46,489 nucleotides of DNA from contig JAUMZY010000015.1 in assembly GCA_030527885.1 (NCBI GenBank), forward strand, positions 1-46,489, given 5' to 3'. The stretch is from Corynebacterium sp. GTDB lineage: Bacteria > Actinomycetota > Actinomycetes > Mycobacteriales > Mycobacteriaceae. Below the pieces are notes generated by a model. That model was not told the origin of the DNA and did not search any database. It saw nothing but the letters and a program-made list of their open reading frames with translations. The position numbers and the translations under genes are program-made. Below are positions 1 through 46,489 of the stretch, one piece after another (the stretch's first letter is position 1; each line of letters begins with the position of its first letter).

Positions 1-1
1 T

Positions 2-10
2 TTAAGGTGA
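2..10 (+). CDS. 3' end of an upstream bitopic-protein gene (partial)
   Basis: Only the last codons are in the window: Leu, Arg and a TGA stop, then three bases before the next ATG. The same arrangement and almost the same bases end the small membrane-protein gene at 1554-2081, just before 2085. I infer that another copy of that gene lies immediately upstream, so the two-gene array continues beyond the window edge. The fragment is too short to prove this alone. Confidence 0.35.
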   Translation, partial: LR

Positions 11-13
11 AAC

Positions 14-922
14 ATGACAAGCAATCTGCGTACAGTAGTTACAGTAGTTGGTCTCATTATTTTCGGTGTTGCGGCTCTTATCAGTGGGTGGTACGGACCA
101 CATAATTACGATTTTGATGAAGAGCACATTGGTCTGGCTGTGGACCAGTCAGAATACTTAAGTTATGGAGAAATGGCACGACTGTTTCCGCTCTTTTTTC
201 TGGTGTTGGTATTAGCTGCCTTTAGTGGTGGTTGGCGTGAGATAGGATTTATCCCAAGCCTCCGTGGTAAAGGTGTGACATGGTTGCTCTTTATTCTTGC
301 CTATCCCACGGTGATTACGGTGTCGATCTTTGTTGGGGCTGTGGTGAACGCCTTGAGTTTTACGATGCTGCACCTTGATTCCTACTTGGAAAATGTGGGA
401 TATAATCTCGTGTGGTTTCTTCCGGCTAGTCTGGCCGGAGAAGTAATATGGCGTGGTTATTTTACGAATCAACTAGTGAAATTACGGCTGAAGTCATGGC
501 ATATCTACCTTATTGTCACTGTTGTGTGGTGGTTATGGTGGGTTCCTACCTGGAATGGCACAATGATCAAAAACTATCATTTTGCTGAGTTTAAGATCTC
601 GGGAATCACTGTCGTGGTGGCCACTCTCTTCATGTTTTTCTGTTGGTCCGTGTTCTATACCGAGTCCTTCCGACTTACCCGTTCCATCTGGCCGGGGGTG
701 ATTACGTACTTCTTTATGAGTATGTGCAGCATGCCGGAATTTGTACAGGATATTACATCAGCAAATATCGTGTTTGTAGTGTTAGTACCTGCGGCATTGT
801 TGGGTGTTATTGGTTTTACACTAAGTCGGTATGAGGAGCCTGCCCACCAGTCAGAGGGTAGTTCCCAGGTTGTAGATGTCTGCGATAATGGTGGGATCAA
901 AAAAGGGAGTGATGGCACCTAA
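14..922 (+). CDS. CPBP-like integral membrane protein, catalytic residues missing
   Basis: A 302-residue protein with about seven or eight hydrophobic segments, starting at ATG 14 behind the ribosome site AAGGTG. The fold looks like the CPBP (CAAX protease/bacteriocin-processing) family: GEVIWRG (residues 142-148) sits where EExxxRG is expected, LWWVP (174-178) where FxxxH/WHLP is expected, and a WPGVITYFF segment where the last HxxxN/D motif is expected. The first glutamate is Gly142, the motif-2 histidine is Trp176, and the third-motif histidine is absent. Activity as an intramembrane protease is therefore unlikely, and a binding, immunity or scaffold role is possible but unproven. It is closely related to the product of 2085-3062. 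The family assignment is by motif memory and could be wrong. Confidence 0.6.
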   Translation: MTSNLRTVVTVVGLIIFGVAALISGWYGPHNYDFDEEHIGLAVDQSEYLSYGEMARLFPLFFLVLVLAAFSGGWREIGFIPSLRGKGVTWLLFILAYPTVITVSIFVGAVVNALSFTMLHLDSYLENVGYNLVWFLPASLAGEVIWRGYFTNQLVKLRLKSWHIYLIVTVVWWLWWVPTWNGTMIKNYHFAEFKISGITVVVATLFMFFCWSVFYTESFRLTRSIWPGVITYFFMSMCSMPEFVQDITSANIVFVVLVPAALLGVIGFTLSRYEEPAHQSEGSSQVVDVCDNGGIKKGSDGT

Positions 923-1452
923 TTAAAGGTACGGGGTCCGTCCCGTACCTGGTCAACACTAAACCCCTGTTTCCCACAGATGGAGGCGGGGGTGCTGTTA
1001 GGTTCGAGTTACCACCGATACCCGAGCCACTAGACCCCAAGTCTCAGCTCTAACTAGAGCAACCCCCGACCTTAACCAGGCTCCGCACCACCTGTGGGTT
1101 ACGGGCGCGTCGGGGTGGGGGTGTGCACAATAACGTGTCGCTGAGCGTTCACACCAACATGTTGCTTGATACGGTAGTGTCTAGGTGACATCGAGATATA
1201 TAAATTATTTTTTATAAGTCTTTATAGATGACTTAGTGGGGGTATGGCTTATCAATTGAATTTTCGGATAAGCATGAGTTAATGATGAGGTAAGACGTAC
1301 TGGCAGTGCAGTCTGTTTTCCTTAAAAGTGCTGGTTAGCGCATATCGATTAGGTGTTCTATTCGCACCTCCGTGCTAATGATGGGGCGTGCGGCGTGGTG
1401 ATGTGCGTTGTAGAGTCGCGGATGTTGATGTTGTGCATTGTGGGAGTACGTC
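923..1452. other. intergenic stretch with hairpins, no clear gene
   Basis: About 530 bases with no convincing gene. AGGTACGGG (927-935) pairs with CCCGTACCT (942-950) five bases after the upstream stop. It has no U-run, so it is at best a weak terminator. The part around 1195-1260 is AT-rich and contains AAGTC/GACTT arms. This spacer is missing between the equivalent genes of the second copy, where the two reading frames are joined. Confidence 0.5.
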
Positions 1453-1554
1453 ATGAAATCGAAACGTTCTTTGTGTTGTGGGGGAGGGGCACTGATTTCG
1501 GCGGCGTCCGCTGCTGGTGCTGGGGTGGATCTTGATGTGGTGACTTCGGGTTGA
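1453..1554 (+). CDS. possible 33-residue peptide ORF
   Basis: ATG at 1453 has a plausible ribosome site (GGGAG, 8 bases upstream). The ORF encodes a short basic start (MKSKRSLCC), a small-residue stretch rich in Ala and Gly, and stops at TGA 1552-1554. The stop overlaps the ATG of the next gene (ATGA-type overlap), which suggests translational coupling. It may be a leader peptide or a remnant of a secreted protein's signal sequence. There is no homologue in the second copy of the array, so it could be chance. Confidence 0.25.
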   Translation: MKSKRSLCCGGGALISAASAAGAGVDLDVVTSG

Positions 1555-2081
1555 TGATGATGCGCAATCGAAAGATCATCTGTCTCATGTCGTTTCTTCT
1601 CATCATTGTGTTCGGGGTGGTTAGTGCAATTATTTATCATTTTCGGGTGGAGAAACCCCGGCATGATTTGGTCCATCGTGCGATGACGGAATATCAAAAG
1701 GTGTTAGACGCTGAATGGAGTGATCCTACGTGCACGCTAGAGAATTGTCCGAAGTCTAGTAAATCGATTCCTGGTGTGCCGTCGACACGGGCGCAGTTGA
1801 CTGAGGCGGAACGGTGGAATCTGGAGTTACGTGGTCCTAGGTCAGACTCACCGCCTACCGTTCATATGCGTAGCAACGTAGGCATTTATAATGTGAAGGG
1901 AAAAATCGACGGTAGTGTGACCGCTATTGTCTATGTGTCTACATGGTATTACGAGGAAGACACCTTGCTCAGTGGTGGCAGCGATCATCACCAAGTAGAG
2001 CTGATACCTACTGATGATGGTTATGTTGTGATGGCCGATGACACGCTGCCCTGGATGGCTGATTCCAAATATTTAAGGTGA
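1554..2081 (+). CDS. small bitopic membrane protein, unknown function
   Basis: About 175 residues. One transmembrane helix near the N-terminus (LMSFLLIIVFGVVSAIIY) follows a short basic segment, and the rest (about 140 residues) should lie outside the membrane. A DPTCTLENCPKS segment carries two cysteines that could pair. Three ATG codons in a row (1554, 1557, 1560) make the exact start uncertain. The gene ends in TTAAGGTGA, which also serves as ribosome site for the CPBP-like gene four bases later, so the two are probably translated together. A second, broken copy lies at 2922-3473. I do not recognise the family. It is not a lipoprotein, because no lipobox is seen. Confidence 0.6.
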   Translation: MMMRNRKIICLMSFLLIIVFGVVSAIIYHFRVEKPRHDLVHRAMTEYQKVLDAEWSDPTCTLENCPKSSKSIPGVPSTRAQLTEAERWNLELRGPRSDSPPTVHMRSNVGIYNVKGKIDGSVTAIVYVSTWYYEEDTLLSGGSDHHQVELIPTDDGYVVMADDTLPWMADSKYLR

Positions 2082-2084
2082 ACC

Positions 2085-3062
2085 ATGATAAACACCAAAC
2101 GTACAGTAGTTGGCCTGATTATTTTCGGTGTCGCCGTTCTCGTTAGTGGGTGGGTCGGACCACACATTTATGATCTTCGTGAAGAGCGAAGTCTGAGAGG
2201 CCTGACAGGATACTTGAGTTATGGAGAAATAGTACGACTGTTTCCACTTTTCTTTCTGGTGTTGGTGTTAGCTGCCTTTAGTGGTGGTTGGCGTGAGATG
2301 GGACTTGCCTTCAACTTTCGTGACAATCGTGTAACATACTTGCTCTTCATTCTTGCCTATACCACGGTCATGACGGTGTCGATCGTTATTGGTTTTGTGG
2401 TGAATGCCTTGAGCTTTTCAACGCTGCACCTTGAGTTCTACTTGAAAATTGTGGCACACAATCTCATTTTGTTTCTTCCGGCCGTCCCAGCCGCAGAAAT
2501 AATATGGCGTGGTTATTTGACTAACCAGCTAATGAAATTGCGGTTGAAGTCATGGCATATCTATCTTATTACTACTGGTTTGTGGTGGTTATGGTGGTTT
2601 CCTGTTTGGAATAGCACAATGATTAAAAACTACTACTTTTCTGAGTTTAATGTCCCGGGAGTCACTGTCGTAGTAGTAACCCTCTTTATGTTTTTCTGTT
2701 GGTCCGTGTTCTATACCGAGGCTTTCCGGCTTACCCGTTCCATCTGGCCGGGAATGATTACTTACTTCTTCATGAGTGTGTGTAACATGCGGGAATTTGT
2801 GAAGGAGATTACATCAGCAGATATTGTATTTTTGGTCTTAGTACCCTCGGCATTGTTGGGCGTGATCGGTTTCATCATCGGCCGACATGAGCGGCTACCC
2901 CACGGCAATTTAGGGTTATTGATGGTGCACAATCGGAAGGTCATCTGTCTTGTGTCGTTTCTCTTTATCATTGTGTTCGGGGTGGTTAGTGCAGCGATCT
3001 ATCATTTTGGGGTGGAGAGACCCTGGTTTGTTTCGATTCATCGTGCGATGACGGAGTATTAA
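2085..3062 (+). CDS. CPBP-like membrane protein fused in frame to the start of the next gene
   Basis: Residues 1-279 are a close relative of the 14-922 product, sharing blocks such as RLFPLFFLVLVLAAFSGGWRE and IWRGYLTNQLMKLRLKSWHIY-like stretches. The first catalytic glutamate is Ala (AAEIIWRG), and the motif histidines are absent here too. The gene lost its own stop codon and the roughly 630-base spacer seen in the first copy. The frame runs straight into the start of the bitopic-protein gene (ATG 2922) and ends at TAA 3060-3062, so 46 residues including that protein's transmembrane helix are appended. The product may be a functional membrane protein with one extra helix, or part of a decaying array. 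Confidence 0.55.
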   Translation: MINTKRTVVGLIIFGVAVLVSGWVGPHIYDLREERSLRGLTGYLSYGEIVRLFPLFFLVLVLAAFSGGWREMGLAFNFRDNRVTYLLFILAYTTVMTVSIVIGFVVNALSFSTLHLEFYLKIVAHNLILFLPAVPAAEIIWRGYLTNQLMKLRLKSWHIYLITTGLWWLWWFPVWNSTMIKNYYFSEFNVPGVTVVVVTLFMFFCWSVFYTEAFRLTRSIWPGMITYFFMSVCNMREFVKEITSADIVFLVLVPSALLGVIGFIIGRHERLPHGNLGLLMVHNRKVICLVSFLFIIVFGVVSAAIYHFGVERPWFVSIHRAMTEY

Positions 3063-3473
3063 AGGGTGTTAGATGCTGAATGGAGTGATCCTAGTTGCAC
3101 GCTAGAGAATTGCCCGAAGTCGAGTAAATCGATTCCTGGTGTGCCGCCGACACGGGAGCCATTGACTGAGGCGGAACGGTGGAATCTGGAATCACGTGGT
3201 CCTAGGTCAGAGTCATCGCCTGCTATTCACGTGACTAGCGGTATAGGCATTTATGATGTGACGGAAAACAATGACGGTAGTGTGACCGCTTTTATTTATG
3301 TGTCTACATGGAAAAACGAGGTAGGTGGCTCGTTCAGTGGCGCCACCGATGTTCACCGGGTAGAGCTGATACCCACTGATGGTGCCTATGTTGTCATAGC
3401 CGATGAAATCCTGACCATGAGTGAGTACGCTGATTATCCTTATCCTGATTTAGCTATGCCTCCTAATGATTAA
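2922..3473 (+). pseudogene. second copy of the bitopic-protein gene, broken by a nonsense codon
   Basis: The reading frame from ATG 2922 matches the gene at 1554-2081 over its whole length. Codon 47 is TAA (3060-3062) where the first copy has CAA or an equivalent sense codon (GAATATCAAAAG versus GAGTATTAAAGG). The frame stays open afterwards to 3473, with well-conserved sequence (LDAEWSDPSCTLENCPKSSK). A late internal start (ATG 3075 region) would give a fragment without the membrane helix. The damage looks recent because no other lesion is seen. Confidence 0.6.
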
Positions 3474-3481
3474 GGTGAAAC

Positions 3482-3555
3482 ATCATAAGCACTAAACGTG
3501 CAGTAAAAAGCCTCATTATTTTCGGTATCGCTGTTCTTGCCAGTGGGTGGATCGG
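3482..3555 (+). pseudogene. 5' remnant of a third CPBP-like gene
   Basis: The sequence after AAGGTGAAAC matches the first 25 codons of the genes at 14 and 2085, but the start codon is ATC and there is a CAGTAAAA change early on. Similarity stops abruptly at GTGGGTGGATCGGG, where the sequence switches to a copy of the 3' end of tenA. The remnant marks the boundary between the membrane-protein array and the thiamine locus. Confidence 0.6.
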
Positions 3556-3605
3556 GGATGTGGGTTAGCTGGGGGCGTCGAAAAGCACCTTAGAAAGCTG
3601 AAACC
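3551..3605 (+). repeat. left copy of a ~55-bp direct repeat flanking the thiamine locus
   Basis: It matches 6739-6792 at about 51 of 55 positions, with one extra G. The right copy covers the last codons and stop of tenA plus the start of the following intergenic region. Just beyond it, GGGGAAGACCGCAGC and GCTGATCGCTGAGC (about 3613-3641) resemble 6867-6885 and 6954-6968, inside the 3' end of the neighbouring surface-protein gene. The left copy therefore looks like a shrunken duplicate of the whole tenA/surface-gene junction. Confidence 0.75.
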
Positions 3606-3687
3606 TTAAATAGGGGAAGACCGCAGCGCTGATCGCTGAGCCACCGTGGCAAACTCCATGGCTGGCAGGAAGAACTCGACTAACCAG

Positions 3688-3715
3688 TTGGCAGCACATT
3701 AGTTTGTGATACATT
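3688..3715 (+). promoter_or_regulatory. promoter of the thiamine operon
   Basis: TTGGCA (3688-3693) and TACATT (3710-3715) are separated by 16 bases. The -10 box fits the corynebacterial TANANT pattern. Transcription would start near 3722, which is the first base of the riboswitch. Confidence 0.55.
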
Positions 3716-3721
3716 GGGAAA

Positions 3722-3796
3722 TCGACATGGGGTGCGCCCTACAAAGCGCTGAGAACACACCCATTGAACCTGCTCTAGCTCGCACTAGCGAAGGAA
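3722..3796 (+). promoter_or_regulatory. TPP riboswitch (THI element)
   Basis: The conserved blocks of the thiamine pyrophosphate aptamer appear in order: GGGGTGC (3729-3735), GCTGAGA (3748-3754), ACCC (3759-3762), GAACCTG (3766-3772) and CTAGCGAAGGA (3784-3794). Its position fits its role, between the promoter and thiM. The 3' end of the element lies about 15 bases before the thiM ATG, so ligand binding could block the ribosome site, as is usual for actinobacterial TPP switches. Confidence 0.9.
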
Positions 3797-3811
3797 TTGT
3801 CGAGGAACTTC

Positions 3812-4603
3812 ATGCATACTATTGCCCAAGCCGTTGCCACCATGCGCCAAGCGCACCCACTGGTGCAATGTCTCACCAACAACGTCGTCACTGAAATCAC
3901 CGCCAACGTCCTGTTGGCTGCCGGGGCTGCACCCGCAATGTGTGACACCCCCGAGGAATCCGCCGACTTCGCCGCCATTGCCTCTGGTGTGCTCATCAAC
4001 GCCGGCACCCCCTCCACGGAACAATATGCCGGTATGCTCGAGGCGATCCGCGGCGCCAATGCTGCTGGCACGCCCTGGGTTTTGGACCCGGTGGCTGTTG
4101 GCGTGCTGGCGCACCGCACAGCTTTTGTCAAAGACATTGTGCAGTACAACCCCACTGCTATCCGCGGTAACGCTTCTGAAATTACCGCTCTTGCCGGCAT
4201 CGGCGCAGGTGGGCGTGGCGTTGACGCTACCGACGAAGTCGAAGCCGCCATCCCTGCCGCCCGCGAGCTGGCGGCTCGCACCGGCGGCATTGTTGCTATC
4301 TCTGGGGCGCAGGATGTGATCATCAGTGCCGATCGCACCACGTGGTTGACTTCCGGGCACCTCATGATGCAACTCGTCATTGGTACTGGCTGTTCCCTCG
4401 GGGCGCTCGCCGCCGCCTACCTTGGGTCCGGCATCCCGGCGCATGAAGCGGTCGTGGCTGCTCACGCGCACGCCGGTGCCGCCGGCATCGTCGCTGCTGA
4501 ATGCGCCACTGCCCCTGGTTCTTATGCCGTGGCCTGGGTTGATGCGCTGTACGAACTCAGCCCGTCGCGCATTGAAGAACTCGTCACGGTGGTGGAGGAT
4601 TAA
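3812..4603 (+). CDS. thiM: hydroxyethylthiazole kinase
   Basis: A 263-residue cytosolic enzyme that phosphorylates 4-methyl-5-hydroxyethylthiazole with ATP, a salvage step in thiamine synthesis. Typical ThiM blocks are seen: [49 protein letters not shown] and the phosphate-binding [14 protein letters not shown] chose ATG 3812, with GAGGAA five bases upstream. TTG at 3797 would put the start directly against AAGGAA and inside the end of the riboswitch. The gene is followed after four bases by the ThiE-ThiD-TenA fusion, so both are in one TPP-controlled transcript. Confidence 0.93.
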
Positions 4604-4607
4604 GGCA

Positions 4608-6755
4608 ATGCGCTGGGATTTATACCTGGTGACGGATCCGGACGGTAATCCTGAGCTCGTGCCTGACATCGTGGCCCAAGCTATTGCTGGCGGCGTCACT
4701 GTCGTCCAACTCCGCGATAAACATGCAACCAAAGACCAAATCCGCGAACGCGCCCAGGCGCTTGCCGCCGTCGTTGGTGACGTCCCCCTTTTTCTCAACG
4801 ACCACCTAGATATTGCCGCTGAACTGGGCATTCATGCTCACATTGGTCAAGGTGACATGCCCTACGCTGAGGCCCGGCGCGTCTTGCCGGATCACCTGAT
4901 GCTGGGGTTGAGTATCGAAACCATCGACCAGCTCGAACATGTTATCGAAACGTGTCGGGAGGTGGGGGTTAAACTCCCTGACGTGATCGGCATTGGCCCG
5001 GTGCAGGCCACCGCCACCAAGCCGGATCACGCCGCGCCTCTCGGGGTTGCTGGTGTGCACCGTATCGCCCGCCTGGCTGCCGCGCATGGTATACGCACCG
5101 TTGCGATCGGTGGCGTGGACAAGCACAACGCGCCCTCATTGCAGCAGGTTGACGGCATTTGTGTGGTTTCTGCCATCATGTCCGCCCCCGACCCTGCTGC
5201 CGCTGCTCGGGAATTGCGTGCTGCTTTTGCTTGTCGACGCCCCACCGTTCCCCGCGTGCTCAGCATTGCGGGCACTGATCCTACTGGTGGTGCTGGGGTG
5301 CAGGCGGATCTGAAGTCCATTGCTGCCGCGGGTGGCTATGGCATGAGTGCAGTTACTGCCCTGGTGGCGCAGAACACCCATGGGGTGCGCAGCATCCACA
5401 CTCCGCCGGTTGAGTTCCTGCGGGAACAGCTTGACGCGGTGACTGATGACGTGGTGATTGATGCAGTGAAAATTGGCATGCTCGGCACCGTGGACACCAT
5501 TTCCATTGTGCGCCAGTGGTTGGTGGGGCATCCGATGCCGCTGGTGGTTTTAGATCCGGTGATGGTGGCGACTAGCGGGCACCGCCTCATTGATCCGGAG
5601 GCGGAACAGGCCATCATTGAACTGGCGCAGCTGGTGGATGTGGTTACTCCGAACATTCCGGAACTGGCTGTTTTGGTTGAGGCCGACAAACCTGCAGAAA
5701 CATTCGAACAGGTGCTAGCCCAAGCGGCATCATTTGCGCGCAATTCAAACACCATTGTGATTGCTAAGGGCGGGCACCTGCACGGCCCTGAAGCCGACAA
5801 CGCCGCCGTGTACCCCGATGGCCGAGTGCATACGGTACGCACGCACCGGGTGGATACCACCAACACACACGGCACGGGGTGTTCCCTGTCGTCGGCGTTG
5901 GCCACCCGATTGGCTGCGGGGGACACCAGCGCGGACGCACTCGAATGGGTGAGCTACTGGATCAACGATGCCATTGCAGCCGGTGCCGCCCTGGAAGTGG
6001 GGGAGCCTGGTGGGCATGGGCCGGTGGATCATTTTCACCAGTTGCGGCGGTTGGCTGCCGGTGGAAATACTCAACCGTGGTCCTATACTGGGGAAACAGG
6101 CTATCAACCTCTGATTCCGGCGGTGGGTCCACACACCAAAGCTTTGTGGGAATCCATGGGGCAAGTGTGGGGGCAGATCATGGATTTGCCGTTCATTCGC
6201 CGCTTGGGGGACGGCAGCCTACGCAAACAAGCGTTCGATTTCTATTTGAATCAGGATGCCCAGTACTTGGTGCAGTATTCGCGGGCGTTGGCAGTGTTGG
6301 CAGCGAAGGCTCCGGATCCGCAACACCAGGTGGAGTGGGCGGACAGCGCCCGGGAATGCTTGGTTGTGGAGGCGCAGCTGCACCGTGATTGGTTAGATGC
6401 GGTGGATCCCGTTGCTAGTCATGTGACGTTGGGGTACACGAATTTCCTCACGGCCACGGCCTATGGGGAGGATTATGTGATTGGGGCTGCCGCTGTTCTG
6501 CCGTGTTATTGGCTTTACACTGAGGTGGGGGCCCAGTTGGCGGCCGGTAATCACCCCGATCACCCCTACCACGAGTGGTTGGGTACTTATGGTGATGAGG
6601 AATTTGTTGGGGCCACGGTTGCTGCCCTGAAGCGGGTGGAACAAGCCATGGCACAGGCCACCCCGGAGCAGCAACGTAAGGCCACTGAAGCATTCCGAAC
6701 GGCGTGTGCTTATGAGCGGGAGTTTTTCGACCAGGCGGATCGGGATATGGGTTAG
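4608..6755 (+). CDS. ThiE-ThiD-TenA trifunctional thiamine protein
   Basis: A 715-residue fusion. Residues 1-~208 are thiamine-phosphate synthase (WDLYLVTD, VQLRDK, FLNDHLDIA, GIGPVQATATK, IGGV). About 210-480 are HMP/HMP-P kinase (VLSIAGTDPTGGAGVQADLK, VLDPVMVATSG, THGTGCSLSSALAT). About 500-715 are a TenA thiaminase II/aminopyrimidine hydrolase (LPCYWLY with the likely nucleophile Cys, and the late YEREFFD glutamate). Together they salvage aminopyrimidine, phosphorylate it twice and join it to the thiazole phosphate from ThiM. The start ATG 4608 was chosen because ThiE begins there. Upstream in-frame codons overlap thiM and show no ThiE similarity. Codon choice shifts from C-ending in ThiE to G-ending in TenA. 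Confidence 0.93.
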   Translation: MRWDLYLVTDPDGNPELVPDIVAQAIAGGVTVVQLRDKHATKDQIRERAQALAAVVGDVPLFLNDHLDIAAELGIHAHIGQGDMPYAEARRVLPDHLMLGLSIETIDQLEHVIETCREVGVKLPDVIGIGPVQATATKPDHAAPLGVAGVHRIARLAAAHGIRTVAIGGVDKHNAPSLQQVDGICVVSAIMSAPDPAAAARELRAAFACRRPTVPRVLSIAGTDPTGGAGVQADLKSIAAAGGYGMSAVTALVAQNTHGVRSIHTPPVEFLREQLDAVTDDVVIDAVKIGMLGTVDTISIVRQWLVGHPMPLVVLDPVMVATSGHRLIDPEAEQAIIELAQLVDVVTPNIPELAVLVEADKPAETFEQVLAQAASFARNSNTIVIAKGGHLHGPEADNAAVYPDGRVHTVRTHRVDTTNTHGTGCSLSSALATRLAAGDTSADALEWVSYWINDAIAAGAALEVGEPGGHGPVDHFHQLRRLAAGGNTQPWSYTGETGYQPLIPAVGPHTKALWESMGQVWGQIMDLPFIRRLGDGSLRKQAFDFYLNQDAQYLVQYSRALAVLAAKAPDPQHQVEWADSARECLVVEAQLHRDWLDAVDPVASHVTLGYTNFLTATAYGEDYVIGAAAVLPCYWLYTEVGAQLAAGNHPDHPYHEWLGTYGDEEFVGATVAALKRVEQAMAQATPEQQRKATEAFRTACAYEREFFDQADRDMG

Positions 6756-6792
6756 CTGGGGGCGTCGAAAAGCATCTTAGAAAGCCGAAACC
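6739..6792 (+). repeat. right copy of the direct repeat flanking the thiamine locus
   Basis: It contains the last codons and TAG stop of tenA, a GTCGAAAAGC word (6764-6773) and the start of the terminator stem. It is nearly identical to 3551-3605, and this copy is in its functional setting. Confidence 0.75.
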
Positions 6793-6817
6793 CGACTGCG
6801 GGGCGCAGCCGGGTTTC
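6787..6817. terminator. terminator between convergent tenA and surface-protein genes
   Basis: GAAACCCGACTGC pairs with GCAGCCGGGTTTC around a short GGGGC-type loop. It lies between the tenA stop (6755) and the stop of the minus-strand gene (6832), so it can serve both directions. The tails are only modestly T-rich. Confidence 0.7.
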
Positions 6818-6831
6818 TTGCTCAGTTCTGA

Positions 6832-8163
6832 TTAGAACTTAAACAGTTGTCGCAATTGTGGCCAGAAGGGGAAGGCCGCAGCGGCGATACCGCCAACGAT
6901 GGCGACGACAGCCAAGATGATGGCCAGGGTCTTGCCACCCTGAGAGCTCTTGAGCTGATCGCTGAGCTTCTTGATGCTATCGGAACCAGTAGCCTTCGCC
7001 GAAGAGGACTTCGATGGTTCGCTCGCTTGCGTGCTGGAAGGCGCCGGAGCTGCGGAGCTGGAGGGCTCAGCAGGCTTCGGCGTAGCGGAAGAACTGCTTG
7101 GAGCAGGAGCTGCTGATGAGCTTGGCTTAGGAGCCGCAGAGCTGCTCGGTGCGGGTGTTGCCGATGAGCTCGGAGCCGGAGTGCTGGAGTTTGAAGGCTC
7201 AGCGGGCTTCGGCGCGTCAGAGCTGCTAGGAGTTGGCGCTGGGGTGCTGGAATCCAAAGGCTCAACAGGAGCTGGTGATTCAGAGCTGGAAGGGACAACA
7301 GGTGCAGGAGTTTCGGAGCTGGGGGACTCAGGCGGGGTAGTATCCGCAGGTTTTGGAGCTACGAGCTCCCCAAACTTCTCCTTCAGATAAGTCTCATTTT
7401 CCGCACCATTAGCCTTGGAATCCGCCGCAACTTTGGCAACATCACCGTTGATAGCGGCATTCAGGACCAGCTGCCCTGTGACCGTGGTATCAATAGCCCC
7501 GTATTCAAATTCCTGAATTCGTGACTGCGTGAGATTGTCTGGGATTTCCCAGTTAACCACAGATAATGCGTTGAATTCGTACGATTGTGCGCCAGCTGTA
7601 TTCTCACTGAGGAGCAGCTTGACCGCGCTCAAACCATCAGCGAAGAACTTTGATCGGTTGACAGTACCACGCTCAGCACCATCAGCATCAGCATTTTCCT
7701 TAGCCACTTGAGTAGCAGGCTCAAGGACAGCGAGTGCCTTCTCGGTTTCTTGCTTATCAATGCCTACCTTGGACAAATCCAAAGCGCGGGCATCAGCATT
7801 GCCTTCAGCCTGCAACAAAGCAAGAGCAAACCGGGCTTTAGCAATCTTGGCTTGGTTCTCGGAACGCAGGTAAGAAGCCATCACATTATCAGGTGCTTGC
7901 TGACCATTCTGGGCGGAACGACGTTGCCAATCAGATGCAGCCTGGAAATAGATTTGCCGCAACTGAGCTACAGTTTGGTAGGTGTTGACATTGGGGCTAT
8001 AGGTTCGGCCATCGGCAGCTGGTTCGCTGTCATACCAGGACAAAGTATCATCACTGGTTTGCGCATTCGCAATCATGGCGGCCTGCGGCAAAGCCACAAC
8101 TACACCGGAGGTACCCATAGCGGTGGCCGTAGCAATAGCTACAGCGCGAAATGTTTTCTTCAT
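6832..8163 (-). CDS. surface protein, CirA/ChtB-like, third gene of the haem-surface operon
   Basis: A 443-residue exported protein. The signal peptide is about residues 1-35 (MKKTFRAVAIATATAMG start, ANAQ end). A mostly helical domain (~36-270) follows, then a long Pro/Ser/Ala spacer built from APAPSSS- and TPAPSSS-type repeats (~275-390), a SSQGGKTLAIILAVVAIVGG membrane anchor and a short end in LFKF. There is no LPxTG, so it is held by the C-terminal helix. It is clearly paralogous to the next gene in the N-domain (KVGVDK/KVGIDK, DARALDL) and the anchor. From the neighbouring HtaA-domain gene I infer kinship to ChtB/CirA of C. diphtheriae, whose function is unclear. It is preceded by a 14-base gap and is likely co-transcribed. 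Confidence 0.65.
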   Translation of the reverse strand: MKKTFRAVAIATATAMGTSGVVVALPQAAMIANAQTSDDTLSWYDSEPAADGRTYSPNVNTYQTVAQLRQIYFQAASDWQRRSAQNGQQAPDNVMASYLRSENQAKIAKARFALALLQAEGNADARALDLSKVGIDKQETEKALAVLEPATQVAKENADADGAERGTVNRSKFFADGLSAVKLLLSENTAGAQSYEFNALSVVNWEIPDNLTQSRIQEFEYGAIDTTVTGQLVLNAAINGDVAKVAADSKANGAENETYLKEKFGELVAPKPADTTPPESPSSETPAPVVPSSSESPAPVEPLDSSTPAPTPSSSDAPKPAEPSNSSTPAPSSSATPAPSSSAAPKPSSSAAPAPSSSSATPKPAEPSSSAAPAPSSTQASEPSKSSSAKATGSDSIKKLSDQLKSSQGGKTLAIILAVVAIVGGIAAAAFPFWPQLRQLFKF

Positions 8164-8177
8164 GTGCTTCTATACTC

Positions 8178-9284
8178 CTAGAACTTGAAGATTTGTTTGA
8201 TTTGCGGCCAGAACGAGAACGCAGCAGCTGCAACGCCACCGATAACCGCGACAACAGCCAAGATCGTTGCCAAGGTCTTACCGCCCTGTGAGCTGTTCAG
8301 CTGGTCACGGAGCTTCTTGATGCTGGCAGAAAGATCAGTGGTGTTAGAACCAGTGGGCTCAGTCGTCTTCGGCGCTTCAGAGCTGGTTACGACCGGCTTC
8401 GGCGCCGCAGAAGAGCTGGTGGTTTCAGCGGCCGTAGGCTCAGTCGTCTCAGAGGAAGAAGGTGCAGGATCTTCCTTTGGCACAATTGGGCCTAGCTTTT
8501 CTTCCAGGTAAACCCGGTTTGCTTCACCCTCAGCTTCAGCATCGGCCTTGATGTTGTCGTAGTTGTCTTCGTAAGCTGCCTTCAGCACCTTTTGATTCAG
8601 AACAACTTCACCCAGATCGCCATGATCAGCATTATTGAGCTGCTTGTCAATGTAGGACTGCGGCACCGACCAGTCGATGACCTGGAACGCATTGAACTCA
8701 AACACCGGCTGGCTCGCATTGATGTCATCCAACCAGTACTGCAGCGCATCACTGCCCTCGTTGAAGATCTTCTTCCGGCTTTCCTTCTCAGCCCGGTTTG
8801 GGGTGTTCTCATTGTAAGTGAACACAGCGGAAGCCCACTTCTGTGCTTCAGGCTTCAAGATAGCTTGTGCCTTTTCGGTTTCAGCCTTATCTACGCCCAC
8901 CTTGGTGAGATCAAGCGTGCGGGCTTCAGCATTACCTTCAGCCTTCATCAGCGCCAACGCCAGGCGAGCTTTGCCCATCCAGCACTGCTGTTCGGAACGC
9001 CAGTGTGCTTGGTTGATGGCTTGTGTACCGGGATAGTTGTCGTACTTCCAGTCAGCGGCAGCCATGTGATACACGTGGCGCAACCGAGTCACCGTCAGGA
9101 AAGTATTCACTTCATTGTTGTACATGTCTGCATCAGCAGCCGGCTCATAGTAGTACTTATGAGGCATAGCGTCGTTGGTTTGTGCTTGGGCAACCAACGC
9201 GATTTGGGGCAGCACCACGGATATGCCGGTGGCACCTACAGCCGTTGCGGTGGCGAAGGCCAACGCGCGGAATGTCTTTTTCAT
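8178..9284 (-). CDS. surface protein, CirA/ChtB-like, second gene of the haem-surface operon
   Basis: A 368-residue paralogue of the downstream protein, with a signal peptide ending near VAQAQ, a helical domain containing KARLALALMKAEGNAEARTL, a shorter Ser/Thr/Pro spacer (~290-325), and the same SSQGGKTLA anchor ending IKQIFKF. It starts with ATG 9284, with 12 bases separating it from the end of the HtaA-domain gene. Exposure at the envelope through the Pro-rich stalk is expected. It may assist haem capture or transfer with its neighbour. This is inference from context, as no ligand site can be read from the sequence. Confidence 0.65.
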   Translation of the reverse strand: MKKTFRALAFATATAVGATGISVVLPQIALVAQAQTNDAMPHKYYYEPAADADMYNNEVNTFLTVTRLRHVYHMAAADWKYDNYPGTQAINQAHWRSEQQCWMGKARLALALMKAEGNAEARTLDLTKVGVDKAETEKAQAILKPEAQKWASAVFTYNENTPNRAEKESRKKIFNEGSDALQYWLDDINASQPVFEFNAFQVIDWSVPQSYIDKQLNNADHGDLGEVVLNQKVLKAAYEDNYDNIKADAEAEGEANRVYLEEKLGPIVPKEDPAPSSSETTEPTAAETTSSSAAPKPVVTSSEAPKTTEPTGSNTTDLSASIKKLRDQLNSSQGGKTLATILAVVAVIGGVAAAAFSFWPQIKQIFKF

Positions 9285-9296
9285 GTTATGGGACTC

Positions 9297-11705
9297 TTAG
9301 AGGTTGAAAATTTTCTTGATCTGCGGCCAGAACGGGAACGCAGCAGCGACGATGCCACCAATAACTGCGACCACAGCGATGATGACAGCCAGGATTGTGC
9401 CCTGCGAAGACTTCGAGGATGGCGCAGACTTGGTGTTGGTTGGCGTCGGCTCGGTGCTCGAAGGCACAGCGCTGCTTGTCGACGGCTTCGGCGCGGCGGA
9501 AGTCTTAGAAGGTTCCGGCTTTGGCGCAGCAGAGGTCGTCACTGGCTCAGTGGTCTTCACCGGTTCGGTGGTCTTCGGAGCTTCCGAGGTCTTAGAAGGC
9601 TCGGGCTTCGGTGCCTCGGAACTCATGGATGGCGCTGGTGCTGGTGCTGGTTCTAGCTCTGGTGGCAGCAATGGGTCATTGGTGCCGAACACATCGTTGT
9701 ACAGCTTTTGGGCTTCCTTGCGGTTTTCCTTGGCCTGCTCCAGGGCAGCTTCGGCATCCTTGATCTTCTGGGCATCACCGCTGGCTTTAGCGTCGGCAAG
9801 TGCTTTCTTTGCAGCCTTGTGGGCTTCTTTAGCCTTGTCCAAGTTGTCGGTAGCGGCTTTCTTGCGCAATTCTTCTAGCCGGGTTTCATCACCAGGATTG
9901 GTGGGAGTTTCGGACTTAGCACGAGGATTGTACAGGTGCACCAATTCGTAATATTCGTTACCATCGCCATCGGATTCGTTAAGGCTGGGCACGTAGTACT
10001 GGCCGTCGGACAGTGCCAAGAAGTTGCCCTGGAGGGTGTTATTGGTTTCCCGGCCATTGACGATGCTGTATTCCTTGCCATTAATATATTCCAAGGTATT
10101 GAAGTCAAACCAAGCCAACTTGGCATCCGTGCCGGAAAGCATCACTGGGTTGTTTTCCTTATCCCAGGCGACACCAGCCCAACCAGCTATTGGAGATGTG
10201 TAGATGGTCTTCATAGACGTTACATTACGGTCGGCGTACCGCAGGCTTTCGACAGTTACATACTCGTTCGAACTGTTCTTATCGAACCGTACAATCTGAT
10301 CACCATGAACAGCAAAACCTTCCCGGTACTTACTGCTGTTTTCCAGGGAACCTGGCATAAGCTTCACTATCTCAGCAGCTTCCGTCTGAGCTGGGTCGAT
10401 GGACAGAATACCATTCTTGACCTCCTCATCTTCCCCGGCAGGGGTGACATGATTACCAGCAGAGTAAGCAAAGGTGCCGTCAGGCATAGGAACCAGGTTG
10501 GTCAACGACCGTCCCGAACCGAAAAGGCTGGTGGAAGCATAGATTGAATTAGAGTGTTCGTCTATTTTCTTGCCGAAGAGCTCTGTGGTGCTGGGGATCT
10601 GCTGGCTTGAAACTTCATTACCATTGATCCGAATCAGGTATGGAATCTTCTCGCTTAGGACATTACCGTTAGTCTCCACAAGGGCAATGACTGCACCAGT
10701 GTCAGGATGTACACCCACACCAGTGATCTTGCCTTCAAGATTCTCGGGGAAAATGATTTCTTCCACCTCGCCGAAACCATCAGCGGTGACTTTCACCCGC
10801 ATCAGCTTGGTAGAATATCCCTGCTCAGTGGTGCCGTAGTATATGTACCCATTCTTGACGTCGTATGCTTCGGTACCCTCATCGTTTAGGTTGGTTTCGA
10901 GCTTTGCAATCTCCTTCAGGCTCTTGTTGTCATCATTTTGCAACATAAACAGGCCCTTATGGCCCGCTGCAACGATGACTTTATCGTTCCCCACCTGGTA
11001 CAGCGTGTGTCGTTGCTCGTAGGTTGCGGGGGAGCGCCATACCACCGGGGTGGTAGCAATATCGCGGCTGTCTGAAGCTGGGCGATTACCTTCACCCGTG
11101 TATTCGAAGTTCACATTGTCGAGCCCCTCGCCCACTGCGTAGAAGTCCGAGAACATCTTCAAGCCGTCTTCCGTTAGCTTGCTGGGGATATTCGACCAGT
11201 TAATCTTGCCGTCCTTCTTGGTGAAGTTACCGGCGTAGGTTTCCAAACTAGCAATCTTCACAGGTTTATCCGGTTCAAAGAACTTGCCGGATAAGTATTG
11301 GCGGGAACGCACGGTGGCTTCAAGATACGAGCCAGCTTCATCAATCACGATTTTAGGATCTTTGAAGCTTAGATCCAGTGCGCAGAATGATTCCAGCGGT
11401 TTGTCGTTGTTATTACAGTACTTCTTGTACAAAACGCTGCCCCGGAACTGGGCTTCAGTCCTGTTGGTGTCAGCATCGTAGGAATAAGTATCCAACTTGA
11501 ACTTGAATGCATTGTTTTCTGAAGCAACGTCAGTCAATTGGGTTGGACCGTGGGTGTAGTTATTGAAACTAGAGCGAATGCCCCAATACAGGGCACCGTC
11601 AGTTTTGACCATGTCAGCAGCGTGCGCGACAACAGCAACAGGCAGCATCGAAAGAGCTGTAACTGAAGCGATCAAGGCACGGCGAGCTTTCAGTGAGAAA
11701 CTCAC
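9297..11705 (-). CDS. HtaA-domain haem-binding surface protein, ChtC/ChtA-like
   Basis: An 802-residue protein starting at GTG 11705 behind AAGGAAGG. After a signal peptide (to about Ala29/30), residues 36-160 form one HtaA-type conserved region (DGALYWGIRSSFNNYT; LDLSFKDPKIVI). Tyr50 is the probable haem-iron ligand. The GHxGxL-type histidine of many HtaA domains is not evident, and a Cys97/Cys108 pair sits nearby. A large beta-propeller-like middle follows, then a Lys/Ala/Glu-rich coiled coil (~620-680), a Pro-rich stalk with EAPKPEPSKT-type repeats and a C-terminal anchor helix (FPFWPQIKKIFNL). One N-terminal HtaA region plus a C-terminal anchor is the ChtA/ChtC layout of C. diphtheriae. 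It is the first gene of its operon, behind a DtxR-like box. Confidence 0.75.
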   Translation of the reverse strand: MSFSLKARRALIASVTALSMLPVAVVAHAADMVKTDGALYWGIRSSFNNYTHGPTQLTDVASENNAFKFKLDTYSYDADTNRTEAQFRGSVLYKKYCNNNDKPLESFCALDLSFKDPKIVIDEAGSYLEATVRSRQYLSGKFFEPDKPVKIASLETYAGNFTKKDGKINWSNIPSKLTEDGLKMFSDFYAVGEGLDNVNFEYTGEGNRPASDSRDIATTPVVWRSPATYEQRHTLYQVGNDKVIVAAGHKGLFMLQNDDNKSLKEIAKLETNLNDEGTEAYDVKNGYIYYGTTEQGYSTKLMRVKVTADGFGEVEEIIFPENLEGKITGVGVHPDTGAVIALVETNGNVLSEKIPYLIRINGNEVSSQQIPSTTELFGKKIDEHSNSIYASTSLFGSGRSLTNLVPMPDGTFAYSAGNHVTPAGEDEEVKNGILSIDPAQTEAAEIVKLMPGSLENSSKYREGFAVHGDQIVRFDKNSSNEYVTVESLRYADRNVTSMKTIYTSPIAGWAGVAWDKENNPVMLSGTDAKLAWFDFNTLEYINGKEYSIVNGRETNNTLQGNFLALSDGQYYVPSLNESDGDGNEYYELVHLYNPRAKSETPTNPGDETRLEELRKKAATDNLDKAKEAHKAAKKALADAKASGDAQKIKDAEAALEQAKENRKEAQKLYNDVFGTNDPLLPPELEPAPAPAPSMSSEAPKPEPSKTSEAPKTTEPVKTTEPVTTSAAPKPEPSKTSAAPKPSTSSAVPSSTEPTPTNTKSAPSSKSSQGTILAVIIAVVAVIGGIVAAAFPFWPQIKKIFNL

Positions 11706-11822
11706 GGGGGATCGTATCCTTCCTTAAAAATGTGGTGTTAAAACACACAAAATGTTGGGTTAGGCGCGAACACATAAAAATATTTGTGTTACTCCAACAC
11801 TTTTTGAACATAGTGTTAATGC

Positions 11823-11841
11823 AGAGGTTTGGCTAGCCTTC
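11823..11841 (-). promoter_or_regulatory. DtxR-like iron operator upstream of the haem-surface operon
   Basis: AGAGGTTTGGCTAGCCTTC matches 14 of 19 positions of the DtxR consensus TWAGGTTAGSCTAACCTWA. A second imperfect site, GGGGGTAGGCTAAGCCTT, lies just beyond at about 11850-11868 and fits only if one base is skipped. Both are 120-160 bases upstream of the GTG start. Iron-repressed expression is the known behaviour of the cht genes. Confidence 0.7.
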
Positions 11842-11869
11842 ATTAAACGGGGGTAGGCTAAGCCTTAAA

Positions 11870-12085
11870 TCAAACATTGACCCCGTGGTTATGTGTTTGT
11901 TTAAATGACTAGCTAGGGGGTGTAACCATGAATAATGGCCTATCGGAAGTTATCTTTGGATTGGGGGTAAAATAAACTAAAGTTTTACCCCCGTTTCCCT
12001 TAGTTGTATCTGAACTGCAGCTTAATTGGTAACGCTTTTCGACGGGTGGGCGTGCCGGGGTGAACGTCGAAAAGCAAGGGTTAAC
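11870..12085. other. divergent intergenic region, surface operon / ribosomal operon
   Basis: No gene is seen. The main content is the inverted GTCGAAAAGC pair at 12034-12075, listed separately. The rest is AT-rich with scattered G-runs. Confidence 0.5.
12034..12075. repeat. inverted pair of the GTCGAAAAGC word
   Basis: GCTTTTCGAC (12034-12043) and GTCGAAAAGC (12066-12075) are perfect 10-bp inverted repeats separated by 22 bases. The pair lies just upstream of the rpsH promoter. The same word occurs singly in many other intergenic regions of the window. Confidence 0.7.
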
Positions 12086-12114
12086 TTGCCGCATTGTTGG
12101 AAAAAGTGTATAGT
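12086..12114 (+). promoter_or_regulatory. promoter of the rpsH-rplO operon
   Basis: TTGCCG (12086-12091), a 17-base spacer and TATAGT (12109-12114) form a strong vegetative promoter. The start would be near 12121, giving a leader of roughly 220 bases. Confidence 0.65.
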
Positions 12115-12120
12115 ATCCGC

Positions 12121-12344
12121 TTGGACTTTTGCGCCAGTGCAAAATCCACATAAGTACACTACTTTGTTGTAGGCCCCTCGCCTTGTGCGACCGTGTAAAT
12201 GTGGCAGCGAGCGCCTCATACTATTGAGTATGGGAAGCGAAAAGTGGCCGGAAAATATGCGGTAACGCTGTGCAGCTACCTTCAAGCTTAAGCACTATAG
12301 GTAAGAGGAACCGCAACGAGAAAGGCATAACAGGTCACATTACT
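12121..12344 (+). other. long, probably structured rpsH leader
   Basis: Two clear hairpins lie in the leader: GGA-TTTTGC (12123-12132) with GCAAAA-TCC (12139-12147), and CATACT/AGTATG with an ATTG loop (12217-12232). AACCGCAACGAGAAAGG-like sequence precedes the start codon. Ribosomal leaders often bind one of the encoded proteins, and S8 is the first product here, but no known S8-site motif was recognised. Confidence 0.4.
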
Positions 12345-12743
12345 ATGACCATGACTGATCCAATTGCGGACATGTTGTCACGCGTGCGTAACGCAAATCA
12401 CGCACACCATGACTCCGTGTCTATGCCTTCCTCCAAGCTTAAGGTGAACATCGCCGAAATCTTGAAGAGCGAAGGCTATATTGCTGATTACACCGTCGAG
12501 GATGCCAAAGTTGGCAAGACTCTGACGCTTGAATTGAAGTACAGCTCCACCCGTGAGCGCTCCATTTCTGGGCTGCGCCGCGTTTCCAAGCCGGGTCTGC
12601 GGGTGTACGCAAAGTCCAATAATCTGCCGAAGGTGCTCGGCGGCCTGGGTGTGGCAATCATTTCCACCTCGCAAGGCTTGCTGACCGACCGTCAGGCTCA
12701 TGCAAAGGGTGTAGGCGGAGAAGTTCTCGCCTACGTCTGGTAA
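12345..12743 (+). CDS. rpsH: 30S ribosomal protein S8
   Basis: 132 residues, the normal length. It binds the central domain of 16S rRNA and in many bacteria also regulates spc-operon translation. Family blocks [22 protein letters not shown] and the C-terminal [22 protein letters not shown] are present. ATG 12345 (MTMTDP) was chosen because corynebacterial S8 proteins start this way, whereas the longer open frame back to 12270 adds non-homologous residues. It is first in its operon, followed by rplF after 15 bases. Confidence 0.96.
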
Positions 12744-12758
12744 GGGAGGAGCGAAGAA

Positions 12759-13295
12759 ATGTCACGTGTTGGTAAGGCACCAATCGCTATCCCTGCAAAT
12801 GTTGAGGTCAAACTCGACGGCCAGTTCGTAGAGGTCAAGGGCCCTAAAGGCACCCTGAGCCACACCGTTGTTGAGCCCATCAAGGTTGCCATTGAAGACA
12901 ACCAGATTGTTGTGACTCGTCCCGACGATAACCGTAAGAACCGTTCGCTGCACGGCCTATCCCGGTCACTGATTAACAACCTCGTTGTCGGTGTGACTGA
13001 GGGCTACACCATCAAGATGCAAATCTCTGGTGTTGGTTACCGTGTGGCTGCTAAGGGTAAGGATCTAGAATTCTCTCTTGGCTACTCCCACCCTGTGCTG
13101 ATTGAGGCGCCGGAAGGGATCACTTTCGCCGTGGACGGCAATACCAAGCTGTCGGTTTCTGGTATCGATAAGCAAAAAGTCGGACAGATCGCCGCCATTA
13201 TCCGCAAGCTGCGTAAGGATGATCCTTACAACGGCAAGGGGATTTTCTACGAAGGTGAGCAGATCCGTCGCAAGGTCGGAAAGACGGGTAAGTAA
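12759..13295 (+). CDS. rplF: 50S ribosomal protein L6
   Basis: 178 residues. It binds 23S rRNA near the sarcin-ricin loop and the factor-binding site. [15 protein letters not shown] and the C-terminal signature [21 protein letters not shown] are diagnostic. The ribosome site GGGAGGA precedes ATG 12759. It is separated from rplR by only two bases. Confidence 0.97.
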
Positions 13296-13297
13296 GC

Positions 13298-13705
13298 ATG
13301 AGCAACGACAACAACAACACTGCAAAACGCGTGCCGGTAGGCAAGGATATTTCTGCCCGTCGCCGCGAAGCTCGCGCACGCCGTCATGCCCGCATTCGCA
13401 AACATTTGCGGGGCACCGCCGAAGTACCACGGTTGGCAGTACACCGTTCTTCCCGCCACATGCATGTTCAGGTGATCGACGATATCGCTGGTCACACTCT
13501 GGCAGCAGCTTCCTCCGTGGAAGCAGTTGTGGCAGCAGTGGAAGGTGACAAGAAGGCTAAAGCTACCAAGGTTGGCCAGCTCATTGCTGAGCGCGCCAAG
13601 GCAGCCGGCATTGAAAAGGTCGTTTTCGACCGCGGTGGCTACAAATACCATGGCCGGGTTGCCGCTCTGGCCGATGCAGCTCGGGAAGGTGGTCTGAAAT
13701 TCTAA
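13298..13705 (+). CDS. rplR: 50S ribosomal protein L18
   Basis: 135 residues. It attaches 5S rRNA to the large subunit. Diagnostic blocks are [21 protein letters not shown] and [28 protein letters not shown]. The N-terminus is extended by an Asn-rich stretch ([10 protein letters not shown]), as in other corynebacteria. The ATG lies two bases after the rplF stop. Confidence 0.97.
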
Positions 13706-13742
13706 TGATCACCGCAATTAACAACAACGGAAGGAACGCCTA

Positions 13743-14363
<621 letters not shown>

Positions 14364-14365
14364 CC

Positions 14366-14551
14366 ATGGCCCTGAAGATTACCCAGAAAAAAGGATTGGT
14401 TGGTGCCAACCCAAAGCAGCGTAAAAACATGGAAGCTTTGGGCCTCAAGCGCATCAATCACTCCGTCGTCCGCAAAGACAATCCCGCTGTGCGCGGCATG
14501 ATCCAGGTTGTGCGTCACCTCGTGGTTGTCGAAGAAGTGGCAGGGGAGTAA
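14366..14551 (+). CDS. rpmD: 50S ribosomal protein L30
   Basis: 61 residues, starting two bases after the rpsE stop. The family pattern is clear: [30 protein letters not shown] and [16 protein letters not shown]. It is a small globular component of the large subunit. Confidence 0.96.
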
Positions 14552-14554
14552 CCA

Positions 14555-15001
14555 ATGAGCGATGTAATTAAGCTCCACGATCTGCGCCCAGCAAAGGGCG
14601 CAAACAAGCCTAAGACCCGCGTTGGCCGTGGTGAGGCTTCCAAGGGTAAGACTGCTGGTCGCGGTACCAAAGGTACCAAGGCTCGGAAGCAAGTTTCGGC
14701 TGGCTTCGAAGGTGGTCAAATGCCCATCCACATGCGGCTGCCGAAGCTTAAGGGCTTCAAGAGCCGCAACAAGGTGATTTACCAAGTGGTCAACGTTGGC
14801 GACTTGGGTGAAGCATTCCCACAAGGCGGCGACATCACTGTTGCTGACATCGTGGCCAAGGGCCTGGTGCGCAAGAACCAGCCCGTGAAAGTGCTCGGCG
14901 AAGGCGAACTCAGCGTGAAACTCAACGTCACCGCTGAAAAGTTCTCCAAGTCCGCACAAGAAAAAATCGAGGCTGCTGGCGGTTCCATCACTGCTAGCTA
15001 A
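14555..15001 (+). CDS. rplO: 50S ribosomal protein L15
   Basis: 148 residues, binding 23S rRNA in the interior of the large subunit. The Gly/Arg-rich N-terminal half ([23 protein letters not shown]) and the [18 protein letters not shown] signature are present. It is the last gene of this transcript. In most bacteria secY follows directly, but here about 13.5 kb of accessory DNA intervenes. Confidence 0.97.
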
Positions 15002-15014
15002 GGCTTGATTGCAT

Positions 15015-15050
15015 AACCGCTCCCGCTCGCTTGTCGACGGGGGCGGTTTT
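15015..15050 (+). terminator. terminator of the ribosomal operon
   Basis: AACCGCTCCC (15015-15024) pairs with GGGGGCGGTT (15039-15048) and is followed by T residues. The loop contains the word GCTTGTCGAC (15029-15038). Confidence 0.8.
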
Positions 15051-15171
15051 GCTTTCGTTTTGAGTGTGATTGCTGCGTGGTACTTCGGCAACGTGGATAA
15101 GCTTAACCGCTGTTTGTTGAGTTCACATCATTCGTGACGAATTTATTATAGTGACATTTTTTGCTTACCAG

Positions 15172-15177
15172 TAGAGT
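15172..15177 (+). promoter_or_regulatory. -10 box, leaderless promoter of the first TPR gene
   Basis: TAGAGT fits TANANT and ends 7 bases before ATG 15185, so the transcript would begin at or next to the start codon. No good -35 box and no ribosome site are seen. Confidence 0.6.
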
Positions 15178-15184
15178 GTAGGGC

Positions 15185-17164
15185 ATGGGAGATGATTTTG
15201 AACCAGATCTTGGATTCTTTGCCAACGTAATGGCTTACGAGCTCTACCTCCTAAAAACTATGCAGGTTGATTCCATGGCAACCAGAATTGACTACGTCAT
15301 GGCTCTATACACCCAAGGTTATGTGGATCTGGCGCTCACCAAAATGGCTGGGCTACTACCAGTGATGCGGAAAAAACTAGGCTACGAAGACCCCCTCATC
15401 TTCAAACCCTGGAACGCTTACGCCGCCTGGTTGCGCGAAGTCGGCCAAGTAGAAAAAGCCCAAGCCGAACTGGAAGAACTCATCAGCCACAGCGACGATG
15501 TCCTGCCGCTGACTGATCCGGATCGCTATATCTTCCACATCACCCTGGCGCTTTGCCTCAAGGACGTGGGCCAAACCGAAGCCGCCCTGCTGCACCTGGT
15601 TAATGTGCACGACCAACAGCGCCAGAATCTGGGTGAATACCATTCCTCCATGCAGCTCACCCGCAACGGCATTGCCCGCTGCCTAGCCGACCTCACCCGG
15701 CATGGGGATGACGCCAGTGTGCTGGGAGTGAACCACCCCGAAGTGCTGAACACGTACCAGGCGTTGGCGCGCGGCTACTACGCTTTGGGCAAACTCGATG
15801 TTGCCCTGAAGTACTACTGTGACGTGGCCGATGGCTTTGCCGCGCTCCATGGGGACAGTGCCCCTGAAACACTGCGCATTCTCGAAGCGAGCGGCGATGT
15901 TCTCGCAGACCAACACGAGTACAGCGACGCGCTGGCCACCTACGAAAACCTCGTGCGCATCCACCAGCAAAAACAAGGCGACAGCAGCGACGATGCGCTG
16001 CGGCTGCAGGAGAAAATCGCCAAACTCCTCTACGAAATCCGCGACATTCCCAACGCCATCACCACGTACCGCACCATCGTGGCCCACCACCGCGAACACC
16101 TGGGGGACGAACACCCCACGACCCTCAGCAGTTGGTTTGCCTACGCCCAGTGCCTCGACACTCTTGACGCCGTTGCAGAGCTGGACGAACTCATCCCAGT
16201 GTATTCCCGCGTGTACGGGCCAGCAGATGAAAAAACCCTTGCTGCTTACCGGCTGAAAGTGACATCCCTCAAGCACACGGTTCAATGCAACCGCATTCCC
16301 ATCGTATACAAACAAATCCATGAGGTGTTGCGTCGACAAGCTGGCGCCGACGACCCCGAAACCCTCGCCGCGCACGAAGACTACGCCGATGCACTCGCCA
16401 CCTGCGAACGCATCAGCGAAGCCGTCATGGAGTTCGAAGCCATCCTCAAAAGCCGAATACAGACGCTTGGCAAAGATCACGCCGACACCCTCGCCACCTG
16501 GAACAAATACGCCACCCTGCTCAACGACATGGGGGACACCAGCGACTCCGCCCAACAATTCTCCATGCTGCTGCACGAATACGAACGCCTGGATGCCAGC
16601 GACACCCCCGACGCCATCGAAGTGCGCAGCAAATACGCCCGCAACCTCGCAACCAGGGGGTACATCGAAACAGCACTCCGTCAGTACCGGCTCTGCACCC
16701 AAGCCGCCCACCTCACTTACGGTCCCCAGCACCCGCACACTCTCTTCTACCGCCGTAATGTTTTCCTCTGCCTGCTCTTCCTAGAGCGCATCGACGTCGA
16801 CGACATCGCCGAAGTACAGGAGCTACTCGCCGACTACCGCCGCGTGGCTGGTGAGCAAAGCCGCGAAACCCTACTCACCTGGGCGCTCTACGCCCAAGCC
16901 CTGGACCAAGCTGGCTACATCACCCAAGCCCTCACCGAATTCGAAACCTGGCTCAACAGCAACAGCCGCTACGTCACTGACAGCGATGTGGTTTTTGTTG
17001 TGCGCAAAGATTACGCACTGGCGTTGTTCCACGCCGGCAAAATCGCCGAAGCGCACATAGAAATGCAATTGGTTATTGCTGACGCAATCAACGAACTGGG
17101 TGAAGAACATAGCCTGGTCAGCTACCTGAAAGCCGAAGCGAAACACATCAAGCAGCAAGATTGA
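15185..17164 (+). CDS. TPR-repeat protein, first and longest of five paralogues
   Basis: 659 residues, almost entirely about 42-residue tetratricopeptide repeats of the kinesin-light-chain type (TPR_10/TPR_12). The pattern is an ETLxxWxxYAxxL helix, a GxxxEA turn and a linker with LGxxHPxTL, as in LGKDHADTLATWNKYATLL. About 15 repeats are present. There is no signal peptide or membrane helix, so it is cytosolic. Such arrays bind partner proteins, and no enzymatic domain is attached. The start is fixed by the leaderless -10 box at 15172. It is the most divergent of the five and is about 150 residues longer than the others, probably by extra repeats. Codons are strongly C-ending. Confidence 0.8.
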   Translation: MGDDFEPDLGFFANVMAYELYLLKTMQVDSMATRIDYVMALYTQGYVDLALTKMAGLLPVMRKKLGYEDPLIFKPWNAYAAWLREVGQVEKAQAELEELISHSDDVLPLTDPDRYIFHITLALCLKDVGQTEAALLHLVNVHDQQRQNLGEYHSSMQLTRNGIARCLADLTRHGDDASVLGVNHPEVLNTYQALARGYYALGKLDVALKYYCDVADGFAALHGDSAPETLRILEASGDVLADQHEYSDALATYENLVRIHQQKQGDSSDDALRLQEKIAKLLYEIRDIPNAITTYRTIVAHHREHLGDEHPTTLSSWFAYAQCLDTLDAVAELDELIPVYSRVYGPADEKTLAAYRLKVTSLKHTVQCNRIPIVYKQIHEVLRRQAGADDPETLAAHEDYADALATCERISEAVMEFEAILKSRIQTLGKDHADTLATWNKYATLLNDMGDTSDSAQQFSMLLHEYERLDASDTPDAIEVRSKYARNLATRGYIETALRQYRLCTQAAHLTYGPQHPHTLFYRRNVFLCLLFLERIDVDDIAEVQELLADYRRVAGEQSRETLLTWALYAQALDQAGYITQALTEFETWLNSNSRYVTDSDVVFVVRKDYALALFHAGKIAEAHIEMQLVIADAINELGEEHSLVSYLKAEAKHIKQQD

Positions 17165-17220
17165 TAACAATAACACAACAAATTACACGCGAGTATAGGA
17201 GAGGCTAACTAGCTGTTCTG

Positions 17221-17226
17221 TACAGT
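17221..17226 (+). promoter_or_regulatory. -10 box, leaderless promoter of the second TPR gene
   Basis: TACAGT followed by 7 bases and ATG 17234. It shares the word CTG/TTG-TACAGT with the promoters of the other TPR genes. Confidence 0.65.
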
Positions 17227-17233
17227 ATGATCT

Positions 17234-18757
17234 ATGGCCAAAATCCATAACTCACAAACACTGAAGTATAAAAAGACCTTTGACGAACTCCGCACCCAGC
17301 TCGGGGAAGAACACCCCGACACCCGGGATATATGGCTCACCTACATAGACTCCCTTATACAAACCGGTGAGACTGAACACGCGCTCACCGAATTAGCCCT
17401 CCTCATCTCTGTCAGCGAGCGCATGCTCGGCGATAACCACGTCTTCGTGGCCGGATTGATAAGCAAATACGCCCATTACCTCATGCAGCTCGGGCACTAT
17501 CAGGATGCCCACACCAAATTTCAGCAGGCGGAACACCTCACCCACCACCACTACGGGACCACCAGTGAAGAATGGTTATACCTGCGCGGAAAATCCGCCG
17601 AATGCATCACTCACCTCGGCAAATACACCGAAGCCGGAAATATATTCCACGAATTATTAACCACCCGCCGCCGGCTCTACGGCGACACTCACCCCAGCAT
17701 CCTGGGAACCTGGATTAACTACATCGTCTGCCTGGAAAAACAGGGCCAATATGTCAAAGCCCTTGCTGAGGCCGAATTATTACTGCCGTTTTGCATCAGC
17801 ATCCTGGGGGAGCAACACAATTCCACCCTTTATGTGCGCAGCAAATACGCCGCAGTCCTGCGGGGCGTGGGCAAATCCGAACGCGCCCTCGCCGAAATCC
17901 ACCGCATTTTGATATCCCGCCGCGACGAGCTAGGCGCCGACCATATAGACACCCTCAACACCCGCGGGCACCACGCCTCCTGCCTCAGTGAACTAGGCCG
18001 CAACGATGAAGCCTACGCGGAGATGACCAGACTCCTCGCCGACTATCGGCGCATCTTCGGCAACGACCACCCGGAAACCCTCACCGTGTGGCACAACTAC
18101 ATAGCTAGCCTCGCCAACGCCGGCTACACTGCGGACGCCCTCACTGAGGCACGCACCCTGCTGGACACCCGGCGCCGCCTGCTCGGCCGGGAACATGAAG
18201 ACACCCGTCAAACCTGGCGCAATTACGCCATCATGCTTGCCGAGCTTGGCTGCTACTACGAAGCCACCGCAGAGTTCGAAGCGCTTGCTGATATTGAGGA
18301 GCGATACCGCGGTGCCTTTCACCCCAACACCATCGACGCCCGCAGCAGGTATGCGCACTGCCTCCTTGAGAGCGAACAAGTATTCGATGCTTACACGGAA
18401 TTTCGTCGCGCGCTCGAAGGTACCCGGCACATCTACGGCGAAAATGACGACCAAACCTTTTACATCCGTACTCGCTGCACCGACTGCCTCATGAGCCTCG
18501 GCGACCACGACACCGCCCTCCGCGACTGGGCGCACTTACTCCACGACTCCCGCCAAGTCCGTGGCGAGGATAACCCAGAAACCCTCAAACTCTGGAACGA
18601 CTACGCCTGGGCGCTCTTCACCGGCGACAAAGTCACCGAGGCGCACTTGGAATACGAATTCCTCCTGCCCGAATGCGTCCGCATCCTTGGCGCCGACGAC
18701 CCCCAAACCCGGGCGTATAAACAACTATCCCAACGAGTGGCGCAGTACCTCTGTTAA
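17234..18757 (+). CDS. TPR-repeat protein, second paralogue
   Basis: 507 residues and about 11 kinesin-light-chain-type TPRs. Repeats alternate between a Trp form (SILGTWINYIVCL, ETLTVWHNYIASL) and an Arg form (STLYVRSKYAAVL, NTIDARSRYAHCL) in an order also found in the fourth and fifth paralogues. The C-terminal repeat (LKLWNDYAWALFTGDKVTEA, then EYEFLLPECVRILGADDP) closely resembles that of the fifth paralogue. It has no targeting signal and is likely a cytosolic scaffold. There are 69 bases between the upstream stop and this start, which hold its own promoter, so it is separately transcribed. Confidence 0.82.
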   Translation: MAKIHNSQTLKYKKTFDELRTQLGEEHPDTRDIWLTYIDSLIQTGETEHALTELALLISVSERMLGDNHVFVAGLISKYAHYLMQLGHYQDAHTKFQQAEHLTHHHYGTTSEEWLYLRGKSAECITHLGKYTEAGNIFHELLTTRRRLYGDTHPSILGTWINYIVCLEKQGQYVKALAEAELLLPFCISILGEQHNSTLYVRSKYAAVLRGVGKSERALAEIHRILISRRDELGADHIDTLNTRGHHASCLSELGRNDEAYAEMTRLLADYRRIFGNDHPETLTVWHNYIASLANAGYTADALTEARTLLDTRRRLLGREHEDTRQTWRNYAIMLAELGCYYEATAEFEALADIEERYRGAFHPNTIDARSRYAHCLLESEQVFDAYTEFRRALEGTRHIYGENDDQTFYIRTRCTDCLMSLGDHDTALRDWAHLLHDSRQVRGEDNPETLKLWNDYAWALFTGDKVTEAHLEYEFLLPECVRILGADDPQTRAYKQLSQRVAQYLC

Positions 18758-19300
18758 CGGGGCTGCGGCGGCATGAAATGGGGATTTTCCCCGGTGTGTT
18801 TTCGCAGTTCATACCCCCGAATTTGCGGAACGAAACTTGCTACATGAGCGTTATCTGAGTGGGTTGCATGCTTGTCGACGCCCACAGTTCCCGGCGCAAT
18901 ATCGCGGATATCTCAAGTTTGCGCCGGGTTATCATTCTAGTTGTGGGCAATAATTTTAATCATTTCGATAGCCGTGAAACCATTGTGAGGTTATTTTGCG
19001 TAACCTTACACTTCGGCGGCTGAATATGGGGTGTTGGGGGTGAAGACTTTGCGCTTGCCGACGGCCATTGTGGGGTCGATTGGCGTATAATCTTAAGCAT
19101 GGTGATTGTTCCGAGCTGTCAAATATCCAGATTGCAAAAACCAATAACCATGCAAAAAATAAAAAAATAAAACCAAAAGTGCAGCTATATCAAATAGCAA
19201 GAATGACCATTGTTTAGGCCTTCAACCCGTGTAAAACTAAGAACCGTACTCATGTTGTACGCAGATACATGAGAAAACTACGGAAGAAGAAGGTTGACCA
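18758..19300. other. gene-free stretch with a long hairpin
   Basis: No open frame of note. CCCGGCGCAA (18890-18899) pairs with TTGCGCCGGG (18919-18928), and an inner TATC/GATA pair lies within the loop. GCTTGTCGAC lies at 18870-18879. The rest, especially 19130-19260, is AT-rich and probably contains the promoter of the lectin/CHAP gene. Confidence 0.5.
18890..18928. other. 10-bp-stem hairpin, terminator or regulatory RNA element
   Basis: A perfect 10-bp GC-rich stem with a 19-base loop that itself contains a short inverted repeat around GCG. There is no T-run on the plus strand. It may terminate the second TPR transcript, 133 bases downstream of its stop, or be a protein-binding site. Confidence 0.4.
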
Positions 19301-20853
19301 ATGAACCGAAACAAATTCGGCACTATGGTTGCAACAATCGTTTCGATTTCCCTCCTGGCAACATCAACACCCGTTACCAGCGCGGAAACGGCGGTGTTCC
19401 ACCAAATACGCAACGCCGAAGTAATCTAGGGAGCAGACAGCACACGGGGTGAGGCTGACGACACCGATCAGCCTGAGATTGGGCTCACCGCGGCACTCCC
19501 ATACGCCACCAACAACACATTCGACTTCAACGGAATGCGTTTCGGCATCACCGAAATAGTCACGACAGTACTCCTGCCCATCTTCGTGCTGATCGCTGGA
19601 CTGCTGCTGAAACGGGCCACAAGCAATACCACCAAGCCCGCTGCCAACGAATCGCCGGCGCCGACGCCTACGCAGGCGCCTGCTCCGGCGCCCGCGCCCG
19701 CCGCGCCAGCTTTCACCTATTTCAACTGTAACGTTCGGGCCGAAATGGTGCGCGGTTGTGAGCTCGCACAAAACAACTGGATCGTTTACGGTGAGCACCT
19801 CACCTTCGGCCTAGGTGCTGACGGCAGCATTCAGTACCGCGTCGGCTCCCGCGTCGTGTGGAGCGTGAGCGGCACTGGCCAAGGCAGAGTGCTCCGCTTC
19901 ACCGAAGACGGCCGTGTGGTCATCCTCGAAAACGGCACGGAAGTCTTCGCCCTCTTCCCAGAGCGCGGTCCCGTGGACAAGATTAACCTCGGATCCGAAG
20001 GCTATCTGTTTGCCTACAACAATGGTGCCCGAGTGTGGAACGATGCCTTCCGCATCGACATTTTGTTCCCCAACCAGTCGTTGCAGGCCAACCAGATGCT
20101 CATGTCACCCAATGGACAATTCACCACCGTGTACCAAAGTGACGGTAACCTGGTCACCTACCATGGCAACACACCCGTGTGGGAGACCGGCACCCTGGGC
20201 AAAACTGGTAGTGACATGCACGCCATCATGCAATCAGACGGTAACTTCGTCATCTACGTCAATGGTGCTCCCGTATGGGACACCGGCACCACCAACGCAG
20301 CTAGCGAAAACGCTGTTTTCTGGATTGGCCAAGACGGCGTCAACCACATGACCAAAGGTCACACCCGGTTCTGGAGCAGTGTCGAAGGTCGACTCATCAA
20401 CCTGCCGCCGGCACCTGCACTGGCTCCTGCACCTAACCCTGGTGGCAGCAGCAGCTTGTCCGCCAAGGTTGATGCCTTCGCAGCTAAGTACAACGGTCGT
20501 TGGATTGGAACTGGTCAATGTACTGAACTGTTCCAGGCTTATAACAAAGAGATCGTTGGGGCCCATATGAAGTCATGGGTGGTAATGGTGGTGCCAGGAA
20601 TCTTTGGGAACGTCCAACCAACGCCCGGCGGCAGTACTACCACTTCGTTGGCCCTAACGCTGCAGCTCAAAAAGGCGATGTAGCTGTATGGGGAAATAGC
20701 AAGTGGGGGCACGTTGCGATCGTTTTGGAAGATCGGGGTAATGCACTACTCCTGCTGAGCGAGAACAACCATGAGCCTTACAATGGTGGCAAAGCAGAAT
20801 ACTTCACCATGAGCAAAAATACTCTGCTTGGGTACCTCCGTCCTAAGATGTAG
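19301..20853 (+). pseudogene. secreted bulb-type lectin / CHAP peptidoglycan hydrolase, doubly interrupted
   Basis: ATG 19301 follows GGAAGAAGAAGG and begins a clear signal peptide (MVATIVSISLLATSTPVTSA). Codon 43 is TAG (19427-19429), after which the same frame stays open: a membrane-spanning helix (~86-104), an Ala/Pro stalk, and a B-lectin region with two perfect QxDxNxVxY mannose-binding motifs (QSDGNLVTY, QSDGNFVIY) plus degenerate ones. A second Pro stalk leads into a CHAP domain (GQCTELFQAYNKE with the catalytic Cys). Near 20566-20575 the frame shifts by one base, and the CHAP domain continues (GDVAVWG, GHVAIVLE, SENN) to 20853. Repaired, the protein would have about 517 residues. It is either an eroding cell-wall hydrolase or lectin-like bacteriocin, or the frameshift is a sequencing error. 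Translation from ATG 19535 would give a membrane-anchored lectin with half a CHAP domain. Confidence 0.75.
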
Positions 20854-20867
20854 GGGGTAACCCTGTG

Positions 20868-20897
20868 GGCTGTGGGATTTTTATCCCACAGCCTGCT
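20868..20897 (+). terminator. terminator after the lectin/CHAP gene
   Basis: GGCTGTGGGAT (20868-20878), loop TTTT, and ATCCCACAGCC (20883-20893) form a perfect 11-bp stem followed by TGCTTTT. Confidence 0.85.
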
Positions 20898-20916
20898 TTT
20901 ATGCATGACGTCGGGC

Positions 20917-20926
20917 GTCGAAAAGC
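20917..20926 (+). repeat. intergenic GTCGAAAAGC word
   Basis: Exact copy between the preceding terminator and the promoter of the third TPR gene. See the finding on the GTCGA(A/C)AAGC family. Confidence 0.6.
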
Positions 20927-20982
20927 TAGCGTGCTATACCCCAAAAAATTAGGTACCGCAATGTGCTGGAAAATAATAGTTG

Positions 20983-20988
20983 TACAGT
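20983..20988 (+). promoter_or_regulatory. -10 box, leaderless promoter of the third TPR gene
   Basis: TACAGT preceded by TTG, then 7 bases to ATG 20996. The AAGG inside the 7-base gap is too close to the ATG to be a usable ribosome site on a leadered transcript. Confidence 0.65.
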
Positions 20989-20995
20989 TTAAGGC

Positions 20996-22528
20996 ATGGC
21001 GGAAAACCACAACCTCAACACCCTGGCCCCCAGCACCCAAATCAAAGCTCAACTAGCAAAACTGCAACAATCTGGGGGAGACACCCCAGAAATGTACCAA
21101 GTCTGGGAAAACTACATCAATGCGCTGATTGTCGAAGACCAACCTAAGGAGGCGGCGGCCCAATTTGCGGAGCTCCTAGCCAGCCACGACGCGGCCTACG
21201 ACATTAAAAGTAGCGATGCGATACCAATTCGCAGAAGATACGCCCGCTTCCTCTGCCACATTGGCAACACTCGTGCCGCAACCACCCAATTTGCCACCCT
21301 GCAAGAAGCACTAACGCATCATCTTGGGCCTGAGGACCTCGAAACCCTTTATGCCCAAGAGCAAGTGGGGCAATGCCTCAACCAAATTGGTAACGTCTCT
21401 GCTGCCACGCAAGTCTTTGCCCGGGTGCGGACTTCCCGTCAGCGGGTCCAAGGGAAAGACCATCCCGATACCCTGACGAGCAGCGCGCATTACGCCGTAT
21501 CACTGGGCAAAATCGGCAGGCACACCGAGGCTCTCATGGAATGCGAAGCACTGCTGCCTAGAATGACCACGGTATGGGGTGCTGATGATGAGCGCACCAT
21601 CGTCATGCACGGCAAGCGCGCGCTCTCACTGCAAGCCCTGCAACGCTACGACGAAGCTATCGAAGAATACGAACAAACAATCGAATCTTATTATCGGGTC
21701 TTTGGCGCCGAAGCCCCCTCCACCTTCAAAATCCGCAACCAATACGCCATCTGCCTCAGCAACGCCGGCCACGATGCTGAAGCGGTTGCCCAAACAGCCG
21801 CTCTCCTAGACGACGCCCGCACTGTCTTTGGGCCTCACCACCCCAAGACCCTCCGCTACTGGAACAGCTACGCTGCCGGCCTCGCCAACCAGAAAAACCT
21901 TGACGAATCCCTCGCCGAATTCCAAGACCTCCTAGCCACCCGGCTGGAACTCTACGGCGAAACCCACCCAGAAACCCGACACACCATCCTGGGTTACACC
22001 AAAATCCTCGAAGAACTACAACGCTACGAAGAAGCCGCCCAGTTCTACCGCATCCTCGCCGAACACGAAGCCGAAGCCACCAGCGACCTAGCGCTCAACA
22101 CGCTCAAATTCCGCGCTGATTACGCCCGCAACCTCCTCAAATTCGGTGACATGCTGGAAGCCAGCGTGGAATTCGACAAAATCCGCCGTGGCGCCCGGGA
22201 AACCCTCGGCGAAACCGACAAATTCCACTGCTACGCTTGGTCCCAATACGCGGCCACCCTCATCTGCATGGAGAAATACCAAGCCGCCCTCCCCGAATTC
22301 GAAGGGCTCCTGCGCGTATCCCGCGACATCAACGGTGACGACAGCTTAGAAACCATCGAAGTGCGATACGACTACATGCGTACCCTCTTCGCCCTCGGAA
22401 AAACTGCTGAAGCCGAAGTGGAATACGGTGAGCTCCTGCAAGACTGCACGCGAATCTACGGCCCCAACCATTCCACCACGATGCATGTGCAAGAATTTGG
22501 TGCACAATTTCAACCGTGGGATAGGTAG
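20996..22528 (+). CDS. TPR-repeat protein, third paralogue
   Basis: 510 residues and about 11 TPRs of the same class (GPHHPKTLRYWNSYAAGL, GETHPETRHTILGYTKIL). The Trp/Arg order of the repeats is less well kept than in paralogues 2, 4 and 5, so this copy has diverged further. The last repeat (TLFALGKTAEAEVEYGELL) keeps the family's EAxxEYxxLL ending. No signal peptide or fused domain is present. It is separated from the lectin/CHAP gene by a strong terminator, so it has its own leaderless transcript. Codons are strongly C-ending (ACC, GCC, CTC). Confidence 0.82.
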   Translation: MAENHNLNTLAPSTQIKAQLAKLQQSGGDTPEMYQVWENYINALIVEDQPKEAAAQFAELLASHDAAYDIKSSDAIPIRRRYARFLCHIGNTRAATTQFATLQEALTHHLGPEDLETLYAQEQVGQCLNQIGNVSAATQVFARVRTSRQRVQGKDHPDTLTSSAHYAVSLGKIGRHTEALMECEALLPRMTTVWGADDERTIVMHGKRALSLQALQRYDEAIEEYEQTIESYYRVFGAEAPSTFKIRNQYAICLSNAGHDAEAVAQTAALLDDARTVFGPHHPKTLRYWNSYAAGLANQKNLDESLAEFQDLLATRLELYGETHPETRHTILGYTKILEELQRYEEAAQFYRILAEHEAEATSDLALNTLKFRADYARNLLKFGDMLEASVEFDKIRRGARETLGETDKFHCYAWSQYAATLICMEKYQAALPEFEGLLRVSRDINGDDSLETIEVRYDYMRTLFALGKTAEAEVEYGELLQDCTRIYGPNHSTTMHVQEFGAQFQPWDR

Positions 22529-22620
22529 AAGCTGGGTTTCGGGGGCGTGGTCGTGGAAAAGCGGCACGGCTGGGGGAGAGGTGGTCATACCACCCGATAA
22601 ACCCCAGCAGGCAAAATGTG

Positions 22621-22626
22621 TACAGT
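22621..22626 (+). promoter_or_regulatory. -10 box, leaderless promoter of the fourth TPR gene
   Basis: TACAGT preceded by TG, then 6 bases to ATG 22633. It decides the start, because the in-frame GTG at 22618 lies within the -10 region. Confidence 0.6.
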
Positions 22627-22632
22627 GAGAAT

Positions 22633-24177
22633 ATGGGACAGAATGCGGAAGAAATCACCCAGGAGCTCAGACAAAGATTCACCCACATTTGGCGGCTACA
22701 GGGCGCACAAGACCCCGAAACCCTCACAGCACTGACCTATTACGTGGCAGCACTCCTAGAAAATTACCGAGAACTCGAACCCACCGCGCTTGCCGCCGCC
22801 GCCAACCACATTGCCGAACTAGTTGCAGAATTACGCCTCAGCTATGGTGAATATCACCCAGCAACCTGCGTTGCCCGGGCAAAAATCGCCGAGATTCTCC
22901 AAACAATGGGGCAATTCGAAGAAGCCCGCACCCTCTTCCACAAATGCGCCACCGGGTTCGAACAAGAATACGGTAAGGAAAATACTTCGGCCATGAGCCT
23001 CCGCGGCCAAGCCGCCGATTGTTTAGCGCAACTCGGGCGGTTCGCCGAAGCATTGCCGGAATTTACCGAACTCCTTGACATGCAGCGTAGGGTTTTGGGC
23101 CCGCTGGATTCAGAGACATTACTGACGTGGACCAGCGTCATGATTTGCCTGGACGAAGTAGGCCGCACCGAACAAGCCTGCGCCGAATCGGAGCTGTTAC
23201 TGGCTGCCCGCATCCAAGTTTCCGGGGAGAAAGACCCCGATACGCTGCTGGTTCGTTACAAGTACGCGGGGCAGCTGCAAGAGTTGGGGCGTCCCGGTGA
23301 AGCCCTGATTGAATACAAGGCGGTGCTGGCTGGTAGGAAAGAAACCTTCGGGCCGTATCACCCTTTTACCTTTATCGTGTGGGATGCCTTGGGCACGTGT
23401 TTGGTTGATGTGGGGGATCTGGAGGCTGCGACGAATGAGCTGGAGCAGGCGTTGCTGGCGGCTAAAAAACTCCTAGGCTCCGGGCATTATCAAACACTTG
23501 TGCTATGGAATGATTGGGTGAGTTGCTTGCTGCGGCAGGAGAATTATGAGCGGGGTATCCCGGAGCTCAAGGCCCTATTGGACACACATAAGGCCATGAA
23601 TGGGCTGGATGATCCCCAAACGTTGGAAACCTGGTACGCCTATGCCTATTACCTCTTTGTCAATAAACAATTTTCGGCGGCGGGGGCGGAATTTCCCAAT
23701 GTGTTGAAACGCTACGAGCGGCTCTACGGGGAGTACGACCAAGAAACCACCATGGTGCGCATGATTTATGCCCAAACTCTGCGTGAATTAGGGGAGCTGG
23801 ATCAAAGCTGCGCTGAATATAAAAAGGTGATGACCGCCTACCAGCAACTGCCCGGTGCAGATCCCCTGGAGGTGTTGTATGCCCGCAATGAGTATGCGCG
23901 GTGCTTGCTGGAGGCGGACCGGGTGGCGGAGGTGCTGGCGGAATCGTCAGGGATTTTGGAGCAGACGCGCCAAGTGTGTGGGGAGGACGACGAGGAGACG
24001 TTTAAAGCGTGGAATAACTATGCGTATGCTCTCGTGCTGGCGGGGATGGTGTCTGAAGCACAGTTCGAATATGAGTGTTTGTTGACGGTGGCGGTGCGCA
24101 CCTTGGGGCGGGAACATGCTGTTGTGTTGGATGCACAGGATACGTTGGCTGACGTGAGCACCCAGCTAGGGCAGTAG
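22633..24177 (+). CDS. TPR-repeat protein, fourth paralogue
   Basis: 514 residues and about 11 TPRs. Repeat helices run in the order Arg, Arg, Trp, Arg, Trp, Trp, Trp, Arg, Arg, Trp (ATCVARAKIAEIL ... ETFKAWNNYAYAL), nearly the order of paralogues 2 and 5. The C-terminus keeps VSEAQFEYECLL. The start is placed at ATG 22633 by the -10 box. Codon use changes inside the gene, from C-ending codons in roughly the first 150 codons to G-ending codons (CTG, GCG, GAG, GTG) in the rest, so paralogue 3 and this gene's 5' part resemble each other in base composition while its 3' part resembles paralogue 5. Likely cytosolic, partner unknown. Confidence 0.82.
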   Translation: MGQNAEEITQELRQRFTHIWRLQGAQDPETLTALTYYVAALLENYRELEPTALAAAANHIAELVAELRLSYGEYHPATCVARAKIAEILQTMGQFEEARTLFHKCATGFEQEYGKENTSAMSLRGQAADCLAQLGRFAEALPEFTELLDMQRRVLGPLDSETLLTWTSVMICLDEVGRTEQACAESELLLAARIQVSGEKDPDTLLVRYKYAGQLQELGRPGEALIEYKAVLAGRKETFGPYHPFTFIVWDALGTCLVDVGDLEAATNELEQALLAAKKLLGSGHYQTLVLWNDWVSCLLRQENYERGIPELKALLDTHKAMNGLDDPQTLETWYAYAYYLFVNKQFSAAGAEFPNVLKRYERLYGEYDQETTMVRMIYAQTLRELGELDQSCAEYKKVMTAYQQLPGADPLEVLYARNEYARCLLEADRVAEVLAESSGILEQTRQVCGEDDEETFKAWNNYAYALVLAGMVSEAQFEYECLLTVAVRTLGREHAVVLDAQDTLADVSTQLGQ

Positions 24178-24288
24178 CAGATTACTTATTGCACTGGCCT
24201 GTTATTAGTTGGCTAGCGTTTGACCAGCGGGGATGTAGCGCACATAGGATTTTTTAACTTTAGGCAGCATAAAAAGCCTTCCGCATTG

Positions 24289-24294
24289 TACAGT
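24289..24294 (+). promoter_or_regulatory. -10 box, leaderless promoter of the fifth TPR gene
   Basis: TACAGT preceded by TTG, then 7 bases to ATG 24302. This is the same layout as the boxes at 17221 and 20983. Confidence 0.65.
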
Positions 24295-24301
24295 AAGGGC
24301 T

Positions 24302-25687
24302 ATGAGCACCGAAAACCTAAAGCAGCAACTCGAATATTTCCAACAAACCTTAGGGATGGAACACCCCCAGACATTAGCCGCATGGGATGACTATATTGAA
24401 AGCCTCATTGCTACTTATTGCTTAGATGAAGCAATTATGGAGTTAGAGCAACTTGTCGCTATATATGAGCAGACCAGGGGGCAATTCCACTTAGAAACCA
24501 GCGCCATGCGTAGCAAGTATGCATTCTTCTTGCAGCAGTCCCAAGATATGGAACAAGCGTATGAAGAATACGGCAAAGTGGTAGAAGGTTTTCGGCAGGC
24601 TAACGGGGATATGCACCCCGACACTATTTTTGTGCGGCAGCGGTTTGTTGACTGCAGTTTAGAGTTGGGGTTTTTTGATGAAAGCTTGCCGCTGCTGCAA
24701 GGGTTGTTGCATGATTGCCGGCAGGTGTTGGGGCCGACCGATATTGATACGCTGCATGTGTGGGCTAGTTATGTGAGTTGCTTGTCCGAGCTGGAATACG
24801 ATGAACAGGCATTATGCGAAGGTGAGGCCTTGTTGCCGGCTTGTTTGCAGGTGTTGGGGCCGCAGCACCCAGAGACCATTGATGTGCGCAGCAAGTACGC
24901 TTCGCTGTTGAAGAATTGTGGGTGCATGCCGGAGGCAACAGAGCAGTTCGCAGAGGTGCTGGCCGGGCGGAGAAGCATTTATGGGCCAGATCACCCGCGC
25001 ACGCTCAATGCGTGGGAGGATTATGCGGCATGTTTGGCCGAGGAGGGGCAGTTTGCCCAGGCGTTGCCGGAGCTCAGAGCGTTGCTTGATGCTTATCGAC
25101 GAGTGAGCGGGGCGGAATCGCCTGAAACCATCGACGCATGGAACACATACGCCATGTACTTGTTTGAGGCCAAAGAGTGGTGGGAGGCGCTGGCCCAATA
25201 TGAGTCTTTGACGCAGTTCCATGAGAATCACCAGGGTGAGTATGGGCGGGATACCAACATTGCCCGGGGGCGGTATGTGTTGTGCTTGCGGGCGGTGGAG
25301 CGGTTTTTTGATGCGTTCGCGGAGTCGGCGAAAGTGGTGGAGGGGTGCCGGAAGGTGTACGGCGATAAGCACTTTGTCACCCTGCACGCGCGGACGGAAT
25401 ATGCGCATTGTTTGTCGAATCTGAATCGCTATGAGGAAGCATTGGCGGCGTGGACTGCACTTTTGGAGGATAATCGGGAAATCAACGGGACGGAATCCGA
25501 GAAGACGTTGGTGGTGTGGAATAATTATGCGTGGACGCTGTTCCATTCCGGCCGGGTGTCGGAAGCCGAGGTCGAATATGAATTTCTTATCGAAGAGACA
25601 GTGCGAATCTTAGGGCCGGATCATCCATTTACGAGAAATTTTCAAGAAGTTGCGCAACGAGTGGCAACGCATCTGGACAATAAGTAG
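24302..25687 (+). CDS. TPR-repeat protein, fifth paralogue
   Basis: 461 residues and 10 TPRs, the shortest of the five. Repeat helices alternate Trp and Arg forms in the order W R R W R W W R R W (ETLAAWDDYIESL, ETSAMRSKYAFFL ... KTLVVWNNYAWTL). The final repeat, with SEAEVEYEFLIEETVRILGPDHP, is close to that of paralogue 2. Codons are G/T-ending (TTG, GTG, GCG, CGG), unlike paralogues 1-3. It has no targeting signal. It is the last gene of the cluster and is followed by a good terminator. Confidence 0.82.
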   Translation: MSTENLKQQLEYFQQTLGMEHPQTLAAWDDYIESLIATYCLDEAIMELEQLVAIYEQTRGQFHLETSAMRSKYAFFLQQSQDMEQAYEEYGKVVEGFRQANGDMHPDTIFVRQRFVDCSLELGFFDESLPLLQGLLHDCRQVLGPTDIDTLHVWASYVSCLSELEYDEQALCEGEALLPACLQVLGPQHPETIDVRSKYASLLKNCGCMPEATEQFAEVLAGRRSIYGPDHPRTLNAWEDYAACLAEEGQFAQALPELRALLDAYRRVSGAESPETIDAWNTYAMYLFEAKEWWEALAQYESLTQFHENHQGEYGRDTNIARGRYVLCLRAVERFFDAFAESAKVVEGCRKVYGDKHFVTLHARTEYAHCLSNLNRYEEALAAWTALLEDNREINGTESEKTLVVWNNYAWTLFHSGRVSEAEVEYEFLIEETVRILGPDHPFTRNFQEVAQRVATHLDNK

Positions 25688-25754
25688 GAGATTCGTGGTG
25701 GTGAGCGCGCCCATGGTTTCAGGGGTAAAATATTTATAATGTGTGAGAAGTATT

Positions 25755-25796
25755 AATTGGTCGCCGGGTTCCCAGGAATCGGCGGCCAATCTTTTT
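25755..25796 (+). terminator. terminator after the fifth TPR gene
   Basis: ATTGGTCGCCG (25755-25765) pairs with CGGCGGCCAAT (25780-25790, one G-T mismatch zone) and is followed by CTTTTT. Confidence 0.8.
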
Positions 25797-26043
25797 AAGC
25801 TTTAATTAAGTTTGTGGGGGCCGGGGGCGGTGTGGGGGCGTTAAGTCGCAGGTGAACGTTGTGATTTTGTAATGAGGCGAAAGTCATAGGGGTAATTCTG
25901 CACCAGCACTGCTGAGATTATTCTCTTATGTGTAGTATATGTGTTATTAAGGCCTAGGCGGTCCGATGATCGCAGTCAGATAACTCAATCTCTTAAATTT
26001 TTTGTGCGGAAACGCGGGAAAGCATTGCAAGAGGCGGAATAAA
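25797..26043. other. upstream region of the sialidase-like gene
   Basis: No gene is seen. It is AT-rich, with TATGTGTAGTATATG near 25928-25942 as a possible promoter, and GAGG at about 26030 as the ribosome site of the next gene. TTAAGGCCTAGGC (~25947) only weakly recalls a DtxR half-site. Confidence 0.4.
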
Positions 26044-27255
26044 ATGAGCAGTAGACCGATGCACATGATGATCGCAGTGATCAGCGGTTTACTCATGGGA
26101 AGCGCCAGCATCCCCCTCCCACCACGCGCCACCGCCGAAGAACCCACAGCCCTATTCCAAGAATACGATCTAGCAACCAACTGCTACCACCAACCCACCA
26201 TCACCACGACCGCCACTGACGCCATAGCGGTGGGGTACGCCCTCAACACCACCGCGTGCCCAGAATTGCACCACCAATCAGCCCCGTTCTATCAGGTGCT
26301 TTCCACCAACAACGGCATCAGCTTCGCCGAACCAATATCCCGCACCACTGGGGCAACCATCGCCACCCGGCTGCATTACGGGCAGCACGCGGGCCGACTC
26401 GTGCGCGGCATCCCAGTCAGCGGGCCGCGGGGGAGTGCCTACACCGCCATCCTATTTTCCGACGACCACGGCAGCAGCTGGATTACGAGTAATTGGCGGG
26501 ACGCCCAATTAACAGACCTCAGCATCATTGAGCTTTCCGACGGCACCCTCATGGCCGACGGCGCCAGCCCCAACGGCACACGCCAAACCGCATATTCGTA
26601 CGACAGCGGCTTGAACTGGAGCACCCCAGTCACCGACACCACCACCCCCATTCCACACCGGGAGGGGGCAATGATTAGAGCGTATCCGCAAGCGCCACCG
26701 CAATCAGTACAGGCCAAAATCTTGGTGGCTACTGATACTGAAACTATTCGGGTCTCATGTGACGAAGGTCGAACCTGGCCCGTCGAAAAGCAATTAATGC
26801 GCAAATACATTCGCCACCCGCAGCTGGCGGCATTATCAAATGATCTCATTGGGCTGGCTTACGAAATTGACAATAACATCAGCTTTGCTCGCTTCAATCT
26901 GGCCTGGCTGGGGCGCACCTGCTTGACCGCAACCGCACCAATCACCGCCATCGCCGCCGGCAACACAGAAACCATTCCCATCACCGTCAGCAACTCGCTG
27001 GGGCGAAACCTAGTCGCAGAAAAACTAACCATCACCACGCCTAATGCCGACTGGAACGTAGGGAAACAACCACAGCTAACACTGCTGGCCGGCGGCGCAC
27101 AAACCATCAGAATCCCCGTGAAAGTGCCAGCGCAAACCGCGCCGGGCAACTATAAACTGTGGTTCTCTGTGCCGGATGGCGAAAGCACCGCCACGGGATA
27201 CATCACGATTAACGTCACAGCACCTGTAAGGCCCCTGACGGGGGTAGAAAAATAG
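26044..27255 (+). CDS. secreted sialidase-fold protein lacking the catalytic arginine motif
   Basis: 403 residues from ATG 26044. The signal peptide ends near Ala31. A six-bladed sialidase-like propeller follows, with three good Asp-boxes (SDDHGSSW, SYDSGLNW, SCDEGRTW) and a degenerate first one (STNNGISF). The C-terminal ~100 residues form a beta-sandwich of the NEW3 type (IAAGNTETIPITVSNSLGRN; VPAQTAPGNYKLWF). Active sialidases carry F/Y-R-I-P near the start; here it is Tyr48-His49-Gln50-Pro51. The Asp of the following DRR-type segment and the second Arg (after ELSDGTLM) are also absent. It probably binds glycan or is inert. C. diphtheriae carries a sialidase gene, nanH, and from memory it lies near secY, so this may be its diverged homologue. 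Confidence 0.7.
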   Translation: MSSRPMHMMIAVISGLLMGSASIPLPPRATAEEPTALFQEYDLATNCYHQPTITTTATDAIAVGYALNTTACPELHHQSAPFYQVLSTNNGISFAEPISRTTGATIATRLHYGQHAGRLVRGIPVSGPRGSAYTAILFSDDHGSSWITSNWRDAQLTDLSIIELSDGTLMADGASPNGTRQTAYSYDSGLNWSTPVTDTTTPIPHREGAMIRAYPQAPPQSVQAKILVATDTETIRVSCDEGRTWPVEKQLMRKYIRHPQLAALSNDLIGLAYEIDNNISFARFNLAWLGRTCLTATAPITAIAAGNTETIPITVSNSLGRNLVAEKLTITTPNADWNVGKQPQLTLLAGGAQTIRIPVKVPAQTAPGNYKLWFSVPDGESTATGYITINVTAPVRPLTGVEK

Positions 27256-27344
27256 TACCAATTGGTACACCTGTGCGTAAAACTGGGGAAAAATAAAAGA
27301 GTTTTGCGACACCGAATAGCGAAATTATGGTAATTCCAATTGAT

Positions 27345-27506
27345 TTATCCGGAATGATAGGGGGTGAATTGCCCCTGAATGGGGAACGTGATCAAACCGA
27401 CAATTATCACGGTCAGCGCAATAATTAATAGTGTTGCAATAAATAATACGAATTTTCCGGCGATTAAGGCTAGCCAGATCATTAAATTATTGCCTAGACT
27501 GACCAT
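27345..27506 (-). CDS. possible small membrane protein, 53 residues
   Basis: ATG 27506 to TAA 27345. The product is one long hydrophobic stretch (MIWLALIAGKFVLFIATLLI followed by IALTVIIVGLITF), enough for one or two helices. The frame stays open upstream for about 40 more codons without an ATG, so it may be the 3' remnant of a longer gene. No ribosome site is evident. Confidence 0.3.
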   Translation of the reverse strand: MVSLGNNLMIWLALIAGKFVLFIATLLIIALTVIIVGLITFPIQGQFTPYHSG

Positions 27507-27669
27507 GAAGGCAGATCCAACCAAATTGACGGAATCTTGCGAGTTGTCGGCGAGTTCTTCCGCTAAGTGTTGAGATTGCTGAGTACAATAAACCCGCGCG
27601 CAATGCCGTGTGAATGAAAATGTGAACGGACAGCATCATGCGTGACGTTGACCCCGATCACAACTAAAT

Positions 27670-27721
27670 AGCGGGATAGAAGTATAGAAACCTGCAATTT
27701 CTACACCACTATCCCACTGCT
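27670..27721. terminator. long imperfect hairpin
   Basis: AGCGGGATAG (27670-27679) pairs with CTATCCC-ACT-GCT (27709-27721), and TAGAAA/TTTCTA (27685-27703) forms an inner stem. There is no clear T-run. It could be a terminator remnant or a regulatory structure. Confidence 0.35.
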
Positions 27722-28254
27722 AAGCAGCACCCCTCACTTGTGTGAGTTTCAACAGTGCAGGCGACAAGCGAGGCGGAATCCAACATTGTTGGCTTCTTCT
27801 TGGATTCCGAACAAGCTTTTCGCTATATGCTGTTAAACAAGTATAAGGGTTGGGTGCTGTTTTTGTATCACTCTTGCGCGAGTAGCTCACCCCTAGGGTG
27901 GATCTTTCTTAAGCTGATTATTACAATTGCCCAAATGTAGGCTACAAACGCAATCACAATAGCTAATATTCCGGTTGCCTAAAATTGGGGGTAGCGGAGG
28001 GGTAGCAGCGTTCAAAGTTCCGCAGTCGGCGGGTCGAAAACTGTCAGCTTTGCGACGGTCCCCGCCGCCACATATCACTCTTGTTCGCTACCATTTTGGG
28101 CTGCCATATTAAGCCGCTGTTACCGTTGGGTCGCGGCGTTGGGTGCCGGCTTGGTGTCGCCAAGAACTTCAGCTAACCAAGACCAAGTTAAGCATGTTGT
28201 GCATCTAGCCTCCCAGTGTACCAAGAATGGAAAAACCGCTGCACCATGCAGGTC

Positions 28255-28273
28255 ACAGGTCAGGTAAACCTAA
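28255..28273 (+). promoter_or_regulatory. DtxR-like box upstream of secY
   Basis: ACAGGTCAGGTAAACCTAA matches 14 of 19 consensus positions, including the right half AACCTAA perfectly. It lies about 100 bases before the presumed secY -10 box. No iron-related gene is adjacent now. Confidence 0.4.
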
Positions 28274-28370
28274 GGCGAGTCGTTGCTTTGGTTATGGTTA
28301 AGGTTTTTCTTTTAATATTTTTTGGGGGAGTACCTCCATACCTGACTGTGATTTAATTTAACTCTAGTGG

Positions 28371-28376
28371 TAGAGT
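28371..28376 (+). promoter_or_regulatory. -10 box of secY
   Basis: TAGAGT fits TANANT. A start near 28383 would give a ~98-base leader containing a perfect hairpin with a GAAA tetraloop (CCCCACG 28401-28407, CGTGGGG 28412-28418). Confidence 0.45.
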
Positions 28377-28480
28377 AGCAAGGTCAGTCAGTCCATATCG
28401 CCCCACGGAAACGTGGGGGATCAACAAAACGCAAAATTTTCCTGCCAGCCTTGTGGCTGCGTGAGGAGCCAGGAGGCTAA

Positions 28481-29803
28481 GTGTCCGCCATTCTTCAGGC
28501 CTTTAAGGATGCGGATCTGCGCAAGAAGATTCTTATCTCTCTTGCCCTGATCATTTTGTACCGCATTGGTGCCCAGATACCTTCGCCAGGTGTTGATTAC
28601 GCGTCCATTTCAGAACGTCTTCATCAACTATCATCCGATACCCAAGGTGTCTATGCATTAATCAACCTGTTCTCTGGTGGCGCGTTACTGCAACTATCAG
28701 TCTTCGCTATTGGTGTGATGCCGTATATTACTGCCTCCATCATTGTGCAGCTGCTGACCGTAGTGATTCCCCGTTTTGAAGAACTCAAAAAAGAGGGGCA
28801 ATCTGGCCAAGCAAAAATGGACCAATACACCCGCTACCTAACCTTGGCGCTGGCGCTACTGCAATCCTCTGGCATTGTCGCACTTGCCGACCGCGAGCAA
28901 CTTCTAGGACAAGGAACCCGAGTGCTCAAAGAAGGCCATTCCCTGTTCGATTTAATCATTTTGGTGCTCGTCATGTCCGCCGGCGCGGTCCTCGTGATGT
29001 GGCTCGGCGAAATCATTACCGAACGTGGTGTGGGTAATGGCATGTCCCTGCTCATCTTCGCAGGCATCGCCACCCGTATCCCCGCCGACGGCGTGAGAAT
29101 CCTCACAGGCAGCGGCGGCCTCGTCTTCACCTTGGTACTGATCGCAGTGATTGTCCTGGTCATCGGTGTGGTATTCGTTGAACAAGGCCAACGCCGCATC
29201 CCCGTGCAGTACGCCAAGCGCATGGTGGGCCGCCGCCAATACGGTGGCTCCTCCACTTACCTGCCGCTGAAGGTGAACCAGGGTGGTGTGATCCCCGTGA
29301 TCTTTGCCTCCTCCCTCATCTACATGCCGGTGCTGATCACCCAAATCGTGAACTCTGGCTCCACAACTGTCCCGGATAACTGGTGGCAACGCAACGTCGT
29401 TCAATACCTACAAACCCCATCTTCATGGCAGTACATTGTGCTGTACTTCGTGTTGATCATCTTCTTCTCGTACTTCTATGTATCTGTGCAGTACGACCCT
29501 GCCGAACAAGCCGAAAACATGAAGAAATACGGCGGCTTCATCCCCGGCATTCGCCCTGGCCGCCCTACCGCAGAGTACCTCGGGTTTGTTATGAACCGTC
29601 TGCTTTTCGTGGGTGCACTCTACCTAGGCATCATTGCTATCTTGCCTAACATCATGTTGGACTTCGGGGTGTCAGCGCGGACTGGTTCCTCCACCCCATT
29701 CGGCGGCACCGCGATTCTGATTATGGTTTCGGTTGCTTTGACCACAGTCAAGCAAATCGAATCCCAACTCCTACAAAGTAACTACGAAGGACTCTTGAAG
29801 TAA
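28481..29803 (+). CDS. secY: preprotein translocase subunit SecY
   Basis: 440 residues with ten transmembrane helices, forming the protein-conducting channel of the Sec translocase with SecE and SecG. Family blocks include [55 protein letters not shown] and [12 protein letters not shown]. The start is GTG 28481, with a strong AGGAGG five bases upstream. adk follows after one base. It is normally next to rplO, but here it is separated from it by the TPR cluster and the sialidase-like gene. Confidence 0.97.
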
Positions 29804-29804
29804 C

Positions 29805-30350
29805 ATGCGACTCGTTCTGCTTGGCCCTCCTGGTGCCGGCAAAGGCACCCAAGCTGCCATCCTGTCTGAAAAACTCGACATTCCCCACATCTCTACAGGT
29901 GACCTCTTCCGCGCCAACATTGGCGAAGGCACCCCCCTCGGCGTAGAAGCAAAAAGCTACATCGACGCCGGCAAACTCGTGCCCACCGAAGTCACCGCCC
30001 GCATGGTCAAAGCCCGCCTGGAAGAAGCAGACGCCAGCAACGGCTTCCTGCTCGACGGCTTCCCCCGCACCGTGGAACAAGCCGAAATCCTCGATGGCTT
30101 CCTCACCGAGTTCGGCACCCAACTCGATGGTGTCGTGAACTTCCAAGTTTCCGAAGACGTCGTGGTGGAGCGCATGCTGGCCCGCGGTCGTGCTGACGAC
30201 AACGAAGACACCATTCGCACCCGCCTCCAGGTGTACCGGGACGAAACCGCCCCCTTGATCGACCACTATGGTGATCACATCATCACCATCCAGGCCGAAG
30301 GCACCGTGGAAGAGATTAATGCGCGTACGTTAGCTGCGTTGGGCAAATAA
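29805..30350 (+). CDS. adk: adenylate kinase
   Basis: 181 residues, the short form without the large zinc LID domain, as usual in actinobacteria. It interconverts ATP + AMP and 2 ADP. The P-loop [10 protein letters not shown] (7-16), the AMP-binding ISTGDLFR and the DGFPRT block are intact, and the LID is reduced to the [16 protein letters not shown] region. It starts one base after secY and is surely co-transcribed with it. Confidence 0.97.
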
Positions 30351-30358
30351 TCCAACCC

Positions 30359-30408
30359 AAACCACCAGCATCCATGCCAGATGGGCATGTGGTGCTGGTT
30401 TTTTTCTT
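30359..30408 (+). terminator. terminator after adk
   Basis: ACCAGCA...CATGCC pairs with GGGCATG...TGCTGGT around an AGAT loop and is followed by seven T residues. It separates adk from map, which are often joined in other actinobacteria. Confidence 0.8.
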
Positions 30409-30467
30409 CCCGGGAGGGGAGTTGGTTGGTAGTCTAAATGATTGACTAACAAACATACTGAAAGGGG

Positions 30468-31091
30468 ATGAGCTTTATGGCGAATAAACACTATGACTGG
30501 CGGTTTCGCAAACGGTCCGCACGCCTTGTGCTTGATACCGGCCGGCCAATCAGCGCCGTCGCCAAAGAAGTAGGCGTTAACCCAATGACCTTAAGCAGAT
30601 GGGTCAAAATCCAATACGAACTCGACAGCCGCGACAGCCAAGCCGCAGCCCGCGCCCAAAAAATCAAAGACCGCAGGTTAGCAAAGCAACAACGCAACGA
30701 AACCCTGGATAAAAACTTCCTCGCGGTCATGAAAAGCCAACTGCCAGAAAACGCCACCAAAAGCGACAAATTCGACCTCATGGAGAAAGAACGCGCCAAC
30801 TTCGACCTCAGTCGAATGGCCCGCCTCCTGGGCGTCACCAAAGGCGGCTTTTACAAACATATAGAAGAACCCCGCCGCCAAAACCGGATTCGCCAAAAGC
30901 GACTCAACGACAAACTGGACCTCTTCGTCCACCAAAGCTGGCTCGACTCCAACCAAACCTTCGGCGCCACCAGAATCACCGCACAATTGCTGCAACAATA
31001 TCACTGGGAGGTTAAGGTCAATGAGGTGCGTAGGTCCATGCACCGGCTTGGCATCCGGGGCAAAACCAACTCCTCGCATATACCCAAATAA
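30468..31091 (+). mobile_element. truncated IS3-family transposase ORF (OrfA plus OrfB N-terminus)
   Basis: 207 residues in one open frame. Residues 1-50 are a transposase helix-turn-helix (FRKRSARLVLDTG, VAKEVGVNPMTLSRWVK), and a charged coiled segment follows. From about 105, an OrfB start of the HTH_21 type is present (RMARLLGVTKGGFYKHI; TFGATRITAQLLQQYHWEV; RRSMHRLGIRGKT). The DDE catalytic domain is missing, and the frame stops at TAA 31091. In intact IS3 elements the two parts are in different frames, so the fusion into one frame without catalytic domain suggests either decay or retention as a DNA-binding protein. TAGTC/GACTA arms lie just upstream (~30431-30450). No terminal inverted repeats were found by eye. 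Confidence 0.7.
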
Positions 31092-31134
31092 CCGCAGTTA
31101 GCCTGCCCACCTCACCCACCCACGAAAGAAGACC

Positions 31135-31929
31135 ATGGTTTTTCGGAAATCCCGTAAAGTAATTGCCGCCAAAACTCCAGAGCAATTAGATGCAATGCAA
31201 GCCGCAGGGGAAATTGTTGGCAAAGCATTGCAAGCCGTCAAAGCCGCAGCCGCACCCGGCGTCACCACCCTCGAACTCGACGCCGTCGCTGAAGACACCA
31301 TCCGCAGCGCCGGCGCCATCCCCACATTCAAGGGGTACGAGGGCTTCCCGGCTTCCATCTGCGTATCCGTCAACACCGAAATTGTGCACGGGATTCCCAA
31401 CCAAAAAACCATACTGCAATCAGGCGATCTCGTATCCGTCGACTGCGGCGCCACCCTCAACGGCTGGGTTGGCGACTCCGCCTGGACCTTCGGCGTCGGC
31501 CCACTCAGCGCCGAAGCCCAGGCACTCAACGAAGCCACCGAATGGGTACTCGCCGAAGGCATGAAAGCCATGGTCCCCGGCAACCAACTGAGCGACGTCT
31601 CCCACGCCCTCGAACAAGCCACCCGCGCCGCCGAACAACAATGGGGCATCACCCTCAGCATCGTGGACGGCTACGGCGGGCACGGCATCGGCCGCGAAAT
31701 GCACGAACAACCCTGGCTCGCCAACGAAGGCAAACCCGGCCGCGGACCATACATTCAAGACGGCTCTGTCCTCGCCATCGAACCCATGCTCACACTCGGC
31801 ACGGTGCACTCGCTGGTGCTTGACGACGAATGGACGGTGGTCACCGAAGACGGTTCCCTCGCCGCTCACTGGGAACACACCGTAGCCGCCACGGACAAGG
31901 GGCCGCGCATCCTTACTGTACGGTATTGA
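31135..31929 (+). CDS. map: methionine aminopeptidase, type I
   Basis: 264 residues. It removes the initiator methionine from new proteins. The five metal ligands are visible: the Asp of VSVDCGA, the Asp of GWVGDSAW, the His of [11 protein letters not shown], the Glu of AIEPML and the Glu of [28 protein letters not shown] is the usual N-terminus. It starts 43 bases after the transposase-like ORF and is followed directly by a decayed copy of itself. Confidence 0.95.
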
Positions 31930-31931
31930 CC

Positions 31932-32725
31932 ATGATATTCCGCCGCCGAACTCACCGCTGCAGGCCAAAACCCCTGCGGAAATAGCCGCCATCTAGGCCG
32001 CCGGTGAGATCGCAGCTGCCGCACGCGATGCAGCGTGCGCAGCCGTGGCGCCGGGGGTATCTACCTTAGAACTTGCCGCAGTGGCTGAAGATATTATTCG
32101 TGCTGCCGGGGCGTTTCCCACGTTGTTAGGTCAGGAAATTTTGACGAAAATAAAGCTTTTCCCGGCCCGGTGGCTATCTCTATCAACGATGTGTCCATGT
32201 ATGGAATCCCCAGTGCGGACACCGTGGTGGCGGCTGGGGATGTGGTGTCCATCCATTGCGCTGTGACGCATCAGGGGTGGACAGCCGCTACGGCGGCGAC
32301 GGTAGGAGCGGGGGCGATGGTGGCTGCTGCTGAGCAGGTTGTTGCGGACATGATTTCAGTGATGATTCCTGGTAATTCTCTGGGTGATATTAATCGGGCT
32401 AGGCAGCAAGCGCTTGGTCAAGCTGAGTAACAATGGGGTATCCGCTTAGGCAATGTTGATGGTTTTGGCAATCACGAAATTGGGCGGGGCCTGTGGGAAT
32501 CGTCGCCAGGGTGGAGCAAACCAGATGCGTTTGTGTTGCAAGAAGGCACGGTGATGAGCGTGATGTCGCTGCTGACGGTGGGGGGATGGGGCGCCCGTTG
32601 CTTGGGAAAACAGCTGCACAATGGGGGTTTTATCTGGGAAGCCGGCGGCGCATTGGGAGTATACTGTTGCAGTTACCGCAACGGAGCCGCGTATCCTTAC
32701 ACCACGCTATAAAATAACGAAGTAA
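31932..32725 (+). pseudogene. decayed duplicate of map
   Basis: Homology to map can be followed from ATG 31932 (MIFRRR) to TAA 32723-32725 (EPRILTPRY end), but across at least three frames and with in-frame stops, such as TAG after AEIAAI near 31994 and TAA at 32428. Metal-ligand positions have changed: VSIHCAV replaces VSVDCGA, WTAATAAT replaces GWVGDSAW, and MSVMSLL replaces AIEPML. Blocks such as VAPGVSTLELAAVAEDIIRAAGAFPT and MIPGNSLGDI are still clear. Its G/T-rich codon use differs sharply from the intact C-rich copy. Confidence 0.85.
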
Positions 32726-32824
32726 TAACATTTATATTGCGGTTCTATTATTCCCGGCATTTCATGGCGTGTGTCACATTACCCCTTTGTCAAATTGTGA
32801 TCATTGGTTGTGAACTGGGGAAAC

Positions 32825-32834
32825 GTCGAAAAGC
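32825..32834 (+). repeat. intergenic GTCGAAAAGC word
   Basis: Exact copy 60 bases upstream of the L,D-transpeptidase -10 box, in the space after the map pseudogene. Confidence 0.6.
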
Positions 32835-32893
32835 GAAAATTTTTTACCCTAACTTGGGGCGGGGGTAGTCTCTATTTTTGCTGAAAATACCGC

Positions 32894-32899
32894 TATAGT
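32894..32899 (+). promoter_or_regulatory. -10 box, leaderless promoter of the L,D-transpeptidase gene
   Basis: TATAGT followed by 7 bases and ATG 32907. It has the same geometry as the TPR-gene promoters. No ribosome site precedes the ATG. Confidence 0.65.
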
Positions 32900-32906
32900 A
32901 TTCAAC

Positions 32907-33629
32907 ATGTCTTTTAAGTCACGTAATGCTCAGCCTTTTACGATAAAGCGTCGTATCAAAGGTTTCGCGGCTGCCATTGCCGCTTTCTCGGTATTGGCAT
33001 TAGGAAGCCCAGCTGTTGCCTCCGCACAAGCACCGGGCGTACCAAATCCCGCCGACATTACTAACCAGCTTCGCAATGATACCTGGAAGGCACGCAATGA
33101 TTTGCACAAGGAAGCAGAGAAGCTCGATCCTGATTCCGCGCAAAAAGCCAAAGATCTAGTCGACGGAGTGGCCAACGCGGTTGCTCCGGGCGTCGTTGAT
33201 GAGAAGAACAAGGAAGCTCAGGAAGCGCAAGCTCGGGAAGAAGCTGCTCGGCAGGCTCAGGCACGGGATAATTTCGATTACGGTTCCTGCCCGCCCACCG
33301 CAGCTGCCTGCGTGGATCTAACCAAGCAGCGCACCTGGTTGCAGAAGGACGGCAAGGTCTTCGGCGCAGCCCGGGACATGTCCTCCGGTGCCGTCGGCTG
33401 GGAAACCCCCAAGGGCACCCACCGGGTGGTGCGCAAGGTGAAGAACGAAGTTTCGCGCCCGTTCAATAACGCACCAATGCCGTACTCTGTGTACTTCACC
33501 AACAATGGCATTGCGTTCCATGAGGGCAACCCCAACCTGTGGTCTCATGGGTGCATCCACTTGCGCCACGATGATGCGGTTCAATACTTTAATGAACTCA
33601 AAGTCGGCGATGTGGTGTACGTCTACTAA
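32907..33629 (+). CDS. secreted L,D-transpeptidase (YkuD domain)
   Basis: 240 residues. The signal peptide is to about residue 41 (SPAVASAQA). A charged Glu/Ala/Gln-rich linker (~45-120) may form a coiled coil. The catalytic domain at ~125-240 has His205 in IAFHEG and the Ser-His-Gly-Cys-Ile-His motif at 213-218 with nucleophile Cys216. Such enzymes make 3-3 peptidoglycan cross-links, or attach proteins, outside the membrane. Unlike many mycobacterial Ldts it has no immunoglobulin-like domains and no lipobox, so it is probably released or held by the wall. Confidence 0.9.
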   Translation: MSFKSRNAQPFTIKRRIKGFAAAIAAFSVLALGSPAVASAQAPGVPNPADITNQLRNDTWKARNDLHKEAEKLDPDSAQKAKDLVDGVANAVAPGVVDEKNKEAQEAQAREEAARQAQARDNFDYGSCPPTAAACVDLTKQRTWLQKDGKVFGAARDMSSGAVGWETPKGTHRVVRKVKNEVSRPFNNAPMPYSVYFTNNGIAFHEGNPNLWSHGCIHLRHDDAVQYFNELKVGDVVYVY

Positions 33630-33645
33630 TCAGTAGGCAACCACT

Positions 33646-33677
33646 AAAAACCAAGCTTCCCTTCGGGGAGGTTTTTT
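33646..33677 (+). terminator. terminator after the L,D-transpeptidase gene
   Basis: AAACC and TTCCC pair with GGGGA and GGTTTTTT around a TTCG-type loop, ending in six T residues. Confidence 0.7.
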
Positions 33678-33692
33678 ACGTGACGGGGGCGC

Positions 33693-33702
33693 GTCGAAAA
33701 GC
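33693..33702 (+). repeat. intergenic GTCGAAAAGC word
   Basis: Exact copy immediately after the preceding terminator and about 200 bases before infA. Confidence 0.6.
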
Positions 33703-33900
33703 GAAAGAATGCATAATTGGGAAAGTGCCGCTACCATGAGGGCAGCGCCTGGAAGGGGAGTCGATGGATCGACACGAGGCGTAATTAGGCATTTTCGCAG
33801 GTTGTGTGTATTATTGTTGGATGGTGTAGAACACCTGTGTTTTCACCATGGTAGAAGTAAACTTCAAATCCAGCAGATACGCTGGGGAAATGCAGAGGAT

Positions 33901-34122
33901 ATGGCTAAAAAGGAAGGCGCCATTGAGGTTGAGGGTCGGATTGTCGAACCCTTGCCAAACGCGATGTTCCGTGTCGAACTTGATAATGGACACAAAGTTC
34001 TTGCGCACATCAGTGGCAAGATGCGCCAGCACTATATCCGTATCTTGCCTGAGGATCGGGTCGTGGTGGAGTTGTCTCCCTACGATCTAACCCGCGGCCG
34101 CATCGTTTACCGCTACAAATAA
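33901..34122 (+). CDS. infA: translation initiation factor IF-1
   Basis: 73 residues, the standard length. It binds the ribosomal A site during initiation. [20 protein letters not shown] and the OB-fold end [16 protein letters not shown] are typical. ATG 33901 has GCAGAGGAT upstream. The longer frame back to 33709 is not homologous. TATTAT at 33807-33812 is a possible -10 box. The leader of ~85 bases has GGTG/CACC arms. rpmJ, found after infA in many bacteria, is absent here. Confidence 0.96.
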
Positions 34123-34294
34123 TTTTCATCAGCCTTCATGCTTTACCAGCACTTTCGTGCTGGCCACGCCTTTGGTGACGGTGGCCAAAGCCTCGTGAAT
34201 CTTAACCCACGCTCCGGCATCCGCCCGGAAAAGTGTTAATTGGCGGGGATGAGCATGGAGAAAACCATCGTAACAACCGGAAAGGTACCGCCTA

Positions 34295-34663
34295 ATGGCA
34301 CGTCTTGCTGGTGTGGACCTCCCTCGCAATAAGCGCATGGAAGTCGCACTGACTTATATTTATGGCATCGGCCCAGCCCGATCCAAACAATTGCTCGCGG
34401 AGACCGGCATCTCCCCGGACCTGCGCACCGACAACCTCACTGATGAGCAAATCGCTTCATTGCGTGACGTTATTGAAGCAACCTGGAAGGTAGAAGGTGA
34501 CCTTCGCCGCCAGGTTCAGGCTGATATTCGTCGCAAGATTGAAATCGGTTGCTACCAGGGTCTGCGCCACCGGCGCGGCCTACCCGTTCGGGGCCAGCGC
34601 ACCAAGACCAACGCTCGTACGCGTAAGGGTCCGAAGAAGACCATCGCCGGAAAGAAGAAGTAA
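34295..34663 (+). CDS. rpsM: 30S ribosomal protein S13
   Basis: 122 residues. It sits in the head of the small subunit and contacts the tRNAs. [26 protein letters not shown] and the C-terminal [18 protein letters not shown] are diagnostic. GGAAAGG precedes ATG 34295. It is the first gene of the S13-S11-S4 group, with a 172-base gap from infA that holds no gene. Confidence 0.97.
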
Positions 34664-34666
34664 TTC

Positions 34667-35071
34667 ATGCCTCCAAAAGCACGCTCTAACGCACGCCGCA
34701 CTGGCCGTCGCGTTGTAAAAAAGAACGTGGCCGCTGGTCACGCTTACATCAAGTCCACTTTCAATAACACCATTGTGTCGATTACCGACCCCAATGGTGC
34801 CGTGATTTCTTGGGCATCCTCCGGCCACGTTGGCTTCAAGGGTTCCCGTAAGTCCACGCCGTTTGCTGCGCAATTGGCTGCCGAAAATGCTGCCCGCAAG
34901 GCAATGGATCATGGTATGAAGTCCGTGGAAGTATTTGTCAAAGGTCCCGGCTCTGGCCGTGAGACTGCTATCCGTTCGCTCCAGGCTGCGGGCCTTGAGG
35001 TCACCAAGATTTCTGACGTGACCCCACAGCCCTTCAATGGCTGCCGTCCGCCCAAGCGTCGTCGCGTTTAA
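34667..35071 (+). CDS. rpsK: 30S ribosomal protein S11
   Basis: 134 residues, part of the platform near the mRNA exit. Blocks [35 protein letters not shown] and [17 protein letters not shown] identify it. It begins three bases after rpsM. Confidence 0.97.
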
Positions 35072-35093
35072 GGAAAGGAAAAGGTAACTTACA

Positions 35094-35699
35094 ATGGCAC
35101 GTTATACTGGCCCAGCAACCCGTAAGTCCCGCCGCCTCCGCGTCGACCTCGTCGGCGGAAGCAAGGCATTTGAAAAGCGCCCCTACCCACCAGGGCAGGC
35201 CGGCCGCAACCGCATTAAAGAATCTGAATACTTGCTCCAGCTGCAAGAAAAGCAGAAGGCAAAGTACACCTACGGCGTGCTGGAAAAGCAATTCCGCCGC
35301 TACTACGCTGAGGCTAACCGCCAGCCAGGCAAGACCGGTGAAAACCTGGTTGTGCTGCTGGAATCCCGCCTCGACAACGTGGTGTACCGCGCAGGTCTGG
35401 CACACACCCGCCGCCAGGCTCGCCAATTGGTCTCACACGGCCACTTCTTGGTCAACGGCAAGAAGGTCAACGTTCCTTCCTTCCGGGTTTCCCAGTACGA
35501 CATCATTGATGTTCGGGAAAAGTCCACCAAGATGCTGTGGTTCGAAGAGGCATTGGAAAACCTGACCGATGCAGTTGTTCCTGCTTGGTTGCAGGTTGTT
35601 CCTTCCACTCTGCGCATCCTCGTGCACCAGTTGCCCGAGCGCGCTCAGATCGACGTTCCGCTGCAAGAACAGCTTATCGTCGAGCTTTACTCGAAGTAA
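35094..35699 (+). CDS. rpsD: 30S ribosomal protein S4
   Basis: 201 residues, a primary 16S rRNA binder that nucleates small-subunit assembly. YTGPATRKSRRLRVDL and the S4 RNA-binding domain (SRLDNVVYRAGLAHTRRQARQLVSHGHFLVNGKKVN) are present. The N-terminal cysteine (zinc) motif is absent, as in many actinobacteria. The 149 bases to rpoA contain no gene. Confidence 0.97.
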   Translation: MARYTGPATRKSRRLRVDLVGGSKAFEKRPYPPGQAGRNRIKESEYLLQLQEKQKAKYTYGVLEKQFRRYYAEANRQPGKTGENLVVLLESRLDNVVYRAGLAHTRRQARQLVSHGHFLVNGKKVNVPSFRVSQYDIIDVREKSTKMLWFEEALENLTDAVVPAWLQVVPSTLRILVHQLPERAQIDVPLQEQLIVELYSK

Positions 35700-35848
35700 T
35701 TTCGGTCCAGTCGGACTGGAAGAGTTTTGGGATTATCATTGCCACGGTGGTGGCGGTGGGCGTCCGAAAACTTATTCGGGACTATTGATATTTATCCTTT
35801 CCGCCCTTATCGACGTCAAATAGTGGTCGTCACTTTTAGGAGAATTCA

Positions 35849-36871
35849 ATGCTCATTTCACATCGTCCCCGGCTTACGGAATACCCAGTTGATGTTTCCC
35901 GCTCCCGGTTCGTGATCGAACCGCTAGAGCCTGGTTTTGGTTACACCCTGGGTAATTCGCTGCGCCGTACGCTGTTGTCTTCCATTCCAGGAGCAGCGGT
36001 GACCAGTGTCAAGATTGATGGGGTGCTGCATGAGTTCACCACCATCACTGGTGTGAAGGAAGATGTTTCTGACATCCTCCTTAATATCAAGGGCTTGGCC
36101 ATTTCCTCTGACTCGGATGAGCCAGTGGTCATGTACCTGCGGGCCGAAGGCCCCACGGTGGTGACCGCGGGCAGCATAGAGCCACCAGCGGGCGTGGAAA
36201 TCCATAACCCGGATCTCCACATCGCCACCTTGAATGAGCAAGGTCGCCTGGAGATAGAAATGGTGGTGGAACGCGGCCGCGGCTACGTGCCGGTGTCGAC
36301 CAACACCACGAACTCCAGCACCACGGAAATTGGTCGGATTCAAGTCGACCAAATCTATTCCCCCGTGCTCAAGGTCAGCTACAACGTTGAGGCCACCCGT
36401 GTGGAACAACGCACCGACTTTGACAAGCTCACCATTGATGTGGAAACCAAGAATTCCATTTCGCCGCGGAATGCGTTCGCTTCTGCGGGTAAAACCTTGG
36501 TGGAATTGTTTGGTTTGGCCCGGGAGCTCAACGTCAGTGCCGAAGGCATTGAGGTGGGCCCATCGCCGCAGGAAACTGAGCACATTGCTGCTTATGGCAT
36601 GCCCATTGAGGATTTGCGGTTCTCGGTTCGTTCCTACAACTGCCTGAAGCGGCAGGAGATTCACACTGTTGGTGAATTGGCTGAATGCACGGAATCCGAT
36701 TTGTTGGATATCCGTAACTTTGGTCAAAAGTCCATCAATGAGGTGAAGATCAAGCTTGCTGGTTTGGGTTTGACATTGAAGGATGCACCGGAGGATTTCG
36801 ATCCGACGCAGCTTGAGGGCTATGACGCGGAAACCGGCGATTATATCGATACTGATCCTGAGGACGAGTAA
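35849..36871 (+). CDS. rpoA: RNA polymerase alpha subunit
   Basis: 340 residues. The N-terminal assembly domain ([20 protein letters not shown]) is joined by a linker to the C-terminal promoter- and activator-contacting domain ([40 protein letters not shown]). An acidic tail (DTDPEDE) ends the protein. TTAGGAG precedes ATG 35849. Confidence 0.98.
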
Positions 36872-36940
36872 ACCGTCATCTTGTGGGCAGAGGTTTCTGC
36901 CCTATGCGCTCATTTAAACCTGTACACGAGGAGTACATCA

Positions 36941-37435
36941 ATGCCTACCCCAAAGAAGGGCCCGCGTCTGGGCGGTTCCGCGACAAATCAGAAGCATATT
37001 CTGTCAAACCTCGCGGGTCAGCTGTTTACCCACGGGGCCATTAAAACCACGGACGCTAAGGCGAAACTACTGCGTCCTTATGTTGAAAAGCTCATTACCA
37101 AGGCGAAGAGCGGCACCGTTGCTGATCGTCGTACTGTGTTGAAGAAGGTTCCCCAGAAGGACATCGTGAGCCACCTCTTCAACGAGTTGGCACCTAAGTT
37201 CGAAAACCGTGAGGGTGGCTACACCCGCATCGTGAAGTTGGAGAACCGCAAGGGTGACAACGCCCCCATGAGCCAGATTTCCCTGGTGTTGGAGGAAACC
37301 GTTTCTGCTGAGGCTAGCCGGGCTGCCCGCGCTGCTGCCTCCAAGCAGGTTGCGGAAGAATCCAAAGTGGAAGAATCCAAGGCTGAGGAAGCTAAGGCTG
37401 ACGAGGCTGAAGAAGCTGGCGAATCCGAGAAATAA
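36941..37435 (+). CDS. rplQ: 50S ribosomal protein L17
   Basis: 164 residues. The first ~120 match L17 ([44 protein letters not shown]). The rest is a Lys/Glu/Ala-rich tail typical of actinobacterial L17. ATG 36941 follows ACGAGGAG. The open frame from 36881 adds unrelated residues and was not used. A terminator follows directly. Confidence 0.97.
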
Positions 37436-37446
37436 TCTCTGATTGC

Positions 37447-37483
37447 AAAACCGCACTGCCGAAGTATTGGCGGTGCGGTTTTT
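37447..37483. terminator. terminator after rplQ, shared with the convergent gene
   Basis: AAAACCGCACTGCC (37447-37460) pairs with GGCGGTGCGGTTTT (37469-37482). T-runs on both strands make it usable in both directions. GCTTGTTGACGC, a near-copy of the GCTTGTCGAC word, follows at 37488. Confidence 0.88.
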
Positions 37484-37514
37484 GCATGCTTGTTGACGCT
37501 CCCAACAGGAGGTC

Positions 37515-37910
37515 CTACCTATTGAATTTAACCTCACCACTAATCGGCGTGGGGCGGGCCGGGGTGACGCCCTGATAGCCGGGCACCGGCTTGGCGATCT
37601 TCGCCATCAAATGCACAATGGATGCCGCAATGAACTCCACGAAGCCGATTTCCCGGGTGGAGCACTGTACGGGTTGCGTGGGGGCATATTGCGCAAGCGC
37701 GGTGCTGGCGGCGCATTGGTTGGCGTCTTGGGGGCTGGTGCGGCCCACGGTGAAGACATCTTCGGCCCACTTGAGTAGGCCGGAATCAGCCGGCTTGGGC
37801 ACCTGATAGGGGGTGTATGAGCCCACGCTTTGGGCGGTGGCGCTCGGGGGAGCGACAAGGGCACCACACAGGGCAAGGGCAGCAACAAGATAGGTGGCAC
37901 GCTTCATCAT
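37515..37910 (-). CDS. small secreted protein, unknown function
   Basis: About 131 residues. Two ATGs in a row (37910, 37907) follow AGGAG. The signal peptide is to about residue 26 (YLVAALALCGALVAPPSATAQ). The mature part of ~105 residues has two cysteines (NQCAAS, VQCSTR), which could form a disulphide, and a helical FVEFIAASIVHLMAKIAKPV segment. No known domain was recognised. It is convergent with rplQ and alone on this strand. Confidence 0.7.
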   Translation of the reverse strand: MMKRATYLVAALALCGALVAPPSATAQSVGSYTPYQVPKPADSGLLKWAEDVFTVGRTSPQDANQCAASTALAQYAPTQPVQCSTREIGFVEFIAASIVHLMAKIAKPVPGYQGVTPARPTPISGEVKFNR

Positions 37911-38143
37911 GACGGCTCCTTTTGCTGGAAGAATGTGGTTCCGATAGTACAACGGTTTGGCCCGCCAATAGCTTTCACATCAAAAGTGCTAGCCCCTAAG
38001 CGGGGGTAAGTAGCAAAAATGAGTCTAAAAATTATTGTGGTTTGTTATGGGAACGCAGAAAGGTTGTGCCCCTGCGTGTGGCGTGAGCTGACAAGGCATT
38101 GTTACGGGCGTCTCAAGGCTATTTATTCCGAAAAAATCATGTG

Positions 38144-38162
38144 CTAGGGTTAGCTAGCCTTT
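38144..38162 (+). promoter_or_regulatory. DtxR-like box, distal site of a pair
   Basis: CTAGGGTTAGCTAGCCTTT matches 13 of 19 consensus positions. It is seven bases upstream of a better site at 38169-38187. Confidence 0.5.
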
Positions 38163-38168
38163 GCCAGT

Positions 38169-38187
38169 GCAGGTTAGGGTAACCATT
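38169..38187 (+). promoter_or_regulatory. DtxR-like box, proximal site of a pair
   Basis: GCAGGTTAGGGTAACCATT matches 14 of 19 positions and has a perfect GGTTA-GGG-TAACC core palindrome. It lies ~50 bases before the chosen start of the next gene, where it would overlap the promoter. Confidence 0.6.
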
Positions 38188-38235
38188 GCTGCGCATGTGA
38201 ACATATACCGCCAACCCGAGGATGAAACAAGATTC

Positions 38236-38787
38236 ATGGCCGAATTGCAGTACCCGCAGGAAACGCTTTACGATCGACTGCTCACGCACCACATTGATTG
38301 GGACTACATCAACCCCAACGGCATTGCCGACGACCACGACTTTTGGCAAGTACCAGCAGACTGGGAAATCATGCCCCTGGGCTCAGAATCCGAAGGCACC
38401 GTGTGGATGGACCCAGAAGACCAAGCCGGATTCACCCAACTCGCCACAGTCACCACCTGGCGGCTCAAAGACGTGGACTATCACCCACAACTCATCATCA
38501 ACCTGATTGATGAAGAACCCGCCGGCACCATCCAATACAGCCGCACCCAAGACGTAGAAACCAGCGGGCCGAAAGCCTGCTCCGTCACCACCACCACGGC
38601 CTTCGGCTTCCAGCAGCCACTTTTCGGGGTGGATATCTGTTACAGCAAATCCAAGATTGATCTCTTTGAAGACGAACCCACCGGCGACGTATTCCTCGTG
38701 CAACGCACCAGCGTGTGGGTGGATGATCAGGTAGAAATATCCTTCGGGCCGTGGAGCGCTCCCGACGGTATATATTCTCGCTACTAA
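38236..38787 (+). CDS. unknown cytosolic protein, probably iron-regulated
   Basis: 183 residues from ATG 38236 (MAELQYPQETLYDRLL). Starts further upstream in the same frame would run through the DtxR-like boxes, so they were rejected. The protein is acidic and rich in Trp, Tyr and Asp (HHIDWDYINPNGIADDHDFW; VPADWEIMPLG), with alternating beta-type sequence in the second half, no signal peptide and no membrane helix. I do not recognise the family. Two DtxR-like boxes upstream suggest iron-dependent repression. Possible roles in metal or haem handling are only inference. truA follows 52 bases downstream. Confidence 0.65.
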   Translation: MAELQYPQETLYDRLLTHHIDWDYINPNGIADDHDFWQVPADWEIMPLGSESEGTVWMDPEDQAGFTQLATVTTWRLKDVDYHPQLIINLIDEEPAGTIQYSRTQDVETSGPKACSVTTTTAFGFQQPLFGVDICYSKSKIDLFEDEPTGDVFLVQRTSVWVDDQVEISFGPWSAPDGIYSRY

Positions 38788-38817
38788 TATTTTGCTACGG
38801 TTGATGCAGCACACGTC

Positions 38818-38827
38818 GTCGAAAAGC
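38818..38827 (+). repeat. intergenic GTCGAAAAGC word
   Basis: Exact copy ending 12 bases before the truA start codon, partly within its expected ribosome-binding region. Confidence 0.6.
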
Positions 38828-38839
38828 AATAGGTGAAAT

Positions 38840-39682
38840 GTGACCGCATCAGTACGCATCCGGCTGGATTTGGCCTACAACGGCACCGACTTCCACGGCT
38901 GGGCACGCCAAGGAAACTCCGAACTACGAACCGTGCAGCAAGTCCTGGAAGACACATTGACCCTGGTGCTGCGCCACCCCGTGGAACTCACCGTGGCCGG
39001 CCGCACCGATGCCGGCGTCCACGCCACCGGACAGGTCGCGCACTTCGACGTACCCCCAGCGGCCCTCGACACCCGTAGCATCGCCGGCGACCCCCACAGA
39101 CTCGTGTGGCGCCTGGCACGGCTCCTGCCGCCCGATGTGCGGGTGCACGCCGCAACATTGGCCCCAGAAGGCTTCGACGCCCGCTTCTCCGCGTTACGAC
39201 GCCACTACGTGTACCGCTTGACGACGCACCCCAGAGGCGCTCTCCCCACCCGGGCTATCGACACCGCCCACTGGCCCAAACCAGTAGACCTAGCCGCCAT
39301 GCAAACCTGTGCCACCGAACTCATCGGCCTGCACGACTTCGCCGCCTTCTGCAAACACCGCGAAGGTGCCACCACCATCCGGGACCTACAGGAATTTTCC
39401 TGGGTGGACGTATCCACCCCGGCGGAACCCCAAACCTTCGAAGCACACGTCACCGCAGATGCATTTTGCTGGTCCATGGTGCGTTCCCTCGTGGGCTGCT
39501 GCCTGGCCGTAGGGGAGGGGAAGCGCCCAGCCGGCTTCGCCAAGTCCCTCCTAGCCAAAACCTCCCGGTCCTCACAAGTGCCAGTGGCGCCAGCGGCCGG
39601 CCTTGCACTGGTGGGGGTGGATTACCCGGCGGCAGACCAATTGGCGGTCCGCGCCGAAATTACCCGCGCTAAGCGGGAGTAA
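38840..39682 (+). CDS. truA: tRNA pseudouridine(38-40) synthase TruA
   Basis: 280 residues. It converts uridines 38-40 of tRNA anticodon arms to pseudouridine. The catalytic Asp is in the [16 protein letters not shown] block. Other family segments are [31 protein letters not shown] and [11 protein letters not shown]. The start is GTG 38840 behind TAGGTG. It follows rplQ in corynebacteria, as here, although two genes are placed between them. Confidence 0.95.
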
Positions 39683-39767
39683 TAACCATGTGATTCGTCA
39701 TGAAGGGCGCGTTACACCCCAAACAAGGTGTTAGCAGAACGCAACAAGGGCTAAACTGCTAACTCGG

Positions 39768-39773
39768 TAGAAT
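39768..39773 (+). promoter_or_regulatory. -10 box of the large membrane-protein gene
   Basis: TAGAAT fits TANANT. A start near 39780 would leave a ~27-base leader with ribosome site GAGGAAGG. Confidence 0.45.
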
Positions 39774-39805
39774 GTTGTGGTTATCGGTGAGAGGAAGGCA
39801 AACGG

Positions 39806-42355
39806 GTGGAGCTACCAGAGTTGGCTCAGCAAGCGCTCATTGCTGTTGCTGCCATCGTTTTACCTGGAACGCTGGTGAACTGGATCTCCGGGCTGCGCCT
39901 CCCCTGGGCCGCCGCCGCCGGAATCCCCACCACAATGGGCATCGTGGGATTCTCCGGGTGGGTCTTAAGCCAGCTTGATATCCCTTTCAACCTCAGCACC
40001 GTCACCCGCGCCTACTGGGTGTTTGTGGCAGCAGCCTTGCTGTGGCGGATGCCGTTTCTCACCGTCTGGGCATTAGGATGGTGGAAAGCCCGCACCGCAC
40101 AAACCGCACCGCAGCCGCCCCCGGATGAGGAAGAACTCGACGACGCGGGGAAACTCGAAGCAGCAGAAGCTGCCGGCGCCGAAGCTGCGGACGTCGAAGC
40201 GCCCGAAGAGGCGGAAGACGACAAAGCCGAAGAGGAAACCGCCGAACCGCAAGCCGCGGCGTCGACAAGCGAACCCAAACGCTGGTGGCAACAACCCATC
40301 TTCCGCAACGGCGGCCTCACCGACCCCCGCTGGATTTTGCCGCTCGCCGGCGTCATCACCGGCGCCTGGGTGTATATCGCACGCATAATCGAACTGTACG
40401 AAGGCCTCAAACGCGATTTCTCCTCCATCGTGCAAGGCTGGGACGTGCACTGGCACGCCAGCGAAGTCCGCTTCATCCTCGAAGAAGGCATCGCCGACTC
40501 CACCCGCATGGGCGAAGCCCACAACCTCGACGGGCACGCCCCACTGTTCTACCCCTCCGGCTGGCACGCCGTGACCGCCCTGCTGGCGCAATACCAAGAC
40601 CTCACCGCCATCGAAGCCATCAACTGGATGAACATCATCCTGCCGTCGGTGGCCATCCCACTGTCCGTGGCGCTGATCGCCTGGCGGCTCGTCGGCAACC
40701 GTGGCCTCACCGCTCAAATCGCCGCCGGCTTCGCCGCAGCCATCGTCATCGCCACCCCCGTGCTGTACTGGATCCCCACCTACGTGGGCATGTGGCCCTA
40801 CCTCGGATCCATCTCCATGACCGGCATCGTTGCCGCCCTCATCATGTCCATCCCGGCGCTCCCCATCCGCATCTTCGCCGGCATCATCGGGTTCATGGGC
40901 GTGGTCATCATGCACCCCGCCCCCGTCACCGTGGTGGTGTTCATGGTGGGCTTCTGGTGGCTCTTCTACCAAGTGTGGCGCCCGGTGAAAAAACCCACCC
41001 ATTCGAACAAATGGATTGGTGGGACACTGGTGCGACTGCGGGACTTGGGGCTGCTCTTCGCCACCGGCGGGATAGCCATGGTGCTGCTATGGCCGCAGTT
41101 GAAATCCGGCTTCGGCCAATCCGAAGACGTGCAATCCGTAACCGCGTTCGAAGACATTTCCCGCGGCGAATCCTTCGAAAAAACCATCCTCATGCGCACC
41201 CGCCACGTCGGCGAATTCGGCCTCACCGACTGGACCTATCTCCTATGGTTCGCCGGCATTGGTGCCGTGGTGCTGCTGGTATGGCGGCGCAATATCTGGG
41301 CACCCCTGTTCGTGGTGTTCTCGGGGCTGCTCACCATGAACGCCCTCACCGTCTTCCCCGACCCGTGGGGTGGCCTGCTGAGCATGATCGGCGGCCTGCA
41401 CTACGGCACCGCGCACCGGCTGGTGATTCCCGTCGCCATGTTCCTGTTCGCCTACTGTGGCGTGGGCGTGGCCGTGGTTATCCGCATCGTGTTCGCCGGG
41501 TTTGTGAAACACAAAACATGGCGTGTTGCTTCCGTATGCTTGTCGACGATCGCCGCCATCTGGATCACCTACCTCATCGTGCCATGGGCCGTCAGCTCCG
41601 TGGAGGACGGCTCCAAGTGGGCCATCCAATCCATTTATGACGAGCGCATGGTCACCAAAGACGACCTCAAGGCATTCGACTGGTTGGCGAAACAACCCCA
41701 CGCCTATGATGCTCACATTTTCGGGGAGCACGCCGACGGTTACGGCTGGATGTATGCCTACAACGGGTTGCCAGCAGTGTCGCGGCATTACGAATGGCCC
41801 ACGTTGCCGGCCAACGCCCCCACCCACGTGCTGCACAACAGTTCCTATCTGATTGGGGCGGGCAACCACGGGGACCCCGATCAGCGCAACAAAGCAGACG
41901 AGGCCATTGACAAGCTTGATGTGAATTTCATCGTGCTATCCCCACCGAACTTCTGGTGGTTCCAGCACACCAACCTGGAAATGGGCGTCAAAATTGACCA
42001 AGCCCCCGGCTTGACCATGGTGTATAAGAAGAACTCCCTGCGCATCTTCGCGGTGAATTCGAAGTTCACGGATGCGGAATTAAACCAGATGCGCAACTCC
42101 AAGGGGTCTCCGGATCCGCTGCCACCGGGGCCACGGTGCACGAAGAACACCACAGATGCCGAGTCGGAGGACACAGAGGTGGAATACAACGAGGAAACCG
42201 GCGAACCCATCCTGGTGGATAAGCGCAAGGTTTGCTACCACCGTTCCTCCAAGCCACCCAAGGGCAAAGGGCCGGACATCACGGATGAGGATGCCAAGGA
42301 GCGGCTGCTTGATGATGGCGTGGCGCGGCATGAGAAAGCGACGCTGCGGTTCTAG
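39806..42355 (+). CDS. large polytopic membrane protein, GT-C/DUF6541-like
   Basis: 849 residues from GTG 39806. There are about 13 hydrophobic segments: three or four before an acidic Ala/Glu linker (~108-155), the rest between ~175 and 620, then a ~230-residue hydrophilic C-terminal part on the outer face. The first large loop has WDVHWHASEVRFILEEG and APLFYPSGWHA, the kind of acidic and aromatic loop that holds the acceptor site in GT-C lipid-linked glycosyltransferases. The middle is similar in character to DUF6541 membrane proteins of actinobacteria. A glycosyl transfer role in envelope synthesis is plausible, not shown. Its position between truA and the ESX genes matches the gene order I recall in other corynebacteria. 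Confidence 0.6.
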   Translation: MELPELAQQALIAVAAIVLPGTLVNWISGLRLPWAAAAGIPTTMGIVGFSGWVLSQLDIPFNLSTVTRAYWVFVAAALLWRMPFLTVWALGWWKARTAQTAPQPPPDEEELDDAGKLEAAEAAGAEAADVEAPEEAEDDKAEEETAEPQAAASTSEPKRWWQQPIFRNGGLTDPRWILPLAGVITGAWVYIARIIELYEGLKRDFSSIVQGWDVHWHASEVRFILEEGIADSTRMGEAHNLDGHAPLFYPSGWHAVTALLAQYQDLTAIEAINWMNIILPSVAIPLSVALIAWRLVGNRGLTAQIAAGFAAAIVIATPVLYWIPTYVGMWPYLGSISMTGIVAALIMSIPALPIRIFAGIIGFMGVVIMHPAPVTVVVFMVGFWWLFYQVWRPVKKPTHSNKWIGGTLVRLRDLGLLFATGGIAMVLLWPQLKSGFGQSEDVQSVTAFEDISRGESFEKTILMRTRHVGEFGLTDWTYLLWFAGIGAVVLLVWRRNIWAPLFVVFSGLLTMNALTVFPDPWGGLLSMIGGLHYGTAHRLVIPVAMFLFAYCGVGVAVVIRIVFAGFVKHKTWRVASVCLSTIAAIWITYLIVPWAVSSVEDGSKWAIQSIYDERMVTKDDLKAFDWLAKQPHAYDAHIFGEHADGYGWMYAYNGLPAVSRHYEWPTLPANAPTHVLHNSSYLIGAGNHGDPDQRNKADEAIDKLDVNFIVLSPPNFWWFQHTNLEMGVKIDQAPGLTMVYKKNSLRIFAVNSKFTDAELNQMRNSKGSPDPLPPGPRCTKNTTDAESEDTEVEYNEETGEPILVDKRKVCYHRSSKPPKGKGPDITDEDAKERLLDDGVARHEKATLRF

Positions 42356-42429
42356 GATGCTTGCTGTTCCAGCGTTTCCTGCGTTTCCTGTCAGGGATGC
42401 CGGCCACCTGGTAGCCTAAACTTCTAGGA

Positions 42430-42454
42430 CCACCAATGGATGGGACATTGGTGG
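42430..42454. terminator. hairpin between the membrane-protein gene and eccB
   Basis: CCACCAAT (42430-42437) and ATTGGTGG (42447-42454) form a perfect 8-bp stem. There is no T-run, so it may be an inefficient terminator or a leader structure of eccB. Confidence 0.4.
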
Positions 42455-42515
42455 CAACCAGCAACGGTGGCTGTTGCGTGGCTTGCCCGCCACGAAAGGC
42501 AGGCAGTCTTTTATC

Positions 42516-43835
42516 ATGGGCATCACACCCACCACCAAAGCCCAAGTATCCGGGCACCGATTCCTCACCCGCCGCATCGAACACGGACTCGTCCTCGGCG
42601 ACATCCGCATGATTCACGACCCCCTGGCCAGCCGCAAACGCGCCCAAACCTTCGGGCTGACAGCCACCGGCATCGTGTGCCTCGGAGCCATTGTTCTCGC
42701 CCTACTCAAACCCGCCATTGATCCCGGTGACGCCAGCATCATCAGGTCGGAAAGCGGCCAACTGTATGTACGCATCGACGACCAACTGCACCCGGTGGCG
42801 AACCTCGCCAGCGCTCGCCTCATCGTGGGGGAAGCCGCCGACGTGCAGGACAGCAGCGACCGGATCCTGAAGGACCTGCCCAAAGCTGTGCCGGTGGGGA
42901 TTCTGGATGCGCCGGGGTTGGTGGCGCCGCCGGATAGTGAGCGGCAGGAGTTGGTGATTCATGCGTGTCACACGGTGGGGGTGGCGGCGAGCCGGTTGGA
43001 TTCGGCGCCCAGTGAGGTGACGGTTTTGCTGCAGGAGTCTGCAGCTAGGTCTGGGTTTTCTGCGTTGGGGGCCGATCGGGCGGTGTTGGCTGCGGTGGAT
43101 CAGGCGGAGTGGCTGGTGGGGGCGGATGGGCGGCGGTTGTTGCCGCCGGCGGATACCCCGGTGGGGCGTAATATTCGGCATCGGTTGGGGATTACGCCCA
43201 GTATGGTGCGGTGGATGCCGCCGCCGCAGTTGTTTTCGGCGATTGTGGAGCGGGCGCCGATTGCGGTGCCGCCGGGTGTGAGTGAGGTGCTGCGGATTCC
43301 GGGGGCGCGGGAGCCACAGTTGTGGGCCCGGATTTTTGATGGGGTGGTGCGGTTGACGCCGGTGCAGGCGGATATTCTGATTGACGCGGGGGTGTATTTG
43401 CGTGACGGTACGGCCACGGAATTGGGGCAGGATCCGGATTCGAAAGCATTGGCGGCTTTGCCGCTTCCAGATCGGGTTCCCACGTGGGTGGATCCGACGG
43501 CGCAACCGTTGTGCGTGGGGGACGATGGTGGGGTAGCGGTGGCGGGTTCACCGGGTGGTTCGGGGCCTGCTGATTCTGGGTGGGGTGAGACGATTGCGCT
43601 GGCTGGGGCCGCGGTGGCGACGCGGTTTAGCGGCCCAGGGTGGGCGGTTGGGGTGGATACCGGCAGTGGGGTGCATGTGGTGTCGGCGCATGGGTTGCGG
43701 CATCAGGTGGCGGATCGGGCCACGGTGGAAACTTTGGGTATTTCGCATCTTTATTCTATTAGTTGGGATATTTTGCGGCTGTTGCCTTCGGGCACTACTT
43801 TGAGTAAGGAGCAGGCGCTGCGGCCACTGTATTAG
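42516..43835 (+). CDS. eccB: type VII secretion protein EccB
   Basis: 439 residues from ATG 42516. EccB anchors the ESX membrane complex, with a short cytosolic start (TTKAQVSGHRFLTRRIEHGL), one membrane helix (~53-72) and a large extracytoplasmic part with DPGDASIIRSESGQLYVR, LIVGEAADVQDSSDRIL and a C-terminal GISHLYSISWDILRLLP. It is the ESX-4-like form found in corynebacteria. Codon use flips at about 42,890: the first ~125 codons are C-ending and the remainder are almost uniformly G- or T-ending, with no change in protein family. Possible start codons further upstream lack similarity. Confidence 0.9.
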   Translation: MGITPTTKAQVSGHRFLTRRIEHGLVLGDIRMIHDPLASRKRAQTFGLTATGIVCLGAIVLALLKPAIDPGDASIIRSESGQLYVRIDDQLHPVANLASARLIVGEAADVQDSSDRILKDLPKAVPVGILDAPGLVAPPDSERQELVIHACHTVGVAASRLDSAPSEVTVLLQESAARSGFSALGADRAVLAAVDQAEWLVGADGRRLLPPADTPVGRNIRHRLGITPSMVRWMPPPQLFSAIVERAPIAVPPGVSEVLRIPGAREPQLWARIFDGVVRLTPVQADILIDAGVYLRDGTATELGQDPDSKALAALPLPDRVPTWVDPTAQPLCVGDDGGVAVAGSPGGSGPADSGWGETIALAGAAVATRFSGPGWAVGVDTGSGVHVVSAHGLRHQVADRATVETLGISHLYSISWDILRLLPSGTTLSKEQALRPLY

Positions 43836-43976
43836 CCGGGTAGTGACGTATATCTTATTGGGTTTGACCTGTGATTTTGTCGAGGTGTAATTATCCTGAT
43901 ACCAAAATGCGATATAACCAAGTAGATTGAATAGAAGCCAGTGTGTTGCATAATCGGAAGTGAGGTGATTGCTTTA

Positions 43977-44396
43977 ATGCCATCCATGCGTGAGGCAGTC
44001 GCAACTAAATTAGAGGCAATCACCTGCTATCACGAAAGTATGAAGCAACGCCGCTTCGGCTTTCTGGTGCGTCCAGCTGTGCTGGTGTTGGGCTGGCTGG
44101 TTGCACTGGTTGGTATTGTTGCCATTCCGTTGCCGGGCCCTGGCTGGTTGATCGTCTTCATCGGCGTGTCCATTTTAAGTTTGGAATTGCATTGGGCAAC
44201 CAGATTATTGGCGTGGGGCATCCGCGAATACGAACGTATATCCGAATGGTATGCCACGCGTTCGAAGGTATTGCGGTATTCCCTGGCCACCACCAGTTTG
44301 GTGGCGGTGTGGGTGGTCGTCGGCGCCACAGCTTATGTGATGTGGCGCATGGGTGGGCTTCCCGCCCTGGACCCGGTGATGCGCGCTGTCATGTAG
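43977..44396 (+). CDS. PGPGW-motif membrane protein
   Basis: About 139 residues from ATG 43977 (ATG 43986 also possible) behind GAAGTGAGG. It has two N-terminal membrane helices joined by the signature PLPGPGWLIVFIGVSIL, an amphipathic middle (REYERISEWYATRSKVLRYS) and a third helix (LVAVWVVVGATAYVMW). It matches the PGPGW/TIGR02611 family of unknown function. Its 3' end overlaps the convergent mycP stop by eight bases, so no terminator separates them. It may be linked to the ESX genes by position only. Confidence 0.8.
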   Translation: MPSMREAVATKLEAITCYHESMKQRRFGFLVRPAVLVLGWLVALVGIVAIPLPGPGWLIVFIGVSILSLELHWATRLLAWGIREYERISEWYATRSKVLRYSLATTSLVAVWVVVGATAYVMWRMGGLPALDPVMRAVM

Positions 44397-45546
44397 CTGC
44401 AGCTTTACGACGACCCCGCACCCCGATCAGACAGATCACCACCAGGACCAGCACCCCTAGCACCCACATTGCCCGCGGCACCGCGGCGGTGTGGGTTTTT
44501 GCTTGCGTGGGTACAGGTGGCGTGTGCACCGGCGGTGGGGATTCTGCCACATACCGAACCGTCCGGTTGATATCCACAGTGCCATTGCTGGGATCAACGC
44601 TGGCGAAAAGCATCTCCCGGATCTGCGCGGCCGTGGCGGTGGGATGCCGCTGCCGCAACAACGCCACCGTGCCCGTCACCACGGGGGCGGCGAAGCTCGT
44701 TCCAATGAACGGCGTCACAGTCTGATTCTGCATGGTGCCATTGATGATCCCCGGGCCGTTGGGGCTGAGTGCGGCATGAACCAGGCCCGGCGCGCTGACT
44801 GTGGGCTTGGGGGAGATGAGGGAATAATCCGTGGGGTGGTAAGAATCTTCCGTGGCGGTCACGCCGATCACAGTGCCGTGGTGGGCGGGGTATACGATGG
44901 ATCCTTGTTGGCAGTGGGTGCTTAGGTTGCCGGCAGCGGCAACGATGATAACCCCTTGGGTTTCTGCCCGCTGTAGTGCGGCATCGAACGCTTGTGTGTC
45001 CGGTGGGAGGGTTCCGGGCGGCAGGCAGGACACCACGGAAACGTTAATCACCTGCACGTTTTTATCCAGGGCGGTGTTGATGGCGGTGGTGAGGGTGGCG
45101 AGGGTGCCGCCTGGCGTGTTGGTTTTTCTGCTTTTGGTGCTGGTTTGCCGAATGGACACCAAGGCCACATCGGGGGCCACCCCGACGATGCCGTCGCCGG
45201 TGTCGCGGGCTGCGATGATGCCCGCCACGATGGTGCCGTGTGCATCACAGTCCATGGTGCCGCTGGTGTCGTCGACAAGGTCGCCGCCGTCTTTTACTGG
45301 TGGTAGGCGGGGGTGTGGGGCCACACCAGTATCAATGATGCCCACGGTTACGCCTAGGCCTGTGGCGAATTGGTGGGCCGCCCGATACTGGTCGGCATTG
45401 GCTGCTTGGTGGTGAATCTGCTCGGGTAGAGCGGTAGCTGTTTCGGCGCATGCGGGTTTTGGTGCTGCTGGTTGGGCTGCGCAGGGGGTGGTGTGGCTGA
45501 GGAGGATGCAGAGGAGGAAGGCGTGCAGGGGGCGTCGAAAAGTCAT
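44389..45546 (-). CDS. mycP: type VII secretion-associated serine protease, mycosin
   Basis: 385 residues from ATG 45546. Signal peptide to about Ala24, then a subtilisin-type domain with Asp72 (GIIDTGV), His103 (DAHGT), Asn207 (AAAGN) and Ser284 (GTSFAAP), a Pro-rich stalk and a C-terminal membrane helix (MWVLGVLVLVVICLIGV). Mycosins stabilise the ESX complex and can cleave substrates outside the membrane. The start overlaps the eccD stop (ATGA), so it is translated with eccD. The open frame further upstream is in eccD coding sequence and was ignored. The start region contains GTCGAAAAGT on the plus strand. Confidence 0.9.
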   Translation of the reverse strand: MTFRRPLHAFLLCILLSHTTPCAAQPAAPKPACAETATALPEQIHHQAANADQYRAAHQFATGLGVTVGIIDTGVAPHPRLPPVKDGGDLVDDTSGTMDCDAHGTIVAGIIAARDTGDGIVGVAPDVALVSIRQTSTKSRKTNTPGGTLATLTTAINTALDKNVQVINVSVVSCLPPGTLPPDTQAFDAALQRAETQGVIIVAAAGNLSTHCQQGSIVYPAHHGTVIGVTATEDSYHPTDYSLISPKPTVSAPGLVHAALSPNGPGIINGTMQNQTVTPFIGTSFAAPVVTGTVALLRQRHPTATAAQIREMLFASVDPSNGTVDINRTVRYVAESPPPVHTPPVPTQAKTHTAAVPRAMWVLGVLVLVVICLIGVRGRRKAAAT

Positions 45547-46489
45547 AATGCCAGCCCCCGCAGTAGGGTAAACAGTCCAACGATGTGCAGGGCGAGGGGT
45601 AGGCAGGCCGCGATGCTGAGCACTTCCGCCCGTTCGATCCACACGACGGTGGTGGGCTCTAGGTTGGTGAGGTGCGGCGCCCAACCGGGGGCGGTGGCGG
45701 CGGCGCTGACCACCAGGAATGCCAGAATGATGACGGCCACATGGGTGCCGGGGGCGGTGGCGACGAGTGCCGTGCCGCCCGCGGCCGCCAGCGCTGGTAG
45801 CCATAACGCCCAGGTGCTCAACCAGCCGTGATGCCGTTGCGCGTGCAGCATGAAACTGAGGCACAAGCAGACGGCCAGCGCGAAACTGAAATGCCGCTGC
45901 GGCGCCCACGCGCACACCACCAGGATGGCCGGGACCAGGGCGCACCCCAACCCCAGCACGATGCCTTCCAGCACGGCGTGTGCCACTTGGGCTTGGCGCG
46001 GCACATCATCCATGTTGGTGTCTGATACGGATAAGTCCTGCCCGGAGGTCGGCAGCACGGGAATTTGCACACGCGCAATTTTTATCGATAACAATGGCGA
46101 AAACGCCACCGCGCATGCGCCCACCGCCACCACCAACGCCAGCGCATTAACCAACCAGGACCACGTGGGATCCGTCGGCGCGGTTGCCGGTGGATAGTAG
46201 AAACACGCCCCGATGGACATGATAATGACGCAGCTGGCAGCGGTGATTAGTGCACTCATCATGCGGATGCTTGGGGCGATGAACTGGCACACGATGGCAC
46301 TAACGATCATGACCAAGCCGGCGCATACGCACGCCAACGCCCACAGCCGCGCAAACTCCCTATCGCTCATATGTGCGGTAATCGGGGTGGTGTGTGGATC
46401 CACCACCACCAACAACACCAGTACCCCCAACCCCACCACAACCATCGGAACCAGCAACACGGCGCGCGTCCACACCAACACCCCCACCG
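45543..46489 (-). CDS. eccD: type VII secretion protein EccD, C-terminal part
   Basis: The gene is cut by the window end. The visible 314 residues contain nine or ten hydrophobic helices (MGVLVWTRAVLLVPMVVVGL through the C-terminal AEVLSIAACLPLALHIVGLF), fitting the 11-helix channel part of EccD. The ubiquitin-like N-terminal domain would lie beyond the window. A loop of about 30 residues (SDTNMDDVPRQAQVAHAVLEG) connects two helix groups. The gene is followed directly by mycP with a 4-base overlap. EccC and the secreted Esx proteins are not in the window. Confidence 0.8.
   Translation of the reverse strand, partial: VGVLVWTRAVLLVPMVVVGLGVLVLLVVVDPHTTPITAHMSDREFARLWALACVCAGLVMIVSAIVCQFIAPSIRMMSALITAASCVIIMSIGACFYYPPATAPTDPTWSWLVNALALVVAVGACAVAFSPLLSIKIARVQIPVLPTSGQDLSVSDTNMDDVPRQAQVAHAVLEGIVLGLGCALVPAILVVCAWAPQRHFSFALAVCLCLSFMLHAQRHHGWLSTWALWLPALAAAGGTALVATAPGTHVAVIILAFLVVSAAATAPGWAPHLTNLEPTTVVWIERAEVLSIAACLPLALHIVGLFTLLRGLAL

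Follow-up and report, generated by a model that had tools for sequence, protein, structure and literature searches.

What do five paralogous TPR genes do between rplO and secY, and how did they come to lie there? In the window (the whole 46,489-nucleotide stretch of Corynebacterium DNA that was analysed), rplO (14555-15001) on the left and secY (28481-29803) on the right flank five ORFs, all intact and all on the forward strand in the ORF listing, which encode the TPR proteins A (15185-17164, 659 aa), B (17234-18757, 507 aa), C (20996-22528, 510 aa), D (22618-24177, 519 aa, with a GTG start) and E (24302-25687, 461 aa). A first-pass annotation of the DNA had placed five kinesin-light-chain (KLC)-type TPR genes of 461-659 residues here; the ORFs are real and their repeat is exactly 42 residues long, with self-identity peaking at a lag of 42 in all five proteins (15-24%, versus 8-11% at the next best lag).

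Repeat type and protein architecture

B, C and D each consist of eleven 42-residue repeats and E of ten, and A is the longest and most divergent member of a set whose paralogues are ~24-38% identical. All five proteins exceed the cut-off of Pfam TPR_12 (98.7-141.6 bits, cut-off 30.1), and B-E also exceed that of TPR_10, with A below it (20.2 vs 27.5); with tandem 42-residue repeats above Pfam cut-off (PF13424/PF13374), A-E all belong to the KLC-type TPR arrays. The KLC label also stood up against the PDB, in which the family profile matched 16 distinct sequences at 1e-10, every one a kinesin light chain or KLC-like repeat. The TPR domains of KLC1 and KLC2, the sole PDB proteins matched at this threshold, share the 42-residue TPR_10/TPR_12 repeat with A-E, but differ in that B-E have at least 10 repeats, that kinesin is absent and that Tyr occupies position 14 in 73% of the family's repeats.

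Actinobacteria with big genomes commonly carry large KLC-type TPR arrays, most of whose ligands are, to our knowledge, unknown. Actinobacterial KLC-type arrays, either stand-alone (L082 and L085, for example) or fused to NB-ARC/STAND NTPases, share repeat length and consensus with A-E, but are distinguished from them by residue preferences and by the tandem arrangement of five genes. Among relatives in the order (207 repeats from 21 of them, compared with a family set that includes the first D repeat, which is out of register), position 14 is Leu in 76% of repeats and position 13 Asn in 38%, whereas the A-E family has Tyr at the former, Asn in only 13% of repeats at the latter, Trp at position 11 (43%) and Cys at position 17 (38%). 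The family is therefore recognisable as a sub-family. Within the genus, the TPR ORF of G048 (L019:9564-10592, 342 aa) is likewise a stand-alone 42-residue array and is 27-31% identical to A-E, but it is a single gene away from rplO/secY, with Leu at position 14 in 5 of 7 repeats and a GC content of 74%. Repeat type and stand-alone architecture are both of known kinds; what appears to be new is the sub-family with its Tyr and Trp marks, its arrangement as a tandem set and the site that it occupies.

No kinase, NB-ARC, HTH, protease or NTPase domain was found in A-E among Pfam families to E 0.1, which bears out the earlier description of a stand-alone architecture without kinase, NB-ARC or protease domains and sets A-E apart from STAND/NB-ARC-TPR sensors, in which the NTPase lies in the same protein. 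Neither a signal peptide nor an N-terminal or internal membrane-type segment was found in A-E (top 19-mer hydropathy 1.54, versus 3.41 in secY), which suggests that the proteins are cytosolic.

A first alternative casts A-E as the sensor arms of a signalling or conflict system: TPR modules that separated from STAND/NB-ARC NTPases or from the FxSxx system and would now work in trans with an effector or NTPase whose gene lies elsewhere. In STAND NTPases, the repeats are described as the region that encounters the signal (PMC7159879). The best model beyond plain TPR is the FxSxx-COOH TPR protein fxsT (NF040586), whose C-terminal TPR part aligns with A-E (the strongest stretches fall inside model positions 366-741 of 830). 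Among the relatives in the order, several combine an NTPase with TPRs, and TPR-S (PF20308, cut-off 27.6) reaches 29.1 bits in C, where no single stretch passes, 25.1 in E and 23.3 in B, with A and D not listed. All five proteins, however, lie below the NF040586 cut-off of 300 (155.4-224.3 bits), match its TPR part only and lack the N-terminal half of fxsT, and membership of the FxSxx-COOH system was rejected on score. Among the ORFs listed, none stood out as an FxSxx peptide or processing gene. Nor does the cluster encode an NTPase or effector, and the sole further family match in the complete related genome G164 is another TPR ORF. Since the order includes stand-alone arrays too, an NTPase ancestor is unnecessary. 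PADLOC matches are weak (best E-value 0.0011, for E, and 0.0036 for C; no match in A, B or D), so a known anti-phage defence system was also rejected, and the self/non-self system offered as one possibility in the first-pass annotation gained no positive evidence, no effector domain having been found in the cluster. We consider the sensor-arm alternative unlikely.

Distribution, orthology and the rplO-secY site

Across 242 genus genomes, a family profile built from ten members matched five at 1e-10, and the TPR set is found in two of these, the window's own genome and G164. G069 and G129 carry longer TPR ORFs that look NTPase-like by sequence, and G048 carries the one stand-alone TPR ORF described above. 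The first-pass annotation had held that its account would fall if the same five genes were present in the same order, with a known function, in many described genomes; that outcome was not found, two of the 242 genus genomes carrying the set. At order level, the profile matches 48 of 298 genomes at 1e-30, and the best outsider scores 202 bits; at class level it matches 6 of 296 at 1e-50, counting the window's own, and the best outsider scores 200 bits. Family members score 571-777 bits over long stretches, against a profile built from these same members. The window's genome is 53% complete, and further TPR members may therefore escape view. No published description of this TPR set was found in the open-licence literature searched, in keeping with the earlier remark that no function could be named for a stand-alone TPR family of this kind. 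We rate the set as a probable lineage-restricted variant of the actinobacterial KLC-type TPR proteins.

G164 is complete in one contig of 2,866,540 bases and shows the order rplO - B' - C' - X - D' - E' - secY, with orthologues of B (L018:12287-13837 (-), 75% identical), C (L018:10710-12242 (-), 65%), D (L018:7775-9364 (-), 65%) and E (L018:6295-7680 (-), 76%). A has no orthologue there, and gene X (304 aa) is the non-matching fifth TPR gene, 44% identical over 179 residues to a distant 834 aa TPR ORF of the same genome. That ORF (L020:2895-5399 (-)) lies near ilvC, and its N-terminal part is the X-like part. A tree of the TPR proteins, which the first-pass annotation had proposed for the five, resolves each B-E orthologue pair as a clade at 100/100, and the duplications that gave rise to B-E are therefore older than the split of the window genome and G164; the placement of A and X is unsure because of their long branches.

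Third codon positions of B-E differ from those of their orthologues at 49-59% of sites and second positions at 10-20%, a contrast that demonstrates purifying selection on B-E. The dN/dS estimates for B and C are ~0.11 and ~0.22; in D and E, dS is close to saturation or has reached it. By this sequence evidence B-E look to be kept, working genes, although the TPR proteins evolve faster (dN 0.17-0.27) than adk (0.09) or secY (0.04).

The premise that rplO and secY are neighbours holds for part of the genus only. The gap was measured in 109 genomes among the matches listed, nearest relatives first (111 had both genes among the matches listed; G035 and G071, with the genes on separate contigs, were left out), and was below 1 kb in 41, 1-6 kb in 49 and above 6 kb in 19, so that 68 of the 109 exceed 1 kb and adjacency is no rule. 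The window has the largest gap measured (13,485 bases) in this comparison of intervals, which had also been proposed. In the 20 intervals retrieved, none of the ORFs of 100 aa or more is related to the TPR, lectin-like or sialidase-like proteins of the window. Ten of their cargo ORFs were scanned, with matches that include a solute-binding protein, a permease, an ABC ATPase, an aldehyde dehydrogenase, a ferredoxin-type reductase, a formate/nitrite transporter and a molybdopterin oxidoreductase, and two without a match. From the wide gaps and unrelated cargo it follows that genes have been inserted repeatedly at the rplO-secY junction within the genus, with the TPR set as one cargo among several.

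Signs of the set's source were also sought. Among 72,556 plasmid records protein E matched 125, Streptomyces accounting for 100, with every match below 60% identity and with fxsT genes among them; among 50,697 phage records it matched 3, from Wolbachia WO. PHROGs matches were weak, and phage or plasmid origin was rejected as unsupported. Recent foreign acquisition is likewise without support from composition, since the GC content of A-E (52.6-57.6%) overlaps that of four neighbour genes (53.1-59.7%). A scan of positions 14000-29000 against Rfam matched no RNA element.

Such a site invites a second alternative, a lineage-specific expansion at a permissive locus in which the copies have redundant or dosage functions and have not divided ligands among them. 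In its favour are the variability of the interval and the unrelated cargo found in other genomes, along with fast protein evolution and the fact that A and X are unshared, from which it follows that gene turnover goes on. It accounts less readily for the retention of four paralogues as intact orthologues in the same order, and for the conservation of paralogue-specific residues between the genomes. We regard this alternative as conceivable but improbable.

Predicted grooves and a candidate adaptor role

The reading that we favour, with about even confidence, is that A-E may be soluble cytosolic KLC-type TPR solenoids that serve as peptide- or protein-binding adaptors, each copy with its own ligands. 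A founder gene of a TPR-array type common in actinobacteria would have given rise to the set by several duplications at the variable rplO-secY site, before the window genome and G164 split; the C-terminal repeat would have stayed common to the copies and the predicted concave groove would have changed from copy to copy, so that each would read its own ligands.

This reading draws on residue patterns along the repeats. Concave and groove positions were assigned by what we take to be the canonical TPR numbering, and the comparison left out the first D repeat, which is out of register. At the predicted concave positions orthologues are 66% identical and paralogues 16%, versus 60% and 25% at helix-B positions, a set that includes two half-structural positions, which raises its paralogue identity. 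The log ratio between concave and helix-B positions has a bootstrap range over 11 repeats of 0.18-0.88, with 0.35% of replicates at or below 0. When 6 of the 30 non-structural positions were drawn at random 2000 times, 2.45% of the draws gave a ratio as high as the observed one. Concave and helix-B positions do not differ significantly in orthologue identity taken by itself (166/252 vs 201/336, p 0.14). Predicted groove residues are kept between orthologues and are most different between paralogues, a pattern of moderate statistical strength that favours, and does not prove, different ligands for each paralogue. These residue patterns lend moderate support to the earlier suggestion of scaffolds with different partners, one of the three tests being non-significant.

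Other features are common to the paralogues. The final repeat has the highest paralogue likeness (46%, the remaining ten repeats having 22-38%). Read by eye, position 11 runs W-I-R-W-R-R-W-W-R-R-W in B and W-R-R-W-R-W-W-R-R-W in E, which fits with one repeat absent; D agrees with the pattern W-R-R-W-R-R-W-W-R-R-W at 9 of 11 positions and C at 5. A common order along B, C, D and E is as expected from whole-gene duplication followed by divergence. From the sequences we infer the groove positions, the adaptor role, the distinct ligands and a common partner at the C-terminal repeat.

KLC TPRs are known to bind peptide cargo, and PDB entries such as 6fuz and 6fv0 are KLC-cargo fusions. A more speculative and rather doubtful extension of the adaptor reading is that the set could be a bacterial analogue of the kinesin-light-chain principle, in which paralogous adaptor solenoids would share a C-terminal docking repeat and a Trp/Arg pattern at position 11 fixed along the chain, and would have grooves tuned to different peptides, so that one core partner or site would be served by several interchangeable cargo readers. 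A set of intact, divergent paralogues without enzyme domains, carried by a small genome and matched by orthologues in a relative whose genome is complete, is a compact object for finding the ligands of such arrays.

Neighbouring genes and transcription

Two genes foreign to the TPR set lie in the same interval. The first, reported earlier as a secreted lectin/CHAP gene interrupting the row, is a lectin-like gene on the forward strand (19535-20683, a frame of 382 aa) with an N-terminal hydrophobic segment. The lectin-like match and the hydrophobic N-terminus were upheld, but the frame stops within the CHAP region and the CHAP-domain piece (20545-20853, forward strand; PF05257, 30.1 bits, cut-off 26) lies in another frame, so the gene is frameshifted in this assembly, by what may be either a true lesion or an assembly error, the two being indistinguishable here. 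PHROGs groups the CHAP piece with endolysins, and the lectin part has an NCBIfam match, below cut-off, to lectin-like bacteriocins. The second is a sialidase-like gene between E and secY (26002-27255, forward strand, 417 aa), with a hydrophobic N-terminus and BNR and NEW3 matches below cut-off.

Both genes are absent from G164, where the B-C interval measures 44 bases versus 2,238 in the window and the sialidase-gene stretch 25689-27371 is equivalent to 21 bases. The lectin-like gene has no relative in G164 and no clear one in 18 other genomes searched, the lone weak match being in G068, in the proline-rich part (E 1.9e-4); relatives of the sialidase-like protein occur in 10 of 19 other genomes, in five of them within ~2.7 kb downstream of secY. 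The two genes may have been gained in the window genome or lost in G164, as two genomes fit either. Their hydrophobic N-termini and shared interval would suit a third alternative, in which the TPR proteins are exported or host-directed and form a surface module with them; with the TPR proteins devoid of signal or membrane segments, and with B-E remaining in G164 where both neighbours are missing, we consider this highly improbable.

The claim that each TPR gene has its own promoter was not supported: promoter-like sites in 14900-28600 on both strands are at chance level (7, versus a mean of 8.7, s.d. 2.7, in shuffles), and of the three on the forward strand one (15122-15149) lies directly before A. 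Terminator-like patterns number 21 versus 17.8 in shuffles, and the longest stem listed is a forward-strand hairpin between the lectin-like gene and C (20865-20896, 14 pairs followed by a T-rich tail). This hairpin and the short intergenic gaps (A-B 69, C-D 89 and D-E 124 bases) suggest A-B, the lectin-like gene and C-D-E as putative transcription units.

Elsewhere in the window (6832-11705 (-)), an 802 aa HtaA-domain protein adjoins two ORFs, 368 and 443 aa long, that match no Pfam family at 1e-5. This HtaA-domain protein, like the genome sizes of 1.9-3.8 Mb across a genus of 242 species, agrees with the assignment to Corynebacterium. A small ORF downstream of the sialidase-like gene (27345-27524 (-), 59 aa) has a strongly hydrophobic segment and a similar ORF at the equivalent place in G164, and a transposase-like HTH protein (window 30468-31091; L018:2450-3064 (-)) lies between adk and an M24 peptidase gene, at the same spot in both genomes.
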